Origin: Actinocrinis puniceicyclus
GTDB lineage: Bacteria > Actinomycetota > Actinomycetes > Streptomycetales > Catenulisporaceae
Direction of reading: 5' to 3'
DNA: 39,362 bases
Assembly (NCBI RefSeq): GCF_018283645.1
Contig: NZ_JAGSXH010000055.1
Location: 1 to 39,362, forward strand
The notes under the pieces were generated by a model. The model worked only from the letters and a program-made list of their open reading frames with translations, had not been told where the DNA came from and searched no databases. The translations under genes and the position numbers were made by a program. Positions within the stretch are counted from its first letter, which is position 1. Every line of letters starts with the position of its first letter. Positions 1-39,362 of this stretch are shown one piece after another.

Positions 1-45
1 GACAGGGACCTTGTGTCCGTGTCGCCGCGCCACCGCCGTCGTCGG

Positions 46-212
46 CTAGTGTGCCGCGCCGGAAATCCGTCGCATGAAAATCGGTCATCCGCGCCCGGCT
101 GGCAAGGCGCCGGAACACCCTCATACCGGGTCGTCTGTGGGTGTTTCGGCAACGCAGCCAGGCGGGATGCGGGGGCCGATTTTCACGGCGGATTTCCGGC
201 GCGGCACACTAG
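46..212. mobile_element. MITE-like element, copy 1
   Basis: This is a 167-bp element with no coding capacity, bounded on both sides by CTAG. The outer 24 bp at each end (46-69 and 189-212) are perfect inverted copies. With a small gap the pairing extends inward to about 39 bp, so the whole element could fold into one long hairpin. A second copy of nearly the same length is at 6970-7135. The CTAG ends fit insertion at a TA inside CTAG, as is typical of IS630/Tc1-type transposases; that assignment is inference. It begins 44 bp past the stop of the WXG100 gene, so it may also act as that gene's terminator. Confidence 0.75.
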
Positions 213-255
213 TGCCGTGTCTTCAGTTCTGGCGTCGTTCCACCGCGGCGCAAGC

Positions 256-588
256 TCACAGCCCGCCGACCGGCAGGCCGCTGAGCTGCGGCAGGCCGCC
301 GAGCGGGAGCCCGGAACCGGCCTGGGTGATGTTGTTGAGGATGCCCATCACCTGCTGCTGGAGCTGGCCCAGCGAACCCTGCACCGTGCTGAGCTGGGAC
401 TGCACCTCCGGCCACACCGTGCCGGCGAAGGTGGAGGCCGCCGGGCCGGCCCACACGTTCGGGTCGGTCAGCGCGGTGCCGTGCGCCACGATCTGGTTGA
501 TGAGGTCGTTGAACGACCCGAGGGCGCCGTTGAGCTGCCCGATGCGCACGTGTGCCTCGGCGGTGACCTTGACGGTTCCGTCGGTCAT
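256..588 (-). CDS. WXG100-family type VII secretion protein
   Basis: This is a 110-aa, mostly helical protein with a W-A-G turn near residue 46, the WXG motif expected between the two helices of ESAT-6/WXG100 proteins. Family members are small secreted proteins that form four-helix dimers and are recognised by FtsK-type EccC ATPases. The ATG at 588 is chosen because a GGAG ribosome site lies just upstream and the conserved helical region begins there. An in-frame start near 687 would add 33 basic, disordered residues. The C-terminal 15 or so residues are a Gly/Leu/Pro-rich tail. It follows the EccC-like ATPase by 116 bp on the same strand, so it is probably its substrate or partner. Confidence 0.8.
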   Translation of the reverse strand: MTDGTVKVTAEAHVRIGQLNGALGSFNDLINQIVAHGTALTDPNVWAGPAASTFAGTVWPEVQSQLSTVQGSLGQLQQQVMGILNNITQAGSGLPLGGLPQLSGLPVGGL

Positions 589-704
589 GGTGGTGCTCCG
601 TATCCTCGTCGGTTCCGCGGGCCTGCCGTGTGCCGCCCGCCGCGTCCTGGGGTTGCCGGGAGGCGAATCGCGCTCGATCGTCCTCACCGGCCGTAAGCAG
701 AACG

Positions 705-3700
705 CTAGGCCGGGCCGCCTCTTCGGTCGTCTAACGATCGGTTGATTTCGTCACTACCGCGATCGTTGTAGGCCGACCCGCCGCGTCGGCCTCCCGCGAC
801 AGTCTTCCCCGCGCCGCCGGGCGCCGTGACCAGCGCCAGTTGCACACCGTCGAGCGCGCCGTCGGACACCAGATAGCCCCGGCCAGGCACGGGCGCCATC
901 CGGTGCTGGCGCGGGAGCGCGACCCCGAGCAGGTCGCCGTCGAGTTCGTGGTCCGGGACGAGCAGCACCCCGCACCGGCCGTCACGCACCCGCTGCGTCC
1001 ACATGCCGTACTGGCGGCGCACCCCGTCGTTGCGGCCTGCCGCGATCACGTGCCTGCCCGCGCCGGCTTTCGCGATCCAGCGGTCGATCACCCCGAGGGT
1101 GTCCGGGACCGTCTCCGCGTCGTCAACCAGAAGCAGAGTCCTGCCGGTGAAGGGATCGAGGGTGCGTTCGAGCTCGGCGTAATCGCAGCACACGACGACC
1201 GGGGCGGTCAGGTCGCGCAGCGGGGAGCGCCGGGGGGCGAACGCGACCACGGTCGGCGGGTCGACTGCACCGAGCACCGTCGCGGCGATGGCGAGCAGGG
1301 CGCTGCTGCGCCCTGAGCGCGGCGGGCCGGCGATCAGCGCGTGTTCGTGCTCGTACAACCTCAGCGCGGCCGGCGCCAGATTGCTGTCCGTGAAGCCGAC
1401 CGGGATGCACCACGGTTCCGGGCCGGTCGTCGCCACCGCGCCCGAGCCGCGCAGCTGATCGGCCGTGATCAGCTCCGGCAGCAGCACGACGGGGTACGCG
1501 GTGCGCTGCGCACCCGGCCGCAGTTGCGCGATCTCGGCGACCGCCGACGTCAACTCCGGGCCCGGATGGCCGACCTGCACGACCTGACGCGTCGCGACGA
1601 CCAGGGCGCGGCCCGGCACGTAACCGGGCACCGCGTTGCGCGGAATGTCGAAGCTGCTGTATTCGCTCGCGTCGGCCAAGCGCAGCAGCAGCTTCTGCCG
1701 GCTCAACGCCACCCAGGCGCTGGGAATCGCGCCGGCCCGGTCCCCGGTGGCGATGATGTGCAGTCCGACCGCCGGGCCGTCCGCGAAGATCCGCTCGAGC
1801 TCGTCGAGGACGCCCAGTCCGGCGAAATCCTTTTCGAGTTCTGATCTCAGGGAACCGACATTGTCGATCAGCACCAGCCATCGGGCGGGCGCGGCCGCGG
1901 TCACGCCCTGTGCCCCCGGCCGCGGTGCCCCCGGATCCCCCGCCATCGCCGAACCCTGCGTCGCCGGACCCTGCGTCGCCGGACCCTGCACCGCCGGACC
2001 CCCCGCCATCGCGCCGCGCACGACGCCGCCCGCCTTGCGCAGGTCCAGTTCCCGCCGCAGCAACCGGATCAGCCGGATCTGCCGGGCGCGCTCCGCCGCC
2101 CCGACGTAGGCCCCGGTGTGCGCCAGCCCCTGCAACGGCGCGAGGTCGCCGGAGCCCATGTCGAGCACGTACAAATGCAGGCGGTCCGGCGGTAGCGCCG
2201 CCGCCTCGGCCAGGGCGAGCGCGGCCAGCGTGGTCGACGCGCCCGCGCCGACCGCCCCGTAAATCAGCATGTTGCCGGCGGCGGGGTCCCAGCCGACCGG
2301 ATACTGCGCCTGGCGGTCCGGGTCGTCGGCCAGCGCGAACGCCGGCAGGCCGGTCGCCTCGGTCTGCAGTGCGCGCGCCGCGGGGCCGAGGCGCGGATCA
2401 CTGAGCGCGCGCAGCGGCACCGCGGAGGGCAGCGGGTCGGGCCAGGGTCTGCGCGGCGGGACGATCCCGGCCGCGGCGCCCGCCTTCCTGGCGGCCTCGA
2501 CCAGGCGGGTCAGGTCGCTGGGCAGGTCCTCGGTCGCCGCCGACCCGGCCGCCACCGGCGCACCGGCCGCGCGAGCCGGCGGCCCGGAGCCGCTGGCCGG
2601 CGGGGCGAGCCCCGCGCGCTCCCCGGAGGTCAACCTGAAGGGCAGCAGGCTCACTGCGCCCGCGGCGGCCGCCGACGGGGTCACGCCGGTCGACAGCGCG
2701 GTCTGCACGGGAAGCACCTCGCTGGCGCTCACCCGGTAGAACCCGCGGCCCCACTGCCTGCTGCCGATCGAGGCGGCGGCCGGTGAGTCGATCACGTCCT
2801 GCGAGTCCGCGGCGCTCTCCAGGCGCAGCGCCAGCCGTAGCTTGACGTTGTTCTTGATCGCGTCGCTCACCGAGCCGGAAGGGCGCTGGGTCGCCATGAT
2901 CAGGTGCATGCCGAGGCTGCGCCCGCGCTGTGCGACGCTGACGAGGGCATCGACGAACTGCGGCAGAGCCCTGACGAGTGTGGCGAACTCGTCGATCACC
3001 ACCACCAGCCGCGGCATCGGCTCAAGATCGGGGCGCCTGGTGTCGCGCAGCCGCTGATAGTCGCGGACATGGCTCGTCCCGGCGCGGCGCAGCGCGTGCT
3101 CCCGGTAGCGCAGCTCGGCCTCCAGGCAACGCAGGGCGCGCTCGCCGAGTTGTTCGTCGAGGTCTGTCACCAGTCCGACGACGTGCGGCAGCCGCGCGCA
3201 CTCGTCCAGCGCTCCGCCGCCCTTGTAGTCCACCAGCGCGAAGGTGAGGTGCTCCGGGTCGGCGCCCACCGCCATGCTCGCTATCAGGGTCCGCAGAAGT
3301 TCGCTCTTGCCGGACCCGGTGGTGCCCGCGATCAGCGCGTGCGGGCCGTCGTCGTCGAGATCGACCTGGAACACGTCGCGCTCGGTGACGCCGAGCACCG
3401 CCCGCACGCGCAGCGTCCGCGCCGCGGACCGCCAGCGTCCCGCCACCGCGGCGTCCAGGGGCCCGGACAGCTCCAGCAGCGGCAGCAGGCCGACCCGGTC
3501 CGGCAGCCCGGCCCCCTCGGCCCGCGTCTCCGGGTCCTCGAACCTGGCCAGGGCGCGGGCAAGGGCGCGGGCGCGGCGCCGGGCCAGGCCCGCGACCAGG
3601 ATGTCGTCGACGCGTTCGCCGGTGGCGACCCGCCGCAGCCGTCCCGAGCCGTCGGCGGTCACCGACAGCACCTCGGTGCACAGCGCCGGCAGGCGCCCGG

Positions 3701-5393
3701 CCAGCACGATCCCGGCGACCTGCCCGGCCCGGCCGCCGAGCAGGTCCCGCAGCGCGCACGGGCGGCCCTCAAGCAGGGTCGCGCCGTCGACGACGGCGAG
3801 CAGCACCGGCGTCCCGGCAGTGTTCTGATCCGCCTCCCGGCCGGTGCCTGCCGCGCCGAACTCGGACAGCAGGCTGCGCGCCAGTGCCTCACAACGTTCC
3901 GCCCCCACGGCGACCAACCGCGAGGACCCGGACCTCGAGTCGGCACCGTGCGGCAGCCACTTGGTCCAGTCCCAGTCCGCGACCCGGTCCTCGTCCACGA
4001 ACACCGCGACCGCCACGTCCGCCGGACCGCTGGCGGTGACCGCCTGGCACAGCAGCGAGCGCGCGGCGGCCAGCGCCGCGGCGCGGTCCCCCTCCAGTCC
4101 GAGCACACCACCGCCGCGCAGGTCGACGGCCACCGGGACCTGTGGCAACTCCTGCGCGGCGGCCAGCGCGGCGGCGAGGGTGTCGTCGATCTCGTGTTCA
4201 CCGCGGCGGCCGCGCTCCACCGGAGGCGTCCAGCGCTGGTCGGCCAGGCCGGCCGAGACGTGCAGGAAGTCCGCGGCCCCGCGCCGCCGTTCCCACAACC
4301 GCAGCCCGGGAGCCGATGCCCGGTGGCACAGTTCCGCCGGATCGGGGAACTGCGCGTGCAGCCGGGCGATCTGCTGTGCGCGCCGCGCCGCGAGCTGCTC
4401 GCGCGCGCCGGCCAGGCGTGCCGCGTACTCGCGCTTTCCGCGGCGCAGGCTCAACCTGCCCTTCGCGCGGTCCTCGATCATGGTTCCGAGCATGATCAGG
4501 GGGCTGAAAAGCGCGATCAGCGCGTAGGCGGGGTCCTTGAGCACCAGGACCATGGCCCCCGCGAGCACGAGCGGGGTTATCAGAGCCGATATCCGCAGCG
4601 GCTGCCCTTCGGTGCGGCGCGGCGGCTCGGGCAGCCGGATCGGTGGCGAAGCGGCCGGGCCGGCGACCCGCGGAGGCCGGTTGAACGGCAGCGTCCCTGC
4701 CGGCCCGGCCTCCCGTGCCGGATCGATGTGCTGTACCGGTTCGAGCGCGTCTGCGGGCAGCACTCGGAACGGTACCCGTCCGGCCGCGCACACCACGTCG
4801 TGCGGACCGATCCGGGCGGGGGCGGTCAGCCGTGTGCCGTTCACGTCCGTACCGTTGCTCGACCCCAGATCCGTGACCGTCACCCCGCCGCGCTCGTCCA
4901 CGTCTATCTCGCAGTGCAGGCGGGAGACGTCCCGGCAGGCCACGCGGATGTCCGCTTCTTCGCCGCGGCCGAGCCGGAAGCGCCCGGGCGCGAGAGCCGC
5001 GGACAATCCGGCGTCCAGGCCGCCGATGATCCGCAGGACCGCGCCCGGATCGATCACCGCGGTCCTCGACGACACAGTCCTCGTCGACTCAGCGTTCGCC
5101 GATGCCGTGTCCGCCGACTCAGTGTTCACCGATGCCGCGCGCTCCACGTCCCCCCAGGACCCGGGGCCCGGGCCGCTCCCCCGGCCGGCGCGCGACACCA
5201 GCTCGACCTGCGCCCCCATCACGAGGCCCGAGCCGGTCAACGGGGTCCCGGGCAGCGTCTCCCGGCCGTCGACGAAAAGCCGGCCGCCGGGGGCGCCGAG
5301 CGCCGCCGCGAGATCACCGACCACCGCGTCCGGGCGGCCGAGCCGCACCTCCAGTTCCCGCTCGACACCGGCGTCCCGATGGACGAACCTCAT
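705..5393 (-). CDS. FHA-domain FtsK/SpoIIIE ATPase, EccC/EssC-like
   Basis: This 1562-aa membrane-anchored ATPase is of the kind that powers type VII secretion of WXG100 proteins. Domains in order: a possible ubiquitin-like fold at 1-65; a Ser/Thr-rich linker at about 85-115; an FHA phosphothreonine-binding domain at about 120-210 (LGRGEEADIR, SRLH, GSSNGT); two membrane segments at about 266-305; then three FtsK-like ATPase modules. Module 1 has an intact Walker A (GTTGSGKS, about 690) and a DEF Walker B (about 801). Module 2 (GAVGAGAST, about 1046) has lost the Walker A lysine. Module 3 (GPPRSGRSS, about 1355) has Arg in its place. A GPATQ-type repeat sits at about 1132-1150. An N-terminal FHA is typical of the firmicute EssC type rather than mycobacterial EccC. 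The usual EccB, EccD, EccE and mycosin genes are not in the window. Confidence 0.85.
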   Translation of the reverse strand: MRFVHRDAGVERELEVRLGRPDAVVGDLAAALGAPGGRLFVDGRETLPGTPLTGSGLVMGAQVELVSRAGRGSGPGPGSWGDVERAASVNTESADTASANAESTRTVSSRTAVIDPGAVLRIIGGLDAGLSAALAPGRFRLGRGEEADIRVACRDVSRLHCEIDVDERGGVTVTDLGSSNGTDVNGTRLTAPARIGPHDVVCAAGRVPFRVLPADALEPVQHIDPAREAGPAGTLPFNRPPRVAGPAASPPIRLPEPPRRTEGQPLRISALITPLVLAGAMVLVLKDPAYALIALFSPLIMLGTMIEDRAKGRLSLRRGKREYAARLAGAREQLAARRAQQIARLHAQFPDPAELCHRASAPGLRLWERRRGAADFLHVSAGLADQRWTPPVERGRRGEHEIDDTLAAALAAAQELPQVPVAVDLRGGGVLGLEGDRAAALAAARSLLCQAVTASGPADVAVAVFVDEDRVADWDWTKWLPHGADSRSGSSRLVAVGAERCEALARSLLSEFGAAGTGREADQNTAGTPVLLAVVDGATLLEGRPCALRDLLGGRAGQVAGIVLAGRLPALCTEVLSVTADGSGRLRRVATGERVDDILVAGLARRRARALARALARFEDPETRAEGAGLPDRVGLLPLLELSGPLDAAVAGRWRSAARTLRVRAVLGVTERDVFQVDLDDDGPHALIAGTTGSGKSELLRTLIASMAVGADPEHLTFALVDYKGGGALDECARLPHVVGLVTDLDEQLGERALRCLEAELRYREHALRRAGTSHVRDYQRLRDTRRPDLEPMPRLVVVIDEFATLVRALPQFVDALVSVAQRGRSLGMHLIMATQRPSGSVSDAIKNNVKLRLALRLESAADSQDVIDSPAAASIGSRQWGRGFYRVSASEVLPVQTALSTGVTPSAAAAGAVSLLPFRLTSGERAGLAPPASGSGPPARAAGAPVAAGSAATEDLPSDLTRLVEAARKAGAAAGIVPPRRPWPDPLPSAVPLRALSDPRLGPAARALQTEATGLPAFALADDPDRQAQYPVGWDPAAGNMLIYGAVGAGASTTLAALALAEAAALPPDRLHLYVLDMGSGDLAPLQGLAHTGAYVGAAERARQIRLIRLLRRELDLRKAGGVVRGAMAGGPAVQGPATQGPATQGSAMAGDPGAPRPGAQGVTAAAPARWLVLIDNVGSLRSELEKDFAGLGVLDELERIFADGPAVGLHIIATGDRAGAIPSAWVALSRQKLLLRLADASEYSSFDIPRNAVPGYVPGRALVVATRQVVQVGHPGPELTSAVAEIAQLRPGAQRTAYPVVLLPELITADQLRGSGAVATTGPEPWCIPVGFTDSNLAPAALRLYEHEHALIAGPPRSGRSSALLAIAATVLGAVDPPTVVAFAPRRSPLRDLTAPVVVCCDYAELERTLDPFTGRTLLLVDDAETVPDTLGVIDRWIAKAGAGRHVIAAGRNDGVRRQYGMWTQRVRDGRCGVLLVPDHELDGDLLGVALPRQHRMAPVPGRGYLVSDGALDGVQLALVTAPGGAGKTVAGGRRGGSAYNDRGSDEINRSLDDRRGGPA
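1951..1995. repeat. 15-bp tandem repeat inside the ATPase gene
   Basis: There are three near-identical 15-bp units (1951-1965, 1966-1980, 1981-1995) with consensus GGACCCTGCGTCGCC. On the minus strand they encode a Gly-Pro-Ala-Thr-Gln-type linker in the second ATPase module. The length is a multiple of three, so expansion or contraction would keep the frame. Confidence 0.8.
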
Positions 5394-5602
5394 CGCCAGC
5401 CACCCACGCTCTGTTGTGCACGTTCGTTGTCTTGCACGTCACCGCCCGCGCGCGCCGCCCGGCGTGCGCGGGTCAAGCGTTTCAGCCGGACTCGGTGCGC
5501 CGCGTTCCCCGCAGGTTCACAGTCCGAGCGGGCCGTACAACGCACGCGGTAGGCCCGGATACCGCAAAGGTTTACCCACGGGCGCGATGAAGCCCTCTGT
5601 GA

Positions 5603-5632
5603 TTGAAGACGGGCGGTGCGCGCGATCATTAG
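5603..5632 (+). promoter_or_regulatory. Possible promoter of the histidine kinase
   Basis: TTGAAG at 5603-5608 and CATTAG at 5627-5632 are separated by 18 bp and end 9 bp before the kinase ATG. They lie in the 248-bp gap shared with the divergent ATPase gene. The match to the housekeeping consensus is only moderate. Confidence 0.25.
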
Positions 5633-5641
5633 GTTGGGCCG

Positions 5642-6973
5642 ATGCTCCGCTCATACGGCGCGGCGAAAGCCGTCGCCTCGAAAGCAGTGACCGCGATACC
5701 CGGGGACGTCCTCGATCTCGCCATCGCCGTGGCCGTCACGTTTGTCGCCCTGACGAGCGCGGCGATCTCGTATCCTCCCTCCGGCCCGCGGCGTTTCGAC
5801 GTGCTCGCGGTGGCTGTCACCACAGCGATCGGCGCGGCTCTGGTGCTGCGGCGCCGGTTCCCGCTGAGCGTGATGGCCGTGTGCGCCGCGCTCGTGGCGG
5901 CCTACGAGGCGCGCGGGTACTGGCTGAGCCTGAATCAGACTGCGCTGCAACTCGCGTTCTTCACGGTGGCCTCCCGCGGTGCCCGGCGCTGGGCCGTGGC
6001 GGCCGCCGCGACGACTTTTCCGCTTCTGATGTACAGCAACGCCCACGAGTGGACCGGCCCGCTGTTCGACATCTGTCTCGGGACCGCGGCGCGCGTGCTG
6101 ATCATCGGTATCGTCGCGGACGGAGCCAGGAGGCTGAGGGAGAGTTCGAACGGGAAAGGGCAGGCGCTGACGGCCGAACACAACGGGCAACTGCAACGCC
6201 TGCAACGCGACCGGGAACAGCGTGCGGTTCTGCTCGAACGCATTCGCATCGCCCGCGAGCTGCACGATGTCACGGCGCACCATCTCTCGGTCATCGCCGT
6301 CCAGGCCGGCCTGGCGCGGTACGTGCTCGGCACGGACATGGAGACCGCGGATCACGCGCTGCGCACCATCAGCGAGGTCGGAAGCGAAGGGCTCGCCGAA
6401 CTTCGCCGGCTGATCAGCCTGCTGCGTCCCGACGAGGACGAGGCGGCCGGGGCCGGCGCGGACGACCGGCCCGCGCCGGGGATCGCGCAACTGCCGGTCC
6501 TGATCGAGCGAGTCGGACTGTCCGGTACGCCGTCGCGCTACACGGTCGCGGGCCGACAGCGCCCGCTGCCCGCGGGCATCGAGTTGTGCGTCTACCGGGT
6601 GGTCCAGGAATCGCTTACCAATGTTCTGAAACACGCGCCGGGCTCGTCCGTGGACGTCAGGCTTGAATACGAGCCGGAACGCATCCGGGTCGCGATAGTC
6701 GACTCCGGGCCGCACAGCGTTGCGCTCCAGCGATCCCGTACGCCGCGCTCGGTGGTAGCGCAGTCCACGGACCACAGCGGTGCCGGTGTCGGCCTGACCG
6801 GCATGCGGGAGCGCGCGGCGCTCTACGGGGGCGAACTGTCCGCCGGACGCAATCCGGACGGCGGATTCGAGGTCACCCTCACGCTGCCGCTCGACTCGGC
6901 GGCCGCGCACGAGATCGATGCGCACCCCCCGCAGGAGACGCCTGTCGGCGTGGAACGGATCTCACACCGCTAG
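5642..6973 (+). CDS. NarL/DesK-type sensor histidine kinase (orphan)
   Basis: This is a 443-aa two-component sensor kinase. The N-terminal third has about five hydrophobic segments (about 22-44, 52-70, 74-90, 100-130, 140-160), so it is a membrane-embedded sensor. A coiled region at about 175-205 leads to a HisKA_3 dimerisation domain with the phospho-acceptor in ELHDVTAHHLSVI (His208). A HATPase domain follows, with N-box ESLTNVLKHA (about 322) and G-box GAGVGLTGM (about 380). The family normally phosphorylates a LuxR-type response regulator encoded next door, but none is present on either side. The TAG stop at 6971-6973 is made of bases belonging to the inverted-repeat element at 6970-7135, so the last codons may have been altered by the insertion. 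The catalytic domains look complete. Confidence 0.85.
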   Translation: MLRSYGAAKAVASKAVTAIPGDVLDLAIAVAVTFVALTSAAISYPPSGPRRFDVLAVAVTTAIGAALVLRRRFPLSVMAVCAALVAAYEARGYWLSLNQTALQLAFFTVASRGARRWAVAAAATTFPLLMYSNAHEWTGPLFDICLGTAARVLIIGIVADGARRLRESSNGKGQALTAEHNGQLQRLQRDREQRAVLLERIRIARELHDVTAHHLSVIAVQAGLARYVLGTDMETADHALRTISEVGSEGLAELRRLISLLRPDEDEAAGAGADDRPAPGIAQLPVLIERVGLSGTPSRYTVAGRQRPLPAGIELCVYRVVQESLTNVLKHAPGSSVDVRLEYEPERIRVAIVDSGPHSVALQRSRTPRSVVAQSTDHSGAGVGLTGMRERAALYGGELSAGRNPDGGFEVTLTLPLDSAAAHEIDAHPPQETPVGVERISHR

Positions 6974-7135
6974 TGTCCCGCGCCGGAAATCCGTCGCATG
7001 AAAATCGGTCATCCGCGCCCGGCTGGCAAGGCGCCGAATCTCCCTCATATCGGATATCTGTGGGTGATTCGGTAACGTAGCCAGGCGGGATGCGGGGGCC
7101 GATCTTCACGGCGGATTTCGGGCGCGGGACACTAG
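6970..7135. mobile_element. MITE-like element, copy 2
   Basis: This is a 166-bp relative of the element at 46-212, with the same CTAG borders and long terminal inverted repeats. The outer 24 bp differ between ends at one position. Most differences between copies fall in the central 40 bp, and the hairpin-forming arms are conserved. It supplies the stop codon of the histidine kinase and lies at that gene's 3' end, just as copy 1 lies at the 3' end of the WXG100 gene. Confidence 0.75.
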
Positions 7136-7150
7136 TGTCCCGCGCCGGAA
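7132..7150. repeat. Extra terminal-repeat fragment next to copy 2
   Basis: Starting from the right CTAG border of copy 2, these 19 bp read as a fresh left end of the same element (CTAGTGTCCCGCGCCGGAA) and then diverge. The result is a palindrome centred on the border. It looks like the remnant of a second, adjacent or nested insertion. Confidence 0.6.
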
Positions 7151-7163
7151 CACGGCGACTTCG

Positions 7164-7868
7164 TCACGCGGCGCGGCGCGCCAGCAGCACCTCGTGCAGA
7201 GCCGCGAGGTCACGCAGGTCGGGCAGCACCACGTGGGCGCCGGCCGCGGCGAGAGCGTCGGCATCGCTCGCTCCCGTCGCCACGCCGACTGCGACGGCGC
7301 CTGCTTCCAGTGCTCCGCGGACGTCGTGCGGCGTATCCCCGATGACCACCGCGTGTTCCGCCTTGAACGCGTGCCCGTACTTGGCTCCCGACCGCTCGAC
7401 GGCCAGCCGTACCAGCACCGCCCGATCGCTGCCGTCATCGCCGTAGCCACCGACCTCGAAGTCCACGAGAGCCTCCAGGCCGAACGCTTCGAGCTTGGCT
7501 GCGGCGATGCTGGGCAGGTTGCCGGTCACCAAGGACTGCACCGCGCCGCCGGCCCGGAAAGCGGCCATGGCGGTCCGGGCGCCGGGCAGGACGCGGCCAC
7601 GCTCCCGGAAGCGGGCTTCGAGCGATCGCGCCGCATCGACGAGCGCCGCGTAGAAGACCTCGAACGCCACGGCGGATTCGACACTGTTGAGCGCGAGCGT
7701 TTCACGGATGATGGCCTGTTCCGTCCGGCCCGCCATGTCGGCCATGTGCACCAGCGGCTGGCCGGTGACCCGTTCGAACGCCAACGCGTAGAGCTCACGG
7801 CCCACACCCGTGATGGCCACCAGCGTGTGGTCGATGTCCCAGAGTACGAGAAGCGGCGCTTCAGGCAT
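7164..7868 (-). CDS. HAD-superfamily phosphatase (phosphoglycolate phosphatase-like)
   Basis: This 234-aa hydrolase has all HAD motifs. Motif I is DIDHT near the N-terminus, with the nucleophile and acid aspartates. Motif II is the Thr in LVTGNL. A Lys before AVVIGDTPHD supplies motif III, and GDTPHD is motif IV. The helical cap between motifs I and II is of the C1 type, as in phosphoglycolate phosphatases and beta-phosphoglucomutases. The ATG at 7868 places motif I at residue 11, as usual; an upstream extension in frame would add over 100 unrelated residues. The gene runs towards the inverted-repeat element and is divergent from enolase (157 bp apart). The substrate cannot be read from sequence. 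Confidence 0.8.
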   Translation of the reverse strand: MPEAPLLVLWDIDHTLVAITGVGRELYALAFERVTGQPLVHMADMAGRTEQAIIRETLALNSVESAVAFEVFYAALVDAARSLEARFRERGRVLPGARTAMAAFRAGGAVQSLVTGNLPSIAAAKLEAFGLEALVDFEVGGYGDDGSDRAVLVRLAVERSGAKYGHAFKAEHAVVIGDTPHDVRGALEAGAVAVGVATGASDADALAAAGAHVVLPDLRDLAALHEVLLARRAA

Positions 7869-8025
7869 GCGACGATCTTCGCACGCGCGAGGGATCACGC
7901 GAAACGCCGAGTCTCGTAGGTGCCGCTCGCGCCACAGCGCCGGGCCGTTCGGCAGGTTCGAGTCCGGCCGTCGGGTGCCATGGTGGACTGCGGACATAAG
8001 GCCATCAGCGAGGAAGGCAGTCGCA

Positions 8026-9288
8026 ATGACGTACCGGATCAGTTCCCTGAGCGCCATCGAAATCCTGGACTCCCGTTCGCGGCCCACGCTCGCGGTCACC
8101 CTCGCCGTGGACGGAGCGACGCAGGTGACGGCGGGGGTTCCCTCGGGCGCGTCGACCGGAACCCGCGAGGCGGTCGAGCTGCGTGACGGCGACAAGGCGC
8201 GCTACGGCGGGCTCGGCGTCACCCGCGCTGTCGGCAACGTCAACGGCGAGATCGCCGCGGCGGTGCGCGGCCGCGAGTTCGCCGGCCTCGGGGAACTGGA
8301 CCGGGCGCTGATCGAGCTGGACGGCACCGAGACCAAGTCCCGGCTCGGCGCGAACGCGATCGTCGGGGTGTCCATGGCCGCCGCCCGCGCCCTGGCCCAG
8401 TCGGCCGGGGTGCCGCTGTGGCGCTACCTCACGCCCGAGGGCGTGGCGCCGCGGCTGCCGGTGCCGCACTTCAACGTGGTCAACGGCGGCGCGCACGCGG
8501 CGAACAACCTCGACTTCCAGGAGTTCATGATCGCCCCGCTCGGCGCGCCCACCCTCACTGAGGCGGTGCGCGCGGGCGCCGAGATCTACGCGAAGCTGCG
8601 CGGACTGCTGGCCGGAGCAGGGCACAGTGTCGGCCTCGGCGACGAGGGCGGCTTCGCCCCGCAGATCGACACCCCCGAGGACGTGCTCACCCTGCTGGTG
8701 CACGCCATCGAGGACGCCGGTTACCGCGCCGGGCGCGACGGCGTCGCGATCGCGTTGGACCCGGCGGCCAGCGAGTTCCACCGCGCCGGGTTCTACCAGG
8801 TCGCGGGCGAGAAGCTGAGCAGCGACGAGATGATCGAGCGCTACGCGCTGATCACCGACCGGTTCCCGGTCTACAGCATCGAGGACGGCCTGGCCGAGGA
8901 CGACTGGGACGGCTGGACGCGGCTGAACGCGCGGCTCGGCGAGCGGGTGCAACTGGTCGGCGACGACATCCTGGTCACCAACCCGGCGATCACGACCGAG
9001 GCGATCGCGAAGAACGTCGCCAACTCGGCGCTGATCAAGGTCAACCAGATCGGCACGGTCACCGAGACCCTTGAGACGATCCGCATCTGCCGCGAGGCGG
9101 GCTGGACGCAGATGATCTCGCACCGCTCCGGTGAGACCCCGGACGACTTCATCGCGGACCTGGCGGTCGGCACCGGCTGCGGGCAGCTCAAGACCGGCGC
9201 GCCGGCCCGCGGCGAGCGCGTCGCCAAGTACAACCGGCTGATCACCATCGAGGCCGCGAACGAGAACCTGCCCTACGGCCTCGGGTAG
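8026..9288 (+). CDS. eno: Enolase (phosphopyruvate hydratase)
   Basis: This 420-aa enolase catalyses 2-phosphoglycerate to phosphoenolpyruvate in glycolysis. The substrate loop SGAST is at 40-44, the catalytic Glu in GDEGG (about 207) and the general-base Lys in IKVNQIGT (338). Mg ligands are Asp245, Glu286 and Asp313, the loop is SHRSGE (365-370), and Lys389 is in QLKTGAP. The ATG at 8026 has GAGGAAGG eight bases upstream. The motif NGGAHAANN differs slightly from the usual HADNN form. In most actinobacteria the main eno gene sits beside the septum gene ftsB/divIC. Here the neighbours are a HAD phosphatase and a thioredoxin-fold protein, so this may be a second enolase. Confidence 0.93.
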   Translation: MTYRISSLSAIEILDSRSRPTLAVTLAVDGATQVTAGVPSGASTGTREAVELRDGDKARYGGLGVTRAVGNVNGEIAAAVRGREFAGLGELDRALIELDGTETKSRLGANAIVGVSMAAARALAQSAGVPLWRYLTPEGVAPRLPVPHFNVVNGGAHAANNLDFQEFMIAPLGAPTLTEAVRAGAEIYAKLRGLLAGAGHSVGLGDEGGFAPQIDTPEDVLTLLVHAIEDAGYRAGRDGVAIALDPAASEFHRAGFYQVAGEKLSSDEMIERYALITDRFPVYSIEDGLAEDDWDGWTRLNARLGERVQLVGDDILVTNPAITTEAIAKNVANSALIKVNQIGTVTETLETIRICREAGWTQMISHRSGETPDDFIADLAVGTGCGQLKTGAPARGERVAKYNRLITIEAANENLPYGLG

Positions 9289-9342
9289 GCGACCCGCAGC
9301 GGGCGCACCACAGATGCGAGCGTGGGGGTTGGGCCCGGAAGT

Positions 9343-9407
9343 GACCCGGTCGGCCGGCGATGCGGCTCGATGCCGTCGACGCCGCGGGCACGCCGGCCGA
9401 CCGGGTC
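9343..9407 (+). terminator. Long inverted repeat after enolase
   Basis: Perfect 17-bp arms at 9343-9359 and 9391-9407 enclose a 31-base loop, starting 54 bp past the enolase stop. There is no T-tract, which is common for actinobacterial terminators. Its position suits transcription termination of eno. Confidence 0.55.
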
Positions 9408-9461
9408 GAACCGGCACCGGCCGCCGCGACGCGCGCCGCCGGCCGCGCCGCCGGCCGCGCT

Positions 9462-9496
9462 GTCTGCCGTCTGCCGTCTGCCGTCTGCCGTCTGCC
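9462..9496. repeat. GTCTGCC x5 tandem repeat
   Basis: There are five perfect head-to-tail copies of the heptamer GTCTGCC in the 270-bp gap between the convergent enolase and thioredoxin-fold genes. No reading frame of note crosses it. The copy number is likely to vary between strains. Confidence 0.9.
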
Positions 9497-9558
9497 ACGG
9501 TCGGACGCTGAAGTCGAATACTGAAGTCGAACGCTGAGGCCGAGCGCTCTCGTGTGCG

Positions 9559-9882
9559 TCAGCCGACGCCGGGTGGATCGGCGTCTCGCAGGGCCCGGCG
9601 CAACTGGGCCAGGTCGGGAGCCGTGTCCGTCCCGTGTTCGGTCCGGTAGAGGCGGCAGGCCAGCGCGGGCACGGCCCCGGGGGGCGCGAACGGGTCGCGC
9701 CCGTCGATGAGGATCGTCGGGGAACCACCGAATCCGGCCGCCTGCGCCTCGGCCTGCGTGGCGATGACCCGGGTGGTGAAGGTCGCGTCGGACAGGCCGA
9801 CCTCGTCCAGCGCCAGACGCAATCGCCCGGCCGCTTTGCCGCCGTTCGGGCAGTCAGGCACGAGCAGCAGTTCGATCCTCAT
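9559..9882 (-). CDS. Thioredoxin-fold small protein
   Basis: This 107-aa protein starts MRIELLLVPDCPN, continues through a helix and ends in a GGSPTILIDGRDPF segment. The layout is that of small thioredoxin-like proteins (beta strand, Cys, helix, later a cis-Pro loop), sometimes annotated as alkylmercury-lyase-like in actinomycetes. Only one cysteine is present at the position of the usual CxxC (DCPN), so a disulfide-exchange cycle would need a partner thiol. The ATG at 9882 has a GGGGGA ribosome site about 10 bases upstream; the alternative six codons upstream is less well placed. The function is unknown. Confidence 0.6.
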   Translation of the reverse strand: MRIELLLVPDCPNGGKAAGRLRLALDEVGLSDATFTTRVIATQAEAQAAGFGGSPTILIDGRDPFAPPGAVPALACRLYRTEHGTDTAPDLAQLRRALRDADPPGVG

Positions 9883-9963
9883 ACCACAACTGTCCCCCAC
9901 AAGCCGGCTACCGGCGCTGCCCCGTTCCCCACGGGCAGAACCGTGATGACCGCCGCTGAAGGC

Positions 9964-10839
9964 TCATCGCCGAAACGGCTTGAGCGTGTCGCGCACCTGC
10001 TGCGCCGCGCCCCAGTCGTGGTCGAACTGGGCGATGACGGCCAGGTGCTGACGCAGCTGGATCAGCGGCATCCGGGATCGCCAGTCGTCGTCCAGGCCGG
10101 TCAGCTCCGCGTACGCACCGAAGAACCGCTTCGCCTCCGGCGGATGCGGGGAGCACCACAGGTGGGCCAGGTCGACCTCGGCCCACGTGTAGGAGACCGC
10201 CGGGTCGATCAACGCGGGCAGCCCCTCCTCGGTGGCGAGGATGTTGTTCGCCCACAGGTCACCGTGGGTCAGGCAGGGCGGCCGGGGCGGCAACACCTCG
10301 GGCAGCCGCTCACACAGCCGTTCCAGGGCCCGCCGGTCGCGCTCATCCAGCGCCGCCCGGACACGCCGCTGCGGCAACCAGCGCAGCAGGCGGCGCCGGG
10401 CGAAGAACTCGTGTCCGTCGGCGGTCCACGCGTTCTCCTGCCGGCAGCGGCCGAGCCAGTTGTCGCGCTCCCAGCCGAACCTGTCGTGCACGGTCGTGGT
10501 GTGCAGCCGTGCGAGCGCGTGGGCGAACCGTTCCCAGAAGTCCTCCCGCGCCGGACGCGCCCGCAGGACCGACAAGACCAGCACGTCCCGCGTCGCCAGC
10601 ACGACCCGGGGCGTGGCAAGCTCGCCGCGTTCCCGCAGAACCTCCAGTCCTTCGGCCTCGGCGGCGAACAGGTCGCCCGCGGGCACGTCCACGAACGACT
10701 TGACGAACAGCGGCGGCCCGCTGCGCCTGGTCGCCAGGCCGGCGAGCGCCGCCAGCCCGCCCTCGACCGGCTCCACTGCCGTGACATCGCTCAGTCCCGC
10801 GGCGTGCACGCGGTCCAGCAACAAGGAGGTGGGTGGCAC
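9964..10839 (-). CDS. Fructosamine kinase-family protein
   Basis: This 291-aa protein has the aminoglycoside-phosphotransferase/protein-kinase-like fold of the FN3K family. Those kinases phosphorylate sugars attached to amines so that the adduct breaks down, a protein deglycation repair step. Visible signs are the ATP-lysine region LFVKSF, the family motif FGWERDNWLG, the catalytic loop LTHGDLWANNIL and the metal-binding LIDPAVSY. The start is the GTG at 10839, which gives the normal family length. It is transcribed in the same direction as the kinase gene at 10912-12441 (72-bp gap) and may share its transcript. Confidence 0.82.
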   Translation of the reverse strand: MPPTSLLLDRVHAAGLSDVTAVEPVEGGLAALAGLATRRSGPPLFVKSFVDVPAGDLFAAEAEGLEVLRERGELATPRVVLATRDVLVLSVLRARPAREDFWERFAHALARLHTTTVHDRFGWERDNWLGRCRQENAWTADGHEFFARRRLLRWLPQRRVRAALDERDRRALERLCERLPEVLPPRPPCLTHGDLWANNILATEEGLPALIDPAVSYTWAEVDLAHLWCSPHPPEAKRFFGAYAELTGLDDDWRSRMPLIQLRQHLAVIAQFDHDWGAAQQVRDTLKPFRR

Positions 10840-10911
10840 GAGAAAGCACGCTATCGCAGCGCTGCCGCGCGCCCGGCCCCAGCCCCGGACGGCCTTTCGC
10901 CGCAGCGGCTG

Positions 10912-12441
10912 TCAGAGACTTCGATGGCTGAGAACCGAGGAGCCGGCGATCAGCCAGCGGCCCTGCTGGAGGACCAGGCCGAACCGGGTGCGCTCCTCGA
11001 TGACCGTGCCGTCCTTGTAGTAGTAGTCGATCGTCGCTTCCACGCTCGACGGAGCTTGCGCCGTGACCGCCGAGACGCTGACTCGCTGGATCTGGGACCA
11101 GAAGCTGTCGTAACCGTCGCGGCCGCCGGCGTGGTTGGTCTGGTAGTCGGCGGTCATCCAGGTCCAGCCCTGATTCAGGTTGCCGGGCATCAGCCGGTAG
11201 TAGTCGACGATGGTCGAGACGAGCTGCGCTTCGAGCGGCTGCGATCCGGCGGGCGATGGTGCGGGCGTGCGGGAGGCCGGCGGCGTCGATCCCTGCGATG
11301 CGTGCGACGGGCTCTCGGTCGGCCTCGTCGCGGATGCGGACGGCCGGCGGGAAGCGGCGGGGGTGGTGCCGGAAGCCTTCACTCCTGACCCGCTTGCGCC
11401 GCCGCCGAACTGCCGGGCGAGAAGGACCGCCCCGACGGCTGACAGCACCGCCACGATCAACGCCGCGGCAAGCACGCGCCGCGCCCTGCGCGAAGGGCGC
11501 GTACCGCTGTCGCCGGGCTCCGGCTGCCCTACGAGTCCGGGCGTATGATCGTCTGCCGGTTCCGCGACGGGCTGTTCCACGGGCTTCGTAGGTTCCAGCG
11601 ACTGCGCGGGCAGGACCGCGTCCGGCTCCGTCTCCACCTGCTCAAGCGCCCGCTGAACCTGGGGCATCGTCGGGCGCAGCGCGGGATCCCGCTCAAGCAT
11701 CCACATCAGGACCGGCTCCAACGGGCCGGCTCGGCGCGCGGGGATGATTTCCTCGTGCACGATGCGATAAAGCAGCGCGACCGCGTTGTCGTCGGTGCCG
11801 AAAGGCGGCTGGCCTTCGACCGCGGCGTACAGGGTCGCGCCCAACGAGTAGACGTCGCTGCGAGCATCGGACGGTTGCCCTTGGGCCACCTCGGGAGCGA
11901 TGTAGCCGAGGGTTCCCAGCAGCACGCCGCTGGCGGTGACCGTGGTGTCGCCGACGGCCCGCGATATGCCGAAGTCGGTGAGCTTGACGGCGCCGTCCCC
12001 GAGCAGGACGTTGCCGGGCTTGACGTCGCGGTGCACGATCCCGGCCTCGTGCGCGGCCGTGAGCGCGGCGGCGAGCTGAGCGCCGACGCGCGCGGCCTCC
12101 CGCGGCGCCAGCAGTTCCTCGGCGGCCAGCATCTGAGAGAGGCTGCGCGCCGCCATGAACTCCATGACGAGAAACGGGCGGTTGTCGTGATCGACGACGT
12201 CGTAGATGCCGATCACGTTCGGATGGTGCAGCCGCGCCGCGATCCTCGCCTCGCGCATCGCCCGGCGCGCACCGTCATCGCTCTGCATCGCGCTGACGGC
12301 GGAGCGAAGCGGCAGCTCCTTGAGTGCCACGGTCCGGCCCAGTAACTCGTCGCGCGCCTGCCAGACCACGCCCATGCCGCCCTTACCGATCTGAGCGATG
12401 AGCCGATAGCGTCCCGCGATCAGATCGGCAGTCTCAGTCAC
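10912..12441 (-). CDS. Membrane Ser/Thr protein kinase with extracellular NTF2-like domain
   Basis: This 509-aa Hanks-type kinase (PknB relatives) has a Gly-rich loop IGKGGMGVVW (18-27), Lys41, catalytic loop HRDVKPGN (about 137), DFG (about 156) and APE (about 182). A Pro/Glu-rich juxtamembrane stretch precedes one membrane helix at about 323-345. The outer part begins with a Ser/Thr/Pro linker. It ends in a domain of roughly 105 residues (VDYYRLMPGNLNQGW...) like the NTF2-like domains found outside many actinomycete kinases. PASTA repeats are absent. The start is GTG at 12441. It would sense outside or cell-wall signals and phosphorylate cytoplasmic proteins. The FHA domain of the ATPase at 705-5393 is the type of module that binds such targets, but no link is shown. 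Confidence 0.9.
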   Translation of the reverse strand: MTETADLIAGRYRLIAQIGKGGMGVVWQARDELLGRTVALKELPLRSAVSAMQSDDGARRAMREARIAARLHHPNVIGIYDVVDHDNRPFLVMEFMAARSLSQMLAAEELLAPREAARVGAQLAAALTAAHEAGIVHRDVKPGNVLLGDGAVKLTDFGISRAVGDTTVTASGVLLGTLGYIAPEVAQGQPSDARSDVYSLGATLYAAVEGQPPFGTDDNAVALLYRIVHEEIIPARRAGPLEPVLMWMLERDPALRPTMPQVQRALEQVETEPDAVLPAQSLEPTKPVEQPVAEPADDHTPGLVGQPEPGDSGTRPSRRARRVLAAALIVAVLSAVGAVLLARQFGGGASGSGVKASGTTPAASRRPSASATRPTESPSHASQGSTPPASRTPAPSPAGSQPLEAQLVSTIVDYYRLMPGNLNQGWTWMTADYQTNHAGGRDGYDSFWSQIQRVSVSAVTAQAPSSVEATIDYYYKDGTVIEERTRFGLVLQQGRWLIAGSSVLSHRSL

Positions 12442-12682
12442 GACCGGTCCAAGAGTGTGCTCCGGATATTTAGGCCTCTTCCATCGAATAATCGGCTACC
12501 CGAGGCGCCATTGCGGAAACCGTCGCCGGACCGCCCCGTGAGGCACGCTTCGGACCGGCGACCGGCCACACACGATACGGCTTCCCGCCGAGTGAATCAA
12601 TTTGTTGCAATCCGCGATGGCCGACGGCCTGACGGCGCGGCAGGCCGGGCCGTCGGCTGAACTCGGGCCGCCGCGGCGGCGA

Positions 12683-13207
12683 TCAGAGCAGACCGGCCGC
12701 GCGGCCGGCCGCCACCGGCACCTGATCCTCTGTCGCGGGGCTGCGCACGGCCGCGTACAGCAGCCGCGGATCCGGGAGAGGTCCGGCGGCATGGCGCACG
12801 TGCGGCATGACCCGACGCCCCGACACCTTCGCCAGCGTGATGCGCACCAGGCCGTCGGTCGCGCCGCAGACCCAGGGCGCCGGGCCGTCCAGGAGGGCCC
12901 GCTGCTGCGAGAGCGGATCGGTCACCAGCGTGGCGCGCCCGAGAACGCACACCGACCAGGCCCACTGGGTGGCGAGGTCCATATGGTCGACCTCGAACGC
13001 GACCACGGCGCCGCGCGAAGCCTGGGCGATCGACCACAACGACCCGGTCCACACCCACACCTCGTTATCGCGCAGCGTGTAGTTGACCGGGGCGACGGCC
13101 GGCAAACCCGCGCGGGTGTACACCAGGCGCCCCACTTCCTGGGTTTCCAGCAGCCTCATCGCTTCCCCGCGACTGAGTATCTCTAGACCATTGCTGTCAA
13201 TCTCCAT
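12683..13207 (-). CDS. Pyridoxamine 5'-phosphate oxidase-family (flavin split-barrel) protein
   Basis: This 174-aa protein has the family pattern of a short N-terminal helix (SRGEAMRLLETQEVGRLV), then barrel strands AVAPVNYTL, VWVWTGSL, VVAFEVDHMD and SVCVLGRATLV. It lacks the residues needed to call it a true PdxH. Such proteins usually bind FMN, F420 or haem and act as small oxidoreductases, often in hypoxia or dormancy gene sets. The ATG at 13207 begins the domain; an AGGAG lies about 16 bases upstream, rather far. It is divergent from the HD gene at 13483 across 275 bp. Confidence 0.75.
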   Translation of the reverse strand: MEIDSNGLEILSRGEAMRLLETQEVGRLVYTRAGLPAVAPVNYTLRDNEVWVWTGSLWSIAQASRGAVVAFEVDHMDLATQWAWSVCVLGRATLVTDPLSQQRALLDGPAPWVCGATDGLVRITLAKVSGRRVMPHVRHAAGPLPDPRLLYAAVRSPATEDQVPVAAGRAAGLL

Positions 13208-13482
13208 ACGCTCAACGGTCCGACTCCTGTGCGCGCCGCGGCAGGGACACTCGTCCCGACTCGACCGGACCGAGGTCACTGCGGCGGTGCCGGTGCGGCG
13301 ACCGCCAGCGCTCCTTCCGCCGACGCAAGGTGTACACGCACCTACTTTTCGTGACAAGCACCGAGCTTGGCGCACACGCATCCCACAGCCGCGGCGCTCA
13401 CAAGCCGCCACCGACGAACAGCGGATCATGCCGGGCCGACGTGCCCTTGGGCGGCAGGCAGCGGCTCGCATAGCGTGAATGC

Positions 13483-14031
13483 ATGATCACGTACCCGTCG
13501 ATCGACGCCGAGGCGGCGCGGCGGTTCGCGTGCCGCGTCCTGCTTCCGTTGCCGCAGCGATGGATACACACGCAGGCCGTGGCAGCGCAGGCCGCGGCCG
13601 TGGCGCGCGCGGTCGCCCCGCAGGATCGGGCACTGCTGCTGGCCGCCGCGTGGCTGCACGACATCGGCTATGCGCCGGCCGCCGCGCTCACCGGTTTCCA
13701 TCCGCTCGACGGTGCGCGCCTTGCCGCCCGGTACAGCTGGCCACCACGCCTGACCGGGCTGATCGCCCACCACTCCGGGGCGCTGTTCGTGGCGCGGGTC
13801 TCCGGCTGGGACGAGCAATTGGCCGCCTTCCCCGACGAGGCGTCCCCGGTCACCGACGCCCTCGTCTACGCGGACCAGACCACCGCGCCGGACGGGCGAA
13901 TGCTGCCCGCCGACGTGCGCATCGCCCAGGCACTGGCCCGCCACGGCCCCGGCTCGCCGCAACACGGCGCGGCCGCACACCGCACCCCCTACCTACTGGC
14001 CGCCGTCGGGCGCGTGCAAGCCCGCCTCTAG
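13483..14031 (+). CDS. HD-domain hydrolase
   Basis: This 182-aa metal-dependent phosphohydrolase of the HD superfamily has a first His in WIHTQAV, then WLHDIGYA (the HD pair), further His in FHPLDGA and IAHHSGA, and the distal Asp in DALVYADQTT. These supply the four-to-five ligand set. The family acts on nucleotides or other phosphate esters; the substrate cannot be inferred. The ATG at 13483 gives the normal N-terminus. The stop at 14031 is followed by a gene-free stretch. Confidence 0.78.
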   Translation: MITYPSIDAEAARRFACRVLLPLPQRWIHTQAVAAQAAAVARAVAPQDRALLLAAAWLHDIGYAPAAALTGFHPLDGARLAARYSWPPRLTGLIAHHSGALFVARVSGWDEQLAAFPDEASPVTDALVYADQTTAPDGRMLPADVRIAQALARHGPGSPQHGAAAHRTPYLLAAVGRVQARL

Positions 14032-14507
14032 CAGCGGCCCACGGACCCTCCGTGACGTCGGCGGGTTCGACGCGGGGTCGGCGCGGGGTCGGCGCGGGGT
14101 CGGCGCTCGGCTCTCCCGCGCGGTGCCCGCCACCTGCATGGCCGAAGCCGCGTTGCAGGGCTTGTGTCCCCGTGTTGCGCTGATGACACTGCTTCGCGAC
14201 TCGCCCGCCGCGTCGCCGGAGGTGGTGGTCATGAGAAGCGGAATCCACTCGTCGGGGCGGCGGTTCGCGGGCCTCGGACCGGTCACTGCGGCCGCGGGCT
14301 TCTTCGCACGTACAGAGATCACGTACTCGGGCTCGGGCTCGGGCTCGGACACGGGTTGCGACAGCGAGCCTGGGGCGATGTGCACCTGCGACTCCGAGTC
14401 GCCCAGTCTGGCGAACGCGGCGGTGCAGGTCGCGCGAACAGCGGCCCCGCCGCCGCCATCGTCACCGCCCGGCGGTACCCGGGAACCCACGATCGCCGAG
14501 CGCTGAG
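14032..14507. other. Gene-free stretch with short GC repeats
   Basis: This holds three direct copies of an 11-bp unit (about GCGGGGTCGGC) near 14072-14105 and a (CTCGGG)n run near 14330-14350. Open frames cross it on both strands, but none has recognisable domains; the (CTCGGG)n run reads as a Gly-Ser repeat in one of them. It probably contains the promoter for the gene at 14508. Confidence 0.6.
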
Positions 14508-15455
14508 ATGACAGAGAACGCGGTGCGCTGCCGCAACGGCCATCCGATATCGGCCGGCCGGGCCGGGGCGGCGTTCTGCGCGATCTGTGGCGCGCCGATG
14601 CTCACCACGTGCCCGAACGGCCACCGGGTCCGGGCCGCTCGGCACTGCGGTGTGTGCGGGAGTCCGATGCCGGCCGCCGGGATACAGCAGGTGGAGTCAG
14701 ATACGGTTCCCTTCGCGCTGGAGCAGGCTCCCGACCATGGCGCCACCGGCAACGCCACCAGTCCCTGGGATGTCGGCGCCTGGGATATCGGCGCCCGGGA
14801 TGGCGGCCCCTCGGACATCGGTGGCTCCCCGAGCAGTCCGCAGGATCCGTCCGCTACGCAGTACATCGAGTCCCCCTCGCGCCTCCCCCGGCGCCGCTCC
14901 GCCTTCGTCGCCCTCGGTGTACTGCTCGCTGCCCTCATCGGCGCCGCCGTGTACTTCGGCCTCACCGGCTTCGGCCGCAGCAACCCGGTGAATGCGGCGT
15001 CGTCGGTGACGCCGCCCGCTGCCACCGCCGCGCCACCGGTGGACACCACGACAGCGCAGCAGCCGTCTACGAACACTGATACGGGGGCGGCGTCTTCGGC
15101 CCCGAGCACCGCACTGTCGGCCGGCGTCCCACAAGCCCCGGTCACCACCGCGACGCCCACGGCGTCAAGCCCCGAAACAGTCGTCCAGGCGTATTACGAC
15201 GCCATCAACGCCGGCGACTATCCGCTCGCCTGGTCCCTGGGCGGCAAGAACCTCGGACACGGCTCCTACGCGTCGTTCGTACAGGGGTTCGCCACCACCA
15301 GTTCGGACGCGGTGACCATCGTCTCGACCAGCGGCGACATCGTCACGATCCAGCTCGACGCGACTCAGACGGACGGCACACACCGCCATTTCGCCGGCAC
15401 ATACACCGTGCGCAACGGCACGATCGTCGCCTCGCAGATCCAAGCCCAGCCATGA
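14508..15455 (+). CDS. Double zinc-ribbon single-pass membrane protein
   Basis: This is a 315-aa protein. The N-terminus holds two zinc-binding ribbons (Cys8/His12 with Cys24-x2-Cys27, then Cys35/His39 with Cys47-x2-Cys50). A low-complexity segment with repeated W-D-I/V-G-A units follows at 87-106. One membrane helix lies at about 131-154, followed by a Thr/Pro/Ala-rich spacer. The C-terminal domain of about 90 residues (VVQAYYDAINAGDYPLAW) is NTF2-like and resembles the outer domain of the Ser/Thr kinase at 10912-12441. The likely topology is zinc ribbons inside and NTF2-like domain outside. The function is unknown. The next gene also starts with a zinc ribbon. Confidence 0.7.
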   Translation: MTENAVRCRNGHPISAGRAGAAFCAICGAPMLTTCPNGHRVRAARHCGVCGSPMPAAGIQQVESDTVPFALEQAPDHGATGNATSPWDVGAWDIGARDGGPSDIGGSPSSPQDPSATQYIESPSRLPRRRSAFVALGVLLAALIGAAVYFGLTGFGRSNPVNAASSVTPPAATAAPPVDTTTAQQPSTNTDTGAASSAPSTALSAGVPQAPVTTATPTASSPETVVQAYYDAINAGDYPLAWSLGGKNLGHGSYASFVQGFATTSSDAVTIVSTSGDIVTIQLDATQTDGTHRHFAGTYTVRNGTIVASQIQAQP

Positions 15456-15465
15456 ACTGCTCGCC

Positions 15466-15507
15466 GCCGCCCGTCAGCCGACCCGCGCCGCCCGTCAGCC
15501 GACCCGC
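15466..15507. repeat. 21-bp direct repeat x2
   Basis: Two perfect adjacent 21-bp copies (15466-15486, 15487-15507) are followed by 8 bp of a third. They lie just after the stop of the zinc-ribbon gene, upstream of the next gene's ribosome site. Confidence 0.85.
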
Positions 15508-15559
15508 GCCGCCCGGTGAGCGGCGAGCCCCGAACAAGACCCGAGGAGCGTGACCGATC

Positions 15560-16150
15560 ATGCCGGAGACCTTGTTCTGCCCGCGTTGTCACGCGGCAGC
15601 TACCACGGAGGATGCCTTCTGCACGACGTGCGGGGCGAAGATCGATCCATACGGGCCGGCGCAGCAACCGGCCTTCCCTCAAGCCGTCCCGGTGGCCGCG
15701 GGCCCCGGTGCGCAGTCCGTCCGCAGCGAACCGACCGCCGCCGCGGCCGGCGGGAACTCGGGCGGCCGGGCCTACCCATCATCGCCTTACGGCCTGCCGC
15801 CGAATCAGTCCCATGATCATTCCTGGAACACCGCCGAGGCCGGCACCACATCCAGACCTGGACTCCTCGCCGGTCTGTTCGATTTCCGTTTCCTGGCGTT
15901 CGTCACGCCGAGGATCATCACCATCCTCTACGTACTCGTACTGATCGGCTTGGTGCTGACCTGGCTCTTCTTCGTCGTCAGCGGATTCGACGTCAACTCC
16001 GGGCTGGGCGGCCTCGCGCTGGTCCTCGGCCCGCTGGTCGTCCTGTTCTGGCTCGCAGTCTGGCGGGTGACGCTCGAACTCATGCTGGTTCTCTTCCGGA
16101 TCAGCGAGGATCTGCACGCCATGAGGGAGCAGCAACGCGCCGCGCGGTGA
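15560..16150 (+). CDS. Zinc-ribbon DUF4282-type membrane protein
   Basis: This is a 196-aa protein. The first 24 residues form a four-cysteine zinc ribbon (Cys7, Cys10, Cys21, Cys24). A Pro/Gly/Ala-rich linker to about 100 is followed by a membrane domain of the DUF4282 kind: FDFRFLAFVTPRIITILY leads into helix 1 (119-141), and helix 2 is at 151-173. A short amphipathic charged tail (ISEDLHAMREQQ) ends it. GAGGAG lies 12 bases before the ATG. The function is unknown. It is likely co-transcribed with the zinc-ribbon gene 104 bp upstream. Confidence 0.75.
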   Translation: MPETLFCPRCHAAATTEDAFCTTCGAKIDPYGPAQQPAFPQAVPVAAGPGAQSVRSEPTAAAAGGNSGGRAYPSSPYGLPPNQSHDHSWNTAEAGTTSRPGLLAGLFDFRFLAFVTPRIITILYVLVLIGLVLTWLFFVVSGFDVNSGLGGLALVLGPLVVLFWLAVWRVTLELMLVLFRISEDLHAMREQQRAAR

Positions 16151-16334
16151 GCACACCGGATCCGGTCCGCACCGGTCAGGACTCTCGCGGCGGGAATCCG
16201 GACGTCCGTCCCTGGACGGCGCCGGGAATCCGGCGTTGTGTTGTAGCTGGAACCAGATCGCGCCCGGCCCGGCTCATGGGTAGGCGCCGGGCCGGCGTCC
16301 GCAGACAACCTCCACTCCAAAGGAGGCGGTCACC

Positions 16335-16808
16335 ATGACCACCCCGACCAGCCAACCCAGGATCGAGCAGCACCCGGACCTGCTCGAAATGCGCGCCCGC
16401 TTCGAGCGCGCCACCACCACCCCGACCGTGCAGGGCGCCGAGGCGCTCGGCATCCTCACCGGCCTGTACCTGGCCGCGTCCCCGTGGATCGCAGGCTTCA
16501 ACGGCCTCTCCACCCTGGCGGTCAACAACCTGATCACCGGCATCGGCTTCGCGCTGCTGATGGCCGGCTTCGGCTCGGCCTACCAGCGCACCCACGCCAT
16601 GGCCTGGGCCGCGACCGTCATCGGGCTGTGGACGGTCATCAGCCCGTGGGCCGTCGCCGGAAGCGTGCACACCACCCGCACCATCACCAGCAACTGCATC
16701 ACGGGAGGCGTGGCCACGCTGCTCGGCCTGGTCGTCGTCGGCACGGCCATGAAAGGCCGCAGCCGCATGCGCGCGGCCGACCGCACCAGGAGGCACCCGG
16801 CCGGCTGA
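16335..16808 (+). CDS. SPW-repeat membrane protein
   Basis: This 157-aa protein has four hydrophobic helices arranged as two repeats, each with the Ser-Pro-Trp signature (ASPWIAG at about 49, ISPWAVAG at about 105). This defines the SPW-repeat family of small bacterial membrane proteins, whose function is unknown. A strong ribosome site (AAAGGAGG) precedes the ATG. The basic C-terminal tail is presumably cytoplasmic. It is convergent with the hydrogenase operon, and a strong hairpin separates them. Confidence 0.85.
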   Translation: MTTPTSQPRIEQHPDLLEMRARFERATTTPTVQGAEALGILTGLYLAASPWIAGFNGLSTLAVNNLITGIGFALLMAGFGSAYQRTHAMAWAATVIGLWTVISPWAVAGSVHTTRTITSNCITGGVATLLGLVVVGTAMKGRSRMRAADRTRRHPAG

Positions 16809-16826
16809 CCACAGCCGATACATACG

Positions 16827-16878
16827 GCGACGCCCGTCTCAATGTACCGCGACAGCGGAAGACCGAGACGGGCGTCGC
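16827..16878. terminator. Bidirectional hairpin terminator
   Basis: Perfect 14-bp arms at 16827-16840 and 16865-16878 enclose a 24-base loop. It lies between the 3' ends of the convergent SPW gene and the hydrogenase operon. Confidence 0.7.
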
Positions 16879-16926
16879 TCTGGAATCCGTCATCCCGGCG
16901 ATCACACCCGGGCGGCGACTGCGCAA

Positions 16927-17439
16927 CTACCCGCGCAGCTGATGATCAACGGACGCGGTCACCAGTTCGACGGCTCGCCGGGCCGCCGCCGGCACCGCGG
17001 ACGCGACCAGCGCACTGAGACCGGGGCCGTAGCCGAAGTCGCGCCCGACGACGGCGAGCACGACCAGCACCCGGGGCAGGCGGTCCAGCGCCCGGGCCAG
17101 CTGGACGGTACTGCCCAGGCTGACACTGTGGGAGCTGGCCGTCGCGGCGGTCAGCCCGGCCGCCTCCTCGCAGCGCAGTTCGTGGCAGTAGCCCGGCGGA
17201 TCCGTGGGCGAGAGCACCGCATCGATCACGACGGCCACGTCCGCGCCCGTCCACAAGTCGATCAGGCCGGTGGGCTCGCCGTCGGTGACCGCCAAGGTGA
17301 CCTCGGCGCCGACGGTGCCCTCCTCGCGCAGCAACTGCACCACGGCCGGGCCGAACCCGTCGTCGTGCCGCAGGTCGTTGCCGATCCCGATGACGACGCA
17401 CCGCCTGGGCGCGCCGGGCGGCACGGAGCCGGCGCTCAT
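16927..17439 (-). CDS. [NiFe]-hydrogenase maturation protease
   Basis: This 170-aa endopeptidase belongs to the HycI/HyaD family. It removes the C-terminal peptide of the large subunit once nickel is inserted. The N-terminal motif VVIGIGNDLRHDDGFG carries the first acidic Ni-sensing residue, and VVIDAV gives the second Asp. The His near ASSHSVSLG matches the third ligand region. Its ATG overlaps the large-subunit stop by four bases, so the two are translationally coupled. It is the last gene of the operon and its natural substrate is the adjacent large subunit. Confidence 0.85.
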   Translation of the reverse strand: MSAGSVPPGAPRRCVVIGIGNDLRHDDGFGPAVVQLLREEGTVGAEVTLAVTDGEPTGLIDLWTGADVAVVIDAVLSPTDPPGYCHELRCEEAAGLTAATASSHSVSLGSTVQLARALDRLPRVLVVLAVVGRDFGYGPGLSALVASAVPAAARRAVELVTASVDHQLRG

Positions 17440-18734
17440 GACCGGTCCACGGTCAGGTCCAGGAAGTGCGTGGCGCAGGAGATGCAGGGATCGTAGTTAC
17501 GGATCGCCTGCTCGCAGTCGTGGGTGAGCTGATGGTCGGACAGGTGGAGGCGGTCCGCGACGAAGCGGCGCAGGTCCTCCTCGATGCTGGCCTGGTTCTG
17601 CGAGGTCGGCGGCACGATGCGGGCGGAGGTGATCAGGCCGTCGGCGTCCAGCGCGTAGCGGTGAAAGAGCGTCCCGCGCGGAGCCTCGGTGGCGCCGTAC
17701 CCGGTCGCCGCGCGCGGCTGCACATCCACGTAGGGCACGGCGGGGGGCTCGTATTCGTCGATCAGGCGAAGCGCTTCCTCCACCGCGTACACCACCTCCA
17801 CCGCGCGTACCAGGATGCTGCGGTAGGGGTTGTCGCAGCGTTCACCCAGCCCGATGTCGTCGGCGACCTGCCGGGCCAGCGGCGAGAGCCAGGCCCGGTT
17901 CAGCGTGTAGCGGGCCGCCGGGCCGGTCAGGTAGCGGCCCCGGCCGGCCAGGTGCGCGTGCAGGGCGGTGGAGTGCTCGATGTGTTCCTCGATGACGTGT
18001 TCCTCGAACGCCGTGACCGGAAAGGCCAGGCCGCCCGTGGTCACCACGCTGCCGCGCTCGATGGCGTAGCGGCCGGGTTCGCTCAGGGCCAGCATCTCGT
18101 GGTCGTGGTGGAAGTCGGGGAACTCGAATCCCGCCACCCACCGGGCGGTGTCCAGCGCCTGGTCCAGCGCGACGCGCAGCTTGGCCGCCAGGGCGGTCAT
18201 CTGCTGCCGGGACGGCGCCCGGTAGAAACCGCCGATGCGCACGTTGATCGGGTGGATGGCCCGGCCGCCGACCACCTCCATGATCTCGTTGCCGACCTTC
18301 TTCAACGCCAGCCCGCGCTCCACCACGTCACGGTGGTCCTTGGCCATGTCGATCGCGCTGGGATAGCCGAGGAAGTCCGGCGCGTGCAGCAGATAGATGT
18401 GCAGCACGTGGCTTTCGATCCACTCTCCGCAGTACAGCAGCCGGCGCAGGTCGGCGACGGCGCCGTCGACCTGCACGCCGCAGGCGTCCTCGATCGCCGC
18501 GCAGGCGCTCATCTGGTACGCCACCGGGCAGATGCCGCAGATACGGGCCGTGATGTCGGGCGGCTCGGTGTAGCGGCGGCCGCGCAGGAACGCCTCGAAG
18601 AAACGCGGGGGCTCGTAGATCTCCAGGCGGACCTGCTCGACGGCGCCTGCGCGGACCCGCACGTGCATCGCGCCCTCGCCCTCCACACGGGCGAGGGCGC
18701 GAACGTCGAGCGTGCGATCGGGGCGGTGGGTCAT
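17436..18734 (-). CDS. hyhL: [NiFe]-hydrogenase large subunit, group 3b-like
   Basis: This 432-aa catalytic subunit holds the Ni-Fe(CN)2CO site. The proximal motif [11 protein letters not shown] carries Cys66 and Cys69. The distal motif DPCISCATH carries Cys417 and Cys420, completing the four Ni ligands. The nine residues after His423 are the predicted peptide removed by the downstream protease. The ICPVAYQ form, short tail and partner genes fit group 3b bidirectional NAD(P)-linked cytoplasmic hydrogenases (sulfhydrogenase type). No twin-arginine partner is present. It overlaps the small-subunit stop by four bases. The hyp genes for cofactor assembly are not in this window. Confidence 0.9.
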
Positions 18735-19513
18735 GACGCCTTCCCTCTGGTGGCTACCCGGGACAGTTCGATGAAGGTCGGCGCGCTGACGTTGAACGTG
18801 CGCGCGGCCCGCTGGATGTCGTCATCCGACATGCCCGTGGCCCGCAACAGCCCCGCCTGCGCTTGCGGATTGGGGGTGTCCATCGGGCCGAAACAGCCGT
18901 AGCAGCCGCGGTTGTGCGCGGGGCACAGCGCTCCGCATCCGGCGTGCGTCACCGGGCCGAGGCACGCGGCGCCGTGCGCGACCACGACGCAGACGTTGCC
19001 GCGCTGTTTGCACTCGAAGCACACGCTGTGCGCCGGGATGTTGGGCTTGCGCCCGACCAGGAGCGCGGTGATGACCTCCAGCAGCTGACGCCGGTCGACC
19101 GGGCAGCCGCGCAGCTCGAAGTCCACGTCCACGTGCGCCGAGATCGGGGTGGAGGTGGCCAGGGTGGAGATGTACTCGGGATGGGCGTAGACCACCGAGC
19201 GGAACTCCTCGACGTCCGCGAAGTTGCGCAGCGCCTGCACCCCGCCCGAGGTCGCGCAGGCCCCGATCGTCACCAGCGTGCGCGAGTCCTCACGCACCCG
19301 GCGGATGCGTTCGGCGTCCTCGGCGGTGGTGATGGAGCCCTCGACCAGGGAGACGTCGTAGGGGCCCGGCAGCACCTCGCGGCTGGCCTCCAGGAAGTGC
19401 GCCACCCGGACCCGGCCGGCCAGGGCCAGCAGTTCGTCCTCGCAGTCCAGCAGGGTCAGTTGGCAGCCGTCGCAGGAGGCGAACTTCCACACGGCCAGTG
19501 TCGGCGCGTCCAT
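18731..19513 (-). CDS. hyhS: [NiFe]-hydrogenase small subunit, group 3b-like
   Basis: This 260-aa iron-sulfur electron-transfer subunit has N-terminal [10 protein letters not shown] with Cys14 and Cys17, ligands of the cluster nearest the Ni site, completed by IGACATSGG and the Cys in LRGCPVD. A Cys-rich C-terminal half (ECKQRG...C, then [18 protein letters not shown]) supplies two further 4Fe-4S clusters. There is no Tat signal, so it is cytoplasmic. The ATG at 19513 overlaps the stop of the flavin subunit by one base (TGATG), which fixes the start although the frame is open further upstream. Confidence 0.9.
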
Positions 19514-20391
19514 CACAGCTCCCGTATCCGCATCAGCTCCGAGGCCCGGTCGTAGGTGACCACGGGCCCGTCCCGGCACAGCAGCAGCGGACCGAGCTGG
19601 CAGTGCCCGCACCAGCCCGCTCCACAGCGCATGGTGCGCTCCAGCGACACCTGGATCCGCTGCGTCGGCACCTCCAGCGCGATCAGGGCCTGCGCCGCGT
19701 ACCTCATCATGATCTCCGGGCCGCAGATGAACGCAGTGGTCTGGTTCGCGCCCGGTGCGGCGGGTTCCAGCAGGGAGGTCACCACGCCGACGTTGCCCTG
19801 CCAGCCCTCGCCGGGCCGGTCGACGGTGACCGCCACCTCGACGCCGCGTTCCCGCCACGCCTCCAGCTCGTCCGGGTAGAGCAGGTCGGCCGGAGAGCGG
19901 GCCCCCACGAGCAGCACCAGACGGCCGTAGCGCGACCGGTCCTCGAGCGCGGCGAGCAGCACGGGCCGCAGCGGCGCCAGTCCGATGCCGCCGGCGATGA
20001 TCAGAAGGTCGTGGCCGATGGCCGACGCCAGGTCCCAGCCGGTGCCGAACGGGCCGCGCACCCCGATCAGCTGGCCGGGTCGGACGGCACACAGCGAGCG
20101 GGTGACCGCCCCGACCGCGCGCACCGTGTGTTGCAGCCGCAGGGCGGCCGGGCCGCCGCCGTCGCCGCCGCTGCTGCCGAGTCCGCTCAACGAGATCGGC
20201 ACCTCGCCGATGCCGAAGGCGGTCAGCATCGAGAACTGGCCAGGCGCGAACAGCGGCAGCGGGTCGGCCTGGGCCGCCAACTCCATGGTGACCGTGTCGT
20301 AGGTGTCTTCACGCCGGGATACGACCCGGTAGAACCGGGGAACCGCCGGGTCGGCGTGTTCGGCCTCGGCCGCTTCGGTAAGCGTGGTCAC
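19513..20391 (-). CDS. hyhG: Hydrogenase flavin subunit (gamma; FAD/NAD(P)-binding)
   Basis: This 292-aa ferredoxin-NADP reductase-type subunit has an FAD-binding barrel at about 20-125, then the pyridine-nucleotide domain starting [15 protein letters not shown] (about 130) with FICGPEIMM (about 223). A C-terminal 2Fe-2S ligand set follows ([18 protein letters not shown]). This is the layout of HydG/HyhG and dihydroorotate dehydrogenase electron-transfer subunits. It moves electrons between NAD(P)H and the Fe-S chain. The GTG start at 20391 overlaps the stop of the cyclic-nucleotide-binding gene. Confidence 0.88.
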
Positions 20392-20909
20392 CGTGTCCCC
20401 TCGCTTTGCGGCGATTCGGCGCGGCGCGCGTCTGTGTCGGCCGCTTCGTCAGGCGAGGCGTAGAGGTCCAGCATCCGCAACCGAGTCGCCTGCAAACGCT
20501 CGATGATGACCGGGGTGAAGCAGCGCAGTATCGCGTAGCCGAACGCGGGGTCCGCCTCGCAGCGTCGCCGCACCGCCGCCGCGTCGAACGCGATGGCCTC
20601 GACGTCGTCGCGGGCCTGGGCGCCGAAGTGCCACCGGTGTGGCGGGTACAGCCACGACCAGCCCAGGACCGTGCCGGCGGACAGCGTCTCCACGGTCTGC
20701 TGCCCGCGGCCCGGCACCCATATGTCCAGCGCGACGCTGCCGGTTTCGATCAGCCAGAACCGTTCCGCGGCCGCGCCTTCGGCGAAGACGCGTTCGCCGG
20801 CGGCGAAGAGCACCGGCCAGGCGTCCTCGGCCAGCAGCTCACGCTGGGGCGGTGCGAGCGCGGCGAGGAAGGGGTGGGCCGCCACCCGCGTCTGCATCTG
20901 GGCTGTCAT
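20388..20909 (-). CDS. Cyclic nucleotide-binding domain protein in hydrogenase operon
   Basis: This is a 173-aa protein made almost entirely of a CRP-like cNMP-binding barrel: FAAGERVFAEGAAAERFWLIETGSV, a mid-loop with LSAGTVLGW, then the long C-helix (about 115-145). It has no helix-turn-helix domain and ends in a disordered acidic tail. It lies between the beta and gamma hydrogenase genes, 18 bp after the first and overlapping the second. It is more likely to regulate or scaffold the enzyme than to bind DNA. The phosphate-binding cassette has diverged (LGWSWLYPPHRWHFGAQA has no clear R-A pair), so the ligand may not be cAMP. Confidence 0.8.
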   Translation of the reverse strand: MTAQMQTRVAAHPFLAALAPPQRELLAEDAWPVLFAAGERVFAEGAAAERFWLIETGSVALDIWVPGRGQQTVETLSAGTVLGWSWLYPPHRWHFGAQARDDVEAIAFDAAAVRRRCEADPAFGYAILRCFTPVIIERLQATRLRMLDLYASPDEAADTDARRAESPQSEGTR

Positions 20910-20927
20910 CGTTCGCTCCGATTCCGC

Positions 20928-22142
20928 TCAGTCTTCTTTGATGCCGACAGCCTCGGCGTCGGCTGTTTCGCCGCCGGCTGCATCGAGGACGGACGGGGGC
21001 CGCAGCGCGGCGAGTGCGGCGGCCTCCTGCGTGATGTCGATTCCGACGGGGCACCACACGATGCACCGGCCGCAGCCGACGCAGCCGGAGGAGCCGAACT
21101 GCTCGTGCCACGTGCCCAGCTTGTGGCTGATCCACTGCCGGTAGCGGCTCTGTCCGCTCACGCGCACCTCGCCGCCGTGCATGCCGGTGAAGTCCAGGGA
21201 GAAGCAGGAGTCCCACACGCTCCAGCGCTCGGCGTGGTCCCCGGTCAGGTCCGTGACATCCTCGGTGGCGGTGCAGAAGCAGGTGGGGCAGACCATCGTG
21301 CAGTTGCCGCAGGTCAGGCAGCGTGAGGCGACGTCGTCCCAGTGCGGGGACTCCCGGCTTTCCGTCATGAGGCGCGGCAGGTCCACCTCGGGCATCGCGC
21401 GGCCCATCTCGGTCGCCGCCCGCTTCACCGCCGCCTGTGCTTTGTGCACGGTCGCGTCGTCGGCGGGGCGCTGGGGCAGTTGCGCGAGCAGCCGGGCTCC
21501 GGCCTCGGTGCCGCTGCGCGCCACGAACCGGTGATCGTCGCCGTCGACCAGTTCGGTCAGCGCCAGATCGTAGCCGCTCTGTGCGTCCGGGCCGCACCCC
21601 ATCGAGGCGCAGAAGCAGGTCGCGCCGGGCTCGGTGCACTCCACCGCGATCACGAACGCGCCGTCGCGCCGCCCGCTGTAGACGGCGTCGGCGTGCTGTC
21701 CGTGGGAGAGCACGCGGTCGAGGACGCCGATCGCGCGCACGTCACAGGGGCGCACCCCGAGCAGGGCGTACCGGGGTTGCTCGCCGGCCCCGGAGACGGT
21801 CACGGCGTCCGCGGTGCGGTCGGCCGACCACATCCTGGCCCGGGGCGGGTGCAGGAAGTTCTTCCACGACTGGGGTCCGGCCGAGTGCCCGAACGCGGCC
21901 GTGTCCGAGCGCCGACGAACCCGGTACTGGCCGGCCTCAGTCTCCACGCCCCACCCGTAGGGCAGTTCGGCGGCCGACTCCAGTTCGGAAAGAACGATGG
22001 CGCCGTCACGCACGGTCGGCCCGACCACGGTGTAGCCCCATGCCCGCAGGGCGGAGAAGAGCGCGGGCAACGCGTCCACGCCGATCACCACGGGCTCAGG
22101 CGCGCACACCGTCACGACGCCGGGGTTCGAGCCTTGCTGCAT
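20928..22142 (-). CDS. hyhB: Hydrogenase 4Fe-4S subunit (beta)
   Basis: This 404-aa electron-transfer subunit has a large N-terminal domain of the HydB/HyhB (sulfhydrogenase beta, AsrA-like) kind with RPCDVRAIGVLDRVL, followed by two ferredoxin cluster sites (CLTCGNCTMVCP and CVGCGRCIVWCP). It takes electrons between the flavin subunit and another carrier. The ATG at 22142 is preceded by GGAAAGGGGA at proper spacing; an in-frame ATG 22 codons upstream is less likely. It is first in the operon, so its upstream region should hold the promoter. Confidence 0.87.
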   Translation of the reverse strand: MQQGSNPGVVTVCAPEPVVIGVDALPALFSALRAWGYTVVGPTVRDGAIVLSELESAAELPYGWGVETEAGQYRVRRRSDTAAFGHSAGPQSWKNFLHPPRARMWSADRTADAVTVSGAGEQPRYALLGVRPCDVRAIGVLDRVLSHGQHADAVYSGRRDGAFVIAVECTEPGATCFCASMGCGPDAQSGYDLALTELVDGDDHRFVARSGTEAGARLLAQLPQRPADDATVHKAQAAVKRAATEMGRAMPEVDLPRLMTESRESPHWDDVASRCLTCGNCTMVCPTCFCTATEDVTDLTGDHAERWSVWDSCFSLDFTGMHGGEVRVSGQSRYRQWISHKLGTWHEQFGSSGCVGCGRCIVWCPVGIDITQEAAALAALRPPSVLDAAGGETADAEAVGIKED

Positions 22143-22381
22143 TAGCGGGTCCCCTTTCCGCAGTTCTGTCAGGTCACCAGCAGCACGTCGCCCCGATTGC
22201 CGCGACACGGCGCCACTTCCAAAGCGTGATCGCCGCGGGCATCGCCCGGCAGGGCCGAAAGGCCCGCACCGCGAGTACGAATTGCGCTACGGCTCCGGCG
22301 CGGGACGCCGCCGGCCGATCGGCTGGTCACCACGGGCAGCGCGGACCGGCCACCGCCGTGAGCTCGGTGGCGGCTCGGGGG

Positions 22382-22418
22382 GTGTCAGCGCGGTGAGTGT
22401 CAGCGCGGTGAGTGTCAG
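22382..22418. repeat. 15-bp tandem repeat x2.5
   Basis: The unit GTGTCAGCGCGGTGA occurs at 22382-22396 and 22397-22411, with 7 bp of a third copy. It lies about 240-275 bp upstream of the hydrogenase operon start. Confidence 0.85.
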
Positions 22419-22427
22419 GGCTCAGGG

Positions 22428-22440
22428 TTGCCCTGTGCAA
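22428..22440. promoter_or_regulatory. Near-match to TTGCA-N3-TGCAA palindrome
   Basis: The sequence TTGCCCTGTGCAA has one mismatch to the palindrome found at 22651, 23142, 30067 and 37359. It lies 286 bp upstream of the hydrogenase beta gene. Confidence 0.35.
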
Positions 22441-22650
22441 AGCCGCGACGCCTAGGACGTCTCAGGAAGCTGCAAAGGCTGTGGGTGCGTGCGGACGCGG
22501 ATCACTCGCGGGCGTCCCGGCTGCGGCCCGCGGCAGGGCCTCGCCCTCGCGCGTCAGCAGCCGAGTCAGCGCGTCAGTGGCCTCGACCCGGTCATGCCGG
22601 CGGCGCTCTGCCCCTCGCCGTGACACGGCACGCCGCGGATGCCGCTATCA

Positions 22651-22663
22651 TTGCATAGTGCAA
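22651..22663. promoter_or_regulatory. TTGCA-N3-TGCAA palindromic operator
   Basis: The sequence TTGCATAGTGCAA extends by one further pair (A/T) at each end. On the minus strand it shares TTGCAC-N2-TGCAATGAT with the site in the TetR promoter. No gene start is close by. Confidence 0.55.
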
Positions 22664-23141
22664 TAAGAAGTCCATCGAGTTGACTTGCCTGACCCACCAG
22701 CCCAGCGCGCGCGAGGAAGGACGAGGGGACGCGCCACCGTCCCGCAGACGCCATGAGCTTGAAGATCGACGGCGGCCGTGACGCGTTCCGCCGACGCGCG
22801 TGCGTCGGCGGGTGCCGCGTCGGTCGGGCCGCAGGAACGCAGGGGCGGGAACCGGCCGTTGCGTCGCGGGTCGGCACGACAAGATCGCAGCTCACGGTGG
22901 CCCCGTGCGCAGTCGAGCAGGTGCGGGCGGCGAGACGCGACGCGCCGCCGCCTTCCCTGTTCAATGAGCCAGAGGGGGTGCGCGAGCCGGGCGATGAGGA
23001 TCCGGACCGCCGCTGCCGGGCCAGCCGCGCGGTCACCACCGCCATGACGCGGGGCGAGCGTGCGTCGATCTCCTGCGCGGCCCGCGACGGACGCGAGGTA
23101 CCGATGCAGAAGTGTGAACTCAGCGCCGGTCGGCGGATTCG

Positions 23142-23154
23142 TTGCACGGTGCAA
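23142..23154. promoter_or_regulatory. TTGCA-N3-TGCAA palindromic operator
   Basis: The sequence TTGCACGGTGCAA exactly matches the palindrome. It lies 42 bp past the stop of the MarR gene, so it is not in that gene's promoter. Confidence 0.55.
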
Positions 23155-23196
23155 GACCAGGCAGCGCCCGTTCCGCCGCGGCCGCGGCGCGGCGGG

Positions 23197-23694
23197 TCAG
23201 TGCCAGCCGGGCAACCCCGGCACGTCGTTGGGTGGCTCGCCGCCGGCTTCGGTGAACTTGCGCAGCGCGGTGATCAGGTCCTCGCGCGCCTGCGGATCCA
23301 GCGCCTCGACGATCGCGGCCATCTGCTTGCGGCGGTTCTCGGTCACCTGCCGAACCACCTCCCAGCCGGAGGGCGTCAGCCGCAACCGGACCTCGCGGCG
23401 GTTCTTGGGATTCGGGATCTTCTCCACCATGCCCGAAGCCGACAGCCGCTCGACCATCCGCAGGGCGGTGGACGGATTCACGTCAAGGTTCTCCGCCATT
23501 CGCGCCAAGCTGCTGGGGCCCTGCGCGTCGAGCACGACGAGCATCCGGTACTGCGGCAGCGTGAGGCTCTCCTCGACCGCCGCCAGCGACCGAGCGGCGA
23601 TCGCCACCAGCAGGCGCGAGGCGGTCAGCAGTTCGCCGATCACCCGCTCGCTGTCCTGATCCACCGCCCCGCGCGGTGTCCACGATGTCGGCAT
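23197..23694 (-). CDS. MarR-family transcriptional regulator
   Basis: This 165-aa winged-helix repressor has helix 1 at SERVIGELLTASRLLVAIA, then LTLPQYRMLVVLDAQG. The helix-turn-helix is LARMAENLDVNPSTALRMVERL, and the wing is KNRREVRLRLTPSG. A C-terminal dimerisation helix follows. The ATG at 23694 gives the normal length. It is divergent from the ClC gene across 67 bp, so it probably controls that gene and itself. MarR proteins are usually released by small aromatic or oxidising ligands. Confidence 0.9.
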   Translation of the reverse strand: MPTSWTPRGAVDQDSERVIGELLTASRLLVAIAARSLAAVEESLTLPQYRMLVVLDAQGPSSLARMAENLDVNPSTALRMVERLSASGMVEKIPNPKNRREVRLRLTPSGWEVVRQVTENRRKQMAAIVEALDPQAREDLITALRKFTEAGGEPPNDVPGLPGWH

Positions 23695-23761
23695 GCGCAC
23701 CTTTCTACCGGGAACCACCGCCGCCCGCCATGCAATCGCTCTACAGCCCGCCGGAGTGTCC

Positions 23762-25639
23762 ATGCCTAACCCAACGCCAAACACTATAAGCGCTCGGCGT
23801 TCGAAAACCGGAGCGGAGCGCCAAGACCGCGGTACACGTCCACTGCGCGCTCCGGCGACCGGCGTGCCGGCCGTCGGCAGCCCGATGCGACGCGTGCTGC
23901 CGGCGCTTCGCGAGTCGAACGGCGGTCTGGCGGTGCTCGCCGTGACGGTCGGCGCCGGGGCGGGTGCGGGCGCGATCGCCTTCCGCTGGCTGATCCGCAC
24001 GTTCACGCTGCTGCTTTCCGGGCACGCCGACTATTCCGCGGCAGGGCACGCGGCCAACCCGCACATCGCGCTCCTCGGTCGGTATTTCGTGCTGTTCGCG
24101 CCGGTGCTGGCCGGGCTGCTCTACGGTCCGCTGGTGGCGCGCTTCGCCCCGGAGGCGCGCGGGCACGGCGTGCCGGAGGTCATGTACGCCGTGGCCCGCC
24201 GCTCCGGTCGGATCGGCCCGCAGGTGGCGGTCGTCAAATCCCTCGCGTCCGCGCTGTGCATCGGCGGCGGCGGCTCGGTGGGGCGCGAGGGACCGATCGT
24301 GCAGATCGGCTCCGCGCTCGGTTCCACTCTCGGGATGTGGCTGCGCGTGGCCCAGTTGCGTTTGCGCATCCTGGTGGCGTGCGGCGCGGCCGGCGGCATC
24401 GCGGCGACCTTCAACGCCCCGATGGCCGGGGTGTTCTTCGCGATGGAGCTGATCCTGCGGGACTTCACCGCGCAGTCCTTCGGCATGGTCGCCCTGGCCT
24501 CGGTGACCGCCAGCGTCATCGGCCGCACCGCGTTCGGCGACACCCCGTTCCTGCACCTGCCCGCCTTCCACGTCCAGCACCTGGGCCAGTACGCCCTCTT
24601 CGCGCTGCTGGGCCTGCTGGCCGGCGTGGTCGGCGTGGCTTTCACGCGGGTCCTGTACGCGGTGGAAGACCTCTGCGACGCGGTGTCGCGGGTGCCGGCG
24701 TGGGCGCGCCCCGCGGTCGGCGGCCTCGCGCTCGGCGCGCTGCTGCTGGTCCTGCCGCAGATGTACGGCGTCGGCTATCCGGTGCTGGCCAACGGCGTCT
24801 ACGGGACCTACTCGGTCGTGTTCGTCCTGGTGCTGATGTTCGGCAAGATGGTGGCCACCAGCCTGACCATCGGCATCGGTGGCAGCGGCGGGGTGTTCGC
24901 GCCCTCACTGTTCATCGGCGCCATGTTCGGATCCGCCTTCGGCCAGACCGCAGGGCACCTGCTGCCCGCGCTGGCCGGGCCGCCCGGCGCGTACGCCCTG
25001 ATCGGCATGGGGGCGGTGTTCGCCGGATCCGCCCGCGCCCCGATCACCGCCGTGGTCATCATGTTCGAACTGACCGGCGACTACACCGTGATCCTGCCGC
25101 TGATGGCCGCCATCGCGCTGGCCACCGGTGCCAGTGCCCTGATCTCCCGGGACACGATCTACACCCTCAAGCTGCGGCGCCGCGGCATCGACCTGGACGC
25201 GCCCGTTCCCGCCGCCCTGCTGCCCGGCCGCACCCTGCGCGACGTGATGGAACCGGCGCCCACGCCGTTGCCCGAGGACACACCGCTCCACAAGGCCGAG
25301 GACCGGCTCTCCCGGGCTCGCCACGGCGCACTGCCCGTGGTCGGATCCGACGGCGAATACATGGGCGTGCTGACCGCTCAAGCCGCCGCCGGAACGCTCA
25401 CCGACGAACGCCGGGCCGACATGACCGCCGACATCCCGGTACGGGAACTGATTTTCCTGCCGCACGTCGTGACGCTGGAAACCCCGCTGCACGAGGCGCT
25501 GGACGCCCTGGTGGCCGCCGAGCAGTCCGGGCTGCCCGTCCTGGACGAGAGCGGCCTGCGGCTCGCCGGCTGGATCACCCACCAAAGCCTGCTCGCAGCC
25601 GTCCACAAGGCCCATGCCGTCACGCGGACGGTGTCCTGA
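23762..25639 (+). CDS. ClC-family chloride channel/antiporter with CBS pair
   Basis: This 625-aa membrane protein has a basic N-terminal tail of about 40 residues. A membrane domain to about residue 470 carries the ClC signatures GHGVPEV, GREGP (with the gating Glu) and GGSGGVFAPS. Two cytoplasmic CBS domains follow (about 490-550 and 560-615; LRDVMEPAPTPLPEDTPLH and VVTLETPLHEALDAL) that may bind adenine nucleotides. The first selectivity motif has His where Ser is usual (GSGIP), which may change anion selectivity. The start at 23762 has GGAG six bases upstream; an earlier ATG at 23693 overlaps the MarR start and is less likely. Confidence 0.9.
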   Translation: MPNPTPNTISARRSKTGAERQDRGTRPLRAPATGVPAVGSPMRRVLPALRESNGGLAVLAVTVGAGAGAGAIAFRWLIRTFTLLLSGHADYSAAGHAANPHIALLGRYFVLFAPVLAGLLYGPLVARFAPEARGHGVPEVMYAVARRSGRIGPQVAVVKSLASALCIGGGGSVGREGPIVQIGSALGSTLGMWLRVAQLRLRILVACGAAGGIAATFNAPMAGVFFAMELILRDFTAQSFGMVALASVTASVIGRTAFGDTPFLHLPAFHVQHLGQYALFALLGLLAGVVGVAFTRVLYAVEDLCDAVSRVPAWARPAVGGLALGALLLVLPQMYGVGYPVLANGVYGTYSVVFVLVLMFGKMVATSLTIGIGGSGGVFAPSLFIGAMFGSAFGQTAGHLLPALAGPPGAYALIGMGAVFAGSARAPITAVVIMFELTGDYTVILPLMAAIALATGASALISRDTIYTLKLRRRGIDLDAPVPAALLPGRTLRDVMEPAPTPLPEDTPLHKAEDRLSRARHGALPVVGSDGEYMGVLTAQAAAGTLTDERRADMTADIPVRELIFLPHVVTLETPLHEALDALVAAEQSGLPVLDESGLRLAGWITHQSLLAAVHKAHAVTRTVS

Positions 25640-25716
25640 GCCGGGCGGGCGGGTAGTGCGCATACCGCCTTTCAACGTTCTCGAAATCGCAGTGCACACG
25701 GAGGAGAAGCGAACCG

Positions 25717-26343
25717 ATGGCCGACGCCGCAAAGGGATCCACCGAAGAGGGATCCGCTGAAGAGAACCGCGCCGACAAGGGATCCGTGGACAACGGATCC
25801 CCCGACAAGAGCGTGCACAAGAGGCCGGGGCCGGTCGCACGCGCGCTGCTCAGAGCGCCCGGCCGGCTGTACGACCTGCACGCCGGATGGCTGCTCGACC
25901 ACCGCTTCATCCGCCTGACGCACCTCGGGCGCCGGTCGGGCCGACGGTACCGGACCATGCTCGAGGTGGTCGCCACCGACCCGTCGCGTGACGAGGTGTA
26001 CGTCATGGCCGGTCTCGGCGAGCGCGCCGACTGGTACCGCAACCTGCGGGCGGGCGGCGCGGTCGAGGTCGCGATCGGCCGGCGCCGCTACGCACCGGTC
26101 TACCGGGTGCTCGGCGAGCAGGAGGCCGCCGACGTGCTCACCCGCTACGAGCACGACCACCCGCTGGCCGCGCCCGCCGTGAGGCGCGCGCTGACATGGC
26201 TGGTCGGCTGGGATTACGACTCCTCCCCGGGCGCGCGGCGGCGGCTGGTGCACCAGGTGCCGATGATCGGTTTCCGCCCGGCGCAGGAGGACGAACCCGC
26301 GCGCGGCGACGAACCGGCGCAGGGCGAAGACGCGCGTTCGTAG
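25717..26343 (+). CDS. F420-type nitroreductase/DUF385 protein
   Basis: This is a 208-aa protein. After a charged disordered N-terminus of about 40 residues, it has the split-barrel fold of deazaflavin-dependent nitroreductases (Ddn family): RLTHLGRRSGRRYRTMLEVV, then VYVMAGLGERADWYRNL and the strand VEVAIGRRRYAPVYRVL. The LGRRSGR and ADWYRN motifs are the F420-phosphate and ring contacts of this family. It would reduce quinones or nitro compounds with F420H2. GGAGGAG lies about 11 bases before the ATG. The N-terminus holds five GGATCC-containing codon pairs, a small repeat that encodes acidic and Gly/Ser residues. Confidence 0.83.
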   Translation: MADAAKGSTEEGSAEENRADKGSVDNGSPDKSVHKRPGPVARALLRAPGRLYDLHAGWLLDHRFIRLTHLGRRSGRRYRTMLEVVATDPSRDEVYVMAGLGERADWYRNLRAGGAVEVAIGRRRYAPVYRVLGEQEAADVLTRYEHDHPLAAPAVRRALTWLVGWDYDSSPGARRRLVHQVPMIGFRPAQEDEPARGDEPAQGEDARS

Positions 26344-26358
26344 CGCCGTCAGGCGCCG

Positions 26359-27003
26359 TCACCGCAGGCGGCGTGCGAGGGTCGCGGCGCCGCCTCCGCG
26401 CAGGTGGCGCACGCCCTCGCCGCGTCCGGTGACGGCGAGCATGAGGTCCTCGGCGCTGCCCAGGACCAGGGCGCCGCGCCCCCAGCCGAAGTCGAGGTCG
26501 TCGGCTTCGAGGCGCAGCCCGTCGAGGCAGCCGCGCGGCACGAGCGTGGGGCCCGGGGCGCCGGGCGGAATCTTGAACGCGACGAGGAACCGCAGCGCGA
26601 TGCCCAGACGCTCCGGCGGCGTGTCCCGCTTGATGCCGAGCGGCCGGCGGATGTCCAGATGGTGTACCAGCAGGTCGGTCAGCGGCGCCTCAGGCCCCTG
26701 ACCCGGCGGGGTGAAGCGGGAGTCGGCCAGCCGCCGCAGGTCGGCGGCGAGCCGCGCGGACGGATTGGCCGCCCAGCGGGCGGTGAGCTTGTCGTTGGCG
26801 CGGTCGAAGCTGCCGCGCGCGAGCATCAGGGTGCGCAGGAACTCCGCGGGTTTGACCTGAAGCACCATCACGACGTGCGCCGCCACATCGTGCACACGCC
26901 AGCGGTGGCACAGGCTCGGCGCGCTCAGCTGCGCCGAGCGCAGCTCGTCAAGCACATCCGCCAGTGCGCGCCGTTCGTCGGCGACCATCTCGAAGACGTC
27001 CAC
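26359..27003 (-). CDS. Maleylpyruvate isomerase/DinB-like (TIGR03083-type) protein
   Basis: This 214-aa protein has a four-helix DinB-like N-terminal domain: ERRALADVLDELRSAQL, then the signature LCHRWRVHDVAAHVV (usually C-x-G-W-x-V-x-D-x-x-A-H) and later LLVHHLDIRRPLG. The three His give a likely metal site. Actinobacterial relatives are thought to be mycothiol-dependent enzymes. The C-terminal part (LEADDLDFGWGRGALVLGSAEDLMLAVTGR) is the SCP2-like region of that family. The GTG at 27003 is used as start. It is convergent with the nitroreductase gene (15 bp apart). The substrate is unknown. Confidence 0.75.
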   Translation of the reverse strand: MDVFEMVADERRALADVLDELRSAQLSAPSLCHRWRVHDVAAHVVMVLQVKPAEFLRTLMLARGSFDRANDKLTARWAANPSARLAADLRRLADSRFTPPGQGPEAPLTDLLVHHLDIRRPLGIKRDTPPERLGIALRFLVAFKIPPGAPGPTLVPRGCLDGLRLEADDLDFGWGRGALVLGSAEDLMLAVTGRGEGVRHLRGGGAATLARRLR

Positions 27004-27083
27004 GCAGTGACGGTCGCACGAGGCGCTGATCTATCGCTGACCACCGGCTGACTGCCGGCTGACTGCGGCGGTCCCCGGACAGC

Positions 27084-27113
27084 CGTACGGGCCGGAAAGA
27101 TCCGGCCCGTACG
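27084..27113. terminator. Perfect hairpin terminator
   Basis: Perfect 13-bp arms at 27084-27096 and 27101-27113 enclose an AAGA loop, 31 bp past the MMPL stop. It ends the TetR-MMPL transcript and insulates the downstream gene. Confidence 0.8.
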
Positions 27114-27144
27114 ACGCCGAGCTCATGTCCCACGCTGCTGTCGG

Positions 27145-29418
27145 CTACCGGTGGTCGGGGCCGACGGACTCGCGGGCCGGCTCGGGCGGCCGGACCGGGT
27201 TCGCGGCCGCGCCGCCGGGCAGCAGCCGGGCCAGGCCGGAGGGCAGCCACCAGTTCCAGCCGCCCAGCAGCCGCATCAGCGCCGGCACGAGCACCAGCCG
27301 GATCAGCGTGGCGTCCAGGGCGATCGCGGCCGAGAGCGCCAGGCCGAACTGCTTGAGCTCAAGCACGTTCGCGATCATGAAGCTGCCGAAGACGGCGACC
27401 ATGATGGCCGCGGCGGCTGCGATCGGCCGGGCGGTGTGCTCGATGCCCGTGGCCACCGCGGTGGCGTTGTCACGGGTCTGCTGCCACACCTCCTGCATGC
27501 GGCGGATGAGGAAGACCTCGTAGTCCATCGACAGGCCGAACAGCATCACGAACACGCTGATCGGCAGGTAGACCTGGAGGAAGCCGACGCTCGTGAAGCC
27601 CAGCAGCCCGGAGCCGTGGCCCCACTGGAAGACCGCGACGGTCAAGCCCATGGCGGCGGCGGTCGCCAGCAGGTTCATCGCGACCGCCTTGACCGGCAGC
27701 ACGACGCTGCGGAAGACCACGAGCAGGAACAGCAGCGAGAGTCCGAGCACGAGCAGCAGGATGTACGGGACCTTCGCGTTGGTCTCGTGGGTCAGGTCGA
27801 GGAAGACCGCGGTCGCCCCGCCCACCAGCGCGACCGTGCCGGTGTGCGCGGTGGTCTGCGGGATCACCTCGTCACGCAGATGCCGGACCAGGTCGGTGGC
27901 GGCCGAGGAGTCGATCGGCACCGACGGCACCGCGTCGATCAGGACCCGCCCGCCCACCTGCTGGGTGTCCACGGCGCTGACGCGCTTGTCCTGGCCGACG
28001 GTCGTGGCGAGCTGCTGCGCCTGCTGGAGGCCGCTGGGCGAGAGCGGGGTGTCGCCCGGCCCGGTGACGATCATCTGCACCGGCGAGACGACGCCGGGAC
28101 CGAAGGAGTGCTCCAGCACCTGCTGAGCCTTGGCGGAGGGCTTGCCGGTCAGCGAGGCGGTGCCAAGGTCGATGCCGTAATGCATGTCGCCCACCGGCAG
28201 GGCGGCCAGCACGAGGACCGCGACGGCCGCGACGCCGGCGGTGACCGGGTGGCGCATGATCGTGTGCGCCCAGCGCGCCCAGCCGCCGCTGTTCTCCAAG
28301 GCACCCGGCTGGATGTCGGCCGGCTGGAAGCGGCGCGGCAGCGAGCCGCGGTTGACCCGGGCGCCGAGCATGACGAGCACCGCGGGCAGCAGCGTCCACG
28401 CGGCAGCCAGGGTACTGACGACCACGATCAGCACGGCGACGGAGATCTCCTGGAAGACCGAGGAGTTCACGATGAACAGCGAGCACATCGAGATCGCGAC
28501 CACGACGCCGGAGAACAGCACCGTGCGACCGGAGGTGGCCATCGCGGAGCCGGCCGCCTCGGCGATCTGGTCGGCCTGGGCGCGGTGCTGCGGGCCGCCG
28601 CCCTTGCCGGTCACCCCGCGCCGGGCCAGTTCCTCGCGGAAGCGGCTGACGATGAACAGGGCGTAGTCGATTCCGATGCCGGTGCCGATCATCGTGATGA
28701 TGGTCACCAGGAAGGCGTCGAAGTTGAAGGCGAGGGTCAGCAGGGTGACGATGCCGAAGGCCAGCACCAGCCCGGCCATGGCCAGCAGCAGCGGCAGCAG
28801 GGCGGCGACCACGGCGCCGAGGGCGAACAGCAGCACCGCCAGCGCGATCGGCATGCCGATGGACTCGGCGTGTTCGGAGTCGGCGTTCTCGACCGCGGTC
28901 AGGTCGTTCGTGATCGGCGAGTAGCCGGTCAGGTACGCCTGCACTCCGCCGGCGTCGTTCTTCACCGCGTCCTGCACGGCGTTCTGCACCTTGCCGGAGC
29001 GCGAGGTCAGCTGGCTGGGGCTGCCGTCGAGGCCGATCAGCGCGAGCGCGGCGTGGTGGTCCGCGGAGACCTGGTCGTGGGCCTTGGGGTCGAAGGGGCT
29101 GAGCACTCCCGCGACACCGGTCTGGCCGTGCGCGGCGGCCAGCACCTTGTCGACGGCCGCCCGCCCGGCGGTGTCGGTGATGTCGCCGGGGCTGTTGAAG
29201 ACGATGACGTCCTGTTCGGCCCCTTCGCCGGCGAAGTGGCGCTGGAGCAGCGTGCCGACCTGTGCGGACTGGGAGCCGTTCACGCCGTAGTTCGGCCCGC
29301 CCAGGTGCGACTGCAGGACCGGGAAGCCGGCCATGCACGCGACCAGGATCGCCAGCCAGGCGATCAGGACCGCCTTGCGGTGGTGCGCCATTCTGACGCC
29401 CCATTGGTGTGCGCTCAT
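27145..29418 (-). CDS. MMPL-family (RND superfamily) exporter
   Basis: This 757-aa inner-membrane transporter has an N-terminal helix (VLIAWLAILVACMAGFPVL), a periplasmic loop domain, then five to six helices with the signature GIGIDYALFIVSRFREEL. A second set of the same layout carries GLSMDYEVFLIRRMQE. Each half has the Asp-Tyr pair that carries protons in MmpL proteins. A basic Pro-rich cytoplasmic tail follows. The family exports lipids, siderophores, dyes and antibiotics using proton flow. The ATG at 29418 overlaps the TetR stop (ATGA). It is next to the prodiginine genes, so a role in pigment or drug export is plausible but not shown. Confidence 0.9.
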   Translation of the reverse strand: MSAHQWGVRMAHHRKAVLIAWLAILVACMAGFPVLQSHLGGPNYGVNGSQSAQVGTLLQRHFAGEGAEQDVIVFNSPGDITDTAGRAAVDKVLAAAHGQTGVAGVLSPFDPKAHDQVSADHHAALALIGLDGSPSQLTSRSGKVQNAVQDAVKNDAGGVQAYLTGYSPITNDLTAVENADSEHAESIGMPIALAVLLFALGAVVAALLPLLLAMAGLVLAFGIVTLLTLAFNFDAFLVTIITMIGTGIGIDYALFIVSRFREELARRGVTGKGGGPQHRAQADQIAEAAGSAMATSGRTVLFSGVVVAISMCSLFIVNSSVFQEISVAVLIVVVSTLAAAWTLLPAVLVMLGARVNRGSLPRRFQPADIQPGALENSGGWARWAHTIMRHPVTAGVAAVAVLVLAALPVGDMHYGIDLGTASLTGKPSAKAQQVLEHSFGPGVVSPVQMIVTGPGDTPLSPSGLQQAQQLATTVGQDKRVSAVDTQQVGGRVLIDAVPSVPIDSSAATDLVRHLRDEVIPQTTAHTGTVALVGGATAVFLDLTHETNAKVPYILLLVLGLSLLFLLVVFRSVVLPVKAVAMNLLATAAAMGLTVAVFQWGHGSGLLGFTSVGFLQVYLPISVFVMLFGLSMDYEVFLIRRMQEVWQQTRDNATAVATGIEHTARPIAAAAAIMVAVFGSFMIANVLELKQFGLALSAAIALDATLIRLVLVPALMRLLGGWNWWLPSGLARLLPGGAAANPVRPPEPARESVGPDHR

Positions 29419-30044
29419 CGTGGTTCTCCTGCCAGCAGGCCCAGCACGGCGGCTGCGGCCGGCTGGGTGTCGAGGTCGGGGTCGAGGACGAGGTGCAGGA
29501 TCAGGCCGTCCAGCAGGGCGGCGATCGCGGCGGCGACACCGTCGGCGGGAACGCCGGCCGCCAGCGCGCCGCGCTGCTGGTCGCGGCGGACCAGGTCTGC
29601 CAGTGCCTTGCGATAGTCGTGCAGTTCGGCGGCGATAGGGGCGCGTAGCAGTGGGTCGCGCGCGGCCTGCCGGGCCGTTTCGAGCAGTTGTGCGACCGCG
29701 GGATCGGCCAGCCCGCCCGCGGCGTACCAGGCGAAGGTGCCTTCCAGCAGTTCGGCGACGCTGCCGGCCTGCGTGGCGAAGGCCGCGGGCGCGGCCAGCG
29801 CCTGCCGGGTGGCGGCCAGTGCCGCCTCGCGCAGTAGTTCCTCCTTGCCCGCGAAGTGGTAGCTCACGGCGCCGTGCGGCACCCCGGCGCGGGCCGCGAT
29901 GGCACGGGTGGTGACCGCGCACCAGCCGCTCTCGGCGACCAGGGCGGCTGCGGCGTCCAGTAGTGCCCGGCGGGTCGCAACCCCCTGCTCCGCCGTGGAC
30001 GGTCTTCGACCTGGGCGGTTGCGGCGAGTGCTCGGGTTGTCCAT
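29415..30044 (-). CDS. TetR-family repressor
   Basis: This 209-aa regulator has an N-terminal DNA-binding domain (TRRALLDAAAALVAESGW, then the recognition helix RAGVPHGAVSYHF and GKEELLREA), followed by a helical ligand-binding domain with the TetR_C pattern. The ATG at 30044 is chosen because the domain begins about 15 residues later and because a promoter sits so close upstream that the mRNA may be leaderless. It is coupled to the MMPL gene by an ATGA overlap, a common local-repressor/exporter pair. Two palindromes of the TTGCA-N3-TGCAA kind lie 22 and 45 bp upstream, so it probably represses itself. Confidence 0.92.
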   Translation of the reverse strand: MDNPSTRRNRPGRRPSTAEQGVATRRALLDAAAALVAESGWCAVTTRAIAARAGVPHGAVSYHFAGKEELLREAALAATRQALAAPAAFATQAGSVAELLEGTFAWYAAGGLADPAVAQLLETARQAARDPLLRAPIAAELHDYRKALADLVRRDQQRGALAAGVPADGVAAAIAALLDGLILHLVLDPDLDTQPAAAAVLGLLAGEPR

Positions 30045-30051
30045 GCGGCCA

Positions 30052-30079
30052 ATCGTACTCTGATCATTGCACCGTGCAA
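30052..30079 (-). promoter_or_regulatory. Promoter of tetR-MMPL overlapped by operator
   Basis: On the minus strand, -35 TTGCAC (30079-30074), a 16-bp spacer and -10 TACGAT (30057-30052) end 7 bases before the TetR ATG, the spacing expected of leaderless actinobacterial transcripts. The palindrome TTGCACCGTGCAA (30067-30079) covers the -35 and early spacer. Confidence 0.6.
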
Positions 30080-30089
30080 GGCTTTTTCG

Positions 30090-30102
30090 CTGCATTGTGC
30101 AA
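30090..30102. promoter_or_regulatory. Second, weaker operator of the TetR promoter
   Basis: The sequence CTGCATTGTGCAA has one mismatch to the TTGCA-N3-TGCAA palindrome. Its centre is 23 bp from that of the site at 30067-30079, roughly two helical turns, so two dimers could sit on one face. Confidence 0.45.
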
Positions 30103-30118
30103 GGATTTTTCCGCGACC

Positions 30119-31360
30119 TTACAGTTCCCTGTGACCGGCCGACGACTCCCGCCGGGCGGTTCGGGGGAAGTCCGCGGTCGGACGGCCGAGGCGGGCGGCG
30201 AAGAACGCGCGGCCCGGCAGGGCGAACGCCGCTTCGAGACCCTCCCGCGCGTCGTCGTGTTGGATCAGGATGCTGAGTGGATGCAACACGAGATCGGCGC
30301 GGGTGGCGCTTAGCCAGTAGTCGGTCAGGTAAGCGCCCGCGCGCAGGACCTGCGCGGCGGTCGGCCGGTCCGACGGGAGGGTCAGGACGCTGATGGTCGG
30401 GGTGGCCTCGGCGATCGCCGCCAGCTGCCCGGCGAGCAACCGCGGGTATCCGAGGTGTCGCAGGGTACGCATCGTTCCCGGAGCCAGGGCGAACTGCATC
30501 AGCCGGCGGCGCGGCGGCGGCAGCGGACCGAACAGCTGCGCGAACGTGAAGCCGTCGCCGAGTTCGGCGGACTGCTGCGCCGAACGGATGTAGGAGTGGG
30601 TCTCGCGCCAGGCGTCCAGGTCGCTGAAGTCGCGGCCGCCGTGCCGCCGGATCAGGCCGGCGAAGCGCTTGCGCTCCCACGGGCTGCTCAGATGGCGAAC
30701 GTGCACGCCCGCGCCGGTGCTCAGCGCCGTGCCGGTGCCGGTGCCGGTGCCGGCGAGAGCGGCGAGCACGGTCCGCTCCAGCGGTTCCCGCCGGTACGGC
30801 GCCCGGTTGGTGCGCCGGGCCTGCGCGGTCGCCCGCAGTTCGGCGACGCTCTCGGAGGTGTTCCCGCGGCCGGGGGCGCCTGGAAGCGAGTCGGGTACGA
30901 ATTTCAGGACGCTGAGCGCGGTCCAGTGCCGCGGCCAGTCCGGGTGCAGAGGCGACGCGTCATGCGCGTCGCCGCCCGGCTCGTGCGGGGGGAGAAAGGT
31001 GTCCTGTGCAAGGATCCAGCCCTGCGCGGCCAGGGCCCGCACCAGCAGCTGTCCGTACAGTCCGCAGCTGAGCAGCATCTCAAGGCGGTGCGCCGGCAGC
31101 GCGGACAGCTGCCGGTCCCGGTCGAGGGCGAGCGCCAGGTACCGCTGCTCGCCGGCCGCGCTCTCCTCGCGCAGAACCCGCGCGGCGGCGCGGCGGGCCT
31201 GCGGGCCGGCCAGGTGCGCGAGCGCCCAGGGCTGGCAGTTGTGCGACGAGGGGCTCAGCGCCGCGATCCGGGTCGCTTCGCGCAGTGCGTCGGGGAACGG
31301 CACCGTGCGTGGTGCCGAAGTATCAGAGGACTCATCACGAGTCGGCGGGACGGTCCGCAC
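30119..31360 (-). CDS. redV: RedV-like nitroreductase-fold protein
   Basis: This 413-aa protein has the divergent tandem nitroreductase fold seen in RedV of prodiginine clusters. The N-terminal ALSPSSHNCQPWAL is the typical flavin-site motif. The middle ARRTNRAPYRREPL and the late PTISVLTLPSDRPTAAQVLRAG are usual for the family. The exact step of RedV is not settled; an oxidative step in the bipyrrole branch is one possibility. It is the last gene of the redP-to-redV run, 8 bp after redU. The GTG start at 31360 fits that spacing. A hexamer repeat (GTGCCG x4, 30729-30752) encodes a Gly-Thr run at the linker and may be unstable. Confidence 0.75.
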   Translation of the reverse strand: MRTVPPTRDESSDTSAPRTVPFPDALREATRIAALSPSSHNCQPWALAHLAGPQARRAAARVLREESAAGEQRYLALALDRDRQLSALPAHRLEMLLSCGLYGQLLVRALAAQGWILAQDTFLPPHEPGGDAHDASPLHPDWPRHWTALSVLKFVPDSLPGAPGRGNTSESVAELRATAQARRTNRAPYRREPLERTVLAALAGTGTGTGTALSTGAGVHVRHLSSPWERKRFAGLIRRHGGRDFSDLDAWRETHSYIRSAQQSAELGDGFTFAQLFGPLPPPRRRLMQFALAPGTMRTLRHLGYPRLLAGQLAAIAEATPTISVLTLPSDRPTAAQVLRAGAYLTDYWLSATRADLVLHPLSILIQHDDAREGLEAAFALPGRAFFAARLGRPTADFPRTARRESSAGHREL

Positions 31361-31368
31361 GTGTCACG

Positions 31369-32130
31369 CTACTTCCATACGAGGGCCAGCGCGTAGCCGT
31401 CGACGTCGCGCGCCCAGCCGGCCAGCCGCTGGGCGTCGTACGCCTCGGGTTCGCGCCGGCGCAGGTCGGGGCCGGCGGCCCAGGAGAAGCGGCCGTCGGG
31501 CCGCCAACCGGTGAGGGTGACCTGCCGCGGGTCCATGCGCAGGCCGAGGCCGAACCGCTTGAGCACGGCCTCCTTGCACGCCCAGTGCAACGCCGGGTTC
31601 ATCCGGTGCGCCACGCGGCCGTCGCAGGCCAGCAGGTCGAGCAGCGGCGGCGGCAGCGGCCGGGTGCGTTCCAGGTCGATGCCCAGCGGCCGGGGACCGC
31701 AGGCCGCGACGGCGAACTCGCCGGAGTGTGACAGGCCGATGCGCACCGGGGCGTTGACCGCGGGTCTGCCCGCCCGCGGCCCGGCGCGCACCTGGGCGAC
31801 CCTGATGCTGCGCGGGCCGGGCTCGCGGCCGTGTTGCCGGTGCTGGTGGGCGCGCACCGCGCGGGACGCCGCGACGCGGCCCGCGACCCATTCCAGCCGG
31901 CGTTTGCGCAGCCACAGCGTGGCCGCGTATTCGGCTTCCCGCGGGTGCAACTCGCGGCGTTCGAGCGCGGTGCGCGCCGCGTCGCGCAGAGCGCCGAGCC
32001 AGGCGATCGAGACGACCGCCACGGTCAGCGGCCCCGGGGCATGGCACAGGTGCAGCGGACGCGCGGGATCGAGCACCAGCCCGCGCGCCAGGGCGGCGCA
32101 GGTGGCTTCGCGATCCGGCCGCCCGGTCAC
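31369..32130 (-). CDS. redU: 4'-phosphopantetheinyl transferase (RedU-like)
   Basis: This 253-aa Sfp-type enzyme moves phosphopantetheine from CoA to a Ser on carrier proteins. Family motifs seen: RLEWVAGRVAASRAVR (about 78-93), the Mg-binding GIDLE (150-154), and the WACKEAVLKRFG region (183-194) with the catalytic Lys-Glu. The long N-terminal part is usual for this class. The GTG at 32130 overlaps the upstream stop (GTGA), which fixes the start. In prodiginine pathways RedU activates the carrier proteins of the bipyrrole branch; here it may also serve the ACP at 34543. Confidence 0.88.
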   Translation of the reverse strand: MTGRPDREATCAALARGLVLDPARPLHLCHAPGPLTVAVVSIAWLGALRDAARTALERRELHPREAEYAATLWLRKRRLEWVAGRVAASRAVRAHQHRQHGREPGPRSIRVAQVRAGPRAGRPAVNAPVRIGLSHSGEFAVAACGPRPLGIDLERTRPLPPPLLDLLACDGRVAHRMNPALHWACKEAVLKRFGLGLRMDPRQVTLTGWRPDGRFSWAAGPDLRRREPEAYDAQRLAGWARDVDGYALALVWK

Positions 32131-33017
32131 CGCGCGATGTCCGGCGGAAGCAGGAACGGATACGGACGTCGAAGCACGCTGCGATGCCAGAAGCGGTCGG
32201 CCTTGCGCAGCTGCTGGATCAGCTCCCACATGCGCGCGTCGCCGCGGTAGTAGGCGGAGACCTGCTCCGCGGTGATCGGCTCGCGCAGCCGGGCGTTGGC
32301 CAGCTCCAGGAAGGCCGGGATCAGCGCGTCGAGCCGCTCCTTGTGCAGGTTGCCGAGGAAGTCGAGCAGGACGCCGCGGGTCGAGTAGAACTTGTCGAAG
32401 ATCGACTTGCTCATGGTCAGCCGCACGGCGTCGCGCAGCACCCACGGCAGGGAGGTGAGGAACAGCGGCACGTCCAGCTGTTCGCGTCCGCGCGCGTCGC
32501 GCAGCAGCGGCGTGGTCACGTCCAGGTAGGTCAGCTCGCCGTCCTGGTCGATCCAGTTGGCCGCCTGGGCGTCGAGGCCGAAGGAGGGCGTGACCGCGCG
32601 GTCGACGTGGTCGAGGAAGCGCTTGAAGAAGTCCACGGCCCAGGACTGCGGCTCGGTGTGCAGCAGCCGCGAGCACAGCCGGTCCGCGGGCAGCGCCTCC
32701 TGGACGCAGTACGCGACGATCCGCCCGTCCGCCGCCTTGCGCTGCCACAGCCGGGTGTGCGCGGCCCGGATGCCCGAGCGCTCAAGCCGGTCGAGGTAAT
32801 CGGTCAGTGTGTGCTTGTAGCGTTCGTAGCGGTCCGCGGTGGGGAACACCGGCAGCCGCTTGCAGGCATAAGATCCCTGAGACGTGGTCAGCTTGAGCAC
32901 CAGGGTGACCTCGCCGTAGCCGAGGACGTCGAGCGCGCTGTCGTCCGCGGAGCGCAGCGCCGCCTGCACCCGGTCTTCCAGGGCGTACAGCTCGTGGTTC
33001 GGCAGCGGAAACGACAT
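32127..33017 (-). CDS. redT: Kinase-fold-like protein, RedT-like
   Basis: This 296-aa protein has no clear known catalytic motif. The N-terminus (LDVLGYGEVTLVLKL, then YACKRLPVF) resembles the nucleotide-binding lobe of kinase-like proteins, and a later DQDGELTYLDVTTPLL resembles the metal-binding Asp segment. A classical HxD loop is not obvious. Its place between the small membrane protein and the phosphopantetheinyl transferase matches redT as I recall the prodiginine cluster order of Streptomyces coelicolor. RedT has no assigned function. It is coupled to redU by a four-base overlap. Confidence 0.65.
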   Translation of the reverse strand: MSFPLPNHELYALEDRVQAALRSADDSALDVLGYGEVTLVLKLTTSQGSYACKRLPVFPTADRYERYKHTLTDYLDRLERSGIRAAHTRLWQRKAADGRIVAYCVQEALPADRLCSRLLHTEPQSWAVDFFKRFLDHVDRAVTPSFGLDAQAANWIDQDGELTYLDVTTPLLRDARGREQLDVPLFLTSLPWVLRDAVRLTMSKSIFDKFYSTRGVLLDFLGNLHKERLDALIPAFLELANARLREPITAEQVSAYYRGDARMWELIQQLRKADRFWHRSVLRRPYPFLLPPDIAR

Positions 33018-33027
33018 GGCGCGGGAC

Positions 33028-33291
33028 CTAGTCCTGGCCGAGGTCGGCGGACGCGTCGAACGCGGCCTGTCCGCGCGCCCAGGGGCGGCGGTAGAACAGC
33101 AGCCCGGTCAGCGCGGCGAGGGTCAGCAGCAACAGGCCGCGCGACGGACGGCGTGCCGCGGACGCGGCGCCGGCGGGCAGGTCGGCGAGGCGCTGCTCGA
33201 CGGCGTCGGGCTGCGGCAGGAACTTGGCGATGCCGTTGATCACGTAGAGGGCGCCGGAGACGCGCTGCAACAGGGCGGTGCGCTGGACCAT
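33028..33291 (-). CDS. redS: Small membrane protein, RedS-like
   Basis: This is an 87-aa protein. It has an amphipathic N-terminus (LLQRVSGALYVINGIAKFLP) and one clear membrane helix at about 52-67 (GLLLLTLAALTGLLFY), followed by a charged tail. GAGGAG precedes the ATG. It lies between the ketosynthase and the redT-like gene (10 bp before the latter), where prodiginine clusters carry the small gene redS of unknown role. It might anchor pathway proteins at the membrane; this is a guess. Confidence 0.6.
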   Translation of the reverse strand: MVQRTALLQRVSGALYVINGIAKFLPQPDAVEQRLADLPAGAASAARRPSRGLLLLTLAALTGLLFYRRPWARGQAAFDASADLGQD

Positions 33292-33328
33292 GGTGAGCTC
33301 CTCGCTGAGTGGGATTGCGGTGGTCGGG

Positions 33329-34546
33329 TCAGGCTGCGGTGAAGACGAGCACGGCGTTCTGGCCGCCGAACCCGAAGGAGTTGCTCACGGCCGCGCGCAG
33401 CGGACCGCGCCGCGCCGCGCCGGCGACGACGTCGAGCTCGATCTTCGGGTCCTGGTTTTCGAGGTTGGCGGTCGGCGGGACCAGGCCGTGCTCCAGCGCC
33501 AGGACGCTGAGCGCGGCCTCGATCGCCCCGGCGGCGCCGAGTGTGTGGCCGAGCACCCCCTTGGTGGAGGTGACGGCGGGGCCGGTGCCGAACACGGCGG
33601 CCAGCGCACCGGCCTCGACCGCGTCGTTGAGCGGCGTCGCGGTGCCGTGCGCGTTGACGTGGTCGATGTCCTCGGGGGCGAGGTCGGCTTCGCACAGCGC
33701 CTGCCGGGTGGCCCGCAGGACTCCCGCGGCCTGTGGGTCGGGCGCGGTGATGTGGTGCGCGTCCGCGCTGGCGCCGTAGCCCGCGAAGCGCGCGCGGATC
33801 CGGGCGCCGCGGGCGCGCGCCGCCTCCTCGCGCTCCAGCACCAGGATCGCGCTGCCCTCGCCGATGACGAAGCCGTCGCGGTCGGCGTCGAACGGGCGGC
33901 TGGCCGCGGCCGGATCGTCCCGGCGGCGGGAGAGGGCGCCCATCTGCGCGAAACCGGTGACGATCAGGGGGCTGACCCCCGCCTCGCTGCCGCCGGCCAG
34001 CACCACGTCGCAGCGTCCTGCCAGCAGCAGATCGCGCGCGGTGCCGAGCGCGGTAGCCCCGGATGCGCAGGCGGTGGCGGTGACCAGGTTCGGACCGGTG
34101 GCCTTCACGTCGATCGCCACGTTCCCGGCGACCATGTTCGGCACCAGCATCGGGATCAGCAGCGCGGAGACCGCGCCCGGCCCGTTCTCGCGCATGACCC
34201 GCTGCTGGCGCTCCCAGGTGGCCACTCCGCCCAGGCCGCAGCCGATCACGACGCCGACGCGGGCGCCGTCCCAGCCGGCCGGGTCGAGCCCGGCGTCGGC
34301 GAGCGCCTCGCGGGCCGCGGTCAGGGCGAGCTGCACGAAGCGGTCATGGATCAGCCTGCTGCGACCACCGACATGAGCGACGGGGTCGAACCCGGGCACG
34401 GTGCAGGAGAAGTCCACCGGCAGGCCGGCCAGCTGCGGGTCGGTGCGCGCGGCGCAGCGGCCCGCGCAGACCCCGTCCCAGGTGGCCTGCGCGCCGATGC
34501 CGGCCGCGGTGACCAGGCCCAGCCCCGTGACCGCGACCGCGGTCAT
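33329..34546 (-). CDS. redR: Beta-ketoacyl-ACP synthase II (RedR-like)
   Basis: This 405-aa elongating ketosynthase (FabF fold) carries the active-site Cys160 in TACASGA, His300 in NAHGTATPLND, Lys329 in STKG and His334 in LGHTLGAAGA. The glycine-rich end is SNSFGFGGQN. All catalytic residues are present. In prodiginine biosynthesis RedR extends the acyl chain on RedQ after RedP starts it, producing a dodecanoyl-type chain for the alkylpyrrole half. The ATG at 34546 overlaps the ACP stop by four bases. Confidence 0.9.
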   Translation of the reverse strand: MTAVAVTGLGLVTAAGIGAQATWDGVCAGRCAARTDPQLAGLPVDFSCTVPGFDPVAHVGGRSRLIHDRFVQLALTAAREALADAGLDPAGWDGARVGVVIGCGLGGVATWERQQRVMRENGPGAVSALLIPMLVPNMVAGNVAIDVKATGPNLVTATACASGATALGTARDLLLAGRCDVVLAGGSEAGVSPLIVTGFAQMGALSRRRDDPAAASRPFDADRDGFVIGEGSAILVLEREEAARARGARIRARFAGYGASADAHHITAPDPQAAGVLRATRQALCEADLAPEDIDHVNAHGTATPLNDAVEAGALAAVFGTGPAVTSTKGVLGHTLGAAGAIEAALSVLALEHGLVPPTANLENQDPKIELDVVAGAARRGPLRAAVSNSFGFGGQNAVLVFTAA

Positions 34547-34788
34547 GAGGCCGCGGCGGCGGCGTGCGCGCTGATCAGCTCGGCCGCCTTGGCGATGGTG
34601 TCGCGCGGGGTGGCGGCGTCGTCGCTCAGCTCCACGCCGAGCTCCGCCTGCACCACGAGCAGCAGCTCGACCATGAACAGCGAGTCGATCTCCAGGTCCT
34701 CGAAGGTGGCCTGCGGCGTGATCTTCGCCGGATCGACGTCGAACCGGTGCACCAGCAGGTCCACCAAGGCGTCGTACGAGTTAGCCAT
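34543..34788 (-). CDS. redQ: Acyl carrier protein (RedQ-like)
   Basis: This 81-aa acidic helical ACP has its phosphopantetheine attachment Ser36 in EIDSLFMVEL. The first helix (SYDALVDLLVHRFDV) and third helix are as in fatty-acid ACPs. It carries the growing acyl chain between RedP and RedR. The ATG has GGAG upstream in the 37-bp gap after redP. The Ala-rich last residues overlap the next gene. Confidence 0.92.
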   Translation of the reverse strand: MANSYDALVDLLVHRFDVDPAKITPQATFEDLEIDSLFMVELLLVVQAELGVELSDDAATPRDTIAKAAELISAHAAAAAS

Positions 34789-34825
34789 CGGGCGCTCCTT
34801 AGTCCGTGAGGTCGGGTGAGAAGTA

Positions 34826-35827
34826 TCAGGCCGCTGTGATATCGGGCCAGGTCAGGGTGACCGAACCCCAGGTCAGTCCGCCGCCGAAGGCGGTGAGCAG
34901 GACCCGGTGGCCGGCGCGCAGGTCGCCGTCGGCGCTCGCCTGGTGCAGCGCCAGCGGGATCGAGGCCGCGGCGGTGTTGCCGACGTGGGAGATGTTGCTC
35001 ACGGTGCGGCCGGGGGCCAGGCCGAGCAGGTCGGCGAGCCGGTCGAGGATGCGCTGGTTGGCCTGGTGGCACACCAGGCGGTCCAGGTCGGTGTGCTGCC
35101 AGCCGGTGCGTTCCAGCGTCGTGCGCACGGAGCGTTCCATCCGCTGCACGGCGTGCTTGAACACCTCGCGGCCCGCCATGGTGAAGTACTGGTCGTCCGG
35201 ATCGCCCGGCTCGTCGCGGAGCCGCTGCTGCGAACCGCCGGCGCGCACCGTGATCAGGTCTCTGCCGTCTCCGTCGCTGCCGAGGTCGAACGCCTCCAGC
35301 GCGCCGGGCTCGCCGCCGCGGCCGGCCCGCAGCAGCACCGCGCCGGCGCCGTCGCCGAACACTGCGAAGGTGGCGCGGTCGCGCGGGTTGAGGATGCTGG
35401 AGAAGGTGTCCGCGCCGATCACCAGGACCCGGTCGGCCAGTTCGGCGGCGATCAGGCCCGCGGCGGCGGCGAGAGCATAGATGAAGCCGGTGCACACGGC
35501 GCCCACGTCGAAGGCCGCGGCGCCGGACAGCCCGAGACGGCAGGCCACCAGCGGCGCGGTGGCCGGGCAGGGCCGGTCGGGCGTCGTGGTGGCGACCACG
35601 ACGGCGTCGGCGCCGCCCTGTCCTGAGGACTTGAGCGCGGCGCGGCCGGCCTCGACGGCGAGATCGGAGGTGGCGGTGCCGGGCGCGGCGAAGCGGCGCT
35701 GCCGGATGCCGGTGCGGGTGCGGATCCACTCGTCGGAGCTGCCGTTGAGCGCGGCGAGTTCCGCGTTGGTCACCACGCGGTCGGGCAGCGCGCAGCCCAG
35801 TCCGGCCACGACTGCGGCCCGGGTCAC
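34826..35827 (-). CDS. redP: Beta-ketoacyl-ACP synthase III (RedP-like)
   Basis: This 333-aa FabH-type enzyme starts chain synthesis by joining an acyl-CoA to malonyl-ACP. Catalytic residues are Cys112 in GAVCTGF, His254 in CHQANQ and Asn284 in HVGNTAA. The N-terminal motif AVVAGLGCALPDRVV and the arginine-rich WIRTRTGIRQRR are standard for FabH. In prodiginine pathways RedP uses acetyl-CoA or branched primers. The GTG at 35827 is chosen as start since the fold begins there; it overlaps the stop of a tiny upstream frame with a good ribosome site. Confidence 0.9.
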   Translation of the reverse strand: MTRAAVVAGLGCALPDRVVTNAELAALNGSSDEWIRTRTGIRQRRFAAPGTATSDLAVEAGRAALKSSGQGGADAVVVATTTPDRPCPATAPLVACRLGLSGAAAFDVGAVCTGFIYALAAAAGLIAAELADRVLVIGADTFSSILNPRDRATFAVFGDGAGAVLLRAGRGGEPGALEAFDLGSDGDGRDLITVRAGGSQQRLRDEPGDPDDQYFTMAGREVFKHAVQRMERSVRTTLERTGWQHTDLDRLVCHQANQRILDRLADLLGLAPGRTVSNISHVGNTAAASIPLALHQASADGDLRAGHRVLLTAFGGGLTWGSVTLTWPDITAA

Positions 35828-35868
35828 TGGGCGGCGCCCGGCGGACGGGCGCGGCGGGGTCTGGCCAC
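35824..35868 (-). CDS. 14-codon leader frame coupled to redP
   Basis: A GTG at 35868 with an ideal GAGGAG site seven bases upstream opens a 14-residue, Arg/Pro-rich frame. Its TGA overlaps the redP GTG start (GTGA). The redP start itself has no obvious ribosome site. Ribosomes may therefore load here and re-initiate at redP. It could equally be a chance frame. Confidence 0.4.
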   Translation of the reverse strand: MARPRRARPPGAAQ

Positions 35869-36234
35869 GTGACGGCTCCTCGATGCGGTGGGGGGTGCGG
35901 CGACCAGTGTGTTTCCGCGTGCTGACCGAGCGCTGACCGATGGCTGACCATGGCCGCGGCACCCGGCGTATCAAAGGCCGGTCAGCGGCGGGTCGGCACC
36001 GGCGGCGGCCGGCGGCGGCGCCGGAACCGGCCGGCCCGGTGATACACGAAACGGTGAAAACGACACCAAAGTCATATTGGTCGGCAATCAGCCGAAAGAG
36101 AGCTTGCGCACCAAAAGACAGACTTATTCCGTTCCGCGAAATGCCCGGGATACCCGAATAATCCATCGCTCGTCCCGAGACACCGGAGGATGGGAATGGG
36201 CGCGGCATACGGCGAGGCGCGGGAACGGCCTCGC

Positions 36235-36266
36235 GGTGTTCGTCCGGCGCGGTGTTCGTCCGGCGC
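36235..36266. repeat. 16-bp direct repeat x2
   Basis: There are two perfect adjacent copies of GGTGTTCGTCCGGCGC, followed by GGTGGG. SARP activators bind short direct repeats upstream of promoters, but those are typically spaced at 11 or 22 bp, so the fit is only suggestive. Confidence 0.8.
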
Positions 36267-36292
36267 GGTGGGTTGTACTCGGCAGTCCGCGC

Positions 36293-36320
36293 GAGGCAGT
36301 TCACACGAGGCAGTTCACAC
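36293..36320. repeat. 14-bp direct repeat x2
   Basis: There are two perfect adjacent copies of GAGGCAGTTCACAC (36293-36306, 36307-36320), followed by GAGGAAG. They lie 26 bp from the 16-bp repeat and about 100 bp past the SARP stop. Confidence 0.8.
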
Positions 36321-36423
36321 GAGGAAGGCGGCGCGAATCAGGTGGCGCGAATGGAAAAGCCCGCGCGCGCCGTGTGGCGCCGCGGGCAGTCGGTTGTTTC
36401 GGTCTTCCGGGGGTTTGGCGCGG

Positions 36424-37236
36424 CTATTGCACCGCGACGCGGAATGCGTGCCGCTGCGCCCAGATGGCGGTCGGCTCGTCGAGCCGGGAGTCCTGGCACA
36501 GGATGTCGCAGTAGCGGTGCTTGAGCCGGTCGCTCGGTTCCAGGCCGAGTTGCTCGTCCAGCCGGCCGCGCAGCCGGTGGAACAGGTCCAGCGCGTCGCT
36601 GTGCCGGCCGACCCGGTAGAGCGCGAGCATGAGTTGTTCGTAGAAGCGCTCGTGCAGCGGGTGGTGCGCGACCAGTTGGCTCAGGTCCGCGATGGCCTGC
36701 CGGTTGTCGCCGACGGCCAGGCGGGCGCTGACGATGTCCTCCCAGACCGTCAGCCGCCGCTCGTCGAACAGCGCGGCGGCGCTGCGGCAGCGCAGCCCGT
36801 CGCCGGCGTCCAGCAGCGCCGGGCCGCGCCACAGCTCAAGGGCCTGCTTGAGGTGCGACAGCGCCCGGTCCGGATAGTCGTGCAGCAGCGCGGTGCCGCG
36901 TGCCGCCAGCTCGAGGAACCGGGTGCCGTCCACACGGTCCGGAGCGATGTCGAGCAGATAACCGTTGCCGACCGCGCGCAGCACCGTCTCCGCGGGCCCC
37001 TGGCCGGTCTTGCCGTCGAGGACCCGGCGCACCCGGGTGGCCTGGGCCTGCAGCGCGTTGCGCACGTTGCCCAGGGGTTGATCGGACCACAGTTCGTCGG
37101 CCAGGTCCACATGCGAGATCGCGCGGCCCGCCTCCAGGGCGAGCGTGGCGAGCATGGCGCGGACCTTGCCGGCTCTGATGCCGCGGGAATTCCCACCTGC
37201 CGTGACAGCGACTGTCCCGAGTATGTCGACGTACAC
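36424..37236 (-). CDS. redD: SARP-family pathway activator (RedD-like)
   Basis: This 270-aa protein has an OmpR-type winged-helix DNA-binding domain (about 1-95; GKVRAMLATLALEAGRAISH, ELWSDQP, AVGNGYLL) followed by a bacterial transcriptional activation domain (about 97-245; FLELAARGTALL, ALELWRGPALLD, HPLHERFYEQLMLALYRVGR). SARPs recruit RNA polymerase to antibiotic gene promoters; RedD is the prodiginine member. The GTG at 37236 has GGGGAG four bases upstream; a TTG four codons earlier is also possible. No leucine TTA codon was noticed. A palindromic operator lies about 125 bp upstream. Confidence 0.88.
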   Translation of the reverse strand: MYVDILGTVAVTAGGNSRGIRAGKVRAMLATLALEAGRAISHVDLADELWSDQPLGNVRNALQAQATRVRRVLDGKTGQGPAETVLRAVGNGYLLDIAPDRVDGTRFLELAARGTALLHDYPDRALSHLKQALELWRGPALLDAGDGLRCRSAAALFDERRLTVWEDIVSARLAVGDNRQAIADLSQLVAHHPLHERFYEQLMLALYRVGRHSDALDLFHRLRGRLDEQLGLEPSDRLKHRYCDILCQDSRLDEPTAIWAQRHAFRVAVQ

Positions 37237-37354
37237 GAGGCTCCCCAAATAGAGTCGTTTTCCCTTTCAAGATGGTCGAACCTTCGGCATTGGCCGAAAT
37301 AACACAACGGTAAACTCGTCTTTCCCCGTTGTCCTCGACCGAGGCACAGATCGA

Positions 37355-37383
37355 ACTCTTGCACGCTGCAATAGTAGTGTCAA
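37355..37383 (-). promoter_or_regulatory. Possible SARP promoter with operator in spacer
   Basis: On the minus strand, TTGACA (37383-37378) matches the -35 consensus, and 17 bp further is AAGAGT (37360-37355), a weak -10. The palindrome TTGCA-N3-TGCAA at 37359-37371 fills most of the spacer. If the promoter is real, a bound repressor would block it. Confidence 0.4.
37359..37371. promoter_or_regulatory. TTGCA-N3-TGCAA palindromic operator upstream of SARP
   Basis: The sequence TTGCACGCTGCAA exactly matches the palindrome in the TetR-MMPL promoter (30067) and at 22651 and 23142. It is 122 bp upstream of the SARP start codon. Confidence 0.6.
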
Positions 37384-37709
37384 GAGTGGCGGATGATAGA
37401 AAAGTAAACAAGAAATTCCGACCGGTCGGTGTGCACTGTTTGCGCAGCTTCAAGCGCCCCGCACGAGTCGTAGCGCGCACCAGGGCCTGGGCGCGCTACG
37501 GATTTCGTATCATGAGATCCATTATATAAACTGGTTCAGGCCATGACCTGCGGTATGCGTTCTCGGTAAATAAAAGCCATCTAAGAAGTGTTCGCCGCGC
37601 GCACACCGTGATAAACCCCGACGCCGGCGCGCCAGGATAACCGGGGAAGCCTTCACAGGCCGGCTGGGCCGTCGGCCCGACGCGGGAAGCGGTGCCGCCC
37701 GCGTTCCGC

Positions 37710-38027
37710 TCAGCCCGCGGCGTAGCCGGGCTCGATGCGGATTCCGGCGCGCTCGTCGACGACCACGGCCATCTGGTCGAAGGCGTCCACCAGCGCGCCG
37801 AAAGCCGCGCTCTTCATGTCGAGCGCGAAGGCGTCGCGGTCGCGCACCGTGATGATCTCGAAGTAGTCGGCCGCCGCGCGATCACCGTCCGAGACGCGTT
37901 GCACGCTGAACGAGACGACGCTGGGCAGCTGCGGACAGGATGCGTAGTCGCACTCGCGCACCCAGCGTTCGAAGCGCTCGGGCTCGATCCCGGGCCGCAG
38001 CCGGATGCTGTGAATGATGACGTCCAC
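37710..38027 (-). CDS. redY: RedY-like small protein
   Basis: This 105-aa protein has the ferredoxin-like dimeric alpha/beta-barrel layout: strand DVIIHSIRLRPG, helix FERWVRECDYASCP, strands VVSFSVQRVS and YFEIITVRDRD, then helix FGALVDAFDQM. It matches the short RedY proteins of prodiginine clusters, whose exact role is not firmly known. AGGAGGAG precedes the GTG at 38027. It follows redW by 19 bp, the usual redW-redY order. Confidence 0.8.
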   Translation of the reverse strand: MDVIIHSIRLRPGIEPERFERWVRECDYASCPQLPSVVSFSVQRVSDGDRAAADYFEIITVRDRDAFALDMKSAAFGALVDAFDQMAVVVDERAGIRIEPGYAAG

Positions 38028-38046
38028 CGGTTCTCCTCCTGGTCGG

Positions 38047-39255
38047 TCAGCCGCGGCGGGCCGCTTGACGGGTGTTCAGGCCGAGCGCGCGGGCGACGTT
38101 GTTGCGCTGGATCTCGTTGGTGCCGGAGAAGATCCGCGCCGGAAGGGCGTCGCGCAGCAGTGTCTCGGCCTCGCCGTCGAGCACGCCGAGCGCCCCGCGT
38201 ACCTGGACCGCGTCGAGCCCGAGTTGGACCGCGGCCTCGCTGACCGCGAGCTTCGCCAGCGCCGGGGCGATCTCGTCCTCCTCCCCCGCGTCGAGCCCGC
38301 GTGCCGCCTCGTGCAGCAGCAGGCGCGCGCCGCGCAGGCGCAGGGTCATGTCCACGATCCGGTGGCTGACGGCTTGGAAGGTGCCGATCGACACGCCGAA
38401 CTGCTCGCGCTGCCCGGCGTAGCGCACGGTCGAGTCCAGCACGCGCTGCATCGCGCCGAGATAGATCGCGAACAGGCAGGTGCGTTCCCAGCGCATCGAG
38501 AGCGAGAAGACCCCGGCTCCGCCGCCTTCGGGGCCCAGCAGGTTCTCGGCGGGCACCGCGCACTCGTCCAGGTAGACGTCGGCGATCGGCGAGCCGTGCA
38601 GCCCGACCTTGCCGTACGGCCGGCCGACCTTCAGGCCCGGCGTGTCCGCGTCGACGACGAAGGAGCTCAGACCGAAGAAGCCGCCCCCGGTTCGGGTGGC
38701 GGCCTGGATCACCAGTACGTCCGCGACGGGCGCGTTCGTGGTGAAGCACTTGGAGCCGGAGAGCACGTAATGCCCGCCGCGGCGCTCCGCCCGGGTGGCC
38801 AGATGCAGCGCGTCCGAGCCGGCCCCGGGTTCGGTGACCGCGTGCGCGGCGATCCGCTCCCCCGAACACAGCGCGGGCAGCCACCGGCGCTTCTGCTCCG
38901 CGGAGCCGAAGTGCACGATCGGCATCAGGCACGCGAACAGGTGCGCGGCGCAGGAGAACGCGAATCCGGTGTCCCTGCAGCCGTGTCCGAACGCCTCCAT
39001 CACCGCGGCGGTCGCGCGGGCGCCGAGGCCCCCGCCGCCGTACTGCGCCGGCACGCTGGCGCCGAGCACGCCCTGCCGGCCGGTCAGCGCCCAGCGGCGG
39101 CGGAAATCCTGTTGCCCGGCGCCGTCTTCGCCGCCGAGCCGGTGCTCGGCGAAGGCGCTGACGCTGCGGCAGTACTCGGCGACGTCCGCATCGCTGTGGA
39201 CGGCATCGGATTGTAATGGCTCTGATTCTGGAGCTTCGGCGGGTGCGGTGGTCAC
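38047..39255 (-). CDS. redW: Prolyl-carrier-protein dehydrogenase (RedW-like)
   Basis: This 402-aa flavoprotein has the acyl-CoA dehydrogenase fold. In prodiginine pathways RedW oxidises prolyl-S-carrier protein to pyrrole-2-carboxyl thioester. Seen: the FAD/substrate motif [12 protein letters not shown] (about 139), the middle barrel FTTNAP, and [17 protein letters not shown] near the C-terminus. The last carries Ser where most acyl-CoA dehydrogenases have their catalytic Glu. Glu257 in RWERTCLFA matches the isovaleryl-CoA dehydrogenase-type base, as described for RedW/PltE enzymes. The GTG start overlaps the redX stop by four bases. Confidence 0.88.
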
Positions 39256-39362
39256 AGGCGGGCGCCTCCGTGTTCTTCGATCAGCAGGTGGTAGTTGATC
39301 CCGCCGGTGCCGAAGCTGCTGACCGCGGCGCGGCGCGGGCGGCCGGGCGGGCCGGGCCAGGG
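39252..39362 (-). CDS. redX: Ketosynthase C-terminus (RedX-like), partial
   Basis: Only the last 36 codons are in the window. They read [22 protein letters not shown] before the stop, the conserved C-terminal SSFG-GG-N-H signature of beta-ketoacyl synthases. In prodiginine clusters the gene before redW is redX, the ketosynthase thought to condense pyrrolyl and malonyl units in bipyrrole formation. The TGA overlaps the redW GTG. The 5' part lies beyond the right edge. Confidence 0.75.

Follow-up and report, generated by a model that had tools for sequence, protein, structure and literature searches.

Predicted operators of a MarR-family regulator in and around a gene-free stretch of the Actinocrinis puniceicyclus genome

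The window analysed here, by which we mean the whole stretch of 39,362 bases from Actinocrinis puniceicyclus, contains a group of hydrogenase-like genes, a gene-free stretch (the gap), a marR gene with a divergent ClC gene, a TetR gene followed by that of an MMPL-family transporter, and the gene of a SARP-type activator, and it furthermore holds six matches, with at most one mismatch, to the palindrome TTGCA-N3-TGCAA (Table 1). The protein encoded next to the gap scores 46.7 bits against the Pfam MarR model, for which the cut-off is 24.6, and thus has the winged-helix domain of the family.

Table 1. Positions of the genes, palindromes and other features of the window, counted from its first base.
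Feature	Position	Strand	Remarks
Hydrogenase/sulfhydrogenase-like genes, possible target of the gap sites	17436-22142	-	NCBIfam sulfhydrogenase subunits, all below NCBI cut-offs; gene calls
Gene-free stretch	22143-23196		1,054 bp, from hydrogenase operon to marR; three palindromes inside; no coding signal
Palindrome TTGCCCTGTGCAA	22428-22440		1 mismatch; weak by itself; matrix score 11.1
168-codon frame	22648-23154	-	TTG start; chance frame; codon score -39.2; no Pfam match
Palindrome TTGCATAGTGCAA	22651-22663		strongest predicted MarR operator in the window; matrix score 31.8
Palindrome TTGCACGGTGCAA	23142-23154		about 42 bp beyond the marR stop codon; matrix score 15.0
MarR-family regulator, proposed palindrome binder	23197-23694	-	Pfam MarR 3e-12; start codon uncertain
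ClC chloride channel, divergent from marR	23693-25639	+	Pfam Voltage_CLC 4.8e-98; start codon uncertain
MMPL-family transporter, follows the TetR gene, same strand	27145-29418	-	Pfam MMPL 3.6e-76; gene calls
TetR-family regulator, predicted MarR target	29415-30044	-	Pfam TetR_N 3.4e-15
Palindrome TTGCACCGTGCAA	30067-30079		22 bp ahead of the TetR start codon; matrix score 21.6
Palindrome CTGCATTGTGCAA	30090-30102		1 mismatch; second site ahead of the TetR gene; matrix score 18.5
SARP-type (BTAD) activator, predicted MarR target	36424-37248	-	Pfam BTAD 1.7e-40; NCBIfam AfsR/SARP below cut-off
Palindrome TTGCACGCTGCAA	37359-37371		upstream of the SARP gene; minus-strand TTGACA ends 6 bp before the palindrome; matrix score 22.1

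In the scan for TTGCANNNTGCAA, which allowed one mismatch, none of 100 dinucleotide shuffles of the window reached six matches and their mean was 0.22, and the scan and this control bear out the first-pass annotation in its claim that three of the six matches cluster between 22428 and 23154. Across the genome (6.77 Mb) there are seven exact matches as opposed to one for the reversed-pattern control, four of them on the contig of the window and three inside 2.7 kb of contig C430. With one mismatch allowed, however, the genome contains 23 matches (the seven exact ones among them) against 24 for the control, and since this is no excess the signal is carried by the exact sites. A weight matrix for which named relatives supplied all the training sites (54 distinct ones, none of them from this genome) puts the same six window sites on top. 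Among 40 Markov-shuffled windows one had a best score above that of 23142 and four above that of 22428; site 22651 is thus strong, far above chance, 23142 is moderate, and 22428 by itself lies inside the chance range, its score being topped by four of the 40. It is a real, if not the favoured, possibility that the cluster is in part accidental, in that 22428 is no site and the gap has two operators only, and both the position of its score in the shuffled-window range and the missing genome-wide excess of one-mismatch sites agree with this notion, but no more than 211 bp separate 22428 from an exact site, of which the whole genome has just seven. Directly to the left of 22428, at 22382-22419, there is a short tandem repeat of about 2.5 copies of the 15-base unit GTGTCAGCGCGGTGA.

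No gene was called in 22143-23196, where the best coding segment scored 6.0 against a shuffle median of 5.7 and the best small ORF -2.8 against -4.2, none of the small ORFs being above chance. Searches at E up to 1 gave no match to Rfam in the gap and none to Pfam in five gap frames (a smaller set than the whole six-frame translation), and a pattern scan of the gap for sigma-70 promoters and terminators found none. Gene remnants were likewise not found in the gap beyond chance level by tblastn with the 1,898 proteins predicted from the fetched loci; a match of 31% over 92 residues (E=0.002 for one query among 1,898) to a STAS-like protein of locus L157 was judged to be due to chance. The small protein of contig C430 and Actinospica durhamensis was searched for in the gap as well and not found. 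The gap, in short, shows neither the codon signal nor the homology of a gene or a pseudogene, and the earlier statement that it holds no recognisable gene was right according to the gene caller, the codon scans and Pfam on five frames, while the suggestion of an unrecognised small gene, as far as this means a small protein, finds no support in either the small-ORF scan or the small-protein search.

The first-pass annotation had also put weight on a 168-codon minus-strand frame said to begin in one palindrome and to end by another. The frame is indeed present between 22648 and 23154, its start codon being part of a palindrome arm and its stop lying beside the next palindrome, but the weight put on it is unsupported, since its codon score is -39.2 as compared to +36.7 for the MarR gene. 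Its GC content by codon position is furthermore 0.76/0.67/0.69 versus 0.70/0.49/0.91 in the MarR gene, and it was rejected as a gene on the codon score, on this GC pattern and on the lack of a Pfam match. Its appearance is not that of a gene, and we take it to be a chance frame in GC-rich DNA.

The first-pass annotation had proposed looking at conservation in sister genomes, and here the DNA of the gap is not conserved, giving short weak matches only, scattered over the query (29 of 59 other genomes, E 1.4e-5 or weaker), whereas conservation is seen for the motif and for its link to marR. Sixty genomes, the present one included, were searched as one set for TetR, motif and MarR, and the motif TTGCAYNRTGCAA occurs in 22 of them, with 60 sites in total as against 3 for the reversed control. 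A close MarR homologue (E<=1e-30) is found in 21 of the 22 motif genomes versus 8 of the 38 others, with a p of 1.1e-8 that overstates independence, since genomes and loci share kinship. One of 43 MarR homologues is found no more than 500 bp away from 23 of the 60 sites and no more than 12 kb away from 43 of them, and with the present genome left out the corresponding numbers are 22 and 40 of 54. The spacing is likewise constrained, since in 79 named loci, the best 79 of at least 549 MarR relatives and fetched by a scan that selected for the recognition helix, a spacer of 3 accounts for all 60 half-site pairs seen when every spacer from 0 to 12 is allowed, while in the same best 79 of at least 549 none of 59 permuted half-sites exceeds 3. 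An exact site is found within 300 bp of marR in 35 of the 79 loci (best of at least 549) and is missing within that distance in 44; as controls on the same loci, two random segments give 3 of 79 and the reversed half-site none. By genus, the site-bearing loci among these best 79 of at least 549 are 26 of 49 in Streptomyces, 5 of 14 in Actinomadura, 3 of 4 in Catenulispora and 2 of 2 in Actinospica, besides smaller groups, and the single loci from Mangrovactinospora, Gandjariella and Lentzea in the same set have no site (0 of 1 apiece). The nearest named relatives in this set of the best 79 of at least 549 are the two Actinospica species, with identities of 68 and 67%, and in each of them an exact site precedes marR; that of A. 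durhamensis lies between marR and a divergent ClC gene, and in the other species the contig ends at that place. Class-wide outside the order (197 genomes) the motif is present in 3 of 15 MarR-bearing and 23 of 166 other genomes, the reversed control in 12 of 197, and no association is seen; what the data show are the sites, their enrichment and, within the order, the link between MarR and motif.

From these observations it appears highly probable that the palindromes serve the MarR-family protein encoded at 23197-23694 as operators, a judgement that concerns the identity of the regulator and its operator rather than that of the target, and the earlier description of the palindromes as operator-like is supported by the MarR-motif association, the sites near marR homologues and the fixed spacer of 3. 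The window TetR has been weighed as the binder as well, and two sites in tandem, 22 and 45 bp ahead of the start codon of its own gene, are indeed a typical layout for autoregulation. A TetR homologue (E<=1e-20) is however found in just 3 of the 60 genomes, the present one included, as against 22 with the motif, which tracks MarR, and in Actinomadura loci a TetR gene lies behind a marR-adjacent site, i.e. in the place of a target; binding by TetR was rejected on its distribution across the 60 genomes and is in our view highly improbable, and MarR can with good confidence be put forward as the best candidate. Two further MarR homologues are encoded on contig C177 of the same genome, with identities of 58 and 45%, and these could bind instead of, or beside, the window MarR. 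On this contig, at 8090-15240 of locus L110 (C177:20000-39999), there is a second group of three MarR-cluster genes with a ClC-like and a GNAT-like gene, and this group has just a one-mismatch site, TTGCACTAAGCAA at 11799.

Predicted palindromic operators near the regulator's own gene are shared among MarR homologues, and in the window the predicted sites likewise lie near marR, at its 3' side. A matrix scan of the promoter region shared by marR and ClC (23640-23900) gave no operator, the best score being -5.4, and since the Actinospica relatives have or may have a site in this place, the circuit seems to have been rewired around marR in the present lineage.

A regulon of MarR operators with a 5-3-5 layout is of a known kind. 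According to the paper on SAV4189 of Streptomyces avermitilis, this MarR-family repressor binds palindromes of 13 bp in which two inverted 5-nt repeats are separated by 3 nt, has three of them in its own promoter region, affects a biosynthetic pathway and is co-transcribed with an efflux gene, its operator consensus being TTGCCYKHRSCAA (PMC6036246). The likeness is one of operator layout, with 5-nt arms and a spacer of exactly 3 nt in both, whereas the arms in the window are TTGCA/TGCAA, i.e. TTGCAYNRTGCAA instead of the SAV4189 consensus, and whereas the predicted operators of the present genome are located at distant genes and on the 3' side of marR, with none in the marR promoter region. 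By protein sequence, the closest solved relative of the window MarR is Rv1404 (structure 2nyx, E 5.1e-39 over residues 11-155), the next best match having an E of 1.6e-10. Papers citing Healy et al. 2016 describe Rv1404 as an acid-stress regulator of neighbouring genes (PMC6536590, PMC13002591, PMC5526998, PMC5936775), and the targets cited there are methyltransferase genes. No exact TTGCAYNRTGCAA occurs in six MarR-bearing genomes, all from a single genus, in the set outside the order. In the search of solved structures the Escherichia coli MarR is a weak sequence match to the window MarR; it belongs to the same family, with a TTGCC-type operator that presumably differs in arm sequence, spacing and targets from that of the window. 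A search with six spellings of the motif letters in the open-access literature, a coverage outside which most subscription journals fall, returned no prokaryotic paper that prints the motif.

As to how the sites may work, we infer direct binding, repression and a release signal: the window MarR would presumably bind the 13-bp TTGCA-N3-TGCAA, with its two 5-bp arms and 3-bp spacer, as a dimer and repress promoters until a signal releases it. Likely targets in the window are the TetR-MMPL unit with its two operators and the SARP activator, and control of a biosynthetic cluster by MarR by way of this activator is possible. The SARP gene, with site 37359 in its promoter region just after a perfect minus-strand TTGACA, adjoins genes of fatty-acid/polyketide type. 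On contig C430 (L001, 616-3350) three exact sites, at 616, 1889 and 3338, precede the genes of an MscS-like channel, a 73-residue protein and a SpoIIE-type phosphatase, and these three are likely targets as well. By eye the 73-residue protein resembles a marR-adjacent one in A. durhamensis; a profile built from the two, which both match by construction, found no further member in the loci at E<0.2.

The nearest genes at up to 420 bp behind a site were tallied for 88 sites from the 79 named loci (best of at least 549) and 20 other sources, and the tally gives ClC 25, MarR 19, a membrane protein without a Pfam match 13, TetR 4 (that of the window among them), an FAD-binding protein 4 and a zinc-ribbon-like small protein 4 (weak match below cut-off), the rest being mostly ones and twos, although these counts are inflated by contigs that are present twice (e.g. 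L170 and L047). When gene starts within 250 bp were counted in a somewhat different set of 104 distinct sites, there was one at 54 of them, two at 29 and none at 21, so that sites lacking a gene, as in the gap, are not unusual. Five of the 54 sites with one gene start (L190, L049, L193, L124 and L177) are preceded by a TTGAC-type hexamer whose end is 4 bp away from the operator, an arrangement in keeping with repression by occlusion. The palindromes, in sum, are real and most likely the landing sites of the adjacent stress-type repressor in what would be a circuit common to many soil actinobacteria. A soil-actinobacterial MarR branch that is often paired with ClC would thereby gain an operator and a testable list of targets, the operator could be used to trace this regulon through further genomes of Streptomycetales type and some of their neighbours, and the targets suggest a connection by which stress sensing would reach an exporter as well as a biosynthetic cluster, the latter through its activator.

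With regard to what the gap sites control, the leading reading, to be held tentatively, is that they place the hydrogenase operon under MarR, in the way that other genes may be so placed in relatives. The first gene of this operon is the next co-directional gene from the gap sites, which would thus lie between marR and their target, but the distances of 286 to 1,000 bp are long. A site at most 700 bp 3' of marR is found in 20 of the 79 loci (best of at least 549) and this is hence a common operator position, while the gene behind it is swapped between lineages, the next gene in these 20 of the best 79 of at least 549 being that of a membrane protein in 9, ClC in 4, DUF4142 in 3, TetR in 2 and others in 2. 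No site (at most one mismatch, up to 1.5 kb to either side) was found near the hydrogenase gene in 12 loci of 11 other genomes; conservation of hydrogenase control among relatives is on these loci unsupported, and the notion of a local capture of the operon is weakened.

Ranking close behind hydrogenase control is the idea, possible though doubtful, that the operators are orphans of a MarR target (a TetR, a membrane protein or another stress gene) which was once located behind marR and was lost or moved, the DNA having decayed since. Both readings share the identity of MarR, and the one competes only with the other. That a site 3' of marR occurs in 20 of 79 loci (best of at least 549) with varying next genes is in agreement with such a loss, as is the fact that the present genome gave no match to the membrane protein of the relatives in a search run without a positive control. 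The proposal of the first-pass annotation that the gap is the scar of a lost regulator or exporter likewise fits the comparative position 3' of marR, but no gene remnant is detectable: among 1,898 locus proteins none left a trace beyond chance, and the gap has no codon signal. It would also be odd for 22651, if it were without use, to have the top score of the window.

That MarR controls a non-coding RNA, or some very small product, made from the gap is rather unlikely. Site 22651 is admittedly a strong predicted operator with no gene start within 250 bp, and its minus strand shares TGCAATGATAG, as seen by eye and after the fact, with the site at C430:1889, which is located 69 bp ahead of a small gene; the empty Rfam search, the absence of a promoter or terminator pattern, the lack of conservation and the lack of any above-chance small ORF all argue against such a product. 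For the further suggestion that the gap is a decoy binding region nothing speaks. A more elaborate version, in which the gap would be a gene-free MarR-binding array next to a regulator gene whose own promoter region has no operator here, acting by way of a non-coding transcript or as a local sink by which the level of free MarR is set, with a regulon in which a hydrogenase, an exporter and a biosynthetic activator are all tied to a stress circuit of ion/acid type, is improbable. Elsewhere, in the two loci L216 and L220 of genus g8, a one-mismatch site together with TGCAA-N3-TTGCA is found ahead of a MarR homologue, as if the half-sites had been conserved but rearranged.
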